From positions 17,277,999 through 17,341,998 of the forward strand of contig NC_092565.1 in NCBI RefSeq assembly GCF_037975245.1: a stretch of DNA of 64,000 nt, in the 5' to 3' direction. A model generated the notes under the pieces. That model saw only the letters and a list, made by a program, of their open reading frames with translations. It ran no database searches and was not told the DNA's origin. A program made the position numbers and the translations under genes. Position 1 is the stretch's first letter, and each line of letters opens with the position of its first letter. This DNA is from Apostichopus japonicus. Its lineage: Eukaryota > Echinodermata > Holothuroidea > Aspidochirotida > Stichopodidae. Shown in pieces: positions 1-64,000 of this stretch.

Positions 1-2250
1 CCAGTCGTTCGGTGGAAATCCATATATTTGCAGGTCAAGTTGAAGGGTTGTGACGCTTGAAATTCTTTATCACCTCATTACTTCATTAAATAACAAATAC
101 GAAGGCGTGTTTCTTGGTTCTGGAAAATGTGTTCAAGATAAGTTCTCATAGTAAAACATATAACTGACCATATTCTGCTTCCTGTTGTAACTTTTGCTGT
201 TATGGATTTCTGTGTAAGTCTTAACGAAAAACCTGTTGGATACATGAGAATCAGCTATTTTATTTTGTAATTTACAATCAAGATTTAACTTTTGACGGTA
301 TCAAGTTGCACATTAAAGCATTTTATCTTACTGTCTGTGGAAAGCAGTTCAAGGGGGGGGGGGGGGGATTCTAATAGGGAAACTTCTGCATGGTTTTATT
401 GAGGTCTTTACCAAACTCTAAAGAGGATTTTCTTCATGTGGATTATGAGAGTTTCAAGTACATATTGTTTGAAGAAGAGTGACAGTAGTATATCATTCTA
501 ACCAAGCAATACCTCCCTGCTTGAAGGATGCTCTAGAAAGCATGGATTATCTTTAGTTGCATCAGAGCTACAAAGGGAGAGTCATCATTCCAGTTAAATT
601 TCCCCATGCAGGGGGTAGGAAGTGAGGGTGGGCACACAACATCAGAGGGACATTTTCTCATTCCACAACCACCACTCGTTATGCTATAAACCGATACACA
701 CCGGCCATATCACTTAAATATATATGATGTGTTAGTATGTTATCAATACTATTTATTGAGATTGTTTATTGTTAACCTTGCTATAAAAAGATATGGGATG
801 CCATTTTAAAAATAGTATGTACAGACAGTGCCCCCCCCCCCCCCGGCTCCTGGCTCCCTGATCCCATGTATAATCATTTTTCACTCTTTGCCCAGTCTGA
901 TATAGATTCAGAATATTGTGTTTGTGCATGACTATCATCCAATTTCATGTTTTGATTTTTACTATATTAACTTTCTTTAAACAAACTTTTCTCTACAAGA
1001 ATGACATATTTAAAGTGTGAGAAACATGATGAGACAACAAATCTAGCATATTGCATCCTGCTCTGTCCTATTTGCTTTATTCTTTCCCTTGTTTGGCTTT
1101 GTTTTGTTTCCTGTATGTTTTGCAGCTCTTTTGAAGAGAATATTGTCTAATACATCTTTTCTAATTTGAACCACTTTTGTCCAATAAGAAACCTTCATAA
1201 TAAGAAACAACAAACCTTTATCACTGGAATTGCCTGGAATGCCATTTGTCTATACAAATGAAGATTTGCTTCGCGCATGGCCATCACAACGGGCTTAGGG
1301 GGCAGGGGTGGGGGAATGTCCTTCCACCCTGTTGAGAGGGAGAAAACCTTGACTCGACGATTGAGTGACAAAAATAAGGAACGGTTAAAAAGTAAACAAT
1401 AAAGTAGTAATGAAAGTCAATAAATAGGTGTCAAGCCCATACGGAGAGGGTTGGGGCAGTGTTGACATTTTCAAGGTCAGAGAAGTATCTTCCAGCTAAT
1501 TCACGGTTGTTATTAGCAAACAAAAATATTTTGGAACTCATCACAGATAGGTCACAGACTTAAGAAGACCCCTCCCCAGGACACAAATTCGATAACTTAC
1601 CATCCCAACTCCCCCCCCCCCCCCCTTATCCTTGCACTCAAAATTATGTGTATGGGCCTGAGCTTTGTATATAGCGTTGCCGATTTCATTTAGGATGTAA
1701 CTTGAAAACACTCTCGGTAACTTCCCGTCCTATAATGAGCTTTACGCACGGATGAAATTTCATATTGGCTAGGCAACTCTCGTAGACCCATGAAGTACAG
1801 TTACCATACTTGCCAAAACTTACCCACTGTGTGTCAGGGAAATACGGAAAAAATGAAGTTTGGACTCCTAAAGTTCGTAATATTTTACCTCTGCAATTAT
1901 CATATTTTGTTGTAGCTGTTGCATTACCTATCCCGTACCCGCCCTCCGTTGGGGGAGGAAGTTAGGTTTATACTATCTCTCCCTCTGTAAAGATGACTAT
2001 GAACGCAATGTAGTTGCCGAATACAAAATGCAACATATACGGAGGATAACATAGCAGCAATCACAACAAAAACATGATTAACATCTTCTACAGATGGAAG
2101 ACTTGTTTCTTTTTCTTCTTTTTTTCCCGTTCTATTTTTTGTTTTGCAGCAACGCACAACGTCTCATTTATTTCCTGTAACATTTAACTCTGACGTATGC
2201 ATCTGCTCTAATTATTGATATAATGAACTCAATTGCCTTTTGAATATCGA
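1..2250. other. Gene-poor sequence
   Basis: No exon with convincing splice sites or recognisable protein similarity is visible on either strand. The stretch is AT-rich with several G or C homopolymer runs (near 352-367, 830-844 and 1609-1624). Short open frames here look like chance. Confidence 0.5.
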
Positions 2251-2254
2251 AATG

Positions 2255-2470
2255 CTTAAATTTTATGCGGGACAAAATATGCTATGAAGTATTTGCGGAC
2301 ATTCTGTACCAGGACATTTCGTCCGGTGGGACTATATTTGCTGTGAGGGTGGGACACAATTTTCAGCAGATAATGTCCGACCGGACTAAATATGCTGGTA
2401 CAAAGTGTCCGCGGAGACACTTTGTACAGGGGGACACTCTGTACTGTCACACAGGCATGTCTATGCTTGA
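2255..2470. repeat. GGAC-rich palindromic repeat with a perfect hairpin
   Basis: The segment repeats variants of GGACNAAATATGC in both orientations. It contains a perfect 12-bp hairpin: GTACAAAGTGTC at 2398-2409, six-base loop CGCGGA, and the exact reverse complement at 2416-2427. The open frames on both strands through the segment follow from its inverted symmetry. It is probably a fragment of a non-autonomous element; no target duplication was found. Confidence 0.55.
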
Positions 2471-3023
2471 GCGATTGTCAAGGATGTCAATTTTTCACGC
2501 AACTTTTTTTCGAACTCACTTGATTGATGGGCCCCGCTCCATTGCCGGGCCCAGGGCCCGGTGATCACTTAAGACGGCCCTGCTGCAGGTTAATCTTCAG
2601 CCTGAGTAGCCGTCATCAACAACTTACAAGTAATTTACACTTTCCATTTCGCGCCATTGCCATACTGTTGGAATACTAGAGAGGGCTCTTGAAAACGGAA
2701 GTACTACGTCACAGGTCAACTTCTCTGTTGTCGAAACACCTTGTAGATCAGTGTTTGGAACTAACCTCAGCCATCGAGTTTAATTAAGGTACATGTGACT
2801 TCTAGAACAACGACATCCAGACTCATTTCTACGGGTTTCTTCTTACAAATTCTTATCATAATCTTTAGGAGCTTGTTTTACGTATTAAGAACATTTTTTG
2901 TAAAGTTAAGAAACTCGTCTTGGCGTGTTAGGCCCAGGTTAAGTCAGTTCGTTCAAATTAATAGTCTATTTTGCCAGTCGTGAAACTAGTACTGCTACTA
3001 CTACTAGTACAGTAGGACTAGTC

Positions 3024-3976
3024 GGTTTCAGTTGTTTTCCGCATACGTTACTTTCCGCTGATTACTTTCCGCTGAAAAAATTCTTCTGCGGAAAACACCT
3101 TTTTTTCACCTTCCTGTATACTATATTTTCCGCATATTATAGGATACCAAATTCAGGCAGGATGATTAAAATAACATGAGAAAGTATCAAAGAACGTCGA
3201 TAAAGGGTTAGACTGAGTTCATGTCAGAAAAGTTAAGCTGCTTATAATACAGAGGCAAGCTTGGGGGTGTGTAATTAGGGATTATTAAAGAAGTATGTGG
3301 TGGTCGGCCGATAAAAGGGCGGTACTAATTTAGAATCCGTACCATTCCTAACCCCTAACCCTACTTCCTAACCCTAATTCATTACCCCTAACCCTATTCC
3401 CTACCTCCTAACCCTTCTTCCTAACCCCTAACCCTATTCCCTACTTCCTAACCCTACTTCCTAACCCCTAACCCTACTCCCTACTGTACTTCCTAACCCT
3501 AATTTCTAGCCCCTAGTAAGCCTTCCCATTCATATGGTACAGATTCTTAAGTTAGGCCAAAAGGGCAAAGGGACACCCGCGTTAGGAAGGATTGACTATC
3601 TAATAAAGTATTAAAACTGCGGTCGGCGTAATGATAGTTTAAAAAAAAAGTTGTAAAAGGCGGTATCTTTGATTTTCGCTGGAAATGGCTGTATAAGTAA
3701 GGGCTGTTTTAATAGTCGAACACGCATTTTGCACCACCTTTCTTACAAGTTACATCTAAAATCATGGCCGATTTATCCTGTTACAGTTAAATCCTATCTT
3801 CTCCACCTTCCTAAATCATTCCATGTGCCTAATCAATTCAGTAAGTTATTCTGTCCCTCCAAAAAAAAACGTTACTTTCTGCTGAAAAAAACGTTGTTTT
3901 CCGCTGACAAATTTGTTTGCGGAAAACACCGTTTTGTTTCAGCGGAAAGTAACGTGTGCGGAAAACAACGGTACCC
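3024..3976. mobile_element. 953-bp miniature inverted-repeat transposon with 9-bp target duplication
   Basis: The termini are inverted repeats of roughly 38 bp sharing the cores TTGTTTTCCGCA and ACGTTACTTTCCGCTGA. Further internal copies of TTTCCGCTGA and TGCGGAAAAC lie near both ends. The element is flanked by the direct repeat GGACTAGTC (3015-3023 and 3977-3985). There is no transposase. A 9-bp duplication is typical of Mutator-like elements, so a MULE-type non-autonomous element is the best guess; an 8-bp hAT-type duplication with a chance extra base remains possible. The interior holds a CCCTAA-rich tract. Confidence 0.8.
3340..3515. repeat. Degenerate telomere-like CCCTAA tract
   Basis: About 175 bp of irregular CCTAACCC, CCCCTAACCCTA and CCCTACTTCCTAACC units. 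The core resembles the metazoan telomere repeat, but spacing is irregular and units alternate with CTTCCTA. It lies inside the miniature transposon, so it is cargo of that element and not a chromosome end. Confidence 0.6.
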
Positions 3977-4387
3977 GGACTAGTCTAGGTACAGCCTACT
4001 CAGCTGAGTAATGTGTGAATCATTAGGCCTAGGCTAGGAGTCGGACTACTTCATTAGGGCTTATCAGTAGCATGGAGGTCTCATAATTGACGCACTTAAG
4101 GATTTTCATATGTGTAGCTCCTCAAAAATGTAATGATCTCAATATATTGATTGTTCTGTGCATACGTAATACACTACAATTGACTATTGAGCACAGTTTG
4201 ACCACAAAATGTCTACTGTGTCAAGTTCTTTCATACCCCGAAATTAACATTCTTCGATAAGCCAACTGTAAGTATACATCTATTGACTGTGGATGCTGTT
4301 TCCTATGCTCTGGGCCTCTAAGGCCAGACAGGTCAGGTCCCAGAGAGTAGTGGTATCATGTTAAGCCTAGTTAAATGCATTGAAATT

Positions 4388-4738
4388 GACTAGCCCCAAA
4401 CCGCGCTGCCCCTGAAAAAGTTAACTTTCCGTTGCTTGCAAGTGAAGTTTTATTCATTTCGCTACAAAATGCAGACAGTAATGGAACATGATACATTGTT
4501 ATCTTTTATCTAGACCTGAGAGTGAGATATCCATCGCTGCTATGTACACTGTGTTGTGGGTATTCACCGTAGCTGCATGAATTGACTTGTACACTAGTGT
4601 CTAATTACAGACGATAGCAAGCTGTGTGTGTGTTTTCTGGGATCGAAGGTGGTGTCTAACACTTCTGTACACCTCATTTGAAACTAGGTCAGATTACCGG
4701 CATCAGACGTTTCTTTGTGCGCGAGTCTTCACTCCCTG
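4388..4738 (+). repeat. Segment with an inverted copy at 39815-40170
   Basis: About 350 bp that reappear in reverse complement at 39815-40170 at roughly 80% identity by eye. Shared landmarks are GCCCCAAACCGCG, ATCCATCGCTGCTATGTACAC (one base differs between copies) and GCGCGAGTCTTCAC. No coding potential is shared by the two copies. It is either a dispersed repeat or a small inverted duplication; it sits upstream of the PBDC1-like exons and might carry an old 5' region. Confidence 0.65.
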
Positions 4739-4740
4739 TA

Positions 4741-6612
4741 GTTTAAGGTTACAAGTTTTGTTAATTTTAGGGAGTAAGACTTCCAGATGCCAAGAACACA
4801 ACTGGGGGTGGGAGGGGAGGGTGTTAAAAGCTTAATAAGAAACGGAATTTGATCAGCACATACAAAGTTTAGGTTGCCTGCTGTATCATTTCTAGTAATT
4901 ATTTGAAGGTGCGTCATTTATGAAACCTTTGCTACACTTCTTTCGAACAGTGGCAGTAGTACCAGTATGATGGAGTGAATCATTACTTTGAATTTGAACT
5001 GTCAGCTTTTACTTACTGTACTGTCAAAAAGAAAGTATTATTGACTGATTAATTTGTATTATGTTGCTTTTTTCATTGTCAATGTGTAATAGTGCATTTT
5101 AGCCAGTGTGTCACATAGTCATGAATGTCTAAAGTTGTAAATAACAGTATGAATTACTCCAGCGGCAGCAGAGTTCTAGCCATGTGTGTATCCTGTTTTG
5201 TACAGGAATTGAAATAGTTGAGATAAGTCTAACTAAGTTTCTATTCTGACAACCAGAAACTTGTGTCCATGGTTTTGTCAGAGTGACATAGATAGTTAAC
5301 TTAGTGATGATAGGATTTCAAGGCTTTTGATTCTACATACAGTTATCTTTCTTTGAACAATGTTTGGACCAGCAGAAAAGAAAATACGGGTGGTAAAAGG
5401 ATGACTGGCAAACTTATTACAGGCATGAGCTTTTTCCGCAAATTCGCAGAATAATGGTGATTTCTTATCTACCTCGGGGACAAAAAGTATTATCATAACA
5501 CTGTAGCATAAGCAAACTGGAGCCTATACCGCAATTTTTGCAAAGTTCTAGGATTTTTTTCTACCCAGGCTCATCCCGGTTATTACGTGTATGTGTTACC
5601 ATGGTAATTGTAACTTTGTTATGTTGCTCCTATACTTACAGATTCAAGAGAGTACAAACTGTATGATGCAGAAAACTACAGTATAACAATGATGTAACTT
5701 GGTTGTTACTTTCTTTCTTCTTTCAATACTTAACAATTCAGATATTCTTTTAGTTATATTCTTCATTAAATTTAGACATAACTAATGACATTCCATTATT
5801 AAATGGCATCTGGTTCAGTTGTTGAACTTATAGGTTTTGTAATCCCATATGGTTTGGACTGTGCCATAATTGCTTTTGAAGCTCTGCCAATGGTCATCAT
5901 GGATGATCATATGAAACTGCCTAAATATTTGATCAAACCTTCCTTAAGTGTTGAACAAGTATCACACAGAATTACAAGGCATCCATGATTGATGCTATGC
6001 ACTTTCTACAGCAATTGCTACCATATTATATTTCTGATGATAATGATACAAAAAAGGATTGTACCAGGTTGTGCAATGGAGTTTGCCAGAAACAGCAAAC
6101 TGGAAGATTTTGATGGCCTATTGAGTTGTAAGATTGCAATCTGCATTGAATTCCCTGTAATGTGGTTCCACTCCTTGGCTAAGCAAAGTACGGTAATCTG
6201 CTGCGTTAGTATGTAAACTGAAATAGCAGCAAACACTGTGAAATGTTTGTCAATATTAAGAAAGTAAAGTGTTACATTAAATATATAGGTGAGGCAAGTA
6301 CAAGATGCAATGACTTGTGTATTAATTAGGAGTAGCCACATGGCCATTCACATACTGTAGATCACTTGTGGTAGGAGTGAGGGTTACTCAGCTAAATATT
6401 TTAAATTGTAATTATATATGATCAGAGACTTTTTCAGAGTGAAACAAAGTATTAAACAGCCCATTGCAAAATACAGAGCTTTATATTATAAGGTAGTAAT
6501 GGTGGTAACCCTTCTATCATTCAATATGTTCTTATCAACTAATTTGCTTAAATATGTATTTACTAACTCTGGAACTCTTTGTCTTCTATGCCTGTGTTAT
6601 TTCTCTTGATAG
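4741..6612. other. No recognised gene
   Basis: AT-rich sequence with several 60-110 codon open frames on both strands (for example plus 5803-5988, minus 6018-6347). None shows a recognisable family or plausible splice borders. The first exon of the PBDC1-like gene downstream should lie in or before this stretch, but I could not identify it. Confidence 0.4.
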
Positions 6613-9033
6613 GCTAGTGTGGAAGGTCTGTGGGCAGTACAGACTATGCATCATTGTGAAACCTACAGTACATGAATGTGAGTGTTTCATAAATTTTATG
6701 TGTTGATGTTTGTTTACTTTAATAAAAAAACTATCGTTCACTGTAGTTTTGAAGGGTAGTGAGGACTGAGGAACATAAAATATTCCTATAAAGCACCAAA
6801 ATAAATAGTGTTACTACTGTTGATGTCTGAGCTATATGTTATGAACCAAATGTTCTACAGTCTTACTGTACTTTGACCAATTTTTGGTAGGGATGTGTAG
6901 AAGGTCATACAATATGTAATTTTCTCCAAACCTCTTTACTTTTAAATTAAAATTTGAATTTAGTACTTGTTGGAGCTCCAAGGATAACTGTTTTTTTTTT
7001 TATGTAGGGAATGGGGGGGGGGGGTGGTGAGATGATGAGGCTACCCATTAAGGTAAGATTTGCTGTAAGCTACTTGCTATCTGCTGTGCATTCAGAAACC
7101 TGTTGATGTTCCATACTCAATTCTCTTGCAGCTCATATCTTCTGTTGATTCAAGAATCTTGAAACTCAGCGACTGGGATGACCTCATCCTGGAAGATTTC
7201 CGCAAAGACTTCCCAAATTTTGAAATAAGTCTTGTCAAAGAAGACCACTTGAAGAAACCATCTGCTAAAGTGGTAAGGAAGTTGAAAGACTGTACAGTAG
7301 CAGTTTTTGTGATGCACAGCTGATATCCTCATCAATTCTCTCCCTTCTCCAAATCCCTCTCTTTCATCACTGAGTTTGATATGTTGGTGAGCTTTCTTTA
7401 TTGGTACTATATTTCAACTGTTTTTGTCATATATATTTCAACTTCATTCATGGACAGTCATGGATGTGGAATATAAAACATACAAATGTTGTCCTACTTG
7501 TGTAGCATACTGTTGTGGAAGTCTGTCTTTGAAATTGTATTTAAATAATGATTTCAAAGGCCACAGTTTTGTGATGTTCATCTGTGGTTACCTATTATAA
7601 AGGAGCTGCAACAAGAAACTTTTCTCCTATCTAAGTAAAGTATATCAATACGAGAGCCAGTATTTTGATACTGAGGGAGGGGATGGAGAGGAGGGCAGGG
7701 AATGCCATGCTAGGATAAAATCCTAGACCCTCTTTGCTGTTATGTTTATATATGGATGTAGGTTTTTACTGTTCCAGTATAAACTTCATTTTCTGGATTT
7801 GTCAGGGACAGAGGTTGTTGGTTTAGAAAGAAAAAAAAAACATCTGGAAAATCCATGTTCCTGTACAACTGTATAGTGTAAAACTTTGACTTTATAGTAT
7901 TATAACAGAGAGCATTTTACCATGATCTGCACCCTCCCCTTACTCAACAAGTTCACCTATACAATCTCTTAGTTGGTAGCACAGACAGGAAGTCCTCCTA
8001 CATCACACTTCCCAGAAAGATTACTAACAGTTTCTGTTTACAAGCCATAAAGATAATAATATACTTCCCCATCTTCTAAGTCTCGATGGATCACTTACAC
8101 TTTGACTTCCACAGCATAAAACTCTCTACAACAAAAACCCTACACCTGTCTGTGTATATATTATATCTCTACACAGATCTCTACCAAGAAAGTAACCTTC
8201 AATGTGATGTCATTGATTATGTCACAGTGCCAATTTCTCAGTAGCCCTGCCTCTGTTTCTTGGTAGAGTGTGTGTCAACAAGAGGACAGAGTAACTTCCA
8301 GTCCCATCCTCTGTCACCAACAAGTTTCAAGTTAACTCAAAATCCAGTATAAATTACATGAAAGTAAATATTTATAAATAGGATATGACAAACATTTAAG
8401 AGTTATAATGCTTAAAATAGCATGCAATATATGTACAAATAATAAATCAAAAGTTAATAAATTAATTAAAGGAGGTTTTGTGTAACAACACCCTGAATAA
8501 ATAAAGCAGCCCTATAAATGAAAGAATTTTCAAAACGTACAGTTCGAAATTTTGGCGTGATTGTCCTATTTCTCAAATTATAATTAGTCTGTTTAGTATA
8601 TAAGATCAAACTTTCACCAATTGTATTCAGTAGTATATATCTAGCCATATGAAGCTCTAATATACCCGTTTAAATCAACTGTTTGTTCATGTCCTTTTTT
8701 CATGTTCAAGCACCGGTGTGACAGAATCTCTGCAATGTATGTTATTGTGTGAAATACAGTACTACATGTTTCAAACAGACTTCTTTTTATTGTATGTGTC
8801 GTTTTGGTACTGTAACTGTACAAGAGTACTGTAACTTCAACCTTACCAACGTAGTGCTACTATTATTATTATTATTATTATTATGATTAATTATTACATG
8901 TTATCTCTTATTCTTTTTCAGAAATGGCGGACAGTTTGCAATCGTTATAAAGAAGAAATAAAGGACTTCAATCAAGGACTACTCATCAGGTTAGACTGCA
9001 AGAAAGATTACTCAGAAGAGAATACTATTTTAG
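6613..9033 (+). pseudogene. PBDC1: PBDC1-like gene, incomplete and damaged
   Basis: Three consecutive blocks match PBDC1, a small conserved cytosolic protein. Block 1 (6613-6672) reads VEGLWAVQTMHHCETY, matching the family's WAM..M.HAE.Y segment. Block 2 (7132-7272, 47 codons, clean AG and GTAAGG borders) begins LISSVD and contains FRKDFPNFE. Block 3 (8922-9033) contains NQGLLIRLDC and EENTIL and ends at GTGAGC; blocks 2 and 3 join in phase. Block 1 is damaged: between its last conserved codon and the GTGAGT donor at 6678 there appear to be five extra bases, giving an in-frame TGA. The conserved family C-terminus (RIQF.AIEIARNREG) is not found downstream. The best acceptor after block 3, at 10094-10095, leads to a stop after about eight codons. 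The likeliest reading is a decaying duplicate, but an assembly indel in block 1 plus a missed last exon is possible. Confidence 0.7.
8466..8640 (-). mobile_element. Possible LINE reverse-transcriptase tail fragment
   Basis: The minus-strand frame reads YNLRNRTITPKFRT followed by SFIYRAALF. This resembles the C-terminal tail that follows the reverse transcriptase domain in many non-LTR retrotransposons (YNLR ... RSFxYRGAxLWN). The fragment is short and ends abruptly, and it lies in the intron before the third PBDC1-like block. A chance match cannot be excluded. Confidence 0.35.
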
Positions 9034-12000
9034 GTGAGCCTTGACCCTGGTTGTGCAATACAACAGAAGATATATTAATCTTGTCTGTATCGCATTGATA
9101 AAAATGAAAGAAAATTTCAATTTACATCTTTCCTCTCTTACCCATCTCCTATCAAATTCACTCCAATCTACCCCAGCCGATAAACTGGCAACATTCTGTC
9201 ACTGTTCCCTCCTCCCCATGACCCTTGCCATCTTTCTTACCTATGTTACCTATGTTCAGATTATCTAAACATGATTTTCTAGCAAGGTTTTCCATCTGCT
9301 TGAAAGAATTTTGTTTAACAACCCACATCCATCTCATATGTAAAAGTAATGAAAATGTATTCAGAGAAAGTGAAGAAAAGGAAAAAAAAATTAATCAATA
9401 ATTTCAGGTCAAAAATTGGGCAATGCATTTGAAGCTTTTATATTAAAGGATAAGGAATCTTCCCAGTTTGCCTGTATAATGAACTTCTTTTTAAATTGAT
9501 TAAATGTGAGGTTACACCGTTTATGGGGAATGAGAGCCTTGATAGATCTGGTTCCATTAAGAACAATGTAACAAGCACCTATAATGTGTCTATGTAATGG
9601 GGGCACTGGTAGGCTGGAGTCTTTCTACAATAATTTTCAGAGAACAACCTGTGGTAATCATTCCCCCGTAAATGGTCATTAGAAAATATTCCCGTAACCC
9701 AGGGTCTTCTATTCAACACTTGTATTGAATACTTTGAGTCTTGACATACATATATAGAGGTCATGACCCCTTGTCAGTAGTAAGTGTACACCAGTTTTTC
9801 TGCTTTGCTTTAAGCAAAAACATTACGATTCCAAACTTCAAAAGCTGAAGGCATTGTTTTTTCTAAATAAGAAGACGTTGATAAATTTGATACTTAGTAT
9901 TTCGTTTATGTCCGTAGCTTTTAGTCTGGAGATATAGTATGTGTAAAAGGCCATCTTGTCAAATTTCAATTTTACCAAAATGTCAACTGAACAGAAGAGA
10001 AATAGAAACACAAGAAGATAGAGAATGTTCTGTTATCTTTGTTATTTTCGTTTACCGTGCATTTGTTACAAATTTATAATTGTTTTACATACAGGTCTGC
10101 TGATGGCAAAGCACACCAAATGAACACTGACACATCCTGACATTTGAACCACACCTCTTTGCACCCCTCACCCACTACCATCATTAACCTTCCATCCCAT
10201 ACAAGTAAATGTTTTCCATTAAACAAATGTAAACCAAGATTCAAATCAGACAGAAAGTGTTTACACAGTTGAATGTATGCATAATATTAACCTTCCAGTG
10301 ATAACAGTGGATTAGTTGACCATCAAAGAGGTGATAGGTTACTATAGGTTAAATGAGTCAATCCCTTCCTTCCCCCCCCCCAACAACTGGATGTTCTTCG
10401 CTGCTGATAAGAGTGATGGATAATATATGCTCAAATCTTCAAACATCACAGTATTCACTTCTGGTGTGTAACAGTGTTCAGAAATAGTTCTCCATAATTT
10501 CACTCTAAACTTTCTGAAAAACTTTACATAAATTGCTTTCTTCCTATCACACTGAAGCAAGCTGGTCTTCTGTAAATACACAATGCTTTCATTTAATGGC
10601 CTATGGAGATGGTAGTGTCTTGGTATAACATAGCGTATAGTAATAGAAGTATGGGAAACTACTGATGCAGATTTGATTCACAGAAAGCCAGTTTTTCTTG
10701 GTTAGTTAGATTATTAGTCTGCTCTGTAAAAACGGAGAGATGAATGAAATGACCACACAAAAATTCATGCCTAACCTAAGGAAGGGGTGCCATTAATAGA
10801 CTGCAGGTTGGATAAATATGGGATCAGAACTACACAGTGTAAAGTAACAGAAAAAAAAAATTGAAAACGGAAATATGCATAATGAAATAGCCACAAAGAG
10901 GACAAAATGAATTCTTAAACAATCAAGGATATAAAATCTTTTTTGTTTTATCTTAGAACATATATCTTAAACTGAACCACAGTTATTCAACCATTTCCTT
11001 TAATCTTGCTACTTCAAACTGAGCATAAAATAAATCAAAGTAGATCGTCAAAAATTACTGGATCTTCACCAAAGGCGACTTGAAAATATCCTGCGAGGAA
11101 CAAAATTTGGATCCTCTATTAAACTTGCTATTTAATCAATAACACAGACTTTTTGCAGAAGTAGCTTTTTTAATATTGCTATCTCTTTTTGAATGTAAAA
11201 TAACTAGTTTTCTCTTTCTAGACACATTATAAGTGGACAATTAATATAAATATAGACATAATATTTCAGAATTATAACCAAATTATCATTTGATTGATTC
11301 AGCAGAATTGATCTCTGATATGACAAGACAAAAAACGGAAAGTTAACAACAAATCTTTTTACAACAGGGATGTAATTTTCAAGAGATGGGTAACAATCAC
11401 TTACGTTGACAGTTTGGGAATACCGAGTTCCTGCCACTGCAATATCGCTTTTAAAGGATGACTGCAGATCCGATTTAATTTTGATATGTTCTGGAACATT
11501 TATTGTACAAGCCACTGCCATCAGTTCAGGAAGTATCTCTTTAACTTTTTTAATATTTTGAGGAATGACCCTTTAAACAGGTGAGGTTCATCAATTGAAC
11601 AAGACGCAACCCCAACCATCTAGAAATAACTGTCACGTACAACTTCCTTTCCCCAAAATAGCTAAGAAATTCTTATTCCATTTGGGTTGATATCACATAG
11701 TTAAGTGTTTCTTCACATATAAGGCTCCTCTTCACATATAAGGCTGGAGACTTGATCAAGTCTTTATGACATCATTGACAGCACTTGCTTAAATGGGGGG
11801 TTTTTTGTCTTTGTTTATTACAATGGTTATTTTCTGTAGTGGAGATGAGTATTGCAATTGCTGAATCTGAAATACCTAAAAAAACTACAAATTTTCCCAG
11901 AACAATGGTGTTGAATGTCCACCAAAGGCATTCTGTTGCTAATATGAAGTTGAAAAAAAAACATATTTTGGTTTCAGTTATTAGGATTTATAAAACCATG

Positions 12001-12397
12001 GCTTAACATTTATATTTGTCATCAGTTTAACCATAAAGGAGCCTTCCAGGTATTTATCAAAATTTAAAGGTAAATATCTCGAACACCAGAATAGCTAGAG
12101 AAACATTACAAGCCCAATTTTTTTCTTTTTTTTTAATTGACAGAAGTATTGCCTTCTATATACATTGTAAGTGTGCATGTAAGCACAAGCCTATTGATTG
12201 TATCAAACTCTGTGAGTTCACTGTATTGGTTGTAGAAAGAGATGTATTAAATAATCAAAATACGATGTTGGCGAAATGAAAGAGTTTTCTTTGGTCACCA
12301 ATCAGGGTATATTAAATCCCCCTTCAAAAGTTCTAATGCCATGCCATACTCGGTAATGGTGCATTCAATATCTTACAAAAGATATATTCTCATCTTT
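9034..12397. other. No recognised gene between the PBDC1-like exons and the CARD gene
   Basis: AT-rich DNA without a convincing exon. Minus-strand frames of 60-105 codons (9409-9606, 10342-10581, 11204-11521) have no recognisable family. There is a small tandem duplication of CTTCACATATAAGGCT near 11712-11745. The 3' untranslated region of the minus-strand gene ending at 12398 should occupy the right-hand part; a minus-strand AATAAA lies near 11813-11818. Confidence 0.4.
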
Positions 12398-15300
12398 TCA
12401 CCACTGATTTGCTAAGCTATTCCCTGTAAACATGTCTGCAGTTGAAAATCCCATTTTAAATATGAAAGCTGACATTATGGGCAACAAAACCTCACTTGCA
12501 TCCCTAATTCTAAGAGGCTGAGGACCACAATCTGAAGAAGTGGCCTGTTGTGGTTCTGATTCAACTCTGCCAACCACCTCCTGGGTTTCATTTGCATTAT
12601 TATCATTCGTTTCCAGAACTTTTGCAGTGCTATCTGCAGTTGTCTGGGGTATCCCCTTACTTTTATTCCTCTCCATGACCATTTCGTTGGAGCCATCAAT
12701 GTTGGGACCATAATCGGTCCTTTTCCTGGGACCAGCTTCCTGTGATGTTAATGGATGTATTTTGAAATCTCCCTCTTCGTGACTTGGAGTGTTACTAGCA
12801 TGATTATCTAAGTGTCCTACTTGGTTCAGAGTAGTTATATCTCCACCCCTTTTGATGTCCCTTACACTGCAAGAAGGAATATCATCAGGCTCTTCAGATT
12901 TTAATTTGTCTTTTGTTTGCATTTCAGATATTCCTGAAGTTACCTTCTCTTCTTCTCGACATCTAACAAAATGTTCACCTTGTAACCCAACGCCGGGCGT
13001 TTCTACCATTTTATCATCTCTTGAATTTTTGACCAAACTGTAAGCTTTCTCATCGTCTTCCACCAATATTGTTGTGGTCTGCTGTCTGTTGTGATCAGTT
13101 GCCTCACTTTGACTAATATTTTCTGCATGTTTCTTTTTCCCTCTATCTCCTACATCTCTGGTTTGATTTTCAGGGATCCCTGTCATGGATGTGGCCTCCT
13201 TTCTTGGATTCGCTGTTGTAGACTGAGGTTGACTGGCTTCAAGCTTACTAGAATCCGATGAACTAGCCTCAGACATAAGGATATCCTCAGATTTACATAG
13301 AACAACGTCTGTGCTAGCTAGGCTTTTTGGGGAACTACTGCTAATATCGGCCTCCACCTTGATTTTGGAACTTTCACATCCACTGCCTAAGTCATTAGTA
13401 TCTGAGTAACCGTTGCTGCTGTTTCCCAACTGTACACAGTTCTCCTTCTTGGTAGAGACATCACTTCCTTTCTCTGGAGTTGACTTTGGTGTAAGACGAG
13501 GAGGTGATACTTTGTCTGTACATGTTTCCGAGGACCGTATCAGCTCTTTCACAGGCGATGATGGTGGTGTGACACGGCTGACTGGTAAGTTTCCTGATGG
13601 AGGTCTGGGTCTTATATTTTCAGCAGCCTCAGCATTCAGTCTCTTTGGAGTTGCACTTGGTGTACGACCAGGTGATCCATTCTCCGCACCTGTTTCTGAG
13701 GAGCTGGTAGTACTCTTCTGGCCTCGCACAGGCTGTGATTTTGGTGCAACAGGGCTTAACGAACTAACAGACTGTGGTCCTTGTGGAGTATTCTCTGATT
13801 TATCAAATTTTACAGTGCCTGCATCATGTTCAGTGCGGTTTCTGTTAGCTTGCTGCGGTGAGCGACCAATGTTACCTGCCATCCCCAGCTTTGATGCAGC
13901 AGTTGGTTCTTTCTGCTGCACCAGACTTGTGTTGTTCTGCTGTGGTTCTGAACCATATTCGCAGGTACTATGAGGTTTAGCAGTAGAATTGTTGAATGAT
14001 GTTTCCATACCAGGCATATTAACTGATGGATATGATGCTTTTATCTCATAGTTCCCCATTGATCTCTTTTGGTTTTTCTCTTCCTTCCTTGCGTGACCCT
14101 CACCGGTTGTTGCTCTTAGAGGTTCCTTCATCAGATCTCTGCTGGGATCTTTCATTCTGTTGTCAGGTGGTCTATGGGACTGTTGAGGTGGATGGCCCTG
14201 GACAGGCATCGGTTGCTTATTAACTGTCTTCATTCCATCACTGGTAAAATGTGTACCCGGGGATGTCCTTGTTGAATTATTCCACTTCTGCAATGCATCA
14301 CTTTGCTGTGATTCCAAAAATGAAATTAAATCATAAAGTTATTCTACTGGGAGATCATACAATTGACATATCCAGAAGAGAAAGCATTGTGGCAATGATG
14401 GCATTTTGTCAAAATGAAAAGGGGGAACTTAAAACTTCAAATATTTACTGAAGAAAGTTAAGCTACCATCACAACATTATCAACAAAGCACAACATAGAT
14501 TACAGAAGGTACCCCTCCACCTCTAGATGCCAGGAGAAATCTCCCCTCCCCCCACCTGCACAACATTGTAAGTTAAAATGTTTCTTTACATTTAGCTAAC
14601 TACTAAGAAATAGACACATTTCCAAAAAGGCTATCTGATCAAATTTTCTCCGTGCAACAAACTCACTAATATCCTTAGGAGTAAATTTAACCAACTTTTT
14701 TTCCTACAACAAAAATTGACATTGTATCAGTTATTGTTTGAACAGGGCATTTCTCTGTACAACTCAAAACAATACTATAAGTGCTAACTGAATGTAAAGC
14801 TATCAACATTTCACAACACAGATGACGGGATGAACCCTTCTCGAATAGCTAACAGTAAATCACATATTTAGGTGTTATTATTGTATTTTAGTCATATTTT
14901 TTCTATTTATTTTTCTATTATGTTTTATTATTTATATTTTTCTATACAATCTTAACTTTTATATCCTTTTTAACTTTTTCTACTTCTAACAAATTTTTTT
15001 ATCTTTTGCTGTAAAGCGCTTTAGAGCAATTTTTTTTTAATTGAATAAGGCGCTATATAAATCTTGTGTAATAATAATAATAATATTTCTTATCCGGTTT
15101 CTGTGATGTCCTTTCAAGTCAATTTTAATCAACAAAATACAATTTAAATATTCGACAGTAACTCACATCTTTCAGGTCAAGTTCCTGCCTTCGGTGTCCT
15201 TTCAAATTGTTTTCATAGTGATGATGTTTCTCAATGCTCTGAAAGAAATTTTCTTGATCTTGTTGGGATGATAACTGCCGATTTGAGCCAGCACCATCTT

Positions 15301-18300
15301 CTTGTGTAATCTAAACATAAAACATATTTATTTAGCTCAATTGTTCATAATAATTTTCACATCTATAGAGAAGCTCAACGTCGTCAACAATTTCTCAGTA
15401 CCAATTGCTAAGTCGCTATGAAGTTTTGATATCAATAAAACCAAATTCTTAGAAAGTACAGTAAACTCATTACAAATGCACTTATCCAATGTTTGCTGCT
15501 GAGGGTGGGGGGAACCATCAATGAAGGCAGGTTGTGCGGACATAATCTTTTGTGCTTCACAGTTTCACACATTAGCCACTGCTGGTCTGCTCAGATTATT
15601 TGGTTCAGATTGCTCAGATTGATCTGCTCAGATTGATTCAGCCTTGCTGCGAGAATCTTGCAGCTGCTGCTGCATTTATTTTACACATGGCCAACCCTAA
15701 GCTGTCAGGCAACTCTTTAGTATAGTTGACGTTTTACATTTGCCATTAGTATGTACGTGCAACCCTCAATGAAGCCTTCGTAAACTAGCAAGGAAACAAC
15801 TTTCTGTACTTCTCCTAAAGCCAAGTTACCTGACAGAAGAAGTTTAGAAGAGTGGTATTGCAACAACAAATAGAAACGTCTTCAACTGGCAGACTAAAGT
15901 CTCACGGTCAGCCTTGATCTGAAAGTAATCTCTACTTTATAAGCCATTTGACTAATTCGTTAGTAAATCCTCCACTTGCTGAAACCGTAGGTGCAGAAAT
16001 TTGCATGTGCAACTTTACTGCTCTAACAATGATGAGAACTTCCTAGCTATATTAAAACACCATTTGAAAGTCAATCCTATCCTAGACAGTAATATCCTCA
16101 GGACATGACAATGTGCCATTACAGCAAAGGTAACCAGAATGCAAAAATGCATTGTGGCTTTGATGATGTAACATGAGCAGTTTTCTTCATGAATCTAATG
16201 CAAGATATAGTGAGGGTGTACATGTTTACAAGGGTTTCATGATTTGACCTCTAATGACCCCAAACGACCATTGACCTCCACCAAAAACAATAGGCTTCTT
16301 GTACTCAATGTGGTACTTCTACACACCAAATATGAAATCGGTCTGACCTTCCCTTCTTGAGATATCGTGTTTACAAGCTGGGCGTCACAAACGCACTCAC
16401 ACACATACACACAAATGCATACATACATATGCCATCATGAATGCAAAGGTTACGATTATCATCTAAACCAAAAATGTTTATAACCAGAAAGTCAAATGGC
16501 TTTGTGATGTCCGGCCATATTTCATATGAGAATACGTAATGTAACACAGAATACAATATTTGACCCTGGCTAAATTCACATCAGCAAAGTTTCAACTTTG
16601 CCATCTGTTGACCTCTGACCTTCACAGAAATGGTGAGTCTACACACCAAGTATGAATTCATCCATCTCAAACTTTTCTTGAACTAAGAGTGTTATAAAGG
16701 TATAACATACGCACATATCACACATGACATCATCATTGCATAGATTCATTTTGTCGTAGGGGTGGGGGGTGGGGGGTGGGGGGTGGAAATAAATAAGAAA
16801 GTAGTCTTTACTGACAGTACCAGAGCCAGCTATGTGGTAACACAAAACTAGCACATGGCCTTTAAAATGGGTTTTTCAAAATGAGAGAGAAAACATGAAA
16901 TAGTTAAAAGGTTTGGCATTAACCCTCCTCCATCTTACCACCTTAATTTTTGAGACCACGTCAAGCCTTTCAATACTACAAAGTCTCGAAATTAAGTTTC
17001 CAAGGTTGGCTTGGGAAGGGTTTTTCTGATGCCACATTTCAACCATGCGAGCAGAACGATTGTCCAAAGCTTCAAGCTCATTCCTTTCTTCCCAAGTCAT
17101 ACCTGTTGAGAATAAACCAAGGATTAGAGTGTAACAAATATGTTTTGTTGTCATCTTCACCAAACTCAGAACCATATTGTCAATATGTAACAATTGTAAA
17201 ACGAAGGGCAAAATGGTCAATACAACTTCATTTGAAAAAGGCTCCTCCCCCTCCCTCTCTCCATGGATATAAATATTCCATATAATTTACTAAATTATTT
17301 TCTATTACTACACAGGTGCAATTGCTGCTTACACAGTTCAGAAAGCTTGAGTCAAAAATGTAATCCAGTTTGGAATCAATACAGCGAATGGATTCTCTCC
17401 AAGTTTAAGTGAAATCAGGATTGTTCTCAGGATTTTGCCCATTGGTCCCTATTCATTTATTGGGTATGTGAGGGTCTTAATACTATGATTAACTGTGCAC
17501 TCAAAAAAAAAAAGCCTTTTTATTCCAACTTTATAATCCTATGAGGTAGCCTAGAGGCTTATATGTAGGTTAGCAAGATGAATTGAAGCAACTGGTTGCA
17601 TTTCTAACTACATATGGGACATCTTACATCCCCCATGAGGTTGTATCAAGGAGCTAGCACAATGATTCATTAGACATCAAAGAAGCTACTTGTCCAAAGA
17701 TGCTACTGTATTTAACACATATCACTTTTTGCCCTTTAACCGACATTATGAAGCAATTTCTAGAGCTTACATCCATGGGCTAGCTGTGTCACTGGTGTGT
17801 TTTGGGTGACACACATGTAACATGCGTGCAGTGTACAGTACGGGAGGGATGGACGGTGTGCTATGTACCAGGGGAGCTCCCTACAACAGTGTGTGACCTA
17901 GCCTGTGAAACATTTGTACAGCTACCGTCAGAGAGTCCACAAGGTGCTATAAACTGGCAATACTTCTGACAAGTTAATGGTCACAAGTAATTCACCTACA
18001 AGCTTTATATGCTCAGTGAGTCTAACACAAAAGGAACGTCTACCCTGAAAGCATAGCAGACTTTAGAAGTCGGTTACACTTGTGGTGAATAAACACAACA
18101 AATTACATTACAATATACATAGAGATATCAACAACCAAGTCAGGCCCTGGGAACAACCATCTCATCATGCCCATTTATAGTGACTTTCAGTTTACGTTAC
18201 GTATATTATGTATATGAAATATCATTATTCTATATCTCATATCTTGCCTGCCACCCTGTATTGTCCCCAGCTCCCTCATTTCCCCCAAGGCTGCCCCCCC

Positions 18301-21300
18301 CAAACCCCCACTCATCAGGCCTGCTTTCTGAAAGATACCATTACAGAGATGACCTTGCAGTTACAAAATACAAAACAATATACCAAAACAATTAGCTAAG
18401 TTTTCCCAGTTGCGGCTCATACCAACATCTTGATCTAACAATTTGAGGGCGGCTCTCACACCAGCTGGCAAATCTGACACTGGAGTGTCTTCCGAGATCG
18501 ACCTCTGATTAGAGGGTGGTAGTTGGTTCTCTGAGATCCTGTGTGTGGTCTGACCCACAGGTGACCGGACAACAGGAGTAGGAGAGAGTAAGCTACCTGT
18601 GCCAAACAGAGGGCATTAAACACACAAAATTATCACAGAAAGGTACTGAAAATGTAATGACATCCATCAGCAAGAAATAATGAAGATTGTTTACGAGGAA
18701 AATGATATCGTTTGGTATCCTACAGTATGCGACTAAACCGAATGCAGAAGATCCAGGTTTTGCTAAACAATCTCTAGAAACCTCTTAATTGCTGAGCAAT
18801 ATTGAATTGCTCAATTATCCCCTGGAGAGGAGACAAAAATATTGCTCTGTGCCTATTTATTAAGCTTCCTTTTAAATAAACACTATACACTTCCAAGAAA
18901 CATGTGCCTTAGGTACCAAATTCATATGTGGGAACATGTGCTTAAATCTTTGACAACTCAAGGGAGGTATCTGTGCAAAAGTGTGATTATGACACACATT
19001 TGCCAGTTTTCAACCTTTGTGACACATTACTATGTACAGGTTTTACAATATGAAAGGAGTGGAAACCCCAAAATACAGGTTGACAACAGAATCTATGAAA
19101 ACATGTAGCAAGAAATCCAATTTGTGATAATGTGTGAACTAGCAAGAGTTTTCTGTGACACAGAATTCTCCATGTTGTCTATGTATTGAATTATTAATGA
19201 ATTAGATTCTCAGGTACAAATTTCTTTTCATGTGTAAAACCCACTGGTTTCCATATATTCACATGTTTTTAGGAAGACATGGAAAAAAAAGTTTTATCTG
19301 TGGAATTGGGCTCAATAAACACAGGTTTGCCAAGTGTATTCAAGTGTCTTTCATTTCTGTGTTACCTGACAGTGTAATTGTTAGGGTTTGGTGGCTTTCA
19401 ATGTTAATTTGACACTCAAATAATGCAACATTTCCGAGGGAAAAGGGGAAGTGCAATTTCTGTTTTTAAATTTATGGGTAGTTATATTTTTACCTTCTGA
19501 ATAGTAGTTCTAAGACATGGGTTCATCAATATTAATGATTTCTGTAGGTGTGTAACAGATAAACCAATCCCTCTAGTTATTAAAGCATATCGAGAGATAA
19601 CATTCAAACACTAGACTTGTGAGTTGTTTACTCAACTTTGTCCCAGTTTCACAACCAATGGTAGTGCAATATTGTTCTTTACTTGAATATTACTCTTACT
19701 GTACTTCATGATTACAGTAGTACACTGAATGAGAGAATAGAAATCATATAATAACTAGATCAGAGAATATAAATCATATTATTCCTGGGATATAATCCCA
19801 TTCTATCCAAGTTACAGGGGCATCATCTCATCCTATCCAAGTTAAAGGGACATCATCCCATTCTATCTAAGTTAAAGGGACATCATTCCATTCTATCCAA
19901 GTTAAAGGGAGGGACATCATTCCATTCTATCCAAGTTAAAGGGAGGGACATCATCCCATTCTATCCAAGTTACAGGGGCATCAACCCATTCTATCCAAGT
20001 TACAGGGGCATCATCCCATTCTATCCAAGTTAAAGGGACATCATCCCATTCTATCCAAGTTACAGGGGCATCATCCCATTCTATCCAGTTACAGGGACAT
20101 CATCCCATTCTATCCAAGTTAAAGGGACATCATCCCATTCTATCCAAGTTAAAGGGACATCATCCCATTCTATCCAAGTTAAAGGGACATCATCCCATTC
20201 TATCCAAGTTACAGGGGCATCATCCCATTCTATCCAAGTTAAAGGGACATCATCCCATTCTATCCAAGTTAAAGGGACATCATCCCATTCTATCCAAGTT
20301 AAAGGGACATCATCCCATTCTATCCAAGTTAAAGGGACATCATCCCATTCTATCCAAGTTAAAGGGACATCATCCCATTCTATCCAAGTTAAAGGGACAT
20401 CATCCCATTCTATCCAAGTTAAAGGGACATCATCCCATTCTATCCAAGTTAAAGGGACATCATCCCATTCTATCCAAGTTAAAGGGACTTTATCCCACTT
20501 TATCCAAGTTAAAGGGACATCATCCCATTCTATCCAAGTTAAAGGGACTTTATTGTACTTAAAAAACCAACCTTCTTTATCAGACTTCATCATCTCGAGA
20601 ATTTCAACAGGACCTATTTCCTCCAAGGCTTCTATAAGTTGGTCATACCATCCTGTCTTCCCTACTAAGCAGGAGCAAAGCTCTCTGTTGGCGCATACAT
20701 CACCTTCGTTGCGAGCATACTTTCTTATTCTTTGCTGCAAATAGGGAAGCAAAATTAACATGGTAACCATTGTGTTATTCTACAAGCAGAAATCTTCATG
20801 AACAGTTTACTTTGTCTTTGAAATAGCATCGACCACTTTTTAGGTTAATAGATCAGGCCCAAATGTCAGTAGACATGAATTTGCATAAAGTTACGTTTTA
20901 CACAGGATCTTCTTCAGAGGCTTACTGAAACTTTTAAAAACAGACTAAGGATACATCTAAAACACTCAGATGTACAGACAGCTGTTCAAGCAACAGTATG
21001 TGCTTTACCACCTGTAATCTTAGCATTGTTTTGAGCCATTCATACAATGACAATAAAATCGTTTACAGTAAGGGTGAATTAGGGACTTCTTTGGCATATG
21101 CTACAGCTAAATGCTACTGTAAGGCTTATTTTGATAGTTCCAGGTAACGGTAAGCCGGGCCTTACACTAATAACGTTGAACTGAGCATGAACAGGAAAGT
21201 CTTAATAAGTAATCTCCAAAAGAGGATATTTTGATAAGTTCCTCTTTATTAACTCTGAATATAACTTTAACTTGGGATGATTAAAATGCACAGGCCTGGC

Positions 21301-22671
21301 TCCATAATTTATATTTATAATCAGCATTAGGCTTATACAGAGCCCTCTGTTATACTTCTGTAGGCTTCGGGAGATAAACTTAAACTCCCCGATACGTCTT
21401 TAGGAGACACTTAAACCCCTGATTCTAAAATAAAAAATTACGACGCGATTCACAGGGCACACACTCTGCCCTTGAACCTGATTGGTCCAAACTTATGGCT
21501 AACCCCTCGCCCAACTCTCGATTGGTTGAGTGCCAACCCGATATGCAGTTGAGCACATGCAAATGGGCACTCAACCAATTTGAACCAGATTGGCTGTTTT
21601 CCAACCCCACAAACTGAATTATTTAATTCAAAACATCTGTATACGCTTCTAATAGCGTGTGATTCATAGCCTGCCACACCACAGAGCAAACCACCAAAAG
21701 GCGCGCCATGTGTGATGTCATAATAACAATAAGTAAACAATGTGTTAACACAAACTAGAATACGCTTCACACTACTATGAGTTATTATACTATACAAGAA
21801 GTACTGCCAGCGTTTTTACATAATGCTCAAAGTGCCACAGTCAATGCCACCTCAGAAGGATGTTTGATATCACTTTCCATTCATAATTCTTATCATTGGT
21901 CACAGATTTCTTGCAAGAAATTGTTCAAAAATAGGAAGAAACTGACAGGTTTATTCAAAATACTTGCTGATGATCAACCTAAGACTCTTGTAATACTGTG
22001 TGATATATTTATTCTGTAGATTTGACTTTTCAGTCGTTTAAAAGGCCAGGTAGTTATAAATGTTGTCAGCTAAGCACATGAGTGCACATCACTTCAAAGT
22101 ATTGTTTATACTGTGTCATTGTCTAAGAATTGTTTGGACTGTGAAAGCTTCAGCATCCCTTGGGCAGTGTAATTATAATTAATTCCAAGGGGAAAAGATT
22201 GGGCCTGCCAGTCACCCTAGATGAAGTGATCATGGTCGTAAGTAAGAGGAAAAGAGGAGTGAGATAGGCACGTAAAGGCACAGAGCGGTTTTGACGTAAC
22301 TGTGAGGAACGTATCAAAGGTACAAATCAAAGGGATTTGGCTTTTTTATTCAAAGCCATTAAACCAAATATTCCTAGAGGAAGACCAGTTGTCGCAAAAG
22401 TTTGAGTAAATGCTGTACAGTAAGCTACTCACGATAAAATCACTCTCACATACTCTGAAACTCCCAGAGTGTACTTGTAGGCAACATTAGTTTACCAAAC
22501 TATAAATTCAATAATAGAAAAAGCTGCACAGGTAAATACTCGTACCATATCTGCTGGTAAGCTGATACAAGGTAGCCTATCCAAAAGGTCTTCTGGGGAC
22601 ACCTTATTATGGAAATGAGAGTGAATCTCTCTTAACCTTTTTCTTCGTCTCTTATCCAAGATGTTGTCCAT
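12398..22671 (-). CDS. CARD and death-domain adaptor-like protein with long disordered tail
   Basis: Six coding exons, all with AG/GT borders and matching phases: 22671-22546, 20734-20572, 18596-18384, 17102-16939, 15310-15167, 14305-12398, giving 905 residues. The ATG at 22671 is preceded by an in-frame TAA within the same exon. Residues about 8-92 look like a CARD: basic first helix, then PEDLLDRLPC, then GWYDQLIEALEEIG, as in the RIG-I, MDA5 and MAVS group. Residues 139-222 look like a death domain: NWENLANCF with W160, MVEMW with W191, and GNLISRLCSIERLDVV, closest in style to MyD88/IRAK. The last 635 residues are rich in Ser, Pro, Thr, Gln and charged residues and look disordered. Near the C-terminus PQQAT (855-859) fits the TRAF-binding pattern PxQxT, and residues 876-890 form a short hydrophobic stretch. 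CARD then death domain is the order of CRADD/RAIDD; CARD plus long tail plus hydrophobic end recalls MAVS. A role in cytosolic immune or death signalling is inferred. Confidence 0.8.
14985..15085. repeat. Retroposon-like 3' tail in intron 5 of the CARD gene
   Basis: The sequence GTAAAGCGCTTTAGAGCA, then a T run, then AAGGCGCTATATAAATC and a run of AAT triplets, has the form of a retroposon 3' end with a microsatellite tail. Similar tails recur in many invertebrate genomes. The body of the element was not delimited. Confidence 0.45.
16225..16745. repeat. Dispersed repeat with two diverged units in intron 4
   Basis: Two related segments share the features TTGACCTC, CTACACACCAA(A/G)TATGAA, a TTCTTGA stretch, and a CA-rich run ending in CATCAT-type sequence. 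One covers about 16225-16440 and the other about 16600-16740. The first includes a short CA microsatellite. No coding capacity or termini could be defined. Confidence 0.55.
16741..16790. repeat. Short G-rich GGGGGGT tandem tract
   Basis: Four units of GGGGGGT or close variants stand near 16757-16784 in intron 4 of the CARD gene. The tract could form a G-quadruplex on the plus strand. Length polymorphism is expected. Confidence 0.6.
19785..20558 (-). repeat. 30-bp minisatellite adjoining a CARD exon
   Basis: About 25 tandem copies of a 30-bp unit (plus strand: CATCATCCCATTCTATCCAA then GTTAAAGGGA), with a few 33-bp variants at the distal end. The array begins about 14 bases into intron 2 of the CARD and death-domain gene. 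Read on the gene's strand and in its frame, the unit is open and encodes the decapeptide VPLTWIEWDD. Frame continuity runs from the exon through about 15 units to a stop at 20081-20083, created by a one-base deletion near 20086. Confidence 0.9.
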
Positions 22672-22699
22672 CTCTTCCTGAACCTGTTAAGGACCTGTA

Positions 22700-23930
22700 G
22701 GGAGATGCAGTATATTCTAATTAAAGTTAATTCTTTCTGAAGTCAGAATAGGGTACCGTAGGTGTGGAAAAGTGTATGATTTGTGTGCTCCATGCAAATT
22801 TACTTATAATAAAGACAAATTCTGGGTTAGCCATTTGGGGCACCCAAACGTTACAGGGGACCATCATAAACAGTATAAGATTCAATAGTTTCTCCTTATG
22901 TAAAAGGCAATGACTGCAATTTATAACCATTCCTTGACATTCGACAGGTGGGGGTACGGGGGAAACTTGATCAGTAAGACAAAAATGACATGTGTGCGAT
23001 ACTTAACACCAAAGAAAGTGTCTAGGAAACTTTCTTGGTCATATCTTTATGAATGCTTGTAACATTGTAAAAGGGCTTGTAGCCTAAAAAGTAGTAAGAA
23101 GTAAAGTAGTACAGCAGGCCTCAGAATGCAGGGGCTTTTTTGGGTACAAATGCTAGTGGATTCCCATGTTTGCCATGTGCAGAAAAATGGCACTTGCATT
23201 TTGCTGTTAGTAGATCCATATTTGCTTTGTATTAATTCATATAAATTCCCAGTTGGAATTTGATTTTAGCACGTAAATCTTTTTACACACTGGCATTTCT
23301 AGCAAGTGACTAAAATTGATCACGAACCTTTTTTTTTCATAGAATAAAGCTACAATTATCAATGTGACTTCCAAGCCTTGTCAATGAATGTCATTCCATA
23401 CAAAACCAACCTATTTTAATTTTTCTCCTCTTTTTGGCATAGATCTCAGATACATATTGATCTAATGCTGCAAATCTGTGGATAATGAATACAAAAAACA
23501 CTCATCATCATAACTGAGCTTTAGAGACCTACTGTACAGTGTGTACCACATAAGTATATACAGTAAGATGCACTTGAATGTTTACTGTATGCTACCCAAG
23601 TAATATTTAACAAAGGGAGACAGTTGTGATGCAATGACAGGAATCAACTAATGTGAGATATGTACTGTATGACTAAAAACAAATGTGTAGTCAAACATTG
23701 CTGTAAATTTGCAAATCTTTGTGCGATTCATCACTAGCATTAAATGTTTGTATGTAAGCTTACTTATATCAGCTAGACTGTTATTTATTGTGTCCAATAT
23801 ACAGTATATCAGAAGAAATATATATCTCCTTTCTAGTCAGATTTCTAGACCTTTCTTATACTGTATTTGTCACATTTTGCTTTAAATGAAATAAAATAAT
23901 TCAAGGTCATCCCCAATTAAGTGAAGGTCT
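22700..23930. other. Upstream flank of the CARD gene
   Basis: This should contain the promoter and any 5' untranslated exon of the minus-strand gene. I see no TATA-type core promoter I would defend. A possible short exon near 23420-23478 does not join in phase and is recorded among the rejected items. Confidence 0.35.
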
Positions 23931-23935
23931 TGTCT

Positions 23936-24175
23936 ATTGGCACGTTTAAGTGCCAATAACAACCGTTATTGTTACGTTAGCGTACCAATAAACATCGATA
24001 TTCGCACGAACATGCTCGTGCTTATAGACAGTGACTTTGCACACGTAGGCGTACCAATAAGGATTGTTATTCACAGGAATGTGTATGTGGGTATAGGTAG
24101 GCATGTAATGATTAGAAAAGCACTGCCAATAAACATTTATATTCGCACGAACGTGTTCGTACTGAGTAGGAGGGG
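23936..24175. repeat. Cluster of short palindromes and CCAATAA units
   Basis: A perfect 8-bp hairpin (ATTGGCAC, loop GTTTAA, GTGCCAAT) at 23936-23957 is followed by four spaced CCAATAA units. Two of these lead into ATTCGCACGAAC, each with its own small palindrome. The segment is bounded on the right by a C-rich tract. No target duplication was recognised, so the nature of the element is unknown. Confidence 0.6.
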
Positions 24176-24696
24176 AAGGTAAACCATGGCCCCAACACCA
24201 GTGTTGGGTGTGCACGGTCGATTTGCCTTCCCTTGCCCCCCCCCTGGCCCCCCTCAAGATTTTGGTCTATGAAAATTTGCTGATTCTCAAAAAATGGTTA
24301 TCTTTTTCAAAATCAATAGCCAAATCTGTAAAATATGAGAGAAATCAGAGATGTGATCAATTCTGGGAAAATTCAGAGAAATAATTAAAGATTTTGTTGG
24401 AATATTTCAGAAGAGATTTGTTGCAAACGGAATATGATGAATTTAATTCATCTACAGTAGTCGCTTGTTTGCTGCTACAACCGTTTTGGAATCCTTTATT
24501 ACAAAAATAGAAAAAGTATCCGCAGATATACTTTGAACATAACCCTGGATCCCCATAGTTATCAAATTCCTGTTCCATTGTCATGCACTGCTGTGTTATT
24601 GTCCATCGATGTCCTGTTCATCCCTCCCGGCAAACACATATCAGGACAGTTTATTGTTTACATCAACCACGAGCGCTGATTGGTCAAGTTATATGA

Positions 24697-24740
24697 GTGC
24701 GAATAGTCAATGTTATTCGCACGATTACGTTTGTGCGAAT
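24697..24740. repeat. Three alternating GTGCGAAT half-sites at exact 10-base spacing
   Basis: GTGCGAAT (24697-24704), its reverse complement ATTCGCAC (24715-24722) and GTGCGAAT again (24733-24740) are separated by exactly ten bases each. The middle site can therefore pair with either neighbour. The same octamer core occurs in the palindrome cluster 700 bp upstream. Confidence 0.7.
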
Positions 24741-25433
24741 AGCCACAAAGTTAAGTGAATTCCAGAATCCAGAAATATATAAATGAGAAGCACAACCATC
24801 TAACATTAGGCCTAGCCAAAGCATTGAATAGTCAGTGCTATATTGTCTAAAATCCAAATAGCAGGCCAGACAGGCTAAAAGTTAGTGATAGGCCTATATA
24901 AATACAGATTTCATTGACTCAATCACTGAATTAATACTGTGTGGTGTGTGCATGTTCACAAACCAATGATTTTATGTTAGGCTTGCTACAACAAAGTGCA
25001 TAGGTTACCTTTTTTCATTATACAGGGCTATCTGCAACTTAGGCTTGGCTTAGTGTAACTTCTGTAAGGGCCTAACATTACCTGTTTCGAGAAATACATA
25101 ACCTGTTACCTTTGTGTGTATTTTGATTCTTTCAAGGTTACTGATGTTCAAAGGATGTACTTGAAAAATCTGTCGAGCTACTGTCGCATTTCCTTAAATT
25201 TACTTCTGATACTGGTAAGGAACTAGGGCCTAACAGCGGCATAACGCTACTTCATTTTGCGTTACACAATTTTCCTATAATTGTCCGCACATTGCACAAT
25301 TACAGTCCGTTTGACACAAGAATCATGCCTACTGTAGGCTAGGCCAAAACTTATTGTAGTTACTTGCCTACCGAAGCGTTATGAATTCAATTATCATATG
25401 TTACGAGAACCAACTAATTAAGACTGGTTTCTA

Positions 25434-25790
25434 TGTCTTGCTCTCCTTTCTAATTCGAAACATTGATTTTTGCAAACATGTCTTTACTTAAAAATTCTTT
25501 CAAGGATTACTGCGTTCTGGAGCTTTGGAGCAACCCGGTTCACACAAGGTTTAATGCTACAGCAGGTGTGTCAATGATCACAAACTGACTGTCGGGGAAA
25601 TCCCTAGCCTGACTAAAGGTAGTCTGTATTTGCTTCGCGTGTTACATACTTTTGTGTAATACAAAACCATCTGCCTAGCCAAGCAGGCTACTAGTACTAG
25701 ACCGCAGGAACGGCAAATATGATAGGTGACATATTCTTCCTCCAAATATGACGCGTCGACGAGTTATTGGGGACTCGCAACGTTCCTACT
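25434..25790 (+). repeat. Direct copy of the segment at 38653-39474
   Basis: About 350 bp that reappear in the same orientation at 38653-38851 plus 39306-39474 at roughly 88% identity by eye. Landmarks are TTCGAAACATTGATTTTT, GAAATCCCTAGCCTGAC and CGCAGGAACGGCAAAT. This copy lacks the 464-bp insertion and so preserves the empty site. Confidence 0.85.
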
Positions 25791-26388
25791 AATGGCCTGC
25801 AAGGACGTAGGAAGCGGGGGCTGGGGGAGGGGGGCGGGTGGAGCGAAATCCCCACCTGAAACATGGGGGCGGAAGTATGCTTCTGCCCCCCAGTCGTCGA
25901 GGGTAAAAAAAACCTTTCATTTTTGAACTATTTTCTGAAGTTCAGAACGTAGGCTTTCACCATTGTTCAGACTGTTTAGTACTGCGATTATTGGGAATCA
26001 CTATCTCCGCCGGAAATTCGCAGCGTTTGAGCATACCGTCAAAATAAGTCAGGATCGAACCTCGTCCAGACCAATGTGCTGCATGTTTAGGTTGTGCTAG
26101 CTTATACGCCACAGTGTGTACAGAACTCCGTTTGCTTTGTTTATGTACAAATTCAGACATTTGTGACACTAAACAGCATCTGGTGGCCTCTAATTGTTCA
26201 ATTTTTTTAAGACCCTCCCCCAGGACGGAGATCCCAATCCATCATGCATCATCAGGGGCGTATCCAGGATTTTCCAATAGGGGGGGCGCCAGGCATGAAT
26301 GATCGCCGTCCTGGGGGATGGGTCTAAGGGGAGGGGTGTACAATTTTTGCTTTCAAAGAAGGGCTGAAATGCAAAATGGTGTCATATG

Positions 26389-27229
26389 CATGGGCGGCGA
26401 TCCGTACTTCCGAGTGGGGGGGGGGGGGATATGACCTTGTTGACTATCTAAGCGTAGCGCCACCATGAGTTGGCGCGAAGCGTACAAGAAAATTTTGGGA
26501 TTAACAAACCCTCTAGATGGCCGGAAACGGCACTTCCCGAGGTTTCCAAGCGGCATATACCCAACTTTAAAATAGGGATGTCATGTCCGAAATATCTCAT
26601 AATCAGGATCCAAAATACTTTTTTTTTTTTTTAATTTCGGGTGTTATTTTGGGAAAATTGCCCCTGTCAATCTTGTTTCAGGCGCAACGTTAGAATGTTC
26701 GAGAGCTCTGTTATATTATTCGATGAAGAAAATGGCCTCATGCAGGCTATTATAGGCCTATACACATGCAATACACAATTACACATAGTTACATTCCTAG
26801 GTACCGATTGCTAGGGCATCCAGGTGAAACGTGTATTAAGCATTACCCTGGTTACATGAGATTCTCAGCTGTTCGAGGGAACATGTACGTGTGTAGGCCT
26901 ACTATAGGGCCTATATGAATACTATGAGGGTGCATCAATACCGTGGGCGCAATAATACATTTTGTTGTTATAGGGCCAATGAAGCCTACAGTCAACTATT
27001 TTTGCTTTATAAAGACGCTTTATTTGAAAAGATCGCACTGCGTTTATGGTAGGCGAGAAATGAAGCTAAAAAAGAGCCGTACATTAACGAAGATGCATAA
27101 ATGTAGGCATGAAAATATTCTTATCCCTGGCATTTGGTGGGGGGGGGGGGGGGATATGGTGCATTACATCCCCTCCACCCATTTTCATGGGGGGATATAT
27201 CCCCCCTCCACCCAGGATCGCCGCCCATG
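26389..27229 (+). mobile_element. Nested hAT-like element within composite copy A
   Basis: The ends CATGGGCGGCGATCC and GGATCGCCGCCCATG are exact inverted repeats. The flanks are GTCATATG and GCCATATG (7 of 8 matching). The left part contains a G-run followed by the hairpin-bearing AGCGCCACCAT module that is shared with other hAT elements in the window. It is non-coding; the open frames through it are G/C-run artefacts. Confidence 0.8.
26449..26551 (+). repeat. Hairpin module shared by hAT subterminal regions (copy 1 of 5)
   Basis: A block of about 100 bp contains TAAGCGTAGCGCCA, then loop CCATGAGT, then TGGCGC, forming a perfect 6-bp stem. It ends with an ATGGCCGGAAACGGCACTTCC-type segment. 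Related copies lie at 29447-29545, 29879-29976, 30771-30868 (all plus) and 49056-49152 (minus). In the delimited hATs that carry it directly it lies about 60-80 bp inside the left terminus, so it is probably a conserved subterminal part of these elements. Confidence 0.75.
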
Positions 27230-27714
27230 GCCATATGTGATCCATTTTTCGACCTTAATAATAAGCAACATTTCCAGTAAATATGGATACAAAATGCACA
27301 ATTTAGTATGGCTGGCATGTCATTTAGTGTTTATAGTGATAATACAAACACAATTACCATCTATGTTTCTAAAACTATTATGCCGCCGAACTTCGCCAGA
27401 ACCTTTTTTTGGCAAACAAAAAATAAAGCATACGGGAGGGGGGGGGGGGTTGAGCGATCACCGACATCTCACATAAAGGTCGTCATCAATTTTTTTTTTT
27501 TTTTTTTTTGCTAAACTTTTTTTTTTTTGGTGACGGCCAATAGGGGGGGCGCGCGCCTGTTGCGCCCCCCCCCCTGGATACGCCCCTGCATCATCCCCCT
27601 CCCCCTCGGACAAAAATACCTTCCTACGCCACTGCTAAGGGCTCAGCGATATTGGTCCTAAAAAATCAGGTGTCGAACCTCAATTAATTGCTCCCGTTGA
27701 TTGACACACTAAAC

Positions 27715-28570
27715 TTTATTTACCTATTTTATTTTATTTAAACTTTAGATAATTGAGGTTGACTCGGTAAGCCAGAGATTATTTACCCCGAGGCCCACAT
27801 GCAGGTATAAAGACAAATAAAAAGATATTGTATTAAGAATCAAACAATAAAATAAAATGAATATTAAGACGGACAGATACACATGTAATAGAAGCAAATG
27901 AAAGAGTATAAAAAGAGCAGGTATAGAAATACAGACAATAAGAAAAGCCGAAGAATAAAACAACAGTCAATAGAAAACATAGAAAACAAAACAATCAAAC
28001 AAAACAAACAAAACCCTGTAGGATAGTAAAATGTGAAAGGAGCATCGGAGTTAAATAACATAATAAAACAAATACATAATGTTAAAGTAAATAAAACGTT
28101 TAAAACAACATAAATTAGGAGCTTCTCTGTTATTTATGGGTAAAATGTTCCACAGTTTTGCCCCAAGGTATGAAAATCGTTTTCTATGAAATTCTGTTCT
28201 TCCTCCGCACGTATATAAAGCTGACGTTGACGCAGAACTTAAGCCATGATTATGGATAAAACTTGTAAACGTGAACATATCTTTCATATATGAAGGAGTG
28301 TAACCATTTAGGGATTTATACACCATCAGCATGCAACCTTTTATATTTTACGCGTTGGTCAAATGTTTTCCATCCGAATTTGTCGAATAGGTCAGTAGAT
28401 CTATCATATATGGTGCACCTATAGTATAATCCTAGTAGCACTCTTTTGAGGTTTCTCTTTCTGTCATAGCTACCTTTAATGGGACAGATGCTCAAAAATC
28501 CTGCAAGAAAGGTAACTTTAATCGTGTTCCATTCCGGAGATGTAAGGGTGCTATATTTGTGTGATATCAT
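27715..28570 (-). mobile_element. LINE 3' fragment: reverse-transcriptase tail and 3' end
   Basis: Minus-strand frames read TRSTDLFDKFGWKTFDQRVKY-like and MVYKSLNGYTPSYMKD sequence followed by RTEFHRKRFSYLGAKLWN. This is the typical tail following the reverse transcriptase domain of CR1/L2/Jockey-type non-LTR elements. The two frames are offset near 28325, so the copy is frameshifted. The 3' end has a G-rich hairpin segment (GGGCCTCGGGGTAAATAATC) and an A-rich tail near 27720. The 5' part is missing. Confidence 0.8.
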
Positions 28571-29367
28571 AATCTGAAGTGAAATCTTCTACTTCCCGTT
28601 TACATTGCTTTTCATTATTTCAATATGAGCGTCAACAGGTTTTCGAATGAAATCAATGCCGGGTCATACAGAGACACTATTATAATCTGCACTGACATAT
28701 TATATTCTGCACTGACCTGCTCATATACTTATCATGACAATTAACAACTGATCACAGGCAGTAAATAAAATACATAATTATGGCTTATATATAGTTATCT
28801 AGCCGCTCAAGTGACCCGATGATGTCATAGCTGTTCATGCTCAAGGCGGTATAGTCTTGCCGTATACGGTATCCACTATATATTCAAAATTTAATAAGAC
28901 TTTTTATGAGGGTTCTTCATTACTTTAATCACTTGATAGTAAAATCAAATTCGGTTACCATGGCACGAGTTGAATCATTTTCCAACCGAGTACATAATCA
29001 TTTTAGTTTTAAAGAAACACAACAGTTGTAATGTTGGTTTAGCCCAAGTATGACGTCACGGGTGATTTCGCAATGCATTCATCAGATTAGAGTACATAAC
29101 ACTGTAACTTATTTTATACTTTAACAACGAAATTATCTATACGATGCTGGGAATGAGATGGAGGAGGGGATCGAGGGGCGGGATAACGAGCTTCGTTTCT
29201 TAAAAATAAATGTCAGTCTTTATGTAATCCCGCAGGATTTTCGTTTTGTGAATTGTGGAGAGTGACATTATAACAGTATCGTACGGTATTTTTCAGGATA
29301 TTTATGTCGAAAGACAAAACTGTAAACATTGTCGTTGTGCAAAGATCATCGCTCCGTAACGTCACTT

Positions 29368-31463
29368 CAGTGGCGTAGCTAGGATTTTTTGAGTGGGGGG
29401 CCATGGGGGGGCTGTTCTTTCTAGTGGGGGGCCGGAGGTTACTATCTAAGCGGAGCGCCACCATGGTTGGTGCGGAGCGTACAGAGAAAATTTGAGATTT
29501 CAGCACCCCCCAGATCGCAGGAGATGGCACCTGTGAGGCAAAATAGCAACCAAAAAGATGTGCAACTTTGGTGACAGAAATGCAAAAAAAGTTTTTTCTC
29601 TTTCATGCTGACTGGCCTTGCCAACTCAACCAGACTTTTAACTTGAGGGAAGTTGGCATCATTTGCAGGAATTTCAGAATTCCCAATATTTTATATCTCT
29701 ACCAGTAGTGGAAAATCCTGTTTCGACAGTTTCGTGGCCATAAAAAAGTTGTTTTGTGGATTATTCAATGACATATATTCATTTGACTCGAGGCAATATA
29801 TGAATACCTGCAGGGGCGGCGATCTGTTTCAAATATTGGGGGGGGGGACATCTGCTTGGATGCAGGCGAATTACTGTCAAAGCGGAGCGCCACCATTGGT
29901 TGGCGCGCAGCGTACAAGAAAATTTCTGGTTTTGATAGCCCCCCAGATGACCGGAAATGGCACTTCTCGGGCTTGAAAATGACCAACCAGATGTACACTT
30001 TTGCCTGAGAACCAAGTTTTTCCTAATAGTTTTTTTTTTCATTCATAACCTTTTGTCAAGATTGTCACCAGTCACACATCATGTTCGACCTCATTGCATT
30101 TGTAGGTAATTCTACGTAACGCCCCACAATACCCGTCAGCCCCACTTTTCAAGGTTTTAAGCCCATTATTTGTTCAGAATTTGAATAATAAATTCACTTC
30201 AAAACATACCCATAATGTTGCACTAAATTTCATCTATGGACAACCAATATAGAAAACCCCCCTCAACCACTAACAGACCGGTCAAAATTGTACGAGTGTA
30301 GAGGGAAGTATACTATGATGAAGAATGTTGGTCAAGGGATTTTCGAAATTTCAGACACAGTTAAATTATTGGTGTACAAATATTAAAACCTCTTATAACG
30401 GCTACTATAAAACTTCGATAGCATAGAAAATACCAAAAAAATATGCTCGAGGGGGAGGGCGGTCTCCACCCCTTCACCCCCCCCTCCCTTGGCTACGCAC
30501 CTGCGGTTAGAAATCTTGTAGGAAACAGGCCAAATGGAAACCCAGTGAACCCATATCGATGTGGATCCTATGCATGATTGTACGTACTTACACTCATACA
30601 CAAGATGCAAACCAAATTTCATTACGGATGCGGTCCGTCTAGCTATTCATTTCGAGAAAAAAAAGTAAAAACTACTTTCGGTCATATATAGTAACAAATT
30701 GTGACACGGTTAGACAGGCGCTTTGCGAGGAATTTGCCAAGGGAGGGGCAAAGCTTGTACCCAGACTTTCTAAGCGTAGCGCCACCATAAGTTGGCGCGA
30801 AGCGCAAAAGAAAATTTTGGCCGAAAATGCCTCCCAGATCGCTGGAAATGGCACTTCCCAGGCCTTGTAAGTTGCATCTAAGCATTTTCTATTTTGAAAT
30901 TACTAGCGATATCATAAAAAAATACAAAACATATGCTTAAAAAAAAACTATGCCACCAAATATTGGGGGGATATAAGATACTATATCCCCCCACCTTAAA
31001 TATTGGGGGACATGTCCCCCCGTCCCCCCCCCCCCATGATCGCCGCCCATGAATACCTGATACCTCGGCTCAGAACAAACGGAGCCAATCTTTTGATAGA
31101 TTGTTGCGCTGGGTGGAAGCACTGAACATATTTTCAGCAGATATCGCTATCACGCAGCACAACAAGGTTCGTGGTGTATAGTCGCAATCGTCGCATCGAC
31201 CATTGCCATGCCATGCTGTGTGACCATTCTCATGATTACTACAGATATTGTATTATTCTTATTCTGCCAGATGCAGACGAGAAAATTGTGTAACTATTTC
31301 CCAAATTATTGAACAAAAAATATTAGCGAATCGCACTGATGAGTGTTTTTTTTACCCCATTCCCAGTGGGGGGGGGGGGCCAGTGGGGGGCCAGTGGGGG
31401 GGCCAGCCGATTTCAGGGGGCCTCGCCCCCCCAGGCCCCCCCCCCCCCGTAGCTACGCCACTG
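29368..31463 (+). mobile_element. 2.1-kb hAT element with 8-bp target duplication
   Basis: The ends CAGTGGCGTAGCTA and TAGCTACGCCACTG are exact inverted repeats, flanked by CGTCACTT on both sides (29360-29367 and 31464-31471). The paralogous site in duplication copy 2 (about 42170-42178) is empty and has one CGTCACTT, which confirms the insertion. It contains another hAT at 29811-31051. No transposase frame is visible. Confidence 0.92.
29811..31051 (+). mobile_element. hAT element nested within the 2.1-kb hAT
   Basis: The left end is CAGGGGCGGCGATC and the right end GATCGCCGCCCATG, an inverted pair with a few mismatches. It is flanked by the perfect 8-bp duplication AATACCTG (29803-29810 and 31052-31059). 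Remnants of at least one further G/C-rich hAT terminus (TTGGCTACGCACCTG near 30489-30503) and a third hairpin module at 30771 suggest still deeper nesting. No coding capacity. Confidence 0.85.
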
Positions 31464-32945
31464 CGTCACTTTAAGTAACAGGTGTTACTTTGTTACTCGC
31501 TGCATTCTATGATGTTTCCGTCCATCTTATGCATACCCAACGCCAATACAATTGAAGCGATGTTGATAAATATTACGATGCTGAGGATGATTGTAAATGA
31601 TCCAGATATATCGAGAAGAGCACCTATGAAAAAGAAAGGAAGAAAGAACCAAAAAAAAAAACAGTTGAAAGTTGAAACAGCTAGTATTAGAATGAAAACT
31701 TTACATAAAATGACATATACCCTGGGTCGGTATAATAGTAAAACCCGTACCAGAAACCTACTCCATCCACAGTCACCCGTTCCTATGCACAACAGTCATA
31801 ATTCATTAAAATGATGAGTTCAAAGCTAGACAAAATAATAGCGATGTTTTAATACACTTACGGTTTCTATATCAACTTGGAACATAACAAAACAGAAAGA
31901 AATGGGGGAAAACGGAAATCAGTTGCTGCGATGGTTGTGATTGATATAGTTATTGCAAATTTGATCGATCACTTCATTCTTTCCTCTTCAGAGGTAACCA
32001 TCTTCGTTTCTTCCGAGACGCTCTGACTGTCCAACCTCTCCCTTCCCCGACCCTCCCACGATACAATCACCCTCAAGTGATACAAATTTTAACAGCTCTT
32101 GCACCAGCTTACCTGAAATTATCCCACCAAGTTGCATCAATGCACCGCTAAAGAAGTAACTTATTGCTACCCCTTGCCTCATGTGTACCTTGCAGACATA
32201 TCTTGGTAGTACACCACTTAGGGCACAGTCCGCGTAAGCCAGTGAAAATCCACAGAAAAGTGACAAAACTGCCAGTGTCCAAAATCTTGGAAGAAAATGT
32301 ATCCTGATAAAGATATAGTGCAAATAGTAGCTGGAATCACTGAACAAGTTATAGAGTTCATTCGATTGCTCCAAAAAACGAACAAGACCACAAGTTTACC
32401 AAAAAGACCACCAATGCCTCCGAATACTGATAGAAGTACCGCGACATCTGATGGTAGGCCCAAGGATTTTCCAAATGGAACTAAGAAAACCGCCCAAACA
32501 ACGAAGGAGTAACTAAGTAATGAATGTATGATAATGTAAAGGGCAAATATCGGATGCCTTGTTGCAGGTTCAATGCTACATAAAATGAGAAGGTTGCCCA
32601 TTCTTGTGTCTTCGGTCTTGTCCTCAGGGCCGGCTGATTCGTCTTTTCGGTTTGTCGACTCAGATGACTCATGGGCGTGGTCATGATTGACGGACTGAAG
32701 ACATGGTCTCTTTGATTTCATTAATACCCCAGATATCATACAATTCCATACTATTGCGCCCATAATCAAGTAAGACCCGGATAGTCCATATTCTTCTCGT
32801 AGTTGTTCGAGCAGGACTGGGATGGCTGTTATCCCTAAGTATTGAAACAGCTCCCTCACAGAGTAGGCCACAGGGAAGGTCTCCTTATCAAAGTGTTCCA
32901 AATATATCATATACAGCGAAAAATATAAAAGTCCTCCCCCGACAG

Positions 32946-35900
32946 CTGTAAATTAAAACAAATTTTGTTTTTCATAATTCGGAGAATTTTTTGAAGCACT
33001 AGAGAACAGTAAACTACACAAAGGTCGATCCATGATTTCTCGAATAATATGATGGCTGATGGAGGGAGGGATTTAAGGGGCGGGGGGGCATGTAGAACAG
33101 TATATATCGAAATGACTGCAGCATACTGGTGTGATAATCAATCATCGGTGAAGAGTTAGAAACGCTTACGAGTGAAGCGTAGCAATAATTATAATTATAT
33201 GTGCATGTGTTTTTCAAAGTTATATGTTTAAAGCATGGTTCCTTACACCAGGACTTTGATCGGTTGTGATCATGACAAACTTAGTGCATGTCGTATACCA
33301 GATTCTATACACGTTATCGTCATCATGACAGTAACCCAAAATGTTCGATGTTTGGAAACTCCAGTGCAATAGTTAACCTTATAGCTATGTGTTTCTTTAA
33401 TAAAACCCATGCAGGGGCGTATAGCTAGTATTTTGTTCAGGTAAGGAAGGGGAGAGTGGTGTGGTGGAGCTAATGCCTTTCTGTGTGGAAAGCCAAAGCT
33501 GTATCCTAAAACAAAATAATTGTCTGACAGTCTTTGGGAAAGAAAAAAGGTAGTATATCGTGCTACTTCAGCCCCCCCCCCCCCTCCTCGGGACTCTACA
33601 CGGGGCCAACTCGGGCGCATTTCGGGATTCCCCGTTCTTCGGCCCAACTCGGGCGCCGTTTCGGGGTCCCCTTTTTTAAAATATTTTCAATGTTTGTTTT
33701 CAAAGGGGGCACCCGTTTTTCACCACGAGGTTTTCATCGATGTTGTTATCGTTAATAGCAACGAATTTAATTTACTAATTAATTACACATGTACATGTTG
33801 CCCTATGTGAATTTAACTCTTTCCAAAACACTAAGGGCCACATTGGCGATTTAATGTAAATACGTCACACTGGATGGGTACTATAGATAATACTCCTTCT
33901 GCAAAGTACATGTAGCAAGGAAATTAATTAACTAATTAATAACACACATACATGTGGCCTGTTTTTTCGGGAGGTTTGCTTTTGATATGTTTTAGAGTCT
34001 TATCAAATCCCACAACCTTTTTTCCATTTTGGATATTCCAAGACAGTACATTAGTTCCTCATTACATGGTACACAAACTGCAGAATGGAATGTATACACG
34101 TACACGTTTGTAACAGAAGTGATAGTACCAAACAATAAATTTCAGTAACTTAAAAATCTGAACGAATAGGATTTGCAGATCGCGTGATTTAAGTAATCGG
34201 TACAAAAGTTGTTACGCGATAGGCTATTCGCATTGACCGAACCTTAGATATAACGATTTCAAATTTGGTCATACCGAACTATATTTTTCAGTGATTTTCT
34301 ACAGTAGTTCTATGTGTACTGAAGTGCAATACTAGGGGACAACACTGGGATTAACTCATTACTAACAGTAAAGTAAATATCATCACTCTTTAGAAGGAGT
34401 GAAAGTGCTCTCTATAAATAAGAAAGTAAATTCACTCTTTGTTACGAGTGAAAATGTCACTCTAAATTACGTCCCCAATCCCCTTCCAGCTAAGAGTGAA
34501 ATTGGAATAGTTTTTCACTCCAAGGGCATTTAGAGAATTTGACACTGTCTATTAGAGATGTCAGTATAACATTAATTATTGTATTAAATGTTGCCAGTAT
34601 AACATAGTTTAAACAAGGTTCTTGGTTCTTGGTTATTACCATATAATATGCAGCAATTACTATACGGTTTTCAACCCGTCTTTGTATACAGTGTTTGCCA
34701 TGTCAGTCAAGATATTATCATTACCATAATCAATAATTTTTTTCATTCTCTTCGATTTTGTTTTAAATATTGTAATGTTCATGCTGATATATGATAGCTT
34801 ATATTGTATCAGTAATTTATCATTAATCATTGCATTTACCAGTAAAACATACGTCAAACAAGGTTGTTGGTTATTTGTTAATACAGTATAATATGCTGCA
34901 ATTACTATACGTTTTTATAACCCGTCTTTTTATACAGTGTTGCCATGTCAGTTAAGGTATTACAATTTACGGTAATAAATTCTCTTTTCTGTCTTTTCGA
35001 TTTTTTTAAATGTTGTTATTTTTATGCTGGTATATGATAGCTAATTTTGTATACAATTTTTTTTATTTGTGTCTAAAATATGAAATCAGTAAACGTGGTA
35101 CCATATGCATATTATAAACAGTTACCATATTCTGCATAAATGGTTCATGAAAATTAATTTTACCATTAGATGATGCAATGAATACGCCAATGCGCCAAGT
35201 TGAGCCCCGGGAATAATTATGTCACCAGGACTACATTAATTCATGATGTTTAAAGGGCATATCTGAGAACAAAATTCCTTTATCTCAAATTTCCTGGCCC
35301 TCCCTAACTGACCCGAGTCCTGTGGCCGTATAACCCCACTTGACCTCCCTTCTCGTCTGGAAATATACAATTACCCATTTAAATCATGCGTGGCAGCAAT
35401 TTAGTTGCATCAAACACTTCAATGAACCTCTCAATATTTGTTTCATTGGACTATATATCTGCTACAAGTATCACATGTTATATATAGATTCGGTGTAAGT
35501 TTAAAACGTTAATGAGATTTACCATACCATTGTACAACACAAACACATAGGAATAGACTCATATACTGAAGCAGTTCATTAATTAATGAATTAACTAATT
35601 ACGTTTGGGAACTATTCAATATCTTTTCAGTAGGCTTTTTGCTAAAAGGATCACTTGTTATAACAAGTGAGGTTTTGTGTTAAACCCTTTATGACGATAA
35701 ATTCGTGAAGCCATAAAATTGTATAATACATACCGGTATATGTGATTATGCGAAAAATAATGAAATACAATTAATTCTTAAATATTTTTGCATGAGACTA
35801 TTATGCTAAGTGTATCACATGTTATAGTAAGGTTCTGTGCGCAACGTTTTGTGACATATGTTTTTTAGGCCTACAACAGATACCGATACGCAAACTCGTA

Positions 35901-35979
35901 CACTGCAGAAGCGCCAAATTACATTAACCATATGCAATATTTGGCTATAGGTCAATAATGTTATTCACAAGGACATTAA
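32946..35979 (-). other. Intron 2 of the SLC16-like pseudogene
   Basis: Intronic sequence that aligns with 43642-46870 in copy 2. It contains a GC-rich repeat with CCAACTCGGGCGC (33606-33660), clusters of inverted TTTCACTCT sites at 34385-34540, and a two-unit tandem repeat of about 250 bp at 34590-34985. No separate gene is visible. Confidence 0.6.
34590..34985. repeat. Two-unit tandem repeat, about 250 bp per unit
   Basis: Units beginning near 34590 and 34840 share AACAAGGTT, TTGGTTATT, AATATGC(A/T)GCAATTACTATACG, AACCCGTCTTT and GTATACAGTG-type sequence. Copy 2 of the segmental duplication carries three such units, so copy number changed after the duplication. Confidence 0.7.
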
Positions 35980-37886
35980 ATGAGATTCCAGTGAATACGA
36001 AAAGCTGATAAATAGTTTTACCAAGCAATCCATTGAGCACGAATCCAAGACCAAACAGAAAACCACCGGTTATACCCACCCTCCTGTTTTGGAATCCCTT
36101 TAGCAGAGGTGCAGAAATTCCAGCTGCAAAAGAATGATCCCGCATGAATAAGACATCAATATATGCGGGGCAGTCGGTTGAGGGGAGAGGATTGTCAGTG
36201 TTGTGAAAAATGAAAACAACATCTCACTGCCCCTCTACATTTGTCACGCCCTCTCCCCATCTTATTGCGCCGCCTCTGGCTGCATGAAATAAACTACTGC
36301 TATCATACCTTATTTTATAATGGTTTGGTTCGGCCGGTGCGAACTTCCAGGGCCCAGGTAATTGGGGCCCGATGTCAAGGACCGGAAGAAATAACCAGTC
36401 ATCCGCTGCAGCTCGCAGTAAGTTGACCATAGGCGTGTGAAGCGGCCATGATTTATAATTACACATGCAGCCAGTAGGCAAATCACTCACTACAAATAGG
36501 AGCAATTCAAAAGAAATCTATTCCCCAACAAAGACAACCTGCATGAGAGTGCCATACCCGGTCGTCTTGAGGTGCAAAAAAATTCTCAAACAAGCCCAAT
36601 AAACCATGCATGGTTCACATTGGTTAATGTGGATTCTCATTGGGGCTCATTATCATTGTGGCACCGGGCCCTGTTGGTCCTTACTACGTGATACCCTCTG
36701 CAGTATGTAGCAAATAATACTTCAAGAAAGGATTGAAACATATAAAAACAGTTAAGCAAACATGCACAGATCTGGCTAAGTTAGTTTTCTTTGATTACGT
36801 TAACACAGTTTTATTTTTGAGTTATAGGTATAAACCGTTATTTGTCAAAAATGTTTTGATTTGATTCGATAATGTGATAGGAATATTATGTAAGCTTACC
36901 GACGATATATGCAATTGATGCTTGGCAAATAAATACCCATCCAACATAAATATTAGAGGTGTTTTACGCTATCACAAGATCATCAAATAATACCCCGAAA
37001 GCTTTGAACGTCCCGCTTTGAAAGAAAACGACTAAAATTCCCGAAAATAATATGCCAATTGAAACGAACAGTTTTTCAATGTGTTCTTCACCATTTTCGT
37101 CACACAATTAACCAGTCACTGGAAGAACAGTGTGATGGCGTTGTTATATATGCCACTATCTGATAGTGACTTGTTGTGGATGAGAAAATTTTGATGAAGT
37201 AAAACAAAAAAATTAATATAGGTGCAACGCACGAAACTGAAACAAAATGGTTCCTTCATTTGTATCACATTTCTTAGGAAAAACAATTGAAATTCGTTCA
37301 CGAATGTTGATATCATACAGATGTAGATATACTGTCTAGATATTTATTATTTAATACGCAATTTCAGCGGATGACAAGAAAAAAGTTGTCAAATGTCAAC
37401 AGTATGGGAATAAACAAAGCCGTTTATTTGCACACTTCATCAATAGCGCCGTCCCTTCTCAAAATATCGAAGAAGGTATATTAACAGCTCTCATGTTGGT
37501 ACTGTCTTATCTCTCCCTGTCCCATTCTGCTCTAACCTGTCCCCTCCCCCAACACCACTCCACTAATTCATGTTAAAGTTTATTATTAAGCATTGTTAGT
37601 CTCATTGTTTTTACAACTTCTGTTGATTGATCATATTCACACTTTAGACAGCTATACTTTCATTCTCTCTTGATTATTATTCACAGTGGGAGAATGTAAT
37701 GATATAGCGGTGTATTTGATTAGTAAAGGTGGGGGGGGGGGGGGTGCCCGGGCTCGCATAGGGCTAGTCAGGTTAGTAATGTAGAACAACAAAAGTTAAT
37801 ACAACAATGCATGCAACATGTTTATAGGATACAGCTCACATAGTTGGTTAAATTAAGCTATATTTGCCCATAATTTTACAGCCTCT

Positions 37887-38652
37887 GACAATGATTTGAT
37901 AAAACCAGAAATACATATCCGTTGGTTTGTTGATGGCTAAGTCCGTCTGCTACAGTGGTTATCATCTGCGACTAATTAGAAGCTCATTTACAAATTATAT
38001 GGTCTGTATTTAACTCTGGCAATATAGCACAAAATAAATTATTTGTTGATTACCGTTGAATGTAAGTTGCTCAATATCATCTGTTCACAACAATTATTTG
38101 TCCGGGAGGATTAGACTATCGTCAGCATACGTTGGGCCCAGCAGTTAGGCTCTTCAAACCGTAGGAGAACTCATCATACAGTGGCAGCCCCCAAACTGAT
38201 TGCATTCACCGTGGCACTTGTTGCAACAGATACTGCTTCCGAGATTCATCAGTAATGCTGCATTTTCAACAAACTGAAGTCTAAATTCTGCTTTCAATGT
38301 CAGACTGTTTCATAGGACTCAGATACGGATGTTAATTACAGCTTCGGGTCTAGGCCTAGAGTCTGATCCTGGTGAAGTCAAGGGCAGGGAATAATTTACT
38401 TATTCTACTGTTGTGTAACATTTTTATATATTGTGATTCCTTTGTAAAAAACTGCCATAGTCCTTCCTTCATGTATCTTATTTGCCCATTTTGTATAGCA
38501 TTAGCTATGCTATGCAAGAATGTAGAAATTATTTCCTGAAAGATCCTTCTTGCAAAAGGTATGAAATTAATTTGGTGCATTTTAGAAATTGTGTGCCATT
38601 GTATTAGAAATCTTATCAAGTATCTATTCCAAAATCCTATTCCCAAAATTAT
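37887..38652. other. Spacer between duplication copy 1 and the 38.6-kb repeat
   Basis: No duplicated counterpart and no recognised gene. A minus-strand open frame at 38356-38646 (96 codons) has no recognisable family. Nothing else supported. Confidence 0.4.
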
Positions 38653-39474
38653 ATGCCTTGCTCTCCTTTCAAATTCGAAACATTGATTTTTTCCAACATG
38701 TCTTTACTTTGAAATTCTTTCAAGCATTACTGCGTTATGGAGCTTTGGTGCAACCTGGTTCACAAAGGTTTTATGTTCCATCACAGGAAGTGTGTCAATG
38801 ATCAGAAACTGCCTTTCGGTGAAATCCCTAGCCTGACTAAAGGTAGCATGTACGCCCATTAAAAGCCCCATTGACTTACACACTAAATCACAAAAGTAAT
38901 GTGGTCTCTCAATCTAGATAGAAGTTTTCACTAGCTAAACGCTACCCGTCACCGGATAGCTGACATATTGGCCTTTCATGGCACCATCAATTTTCTGTAT
39001 CATGACCGTGTAGATTTTTTGCTATCCGAGCCGGAAGTTTTCGTCACTTGTAAACAAACCTCTTCACTCAGTGGTAAACAAATTTCCTACGCTGCTCCTG
39101 GGAGACCTAAAGGGGTCTAAAATTGCCTCAATTGACACAATTTTCTCACCACATGTACTTCCATTCATGCTCTTAAACATGCAAGCTACAAAAAACTAGA
39201 TCATGATTGATAACAGTCACAAAAGATGTTCTCCTGCTGCTTTTTGGCATTTTTTCCCTGAACAATCTAGCGGATTGATATAGACTCTAATAGGAGTATG
39301 CCACCTAAAGGTAGTCTGTATTTACCTCGCGTGTTTCATACTTTTGTCTAATGCAAAACCATCTGGCTAGTCAAGCAGTCTACTTGACCGCAGGAACGGC
39401 AAATGTGGTAGGTGACAAATTCCTCCTCCAAATATGACGCGTCTACGAATTATTGGGGATCTTCAACGTTCCTA
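38653..39474 (+). repeat. Second copy of the 25.4-kb segment, split by an insertion
   Basis: Matches 25434-25790 directly. The alignment is interrupted at 38842-39305 by a miniature transposon. Downstream, at about 39475, the two copies diverge. Confidence 0.85.
38842..39305. mobile_element. 464-bp miniature inverted-repeat transposon
   Basis: Absent from the paralogous segment at 25434-25790, so its ends are known. The termini are imperfect inverted repeats: GGTAGCATGTACGCCCATTA on the left and, on the complementary strand of the right end, GGTGGCATACTCCTATTA. Flanking TAAA occurs on both sides (38838-38841, 39306-39309). The repeated flank can be extended to CTAAAGGTAG because the element's first bases equal the target, so the true duplication length is 4-10 bp. 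Non-coding. Confidence 0.75.
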
Positions 39475-39814
39475 CTGTAAGATGGTCAGCTCTTACATAA
39501 AGTTTCGTTGTGCACCATAGTTTTACTTGTATATTAGTGCACTGTGCAATGCTCACTGTACAGAGGGTAATGCATTTGTACAGTATAATTGTATGTTGTC
39601 TTGTGACAGCAAAGGGGTGGATTAACACCTCTACACTGCTACCTCTTCTGGGTTGCCAGGCAACTATCTTGTTCTTCCTGGAAAGTAGCCCTAACAGAAA
39701 ATGGGGTCTGTGTGTATATATTTTAGGAACTAAGGAGTTTTGTAAGGGGTTAAGCAGTTTGCCATGAGTATTTGAGCAAGGCAGTTGCAAAAGAAGAGAA
39801 AGATAGTTTTAAAG

Positions 39815-40170
39815 GGTGTGAAGACTCGCGCACAAAGAAACGTCTCATGCCGGTAATCTCACCTAGTTGTGAATGAGGTGTAACAGAAGAGTTAGACACA
39901 ACCATCGATCCCAAAATATGCACACACAGCTTGCTACCGTCGGTAATTAAACGCTAGTGTACAGTCAATACATACAGCTACGGTCAATACCCACAACACA
40001 GTGTACATAGCAGCAGCGATGGACATCTCAGGTCTAGATAAAAATAACAATTGGGGTATCACGTTTCATAACTGTCTGCACTTTGTAGCGACAAGACGAA
40101 AACTTCACTTGCGAGCAACGGAAAGTTATACTTTTCCAGAGCGCGGCACGCGGTTTGGGGCCAGTCCTCA
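39815..40170 (-). repeat. Inverted copy of the 4388-4738 segment
   Basis: Reverse complement of the segment near the window start. Similarity stops near the GTGTGAAGACTCGCGC motif on one side and GGTTTGGGGCCAGTC on the other. Neither copy has a clear open frame in common. Confidence 0.65.
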
Positions 40171-40264
40171 ATGGTTGGATAGTTTGTTTTAAACCTTAAT
40201 TTACATAGTATAAGTTACAGTAGTCCTTATTATTTTAATCGAAGGAGTATTATTCAACTGACAG

Positions 40265-40395
40265 TCTTGGACACAATTTGTTATAAAGGATATTATTTTA
40301 CCATAAGGATATTCGGGACACTATTTGTTACTAAGGATATTAATTTGTTATAAAGGATATTTCGGGACACCATTTGTTATAAAGGACATGATTTT
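40265..40395. repeat. Short tandem units around TTTGTTATAAAGGATAT
   Basis: Three imperfect units of TTTGTTAYAAAGGATAT joined by TTCGGGACAC(C/T)A. They lie just upstream of the 65-bp satellite array. Confidence 0.6.
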
Positions 40396-40419
40396 ACTGC
40401 AAAGCCCTTACCGAAATCC

Positions 40420-40890
40420 CAGATCTGGCGTTATATCTGGTTTAATCTGGTCATATCAAGCCTTTATCTGGCCATATAAAGCTAGAAATAACTGGATATA
40501 GTCAATCCAGATATGTAGATAAAGTTTTATCTGGCCATATAAAGCCAGATGTAACTGGATATAGAGTCAATCCAGATATGCAGATAAAGTTTTATCTGGC
40601 CATATAAAGCCAGATGTAACTGGATATAGAGTCAATCCAGATATGTAGATAAAGTTTTCTCTGGCCATATAAAACCAGATGTAACTGGATATAATCAATG
40701 CAGATATGTAGATAAAGTTTTATCTGGCCATATAAAGCCATATATAACTGGATATAGAGTCAATCCAGATACACATATAAAGTTTTATCTGGCCATATAA
40801 AGCCAGATCTAACTGGATATAGAGTCAATCCAGATATGCAGATACAGTTTTATCTGGCCATATAATGCCAGATATAACTGGATATACATG
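40420..40890. repeat. 65-bp tandem repeat array, about seven units
   Basis: Each unit contains TTTATCTGGCCATATAAAGC, CAGATGTAACTGGATATAGA and CAATCCAGATATGCAGAT. The unit is internally symmetrical, with ATCTGG and CCAGAT at several positions, so each repeat can form small hairpins. Units diverge at single bases. No open frame persists. Confidence 0.85.
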
Positions 40891-42195
40891 TTAGACTGTA
40901 TGCTCTTACATATAGTGTATTTTCATAGAGATTAACATTGCCCTATATTGTGGTACTGCACATGCATATATATTTCAATGGTAAAGCACTTACAGTGCAC
41001 ACTAAGTCAAGGGGGGGGGGGGGGGGGTTAACTATAACTAGGCTACTTGTTCTATCTGGGTTGCTACACAGGGTCTTAACTGGAAAAAGGATGGCTCAGA
41101 GGGTAATTAAGTGTGAAGCCTCCTTGTGATGAAAGGACATATGTGTATTGTTACTGAGATGTTACTGAGATTGAGATAGGAAAGAGATAGGATGGTCAAA
41201 TGTGTTCCATCCGAATTTGATTTGTCGAATAGGTCAGTAAATCTTTCGTCATGTCATGCATCTAGTATAATCCTAGCAGTACTCTTTCGAAGTTTTACTA
41301 TTCTGTCATAGCTTACCTTTAATGGGACAGGTGCAAGAAAGCTAACTTTAATCGTGTTCCATTCCGGAGATGTTAGGGTGCAGTATTTGTGTGATATCAT
41401 AATCTGAAGTGAATTCTTTAACTTCCCGTTTACATTGCTTTTCATCATTTCGATATGAGCTTAAACAGGTTTTCGAATGAAATCAATGCCGGGTGATACC
41501 GGGAAACCAGTAGAATCTGCACTGAAATGTTCATATACTTATCATGACAATTAACAACTGATCACAGGCAGTAAATAAAATACATAATTATGCATTACAG
41601 TTATTTAGCCGCTCAAGTGACCCGATGATGTCATAGCTGGTCATGCTGTAGGCGGTATAGTCTTGCCGTAAATACCTATAGGCCTATATTCAAATGAAAA
41701 AAAGATTTTTTTATGAGGGTTCTTCATTACATTAATCACTTGATAGTAAAGTCAAATTCTGTTACCACGAAATGAATTATTTTCCAACCGGGTACATAAT
41801 CATTTCAGTTTTAAAGAAAAACAACAGTTGTAATGTTGGTTTAGCCCATTTATGACATCGCGGATGATTTCGCAATGCATTCATCATATTAGAGTGCATA
41901 AAACTGTAACTTATTTTATACTTTAAAAGCGAAATTATCTATACGATGCTGGGAATGGGATGGAGGAGGGGATCGAGGGGCAGGGGACAATGAGTTCCGT
42001 TTCTTAAGTATGTCATAAATCTCAGTCTTTATGTTAGCCGGCAGGTTTGCTCGTTTTGTGAACTGTGGAGAGTGATATGACGGTATAGTAGGGTACTTTT
42101 CAGGATATTTATGTGGAAAGACAAAATTGTAAACATCGTCGTTGTGCAAATATCATCGCTCCGTAACGTCACTTTACGTAACAAGGGTTACTTTG

Positions 42196-45100
42196 TTACT
42201 CGTTGCATTCAATGATGGTTCCGTCCATCTTATGCATACTCAACGCCAATACAATTGAAGCGATGTTGGTGAATATTATGATGATGAAGATGAGTGTAAA
42301 TGATCCAGATATATCGAGAACAGCACCTATGAAGAACAAAGAAAGAAAAAAACAGAACAGTTAAAAGTAGGAATAACAAGTATTAGAATTAAAACTTTAC
42401 ATACGATGACACATTCCCTGGGTAGGTATAATACCGAAACCTACTTCATCCACAGTCACCCGTTCCTATGCACAACAGTCATAATTCAATAAAATGATGA
42501 GTTCAAAGCTAGACAAACTAATAACGATGTTTTAATACCTATACGGTTTCTACATTAACTTGGGACATAACTCCTCATGCACACCTACAATGAATAAGCA
42601 AACGACCAGAATAGAAAACAGAAAGAAAAGGGAAAAAAAATAATAGATATCATTATTGCAAATTTGATCGTTCGCTTCATTCTTCCTCTTCAGAGGTTAC
42701 CATTATCGTTCCTCCTGGAGGCTCTCACTGGCCCACCTCCCCCTTCCCCGCCACTCCCACGATACAATCACCCTCAAGTCATAAGAATTTGGGCAGCTCT
42801 TGCTGAAATTATCCCACCAAGCTGCATCAATGCACCGCTAAAGAAGTAACTTATTGCTACCCCCTGCCTCATGTGTACCTTGCAGACATATCTTGGTAGT
42901 ACACCACTTAGGGCACAGTCCGCGTAAGCCAGTGAAAATCCACAGAAAAGTGACGAAACTGCAAGTGTCCAAAAATCTTGGAAGAAAATGTATCCTGATA
43001 AAGATACAGTGCAAATAGTAGCTGGAATCACTGAACAAGTTATAGAGTTCATTCGATTGCTCCAAAAAACGAACAAGACCACAATTTTACCAAAGACACC
43101 TCCAATGCCTCCGAATACTGATAGAAGTACCGCAACATCTGATGGTAGGCCCAAGGATTTTCCAAATGGAACTAAGAAAACCGCCCAAACAACGAAGGAG
43201 TAACTAAGTAATGAATGTATGATAATGTAAAGTGCAAATATCGGATGCCTTGTTGCAGGTTCAATGCTACATAAAATGAGAAGGTTGCCCATTCTTGTCT
43301 CGTCGGTCTTGTCCTCAGGGCCGGCTGATTCGTCCTTTCGGTTTGCAGACTCAGATGACTCATGGGCGTGATCATAATCGACGGACTGAGGAGGCGGTCT
43401 CTTTGATTTCATTAATACCCCGGATATCATACAATTCCATACTAGTGCGCCCATAATCAAGTAAGACCCGGATAGTCCGTATAATATTCTTCTCGTAGTT
43501 GCTCGAGCAGGACTGGGATGGCTGTTATCCCTAAGTATTGAAACAGCTCCCTCACAGAGTAGGCCACAGGGAAGGTCTCCTTATCAAAGTGTTCCAAATA
43601 TATCATATACAGCGACAAATATAAAAGTCCTCCCCCGACAGCTGTAAATTAAAACAAATTTTGTTTTTCATAATTCGGAGAAACTTTTGAAGCACTAGAG
43701 AACAGTAAACTACACAAAGGTCGATCCATGATTTATCGAATAATATGATGGCTGATGGAGGGAGTGATTTAAGGGGCGGGGGGGGGGGGCATGTAGAACA
43801 GTATATATCGAAATGACTGCAGCATACTGGTGTGATAATCAATCAACGGTGAAGAGTAAGAAACGCTAACAAGTGAAGCGTAGCAATAACTATAATTATA
43901 TGTGCATGTGTTTTTCAAAGTTATATGTTTGAAGCATGGTTCCTTACACCAGGACTTCGATCGGTTGTGATCATGACAAACTTACTGCATGTAGTATGCC
44001 AGATTCTCTACACGTTATCGTCACCATTACATCAACCCAATAATTTCGATGTTTGGAAACTTCAGTGCAATAGTGAACCTTCTAGCTATGTGTTTCTTTA
44101 ATAAAACCCATGCAGGGCGTAGCTAGACTTTTGTTCAGGTAAGGATCAACTCGGGATGCCAAACGAGGCCAACTCGGGCGCATTTCGGGAGCCACCGTTT
44201 TTCGGCCCAACTCGGGCTCCGTTTCGGGAGACCCCGTTTATTAATTTTTTATTGTTTATATTTTAAAGCGGGCACCCGTTTTTCACACGAGGTCGTCACC
44301 GATGTTTCCTTTCGATGATAGCAAAAAAAAGTTAACTAATTAATTACACATGTACATGTCGCCCTATGTGAATTTAACTCATTCCACAACACTAAGGGCG
44401 ACATTGGCAATTTAATGTAAATACGTCACACTGGACCATTGTCAGGACTTCAGAATGGGTGATATTTATAATACTCCTTCTGCAAAATACATGTAGCAAG
44501 GAATTTAATTAACTAATAAATAACACATATACATGTGGCCTGTTTTTTTTCGGGAGCTTTGCTTTTGATATGTTTAAGAGTCTTATCAAATCCCACAACC
44601 TTTTTTCCATTTTGGATATTCCGAGACAGTACATTAGTTCCTCATTACATGGTACACAGACTGCAGAATAGAATGTATACACGTACACGTTAGTAACAGA
44701 AGTGATAGTACCAAAGTGTAAATTTCAGTAACTTTAAAATCTGAACGAATAGGATTTGCAGAACGCGTGATTAAAGTAATCGGTACAAAAGCTATTACGT
44801 AATAGGCTATTCATATTGACCGAACCTTAGATATAACGACTTCAAATTTGGTCATACCGAACTATATATTTCAGTGATTTTCTACTGTAGTTCTATGTAT
44901 ACTGAAGTGCAATACTATGGGACAACACTGATAATTAAGTCAATATTTACAGTAAAGCAAATATCATCACTCTTTAGAAGGAGTGAAAGTGCACTCTAAA
45001 TAAGAAAGTATATTCACTCTTTGTTAAGAGAGAAAAACTTTCACTCTAAATTACGTCACCAACCCAATCAGCTAAGAGTGAAATTGGTATAGTTTTCACT

Positions 45101-47868
45101 CCAAGGGAATTTAGAGAGTATGACACTAACTATAAGAGACTCCAGTATATCATTAATTATTTTATTTAATGTTGCCGGTAAAACACAGTTTAAACAAGGT
45201 TCTTGGTTCTTGGTTATAACATCACAATATGCAGTAGTTACTATTTATTTTTCAACCCATCTTTGTATACAGTGTTTGCCATGTCAGTTTATACTATGTC
45301 TATGTATATTGAAGTGCAATACTATGGGACAACACTGATAATTAACTCATTATTAACAGTAAAGTAAATATCATCACTCTTTAGAAGGAGTGAAAGTGCA
45401 CTCTAAATAAGAAAGTATATTCACTCTTTGATAAGAGTAAAAAACTTTCACTCTAAATTACGTCACCAACTCCATCAAGCTAAGAGATTTTATTTAATGT
45501 TGCCGGTAAAACACAGTTTAAACAAGGTTATTGGTTCTTGGTTATAACATTATAATATGCAGCAGTTACTATAAGGTTTTTTTAACCCGTCTTTGTATAC
45601 AGTGTTTGCCATGTCAGTCAAGATATTATCATTACCTTAATAAATTCTTTTTTCATTCTCTTCGATTTAAAAAAAATATTGTTATGTTCATGCTGAAAGA
45701 TGATAGCTTATGTTGTATACAGTAATTTTAGCATTAATCATTGCATTTACCAGTAAAACATACTTCCAACAAGGTTCTGAGTGATTGGTTGATACTTTAT
45801 AACATGCAGCAATTACTATACGTTGTTTAACCCGTCTTTGTATACAGCGTTTGCCATGTCAGTCAAGATATTATCATTACCGTAATAAATTCTCTTTTCT
45901 GTATTTTCGATTTTATTTGATATCGTTATATTTTTGCTGGTATATGATAGCTCATTTTGTGTATAATTTTCGTGGCTAATAAAAGAAAATCAGTCAACGT
46001 TATACCATATGCATATTATAAGCAGTTACCATATTCTGCATAACTTTTTTTTACCATTAGATGAGGCAAGGCATACCGAAGGGCTCTACATGCGCCAAGT
46101 TGAGTCCCGGGAATAATTATGTCACCAGGACTACATTAGTTCATGGTGTGTAAAGGGGCATATATGAGAATAAAATTCCTTTATCTCAAATTTCCTGGAC
46201 CTCCTTTACTGACCCTAGTTCTGTGGCCGTATAACCCCACTTGACCTCCCTACTCGTCTGGAAATATTCGACTACACATTTAAATAATGCGTGGCAGCAA
46301 TTTAGTTGCATTAAACACTTCAATGTACCTCTATATATATTGTTTGGTTGGACTATATATATATACGCTACAAGTATCACATGTTAGATTATGTGTAAGT
46401 TTAAAACGTAAATGAGTTTTACCATACGATTGTACAACACAAACACAGAGAAATAAACTCATATACTGAAGCAGTTCATTAATTAATTAATTACGTTGGT
46501 TAACTATTCAATATGTTTTCAGTTGGCTATTTGCTAAAATGATCACTTGTTATAACCAGTGAGGTTTTGTGTTAAACCCTTTATGACGATAAATTCGTGT
46601 AACCATAACATTGCACAACATATACCGATATATGTGATTATGCGTAGAATAATTAAATACAATTAACTCCAACATTTTTGCATTATACTATAATGCTAAA
46701 AGTATCACATGTTATAGTAAGGTTCTGTGCGGAAAGTTTTATGACATGTGATTTGTAGGCCTACAACAGATACCGATACGCAAACTCATGCACTTAAGAA
46801 GCGCCAAATTACATTAACCATATTCAGTATTTTGACTATAGGTCAATAATGTTATTCACACGGACATTACCTGAGATTCCAGTGAAAACGAAAAGCTGAT
46901 AAATAGTTTTACCAAGCAATCCATTGAGCACGAATCCAAGACCAAACAGAAAGCCACCGGTTGTACCCACACTCCTGTTTTGGATTCCCTTGAGTAGAGG
47001 GGCAGAAATTCCAGCTGCAAAAGAATGATCCCGCATGAATAAGACATCAATTGAGGGGAGTGGATTGTCAGTGTTGTGAAAAATCAAAGCCGCACGCATC
47101 CCACTGCCTCTCTTCATTTGTCACCCCCACCCCAGGGCCCATGCAATTGGGGCCGATGTCAAGGACCGAAAGAAGTAACCAGTCATCCGCTGCAGCTCGC
47201 AGTTGACCGAAGCCTGCGAAGCGGCCATGATTTATAATTACATATGCAGCCAGTAGGCAAATAAAATAAGGAGCAAATTCAAAGAAATCTTTTCCTAAGC
47301 AAAGACAACCTGCATGAGAGTGCCATATCCGTTCGTCTTGAGGTGCCAAAATAAAAAGTGCTAAACAATGCACGTTTCACCTTGGTTGCATGTGAATTCT
47401 CCTTCGGGGGCTCATTTCTATTGTGGCACCGGGCCCTGTTGGTCCTTACTACGTCATTAGTTACTACCCTCTGCAGTATGTAGCAAATAATACTTCAAGA
47501 AAGGATTGAAACATATAAAAACAGTTAAGCAAACATGCACAGATCTGGCTAAGTTAGTTTTCCTTGATTACGTTAACACAGTTTTATTTTTGAGTTATAG
47601 GTATAAACCATTATTTGTCAAAAATGTTGTGATTTGATTCGATAATGTGATAGGAAAATTACGTGAGCTTACCGACGATGAATGCAATTGATGCTTGGAA
47701 TGTAAATACCCATCCAACATAAATATTAGAGGTGTTGTACACTATCACAAGATCATCAAACAATACCCCGAAAGCTTTGAACGTTCCGCTCTGAAAGAAA
47801 ACGACTAAAATTCCCGAAAATAATATGTCAATTGAAACGAACAGTTTTTCCAATGTGTTCTTCGCCAT
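42196..47868 (-). pseudogene. SLC16 (monocarboxylate transporter)-like gene, copy 2, probably inactive
   Basis: Exons 47868-47673, 47014-46871, 43641 to about 42803, and 42326-42196 on the minus strand. Exons 1, 2 and 4 are intact with good splice sites and matching phases. Exon 1 starts MAKNTLEKLF and contains SGTFKAFGVLFDDL. Two lesions affect exon 3: five extra bases (plus-strand GTATA at 43479-43483) shift the frame just before the GLSGSYLI segment, and an 11-base deletion at 42802/42803 removes the GTAAGC donor that copy 1 still has. Without that donor the frame runs on to a stop at about 42774. Residue character otherwise matches a lactate/pyruvate-type or related proton-coupled transporter of the plasma membrane. 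If the two indels were assembly errors, this would be the functional copy. Confidence 0.75.
44895..45905. repeat. Expanded tandem repeats in intron 2 of SLC16 copy 2
   Basis: A segment of about 185 bp with GTGCAATACTATGGGACAAC, ATCATCACTCTTTAGAAGGA and inverted TTTCACTCT sites occurs at 44900-45085 and again at 45305-45490. Units with AACAAGGTT, TTGGTT and AACCC(A/G)TCTTTGTATACAG occur three times (about 45180, 45500 and 45760). Copy 1 has one and two of these respectively. Confidence 0.75.
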
Positions 47869-48003
47869 TTTCGTCACAGAAACCAGTCACCGGAGAAACA
47901 GTGTGATGGCGTTGTTATAGAAGCCACGGTCTGATAGTGACTCGTTGTGGCTGCGAAACTTTCGATGAAGCAAAACAACAAAATTAATAGAAGTGCAGGC
48001 ACG

Positions 48004-49355
48004 CAGGGGCGTATCCAGGGGGGGCGCAACAGGCGCGCGCCCCCCTATTGGCCGTCACCAAAAAAAAAAAAAAGTTTAGCAAAAAAAAAAAAAATTGATG
48101 ACGACCTTGATGTGAGATGTTGGTGATCGCTCAACCCCCCCCCCCCCCTCCCGTATGCTTTATTTTTTGTTTGCCAAAAAAAGGTTCTGGCGAAGTTCGG
48201 CGGCATAATAGTTTTAGAAACATAGATGGTAATTGTGTTGGTATTATCACTATAAACACTAAATGACATGCCAGCCATACTAAATTGTGCATTTTGTGTC
48301 CATGTGTCCATGTGTCACTGGAAATGTTGCTTATTATTAAGGTCGAAAAATGAATCACATATGGCCATGGGCGGCGATCTTGGGTGGAGGGGGGATATAT
48401 CCCCCATGAAAATGGGTGGAGGGGATGTAATGCACCATATCCCCCCCCCCCCCACCAAATGCCAGTGATAAGAATATTTTCATGCCTACATTTATGCATC
48501 TTCGTTAATGTACGGCTCTTTTTTAGCTTCATTTCTCGCCTACCATAAACGCAGTGCGATCTTTTCAAATAAAGTGTCTTTATAAAGCAAAAATAGTTGA
48601 CTGTAGGCTTCATTGGCCCTATAACAACAAAATGTATTATTGCGCCCACGGTATTGATATAGTACATATATGCACCCTCATAGTATTCATATAGGCCCTA
48701 TAGTAGGCCTACACACGTACATGTTCCCTCGAACAGCTGAGAATCTCATGTAACCAGGGTAATGCTGAATACACGTTTCACCTGGATGCCCTAGCAATCG
48801 GTACCTAGGAATGTAACTATGTGTAATTGTGTATTGCATGTGTATAGGCCTATAATAGCCTGTATGAGGCCATTTTCTTCATCGAATAATATAACAGAGC
48901 TCTCGAACATTCTAACGTTGCGCCTGAAACAAGATTGACAGGGGCAATTTTCCCAAAATAACACCCGAAATTAAAAAAAAAAGTATTTTGGATCCTGATT
49001 ATGAGATATTTCGGACATGACATCCCTATTTTAAAGTTGGGTATATGCCGCTTGGAAACCTCGGGAAGTGCCGTTTCCGGCCATCTAGAGGGTTTGTTAA
49101 TCCCAATTTTTTTTTTTACGCTTCGCGCCAACTCATGGTGGCGCTACGCTTAGATAGTCAAAAAGGTCATATCCCCCCCCCCCCCCCACTCGGAAGTACG
49201 GATCGCCGCCCATGCATATGACACCATTTTGCATTTCAGCCCTTCTTTGAAAGCAAAAATTGTACACCCCTCCCCTTAGACCCATCCCCCAGGACGGCGA
49301 TCATTCATGCCTGGCGCCCCCCCCCCCCTATTGGAAAATCCTGGATACGCCCCTG
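48004..49355 (-). mobile_element. Composite hAT element, copy B (inverted)
   Basis: Reverse-orientation copy of 26254-27587, near-identical over long blocks, including the same element nested at the same internal place (nested ends near 48366-48380 and 49201-49218). The termini are CAGGGGCGTATCCAGG and CCTGGATACGCCCCTG. AGGCACG stands on both sides (47997-48003 and 49356-49362), one base short of the usual hAT eight. It lies about 135 bp upstream of the SLC16 copy 2 start codon. Confidence 0.88.
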
Positions 49356-49473
49356 AGGCACGAAACTGAAAAAAAAAAACAATGGTTCCTTCAATTGTAT
49401 CAAAATTTGTAGAAAAAACAGTGGAAATTCGTGCAAGGATGTTGATATTTTACAGATGTAGATATACTGTCTA

Positions 49474-49870
49474 CACTGTTAAAAATATCTGTCAGTTTAC
49501 AGACTTTTTTAACATAAATTTCCGGTTTTTTCCCATTAACCAAAAATTACTGTATTTTTACAAACAGTTTGTATTGCTACAAAAACAAAATGTAATATAA
49601 CATATATTTTCTGTTTATTTAGAAAACAACTATTTTCTATTTTTTTAACAAAATTTGACTGCAATCATTAATATTTTTACAGAAGTAACTGTAAATTAAA
49701 GTAACAGTTGAAAAATCCTGTTATTTTACAACTTATATCTGTTTTATTGCAATAACATGATCGCACTGTTTTTTTTTTACCATCAATTTGTATTTACTAC
49801 GACAAAAAAATGTTTTTAAACAGAAACTTTTCATTTTTACGGAATAAACAAATATTTAGTATTTCAATTA
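49474..49870. repeat. Left terminal and subterminal region of the 13.9-kb transposon
   Basis: AT-rich, with degenerate copies of CTGT(A/T)n and TTTACAG in both orientations. These mirror motifs at the right end and are likely transposase binding sites. Confidence 0.6.
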
Positions 49871-50299
49871 GCAACACTATAGGGTCCTTTTATAGACCAA
49901 TTCATCGTATGTTTCTTCAAGCACAATCTGACTGAACAATATATGGGATGCGCTCATCTCGGGTGTGTGGTCCAGGGACCCGCTTCGGGCCCTAGGTTAG
50001 TCAATGTGTTTTCGGGACCTTTGGGCGATGCCCATGCACGGAAGCTCTGGGGTTTAAAAAAATTGTGATCATTATTAACTGTCTTCAATTGGCATTGAAT
50101 GCGCATTAAATAGACGGAAAAAAATCTATTTAATTTGGGCATTTTTATTTCAAATAATTTAAATTTGAGTAAATGCCGATCGATTTCGTGATACAGCGAG
50201 CATGTGGGTGAGACAGATTGATGTTGTTAAGGGTTGCATTGGAGTGAAAAACAACGTACAGCGTGTATGGCACACCTAATGCAGTCCAGTGGTTTCGCA

Positions 50300-51383
50300 A
50301 TGGCTCGGTGACCTAAGGTCACGGTTTCCACCTGGGTTCACGAGTGTAACATATGCATATTAACGTTTCCCGCCAAAATAACAGTCCACGGCCTGACGTA
50401 TCAGTGCACAAGAAACTTTTTCAGTTATACGTACAATACAACAGCGCGCCGAACTCCGACCACGTACGTACGTACACACTATTACTGCTTGCGTCCAGCA
50501 TGCAGTACACAACACTAGCTGCCTTTTCACTGATGACGCAGGAGAATTTTTCAATATTCGACTGAGGTGGGTGTAGTGGAAGTTCATTCAAGTTTTGTTA
50601 GCAAATAAGTTGGTAGAAACATTGACTATTCATCAATAACAAATTCTTAGAAGGCTTATTCTTGCCGTTTCGGAAAATCTGTTAAATGTTTTTGTATAAC
50701 GGATGCGATAACTGAGCTTTATAGTTATAGGCTAGGCCGAATAGCGAAGGGCCTAGCATAACGTTAGGCATCACTGGCTAACGGTGGTCTTAGTCCGGAG
50801 CGATATTGATGAAATAAAATAATAGCCTAGGCCTATAGGCTTGGCCCATATATATATAATTTAAAAACTTAGGTTTTTGCTATTGCCTGTGCGGCTGTAG
50901 CCTGGGCTATTAATATTAATAGGCTACTTTTAACCGAATTGTTGATTAAGTTTAAGCCAACATTACTCATTAGCTTTGAAAACTTATGATACCCAACAAA
51001 GCTTAGGGCCTAACAGTAATGCTACAGTAGTTTTACTGTGTGAGAACCAGTATGAGTTGGACTGAACCTGTCCACACTACCAGTACCACAGTCTCTCAAT
51101 CATTTTGACACAACCATTTGCATTGATTATGCATCTAGACAAAATCATGTGTACAAAAAGAAGCAAGTAGGCAAGATCTTTCCTATATCTTGTACTGTAG
51201 CTGTACTCAGTACATGTTCAACTTCAAACATATAAAAATTGTGTAAATTCACTGTAGCTTTAACAACCGAAGTTAGTGCAAATGAAATTGGTGTGGGTTT
51301 ATAAGTAGGTTATTCAAACTTTTCCAAATTGGCAGGGTTTTCCTACTCGTATTCTCATAGTTCTGTACATCGTGAGACTAAAA
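50300..51383 (+). promoter_or_regulatory. Probable promoter and leader of the zinc-finger gene
   Basis: About 1 kb before the first gene of the transposon. It contains the exact palindrome GTGACCTAAGGTCAC (about 50309-50323), a CpG-richer stretch with ACGTACGTACGTAC near 50463-50477, and a possible splice acceptor TTGGCAG near 51330-51336. No TATA box in a defended position. Confidence 0.35.
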
Positions 51384-54104
51384 ATGTTTGTTGGACTTTG
51401 CAACATTTGCAAGGTAACAACACGTTCAGTGAGTGAGTATGTGGCTCATGGACGGCGCCATAGAAATCAAGCCAATTCTCAATTTCAGTGCTGTTTTCAA
51501 GGATGCAAATACATATTTTCAACTTTTACAGCACTGAAAGTTCATATAACAAGGAAGCATCGTAACCAGAGACATGTAGAGCAGTCAAACAGATTTCATT
51601 CTGTTAATGTACCACTGAAGTGTGCTATTGCATACTGTAAGAAAGAATGCTCTGATTTGCATGCATTTTTAAGTCATCTCAAAAGTCACATGAATAATGG
51701 TCAGACAGTTGAATGCCCGTATGTTTCATGCAAGAGAAGGTACCACAAAAAGGCAACATTTTGTGTTCATTTGTCTCGTTGCCACAGAAATTGGTGTGCA
51801 AAACGTGTGAAAAATGCTCACAAAAGTTTCAGATTTGATGCTGTAATTTCAGAAACAGCAAATAATTATGATGTAGAAACTGGCAATGCTAATAAGCCCA
51901 CTACTGCAGAAGAAAGTTTGGATATGGAATTTGGGGAAACTGAACATGACAATGTCATAGAAGTTGAGAGTAATTCTGATCAGTCAATAGGGGAATTTTT
52001 GAAAAGTTTTGCATTATTTCTACTTAAGCTGCAAGGGAAACAATTAGTCCCAGAATCAACCGTACAAATTATTGTAGAGGAACTAAGAAACATACATGAC
52101 ATTTGCCTAGAATCTCTTAAAGTTAGGCTTACAGCAAAATTAAGGGCCGAAAACATTTGTAATGACCGTATTCATTCATTATTAGATGACCTTAACTTGG
52201 GAAATGAGTGGGATGTTGCTTTGGACAGTAAGAAGGGAGAACTGCGCTCAAAACATAGTAGAAAAGAGTACTTTAAGTCACTGAATTTTGTTTCCCCAGA
52301 AGCTGTTCCCCTTGGGAGGGATATTTCAGGAAAAATGCATTACTGTCATTATGTTCCCATCTTGCAGACAATTAAAGTTCTCATTGATAATGACTTGATT
52401 CCAATAAAATCAGACAGGAGAGCCAACAACATGCAGCTACCAGTGTTTACAGATATAACAGATGGGAAAATTTTCAAAGAAAATACACTTTTTGGAAGTG
52501 AGGAAAATGCATTGTCGGTTATTTTATTCCAAGATGCCTTTGAAGTAGTGAATCCACTTGGATCTGCCAAAAAGAAACATAAAATATTGGCTGTGTATTT
52601 CACTCTGGGAAACATTCCTCCTCAGTATAGGTCCCAGGTAGAGTCATTGCAACTTGCACTTCTTTGTAGAGAGGTTGATTTCAAGAAGTATGGACAAGAA
52701 AAAGTATTTAAAAGGCTATTAAGAGACTTGAAATTACTAGAAGAAACTGGTGTACAGGTCAAAGGTGGGCAAATTCGGAAAGGTTCATTGGCATGCATAC
52801 TAGGAGATAATTTAGGCTCACACACTATTGGCGGATTTGTTGAAAGCTTTTCATCTAAACATTATTGTAGGTATTGCTTACTGAGTTCAGCTGAATTTCA
52901 GTCAGGTGAGCCATATGCTCTGGGAAAGTGCAGAAGTCCCACCGAATATGACAGATGTGTAGAACATCTCCAACAGTCTGGTGAAGATAGCTTTGAGGGT
53001 ATTAAATTTAACTCCCTCTTCAATAATTTAAATTACTTCCATGTCTGTAATCCTGGCCTGCCACCTTGCTTGGGCCATGACCTTTTTGAAGGGGTAGTGG
53101 ATTATGATTTGAAACTCTATATCGATTACTGGGTTAATCAGAGACATTGGTTTACGTACCAAGACTTAAACAGAAAGTTAGAACTGTTTAAGTTCACTGG
53201 TAGTGACATCAATAACAAGCCTGCTCAGATAAATTCAAATAAAAGCAGACTTGGTGGAAATGCAGTTGAGAACTGGTGTTTGCTTAAACTTCTCCCAATT
53301 TTGGTGGGCCAGCAAATTTTGGATAAATCTGACAATGTTTGGAAACAATTTCTGCGTTTAAGAGAGATTGTTCAGCTTGTTTGTGCTCCTCAAATATCAT
53401 GGGATGAAATTGTTTATCTGAAGGTGTTAATAGAAGAGTACCATGAGGAAAGAAAACAAATCTTTCCTGATGTGAAGCTTAGACCAAAACATCACTTTCT
53501 TTGTCATTATCCAGAGTTGACAGTTAAGTTTGGCCCTTTAATCAGAGTGTGGACACTGAGGTTTGAAAGCAAACACTCTTACTTCAAACGGTGTGCTAGG
53601 AATTGCCATAACTTTGTTAATGTAACACATACGCTGTCAGAAAGACATCAGCAGCTGCAGGCATATAATAGTGCAGGGAGTATGTTTCCTGAAAAAAATT
53701 TCATTGAAAAAGGTGAGCAACTAAATCCTGAGGTTTTTAGTCCTGAAATTAGGGCTTCCCTGCAGTCAAAAGAGTTACAGGTTGATTCAGCCACAGTGAG
53801 TAACAAATTAAAGGTCTATGGTACTCAGTACAGTGCAGGTTTGTTTGTGGCATGCAAATGTACAGATTCAGTCTTGCAATTTGGCTGTATTCTGTTGACT
53901 CTTTTATGTAACAATGATGCATTTCTTGTTGTTAAACTGCATAATGCTACCCTTCTTGAGGAACTAGGTGTGTACTTGCTGCAACCATCAAATGATATAG
54001 ACTGTCTGAAGGTTTCAGAACTTTGTGACTATTATCCATTGTCAGCTTATCCAGTTCAAGGAAGACTCCTGCTTCCACTGAAGCATAATTGTTTCCACTC
54101 ATGA
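51384..54104 (+). CDS. C2H2 zinc-finger protein, candidate transposase (906 residues)
   Basis: One uninterrupted exon. The ATG at 51384 gives MFVGLCNICK; no upstream in-frame ATG is closer. Four C2H2 fingers lie in the first 150 residues, the second to fourth with the C-x4-C spacing (CFQGC, CAIAYC, CPYVSC). A core region follows with LGDNLGSHTIGGF (D about 479), a YCRYC pair, GHDLFEGVVDYDLKLYI (D about 570), PKHHFLCHYPEL and RFESKHSYFKR (E about 732). The acidic residues in GDN, HDLFEG and RFES are candidates for a DDE catalytic triad. Related proteins occur widely in fish and invertebrates, usually as unnamed products. An AATAAA stands at 54301. The location inside a complete transposon supports a transposase role, but catalysis is inferred. 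Confidence 0.85.
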   Translation: MFVGLCNICKVTTRSVSEYVAHGRRHRNQANSQFQCCFQGCKYIFSTFTALKVHITRKHRNQRHVEQSNRFHSVNVPLKCAIAYCKKECSDLHAFLSHLKSHMNNGQTVECPYVSCKRRYHKKATFCVHLSRCHRNWCAKRVKNAHKSFRFDAVISETANNYDVETGNANKPTTAEESLDMEFGETEHDNVIEVESNSDQSIGEFLKSFALFLLKLQGKQLVPESTVQIIVEELRNIHDICLESLKVRLTAKLRAENICNDRIHSLLDDLNLGNEWDVALDSKKGELRSKHSRKEYFKSLNFVSPEAVPLGRDISGKMHYCHYVPILQTIKVLIDNDLIPIKSDRRANNMQLPVFTDITDGKIFKENTLFGSEENALSVILFQDAFEVVNPLGSAKKKHKILAVYFTLGNIPPQYRSQVESLQLALLCREVDFKKYGQEKVFKRLLRDLKLLEETGVQVKGGQIRKGSLACILGDNLGSHTIGGFVESFSSKHYCRYCLLSSAEFQSGEPYALGKCRSPTEYDRCVEHLQQSGEDSFEGIKFNSLFNNLNYFHVCNPGLPPCLGHDLFEGVVDYDLKLYIDYWVNQRHWFTYQDLNRKLELFKFTGSDINNKPAQINSNKSRLGGNAVENWCLLKLLPILVGQQILDKSDNVWKQFLRLREIVQLVCAPQISWDEIVYLKVLIEEYHEERKQIFPDVKLRPKHHFLCHYPELTVKFGPLIRVWTLRFESKHSYFKRCARNCHNFVNVTHTLSERHQQLQAYNSAGSMFPEKNFIEKGEQLNPEVFSPEIRASLQSKELQVDSATVSNKLKVYGTQYSAGLFVACKCTDSVLQFGCILLTLLCNNDAFLVVKLHNATLLEELGVYLLQPSNDIDCLKVSELCDYYPLSAYPVQGRLLLPLKHNCFHS

Positions 54105-54779
54105 CTTTCTCAACAATGATGATGGTACTTGGCCATGTTATGGATGTATGTGCATGCATTTACCTTGCCTCATGTGTTCAATATGTCACATGTTTACACA
54201 GGGTCTAATACCGTACATTCAGCAACTATCGTTTTAAGTTGTGTATGTTTATTGCATGTAAGGCATATATGCAGTTTCCCCAACAATGCTTCAAACATCA
54301 AATAAACCTATCAAATATCAATGCTGGTGCTTCTCTGAGAAATTTTAGAGCATTTGGATGATTCACAACAGAAATGTTGCACCTAGCCTCAATTCAACAA
54401 TTTATTCATTTAGTTCTGTTTTCATGTGAGTGAACACTCACTCCTCACTTGGCCTATCATAGTCCACAAATTCAAATTTTGGGACTGCATTTGCTATTTA
54501 ATACATATTTATTCAGGCTTTATAATGTACTGAGTAGTTATCTTTCCTTGAACAAAGATCTACATTCTTGATAGTGCAGGAAAACAAAGTAATCTGAGCT
54601 AAAGTAAAGGAATAGTCAATGCAGTGGTCATTATTTATTGCTTGAGCCATTGTGTAAAAATAGTATAGTAGTATTTGTCAGTTTGAGGTGTCAACTCAAT
54701 AGTGACAGACGTTCACATTAACAAAATCAGTCAGCTATATGTTTCTTGCTGTTGGCAGAGTGGTTTGTGTTGATTCAAA

Positions 54780-57327
54780 ATGGAACTGTCAGATACATCT
54801 TCAGATGATACTGTCCTTCTTGGTCCAATTGAGAGTGCTGTGAGTGATGTCTTTCCACTACTGCCCACCTACAAGATTAAGGAGGTGCTAGAACTGCTCA
54901 TAAGAGCAGGAGTTGAAAGTGTTGCAGATTTAAAGTATGTTACAGAAGAGGATCTCCACAATTTGAAACCAATTCAGCGGAGAAAGCTTTTGAAAGCTTG
55001 GTCTACAAGGGTTGAAGGTACTGTATCGTCCAGACTCCAGTATTTTGTACATTACTTGTAGTAGGCCAATTTAGTGTGCACAGCACAGTACTTGCAGAGT
55101 GAGGAGGCAATATGTGACCTGGAAACTATCGTGTTTACCAAAAGGACAAAACAATTAGTACCAAAAGTCATTACAGTTCTGAAATCAAGAGTTTGTGACT
55201 AGATCATGCTTGAACAGCCTACATGTAATCTTGCAAGTTTATCTGCTTAGTTGAGGTAATCATTCATGGACAGTTGCTTAACAGAAACTTTGCAGTGTAA
55301 ATATGTACAAGACTCTAAACTTGTAATTAATAAACATTCCAGTGCTTTTATGTCCACACATTCTCATCCCTGTTTTCAGATAGACAGTGTTTTCGTTTTG
55401 CCAATGGCATACTGTACACTACTTGTATTCTGTATCGATTTCAATTGCAGTTGTTTAGAGAAATGAGGAAATGCAAGTTTGTTGGCTTGTAGCTAATGCT
55501 TTCATATCATTGTAAGACTGGTTATGTACATATGTGGCAACAAGAGGCTACACTAGTTCTTACATATTTCTTGGAAATTTAATGTTTTTATTCATTGAAA
55601 ACATTTCTGTTAGTTTTAGAGGTAGTCCTCGCCCCATTTCATGAAGAGTTACGCTCAGTCTTAGTTTGATTTATTGCTAACTTATGTTCTACATATCAAA
55701 CTTGACTGAGCATAACTCTTTGTGAAACAAGGCCCTGATGTTCAATTTTTCCTTTTTTTGCCAGATACTACCCCAAGTGAACTAAATCACCAACTGGAGT
55801 TGGGAATGGAAGATTTTCAACTAGTCGGATCAGTTGCTTCTTCAGAGTCATCCAGCTCAAGTCCAGGAACTCCTACCTCACTAAAGAAGCACTGGGTGGA
55901 AACTTTTACAGTCCAGTGGAACAAAATGCCTAAGAACTTAAGTGATTCATTAAAGAAATGTGCAAGGCCATCACCAAGAGACAGAAGGGAAATGATACGA
56001 ATAATATGTGATGACATCATGAAGAAAAATCGCAATCCGGGCCGTAAGAATCTTGCCATTATTTCAAAAACAATTGTTGATTCTTACCCAGCAAGCTTTA
56101 GAGATGACATAGGCGGTGAAGTTATTGGAGATGGCTTTGAATCTGTACTTAAGCAAATGGAAAACAGAATCAACAACCTGAGGCGGACTGAAACATATCT
56201 GCCAGGAACGTCTTCATTGACCAGCACATCAGATGATGAGTCTTCAGAACAGAAGCCTAAGCGAGCAAAAAAACGAGACTCTTATGGTTGTCAGAACTGG
56301 CAACCAAAAGGGTTGCCAGAGAGGGAAGACGAAACATCTCAAAAAAGGAGAACCCTTGAACTAAAGGAAATGTATGAAAATGAAGATAAGTGGGATGAAG
56401 ACATCATTCAGATGAACATGAAACTGTTGTATTTCACTATCCGCACAATGATCAATACAAACAGCATAACCCTCATAGGGATAATAGAAGAATACCCATT
56501 TCTCCTGGAAAGCATTGGTATGATGAGCCACTTTCATGAATTGGTTGGTATTGAACTGATGCCTACTCTTTCTAAATCTTTAGATACCAAAGGTCAGTCT
56601 GTTATGCACTATTTGAGGAAAGTTGCTACCAAAAAGCCAGCTTTAAAAGATGTTTTTGATGCCATAGAAGTTGCCAGAGCAGAAACAAACGATCTTACTC
56701 CTGAGATGCCTGGATTAATCTGGCTACTTACTTGCTACTTTGGGGAGAAAGTAGATACCCTGTTGTACCTATCAAAGGTGAGTATTTTTATAAAGTGAAC
56801 TGATATTTTTTTTTCTATTTCATTTATTTGCAAAGGTTGTCATGCTGGTAAATTACTTGGCAAATATTATAGCAAGATAAGGTTGAAGACTACAGTAAAA
56901 AGTGCAATTTCACCCTGGTAAAGTTGAACTAACCATAGATTAGTTGAAAGCCTAATTTTAAGCAAGGGATGGCAAAGTGGGGATTTTAAGTACAATTTCA
57001 GTGTCACATTGTTATAGTCTCTGTAGTGTTATGTTGATCAGCCTTTCAGGACACCTTACATAGAGTTGCAGATCAGCCCAATGACAACAACCTGACTATG
57101 CCACGGGTGCAGAATATGTTCTTAGATCATGCCAAAAGCAATGTGTGTACTCGAGGTGTAATGCCACATGTGTTCTTTTAAGTGTGTTTATACAGACTTG
57201 GTCAAAATGTGTGCTGTATATGGCACAATAATTAAACATTATTTAGTAATGAGTAGTCATGTAGACTGCCATCATGATGGCTACTGAAGTGAACTTTGAC
57301 CTACACTAAGGTGACAATTAACTGCTA

Positions 57328-57366
<39 letters not shown>

Positions 57367-60031
57367 CTGCCATATAATATCCTAACTAGGGCCCTGTTCC
57401 ATACAGAGTTTTTCTTTGTCTTGAGTGTGATTTAAAGTTAAACACAGACTATGAATCAAATCTAAGATTGTGGGTTACTCTTTGTAGAATGGGGCCCAGA
57501 TCAAATTGTTATCCAATTTCTGCCACCAGACAACTTTGTATAAGTTTCAGGTTTTAAAATACAAGTTGCACATATTTTACTTTCCCAGGAGACAAGCAGT
57601 GATCAGGAGGCTGTTTCTGGCTTGAACTCTCCATCACCCTGTATTGTTGTTTTGGGTAAGCTTCTTGAATGTACATTTTGGGTGTTTCTGTTTACAGAGC
57701 TTTGTTATTTTCATCAACAATATTTAAGCACATCAGATTTAAAGTATCCCTTGGATCCTGCTCAACATTTTGTTTGAATACTACTGATTGTTTTACCAAG
57801 CCTGTCTTTTCCTACCATTGATCCCTTGCTAGGCTCAGACTATAGTAGGAATTCCTGTTTCTTAATTCAAATGCAAAGTCTTCCTTTCCAAATTGTGCAA
57901 TAGAGGTATATACTTATCAAAAGTGTTCTAAATGTGACATGGGAACAAATGTACTAGCTTTCAGTGTGGTAGATGAGATACTGAGAAGCAGTTTGCCAAG
58001 ATTTAGTATAATGTGATATTTAGATGAAAGAGAAGATTCATTTATTGTAGTTACATCTTCTGGCTATGATGGGAAGTGGCTCTAAATATGCCACAAACCA
58101 TTGTCAAAATTTACGGATCAGTCTGGCGGCAGTAATTTAGACTCAGTTTGGTGTAATGGCATAAGCAATCATCCAACTCTTACTTGGAAGCATCAGCTAA
58201 ATCCTTCAAATCTCTCATTCAGGTTGGTTCAGAACGTTAATGTCCAGTAGTAAAGGTAAAAATGCAACAGAAACATTGTTTTGAGATTAAAAGAATGACG
58301 TGTACATATTTATGAATTAGTATAGAGGGTTTGTAGTCAGAATGGGGTAATTGCATTTGGCCTTTCAAGTTATGCATAAGGTTTGCATAGAATCCAAGAT
58401 GCAAGGCAATAGATAGATGACCAATGCTCTTGTTTGGTGTGATACCTATTCTTACAGAGGCAGGGCAGAGAATTTTTTTCTTCCAATGTGGGGGAGGGGT
58501 TGTCCACTGATTTAGGCTTTGCATCATTCAGTGAAAAATCAGTGGGTTCTGCTTGCAATTCACTTTTGATCTTGTCATTGCAGTTTCTAGGTTAAGTGTT
58601 TAATGGACATACCTTTTTTAAGGTCCCTAAAAAAGTTACTACTCTTGAGAATGTTACATGATAATCCTTCAGTAAAAGAGTGGAAACATATTCTTAGTCC
58701 GTAACAGCACTAAAAAAAGTCAATTTCGGAAAATAATGACAAAGTGAAACTTGGATTGACATTTTTATCTTTGTTTGAATATTGATATCACAGGAACCAA
58801 ACTGTTGGCCGGGCGGAAGTATATGATCGCAGTTGACAAGGTAGTTGTCAATCATCTTATTGCTGATTTTCAGAGTGCCCTTGCCTACCTCTTTGCCACA
58901 TACTATGTTTTAAACATTCAGTATCCTGCAGACAGCTGTGTGACATTGGAGTTCATCCAGAGGTAAGTGTTAATGGAATATGAATGAATATTTGTACAGC
59001 AGTGGTTATAGCTGGGATTGGAGTTGTAACTCATGGTAGTGTTTTCCTTGTATAGTGTGTTTTCTACCAACACTTGGGAAAGACTTGAACCAGTGTGAAA
59101 TTCAGTTGAGTAGTTACACAAGTAAGTCATAATTTGTCTGTCTAGAGAGAAGATCATGATCCCAACTTAGAATACCATTGAAGGTACTGTTACATGAAAT
59201 TTGGTCATAGTCTAACTTAACAATTATTTACCTCAGTTTAGATGAACTGCTGCAGTAGGTGTTTAGTGTTAAATAGTAACAGCATCATTAATTTGAAGAT
59301 CGTAGAATATTTATGCAGTGACATTATTTGTAGAGCCCTAGTCCCATCAACATTGGGATTAAACTTGCAACAAAATGCACAGTTGAAAAGGTCGATCCTG
59401 ATCGTTGCTCCAAGAAGATCAGTGTCCTATTTCCTTTCAACTACAATCCACCTGCATTTTGTCGATTTTGAAGTTGATTCTTGTGTTTCATCGGTGGACT
59501 TTGTTTAAAATTTACTGCTTGTAGAATTGTATAGATGGGACCCAGGCTTTAATCCTTCAAACTGTACATTCCAAATTGATTTCATGGACAGTCTTCTTGT
59601 GGAATTGACTGTTATAAACAACAACTGTTCTCAAAAAAAAAGTAATAAAAGAATTGTGAATAAGGAAATATGCTTCAAAATGTTTTGACCACAATCATTA
59701 TGACTTTCATAATTATAAATACAAACTAATATGAAAGCAGTGTGAGTAGCCATTTAATTTATACCTGAAACAGTGAAGTGAATAATTAATGTGCAACAAA
59801 TTTTCAGAAGTATCATGTTTTAAAGACATGGTTTTCTACTGGTCAAGTGTCAAGGTCAACGATGAAAATATTAATTCCCACCAAAAGTAACAAAAATCAA
59901 CTCATTTTTTTTTTGGCAGGTGCTTTGTTGGAATCAACCCACCCACATCAGGAAAAAGTAGGAAATCCTCAGCCATAAATCCCAAAGTGTTGTCTCTTTT
60001 GGGACATATCAAGGATGAGTCAACAAAGTAA
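54780..60031 (+). CDS. SAM-domain protein of the transposon (SAMD3-like, 532 residues)
   Basis: Five exons with GT-AG borders and matching phases: 54780-55017, 55765-56777, 57589-57655, 58794-58962, 59920-60031. Residues about 18-76 form a sterile alpha motif: VFPLLPTYKIKEVLELLIRA, VESVADLKYVTEEDL and RRKLLKAW. The central part has PSPRDRREMIRIICDDIM, RKNLAIISKTIVDSYPASF and a basic KPKRAKKR stretch that may be a nuclear signal. The C-terminus has ATYYVLNIQYP, TLEFIQRCFVGINPPTSGK. This architecture matches proteins named SAMD3-like in fish and invertebrates. A possible acceptor (CTGTTGGCAG) just before the ATG suggests a non-coding first exon. AATAAA overlaps the stop codon. The function is unknown; by position it may be the transposon's second, DNA- or partner-binding protein. 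Confidence 0.85.
57326..57365. repeat. TA dinucleotide microsatellite
   Basis: About 17-19 uninterrupted TA repeats in intron 2 of the SAM-domain gene. Confidence 0.95.
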
Positions 60032-62480
60032 TAAAAACATCAAACAGTGTAGTATGGTGATCAGTGGACTTATTTCGAGTTTAGTTACTACAGGAACCAT
60101 TTAGAAACGTTTGTTTTTTGTTTTTATTCAACTCATTCAAAATCAAGTTAAGATGGTTACTTCTGGCTGGAACCTCAATGTCGCCTTTAGCCACTCTTAG
60201 TGTTTCCTTCATGTATATAGACATTCAGCCAATATGTAAGGAACGTTCAGGTGGATGATGTTTTTATGAACTACGATCAGTACTGAGTACACAGACATGA
60301 AATAATCTGCACACCAATCTCCATATTCTGTGCCTCTAAAGCAGAATGGTTTCAGATGAAATTTTGTTTTAGATAATTAAAGAGAACTGAAATCTATGCA
60401 TTTTCATGGGCTTTGCATCACATTTTCTACCTAAGGTGGACTTGAAGCAAGCAGGAGATGAGACTGTAGAGTTTGTTTATGGAATTCTATTCATTCATGT
60501 TGGCATGTTATTCAGACATATAAAGTATTGATTAATATGAAGTTCTTTTACTAACACTATACTGTTACACCTGCCTGCTAAAAGTTCACTTTTGATAGTA
60601 AATGTGACACCTTCTATGACCTTACATTTCAAATTGCCCAAAGAATTGACTGCAAATTTGTGCCCTCTATCCTCTTCCTAGAGTGCTATTCAATTGAAGA
60701 AAAATTTCATCCAGTGGATTTCCTGATCATAGCATGCATTAAGGCAGTAGCCACGAAAGGAAACTCTCTAATAAGTATAAATGTTTACAAGGACAATGGG
60801 TTCATTTTAATACCAGTGCTCATGCACATTGAACCATTCCTTAAATGGTGAAATGTTTGCCATTTTTCGTTTTCAGTGGTGAGTTTATACTATGTGATAT
60901 TATTTAAACTACTTCATTTAAAAAAAAGTGTGATTACAGTGTGTAGTGCCACAAAACTATACTAGCGTATGCTTGTCTATTACTGTGTGTAGTGTAGGGT
61001 CTATAGGAATTGCACTGCCTATGCATTAAGACCAAGTTTTCCCTTTCTACATCCCCTACCCCAGTGAAATACTCCATCAAATAATTATTAATGTACTTGT
61101 GAGAATATCCATTTCTGGCTGGAATTTATATTTTAGTCTTGGTATTCATAGACATCTGGTTTGGAATTGACAGGGCCTGAAGTTGATATTGGCATGCACC
61201 AATTTTTTCAACATTGAAAAAGAGGTTTACTGTTTCAGTTTTGGACTTTAAGTTACTTCCTTGTTGATTTACTAAGTTCTGTGTTTTTAGTTTCCATTTT
61301 GACATTTGCATTGCAAAAATGATTGCATGTTCATGATATCATGGCTCAGCTTTATATGAAAATGTTTGAAAGTTGTGTAATAATAATTAGAAAGTTTGAA
61401 GCTTATAACGTCAATTAACCCTTAAGCCTACCATGTAATAAGGTTTTGGCTAATGATTGTTTTCCATTTGAAATGCCCACTTTGGGATAGTTTCAGGGTG
61501 TTTGTCGTCCCAAACTGGGGTCTTCCACTTCATGGGTTGAAAAATAATGTTTGAAACTGATTTACAGAAGATGATCATATAGTTGTTCTTGAATAGTTGG
61601 TCATAAGCCACATGCCTTGACCAACTCTATGGAGAATTTTTAATACTGTGAGGAGGCTGACATAATATAGTATATGATTATAAATACATTACAAGGATAT
61701 TATTGTATGAAAAATCTTACTTTAGCTTAATATTCGGTGAAGAGCTTTTTGCAGTATATGCCATTTAGAAAGTTTATAATTGCAGTCAGTTTGTAAAATT
61801 AAGGGTCACATAGTTTGTGGTTTTTTTGGGCAACTTAATTGGCCCTAACCAAAGATAGCAACAAATGAAGTAGCTTTCAATGTATTGCTTTTGGTGTAAG
61901 GTGATCTTACCACAGCTTGAGAACAGTTGCAAAACCTGTATCTCTTATTGTTCCTATACAGACTTTTGTAACTGGTTTGTAATTGCCTTGGCCTGAAGTT
62001 TGTGATATCAGTCACCAGTCTTTTCTCAAATCTTGAAAAGTAGAATTATTGTTTCAGTGTTGAAGTTTAAGTTCTCTACTTGTTGTTTTATAATTGAGTT
62101 TTTGTGTTTCTAGTATCTACTTAAGAAGCTTTTAGTTTTAGTAAAGTGGTGAAAAGTGATAGGTTAAAAGCACCTTTGTATGTGCATGTTTTTGGGGAAG
62201 ACCTCACTCCAAGATGAATGAAGAAGTTGTGTAAATAAAGGGTGAAAATAAACATGAGCATTTCAACGTACTTCTACCGTATATTTTTGGCGTATTCCTT
62301 AAGTATGTACTTTCTTTTTGTAGAAACCTTGCCGTAAACTAAGACAGATAAAACCCATCAATTTATTTTAATTGTCAATATCAAATTTTCACACTTATGT
62401 TTCTTTTTTATGGAATTGATACACCATTAGTAATTCACATAAAAAAATTGTTAAAGGACAGATTTGGTAGACAAACACGT
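60032..62480. other. Right non-coding arm of the 13.9-kb transposon
   Basis: About 2.4 kb without convincing exons. It contains two diverged copies of a 110-150 bp block (61160-61310 and 61985-62115). They share GGCCTGAAGTT, TTGAAAA, TGTTTCAGT, TTAAGT and CTTGTTG in the same order. Confidence 0.55.
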
Positions 62481-62484
62481 TAAA

Positions 62485-63130
62485 AGCGTCTGTAAAAAAA
62501 ACATAAATTTGAATTTTATCAGAAGATTTAAGCAAATTGACTGAACGATTAACATCAAAATCCTGTAAAAAAGACAGAATTTAGGAGTAAAACCGTCTGT
62601 AAAAAAACAGACAAAATTGTAATTTTATCAGACGATTTGGTAAATTAACATCGAAAACTTGTAAAAAGACAGAATTTAGAAGTAAAACCGTCTGTAAAAA
62701 AACAGACAAAAATTGTAATTTTATCAGACGATTTGGTAAATTAACATCGAAAACTTGTAAAAAGACAGAATTTAGAAGTAAAACCGTCTGTAAAAAAACA
62801 GACAAAAATTGTAATTTTATCAGACGATTTGGTAAATTAACATCGAAAACTTGTAAAAAGACAGAATTTAAAAGTAAAACCGTCTGTAAAAAAACAGACA
62901 AAAATTGTAATTTTATCAGACGATTTGGTAAATTAACATCGAAAACTTGTAAAAAGACAGAATTTAAAAGTAAAACCGTCTGTAAAAACACAGACAAAAA
63001 TTGTAATTTTATCAGACGATTTGGCAAATTAACATCGAAAACTTGTAAAAAGACAGAATTTGGTAGTAAAACACAATTAAACTGTCTGTAAACAAACAGG
63101 AATAAATTGTAATTTTATCAGAAGAATTCA
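62485..63130. repeat. 96-bp subterminal tandem array with hairpins
   Basis: About six units, the inner ones nearly identical. Each contains GTCTGTAAAAAAACAGAC, a perfect 6-bp hairpin, then TTTTATCAGACGATTTGG and ACATCGAAAACTTGTAAAAA. The period of 96 bp is a multiple of three, so a repetitive minus-strand open frame (62581-63027) results; it is an artefact. The array lies 220 bp inside the right terminus. Confidence 0.9.
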
Positions 63131-63352
63131 GTTAAATATACATGAGAACAATGCTAAATAAAACAGAATTTTTATGTTATTCTATTTAACAGATTATTCT
63201 TGTGAAAATTTTAACTGGAAAACTATGTAAAAAGAAAACATTATTTTCCAGTTAATTCCTTTTTACAGATTGTCTGTAAAAATAACAGGAAACGATTGGA
63301 AACTTTTTTTCCAATCGTTTTCTGTTAATTTACAGAAATTTTTTTAACAGTG

Positions 63353-64000
63353 TAGATATTAAACATTTTATTCAGCAATTTCAGCGGATGACAAGAAAAA
63401 AGTTGTCAAATGTCAACAGTATGGGAATAAACAAAGCCGTTTACTTGCACACTTCATCAATAGCGCCGTCCCTTCTCAAAGTATCGCAGAAGGTATATTA
63501 ACAGCTCTATCATGTTGGTGCTGTCTTATCTCTCCCTGTCCCATCCTGCTCTAACCGGTCCCCTCCCCCAACACCACTACACTTCATGTTAACGTTTATT
63601 AGTTAGCGTTGGTAGTCTCATTGTTGTTGCAACTTCCGTTCATTGATCATATTCAAACTTTAGACAGCTATACTTTCATTCTCTCTTGATTATTATTCTC
63701 AGTGGGAGAATATAATGATATGGGGGTGTATTTGAGTAGGAAGGTTGGAAGTGGGTGGGGGGGGGGGTTCTCTGGCTCGCATAGGGCTAGTAAGGTTAGT
63801 AATGTAGAACAAGTAAAGTTAATACAACAATGCATGCAACATGTTTATAGGATATAGCTCACATGGTTGGTTAAATTAAGCCATATTTTTGCCCATAATT
63901 TTATAGCCTGATAGATGTAGCTAGTCAAATTTATATATTAGTGTAAAACCAGACTACTTTTAAATTGTCTGATAGAATTGCATAAGTGACTGTGAGATTT
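63353..64000. other. Far flank of segmental duplication copy 2
   Basis: Matches 37337-37886 up to about 63907, including GACAAGAAAAAAGTTGTCAA, ACACTTCATCAATAGCGCCG and CATGCAACATGTTTATAGGA. It is the former 5' flank of SLC16 copy 2, moved 14 kb away by the transposon. Nothing is recognised after 63907. Confidence 0.75.

Follow-up and report, generated by a model that had tools for sequence, protein, structure and literature searches.

Two neighbouring genes in the genome of the sea cucumber Apostichopus japonicus, one coding for a zinc-finger protein and the other for a SAM-like protein, raise the question of whether they are host genes or the machinery of one mobile element. The window analysed is a 64,000 bp stretch of contig NC_092565.1, and within it positions 49474-63352 (forward strand) form a complete two-gene transposon of 13,879 bp, here family F1. 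Comparison of the ends places the terminal inverted repeats at 49474-49485 (CACTGTTAAAAA, forward strand) and 63341-63352 (an inverted copy of CACTGTTAAAAA, reverse strand). The left end reads TA followed by CACTGTTAAAAA and the right end TTTTTAACAGTG followed by TA, the flanking dinucleotides at 49472-49473 and 63353-63354 being the target-site duplication. The initial annotation had proposed a complete element with exact CACTG inverted ends, which the ends, the flanks and the other F1 copies, stopping at identical bases, all bear out. It had also placed an uninterrupted paralogous target near 37337. Flank alignment locates this site at 37229-37884 (forward strand), with a single TA at 37337-37338. 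The left flank of the element (from 49358) is 82.8% identical to 37229-37338 and the right flank 90.4% identical to 37337-37884, and the two matches overlap by exactly one TA. When the flanks are joined, they align to the empty site with no gap at the junction (600 of the 653 aligned columns are identical overall), and this claim too can stand. The left neighbour of the element (48474-49356) is repeated in inverted orientation at 26252-27118 with 96.4% identity, outside the element.

The TA flanks reported for the window copy are present on both sides but do not hold as a strict rule. A strict TA target was rejected because CA/CA and TG/TG duplications are found at other insertions. Each of the 26 independent insertions is flanked by the same 2 bp on its two sides (21 TA, 3 CA, 2 TG). 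For F1, matching dinucleotides were found at 14/14 insertions with both ends read (12 TA, 1 CA, 1 TG); this count is the window copy and 14 other loci, minus C17:11.43 Mb, whose flanks are the same as those of C17:11.08 Mb. At two more F1 loci the left end alone was fetched, and one of these (L014) has no exact CACTG tip. Groups F2, F3, F5, F8, F9 and F10, represented by two loci each, gave 12/12 identical dinucleotides (9 TA, 2 CA, 1 TG) when the termini were set at the point where the two copies cease to match. These termini are CACTGTTAAAAA in F2, F3, F5 and F8, CACTGTAAAACCC in F9 and CACACAAAG in F10. The last of these (L052/L053/L064, on C7) is a related two-gene group in which the ends are not CACTG and the duplications are still TA or CA. 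As the dinucleotides are identical at all insertions, the duplication is 2 bp long and TA-preferred, and it is separate from the inverted repeat. A pattern search for CACTG-N24-CAGTG was uninformative, giving 655 matches per strand against 455 in a reversed control.

The genome (671,581,487 bases in 35 contigs) was searched for both proteins. At least 60 matches to the 906-aa protein were found (50 of 411 candidates scored) and at least 89 to the core of the second gene (121 of 124 candidates scored). As the initial annotation had anticipated for a transposon, both proteins are multicopy in this genome rather than single-copy host genes, and the same kind of ends surrounds the same gene pair elsewhere. 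Seven F1 copies, including that of the window, have an uninterrupted transposase frame at 99-100%, and one further copy has a transposase at 91% with stops. The F1 left end has 17 matches, one of them of 50 bases only, and the right end 15, excluding 13 weak matches to an inverted part of that end. A 7,932 bp derivative on C21 (L087, C21:17570330-17578280) is missing element bases 1567-7406 (window 51040-56879), an internal deletion of about 5.8 kb that takes away the entire transposase gene and the first two exons of the second gene, and is flanked by its own CA/CA duplication. Close to it in size are F1 copies on C3 and C10 (7,899 and 7,825 bp), known by their ends, for which the genome protein searches gave no match to the transposase or the second gene. 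Gene-less derivatives with duplications of their own are as expected of elements moved in trans. A 1.1 kb sequence at C16:13300686-13301818 is F1-like at both ends with TA on each side, and is perhaps a miniature derivative. The F1 copies at C17:11084779 and C17:11433370 (L001 and L002), about 350 kb from each other, agree in both flanks over the sequence compared, which points to duplication of a C17 segment that includes the element. By their exon 1 peptides F8 and F3 are closely related, the F8 copies being damaged. Directly upstream of an F3 copy on C9, retroelement-like open frames were seen by eye (L036:3-1624).

Subterminal hairpin arrays had been described for the window copy. What stands of this is a tandem array at the right end (62548-63072; 96 bp x 5.5), its units containing GTCTGT-N-ACAGAC, and a motif concentrated at both ends; the hairpins and a left-hand array do not. 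One hairpin with 8-bp arms lies in the left 450 bp and 2 in the right 900 bp, where shuffled sequence gives about 0.5 and 0.6. As chief subterminal feature they were rejected, not being clearly above the shuffles, and a tandem array looked for at the left end of the window copy is absent. The motif, CTGTAAA/CTGTTAA in either orientation, was picked after inspecting the sequence and has 4 copies in the first 500 bp, 14 in the last 900 bp and 8 elsewhere in the element; it also lies within the CACTGTTAA tip. Tandem arrays are present at one or both of the ends read in F1, F2, F3 and F8, and are not present at the ends read in F5 or F9.

The first gene is one open frame of 906 aa (51384-54104, forward strand), and the ORF, alignment and profile comparison point to an EnSpm/CMC-like DDE transposase. 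A four-finger C2H2 protein of this length had been annotated, and the frame and pattern matches agree with it: the fingers lie at aa 6-26, 36-59, 80-102 and 111-134 (51399-51785, forward strand; also seen in the PDB profile search), all N-terminal of the core. In an alignment of ten proteins (A1), 28-61% identical to that of the window, residues D384, D475, C495, C498, D566, H704, H708 and E728 are invariant (10/10). The D-D-CxxC-HxxxH-E arrangement of CMC transposases is found in D384, D475, C495/C498, H704/H708 and E728. Four tnp2 (Transposase_21) proteins from the same genome share D268, D359, C378, C381, D456, H591, H595 and E615 (4/4). The spacing of the two sets is closely similar, with 91 residues from D to D in both, 20 and 19 from D to C, and 20 from H to E in both.

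Twenty PF02992 (Transposase_21) matches were found in the genome and five fetched; one of these, L071, was moved into A1 as a distant member of the window transposase's clade, and the other four were kept apart. Comparison of the transposase profile with these four by hhalign gave a probability of 99.6 (E=9.2e-24) over 403 columns with the motifs aligned. L071 is the nearest relative and had itself been found with PF02992; leaving it out as a control gave a probability of 99.4 (E=1.3e-21). Unrelated controls gave E=0.61 (A1 against A2) and E=0.31 (A3 against A2). Pfam itself gave no Transposase_21 match to the 906-aa protein. Among nine relatives scanned, Transposase_21 was found in L071 (1.9e-5), F6 (5.3e-4) and F2 (5.6e-3), all under the cut-off, and was absent from the other six. 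A PDB profile search with A1 (best 60 of 128 chains) returned zinc-finger proteins as significant rows and none on the core, a single-sequence structure model of the catalytic core, built without relatives, reached pLDDT 30, too low for an RNase H-like fold around the catalytic residues to be read from it, and viral contigs searched with A1 gave 93 pattern matches with no relative among them. The 906-aa protein is a predicted DDE transposase related to the Transposase_21/tnp2 proteins of EnSpm/CACTA elements.

The catalytic residues need correction. The triad D479/D570/E732 had been named, and in the 906-aa protein S, G and S stand at residues 479, 570 and 732 respectively, the numbering being off by four. 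The triad intended, D475/D566/E728, was also rejected, since it confuses the second Asp with the invariant Asp of an HDLFEG motif. By homology, the predicted catalytic triad is D384 (52533-52535), invariant in A1 and aligned with an invariant Asp of tnp2, together with D475 (52806-52808) and E728 (53565-53567), both from alignment and profile comparison; all three codons are on the forward strand.

Downstream on the same strand, the second gene comprises five exons with all introns GT-AG, and this model upholds the second protein of 532 residues predicted before. Exon borders were chosen by hand from the sequence. Exon 1 (54780-55017) carries the SAM-like head, recognised by profile and model as well as by splice choice, and exon 2 (55765-56777) the conserved core, by splice choice and profile. 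Exon 3 (57589-57655) and exon 5 with the stop (59920-60031) follow from splice choice, and exon 4 (58794-58962) holds most of a conserved C-terminal module, by splice choice and profile. The exon 1 sequences of F1-F6 and F8 are relatives of one another (phmmer E from 2.5e-23 to 2.7e-6 over 195 frames), and no exon 1 relative was found for F7 over the same frames.

The head had been called a SAM domain. Its best SAM profile is indeed SAM_TNK (19.1 bits, E=0.0014), but this weak match is below the Pfam cut-off of 25. Matches are weaker still in the heads of F2, F4 and F6, and absent from those of F3 and F5 with the Pfam profiles. The F4 head (L077:3-302) scored 18.7 bits for CARD (cut-off 23.9), above its SAM score. 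A model of the exon 1 head has four helices (pLDDT 76, pTM 0.54). Foldseek searches with this model placed SAM chains among the top rows, non-significantly, with 0/115 matches at E<=0.001, and PDB sequence searches of the heads gave no significant match. The F9 head, when its 79 aa were scanned alone, is PB1-like (21.1 bits against a cut-off of 23.6, E=3.1e-4); a scan of the complete F9 frame gave no PB1 at E<=0.5. The heads of F10 and F14 resemble that of F9 by eye only and match no PB1 profile. Most groups have a SAM-like head and at least one group a PB1-like one, the profile matches in both cases lying under the Pfam cut-offs.

The two genes travel together. That both lie inside one element, as the initial annotation had it, holds for the window and for other loci with the same kind of ends. 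A second-gene core was found within 12 kb of the transposase at 43 of 49 merged loci, each time downstream and in the transposase's orientation. F9 and F10, which have a divergent second gene, account for four of the six others, bringing the total to 47/49; at the remaining two main-clade loci, both partial or interrupted, no second gene was detected. At both F9 loci the second gene is on the downstream side, and its core matches a profile of the other groups at E=1.7e-10. For F10 the matches fall on two core exons (E=3.9e-5 and 3.2e-4), and a second copy is 99% identical there; the head and C-terminal matches of F10 are not independent, because F10 sequences were in the models. Viewed from the second gene, 18 of 61 merged loci have no transposase within 12 kb, among the hits scored (50 of 411 transposase candidates), and at the F1 copy at C8:30.15 Mb the second gene is present and no transposase was detected.

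The linkage extends to the deeper clade of L071 and its relatives, where a second gene lies within 16 kb at no fewer than 22 of 54 loci, in every case downstream and in the transposase's orientation; chance would give 0.24 loci. This test used 157 second-gene places, 150 from the C-terminal-module list and 7 of another 92, and misses in this clade are weak evidence because only 150 of 673 second-gene candidates were scored. In the 7 kb downstream of the C10 copy, no clear second-gene match was seen. Among the 20 Transposase_21 loci, at least 2, of the L071 family, have one of the 157 places within 20 kb. At a third, C3:30889088, a damaged F14-type second gene, picked by eye, lies 17.6 kb off in the same orientation. 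The 673 C-terminal-module candidates came from a first look across the genome, with 150 scored, a number that points to a partner family of possibly very great size.

Trees of the transposase and of the second-protein core were compared for nine groups (F1-F7, F9 and F14, leaving out F8 and F10, which are damaged or split among exons). Five of the six splits are common to both, a result reached in 4 of 20,000 label shuffles, with none reaching six. Support is weak for one common split (40 and 38); the differing split has a support of 57 in the second-protein tree. In four between-group comparisons of both genes, pS was 0.74-0.84 (saturated) and pN 0.23-0.40. The close pair F3/F3a gave ratios of 0.52 and 0.67, with too few changes to judge. 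Saturated pS with lower pN suggests that both genes have been selectively maintained over long times. We infer that the idea of a two-protein transposition system, already raised for this locus, is strengthened by the conserved linkage, the congruent trees and the constraint on both proteins.

The element can be set beside known systems. CMCT transposases are defined by a DDE triad with C(2)C and H(3-4)H between the second D and the E, as given in PMC12730594. Signature residues, homology, CA..TG (CAC..GTG) termini and a duplication of 2 bp, within the range of 2-5 bp, all place the element in EnSpm/CACTA and CMC/CMCT. It resembles EnSpm/CACTA (CMC) elements with Transposase_21/tnp2 in its CAC..GTG ends, short duplication, D-D-CxxC-HxxxH-E order and spacing and homologous core, but differs in its C2H2 N-terminus, weak Pfam similarity and conserved second gene. 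EnSpm/CACTA elements are already known in animals, according to PMC1636069, where SmTRC1 and other TRC elements are likewise described as members of the CACTA superfamily with 2-bp direct repeats; those, however, have CCC ends and one ORF with Transposase_21. ESTA, Plavaka and Lanisha, of the CMCT clade, also have EnSpm-like transposases, and ESTA has TA duplications (PMC12730594), whereas in our element TA is preferred and not fixed. ESTA and Plavaka are reported there from fungi, some with TET/JBP genes. Spm requires two proteins, as stated in PMC1636069. In the open-access literature searched, no paper was found that links a SAM-like or SAMD3-like gene to EnSpm elements. The clade, EnSpm-like and equipped with a conserved partner whose head differs between branches, is therefore taken as new within a kind of element already familiar.

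Plant TNPA binds repeated subterminal motifs, and with TNPD forms the En/Spm pair to which our element is likened, two proteins being required there and subterminal motifs being repeated. The two proteins of En/Spm arise by alternative splicing of one unit, whereas here the partner is a separate downstream gene with a SAM-like or PB1-like head. We consider it probable that the window holds a two-protein, EnSpm-like (CMC), recently active cut-and-paste transposon whose partner protein serves, as a conserved factor, in assembly or regulation, a role inferred by analogy with TNPA. The four zinc fingers, the second protein, or both would recognise the CTGTWAA motif that recurs in the tips and subterminal regions. 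The second protein may multimerise through its head and so gather and pair the ends, or may alternatively keep the element expressed. Since both SAM and PB1 domains are known to polymerise head to tail, the multimerising role is favoured. The transposase would then cut both ends and insert with a 2-bp stagger, labour being divided between the two proteins as between TNPD and TNPA, and gene-less derivatives could be mobilised in trans.

Other readings put less weight on the partner. The second gene may be dispensable for transposition and instead protect or regulate the element, through anti-silencing, transcription control or nuclear import. Conserved linkage and constraint would fit any selected role, this one as well as assembly, and TNPA is reported to reactivate a methylated Spm promoter (PMC1636069); a pure regulator, however, would have no need of a polymerisation-type head, and we regard this reading as unlikely, though worth serious attention. 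Much less probable is a passenger origin, the second gene having been captured from the host. Transposable elements are known to carry captured genes, and unpaired second genes do occur, both in the C8:30.15 Mb copy and at the 18 of 61 loci among the hits scored. Yet a second gene is detected at nearly all transposase loci (47/49), in groups down to about 30% transposase identity, and congruent trees with saturated synonymous but constrained amino-acid change are unexpected of a passenger. Finally, segmental duplication or an assembly artefact, without transposition, could account for the two C17 copies (11.08 and 11.43 Mb) with common flanks, but as an explanation of the family it is scarcely credible given 26 independent insertions with differing flanks and matching 2-bp duplications, and the empty site in the window.

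The two-protein transposon is thus the reading we prefer. We offer more tentatively, as a possibility short of likely, that there is an animal EnSpm-like clade with an obligate two-protein machine, in which a partner with an interchangeable polymerising head (SAM-like or PB1-like) assembles on the end motifs, and that animal SAMD3-like genes are this partner, some of them domesticated relics. With copies that are almost identical and keep their frames open, transposition could be assayed directly. Taken together, the data suggest that genes of the second-gene kind, counted as host genes, may be transposon machinery. If this is true, a large and little-studied gene family would be explained as such machinery, gene catalogues that list its members as host genes could be corrected, and animals would have a counterpart of the plant TNPA/TNPD system.
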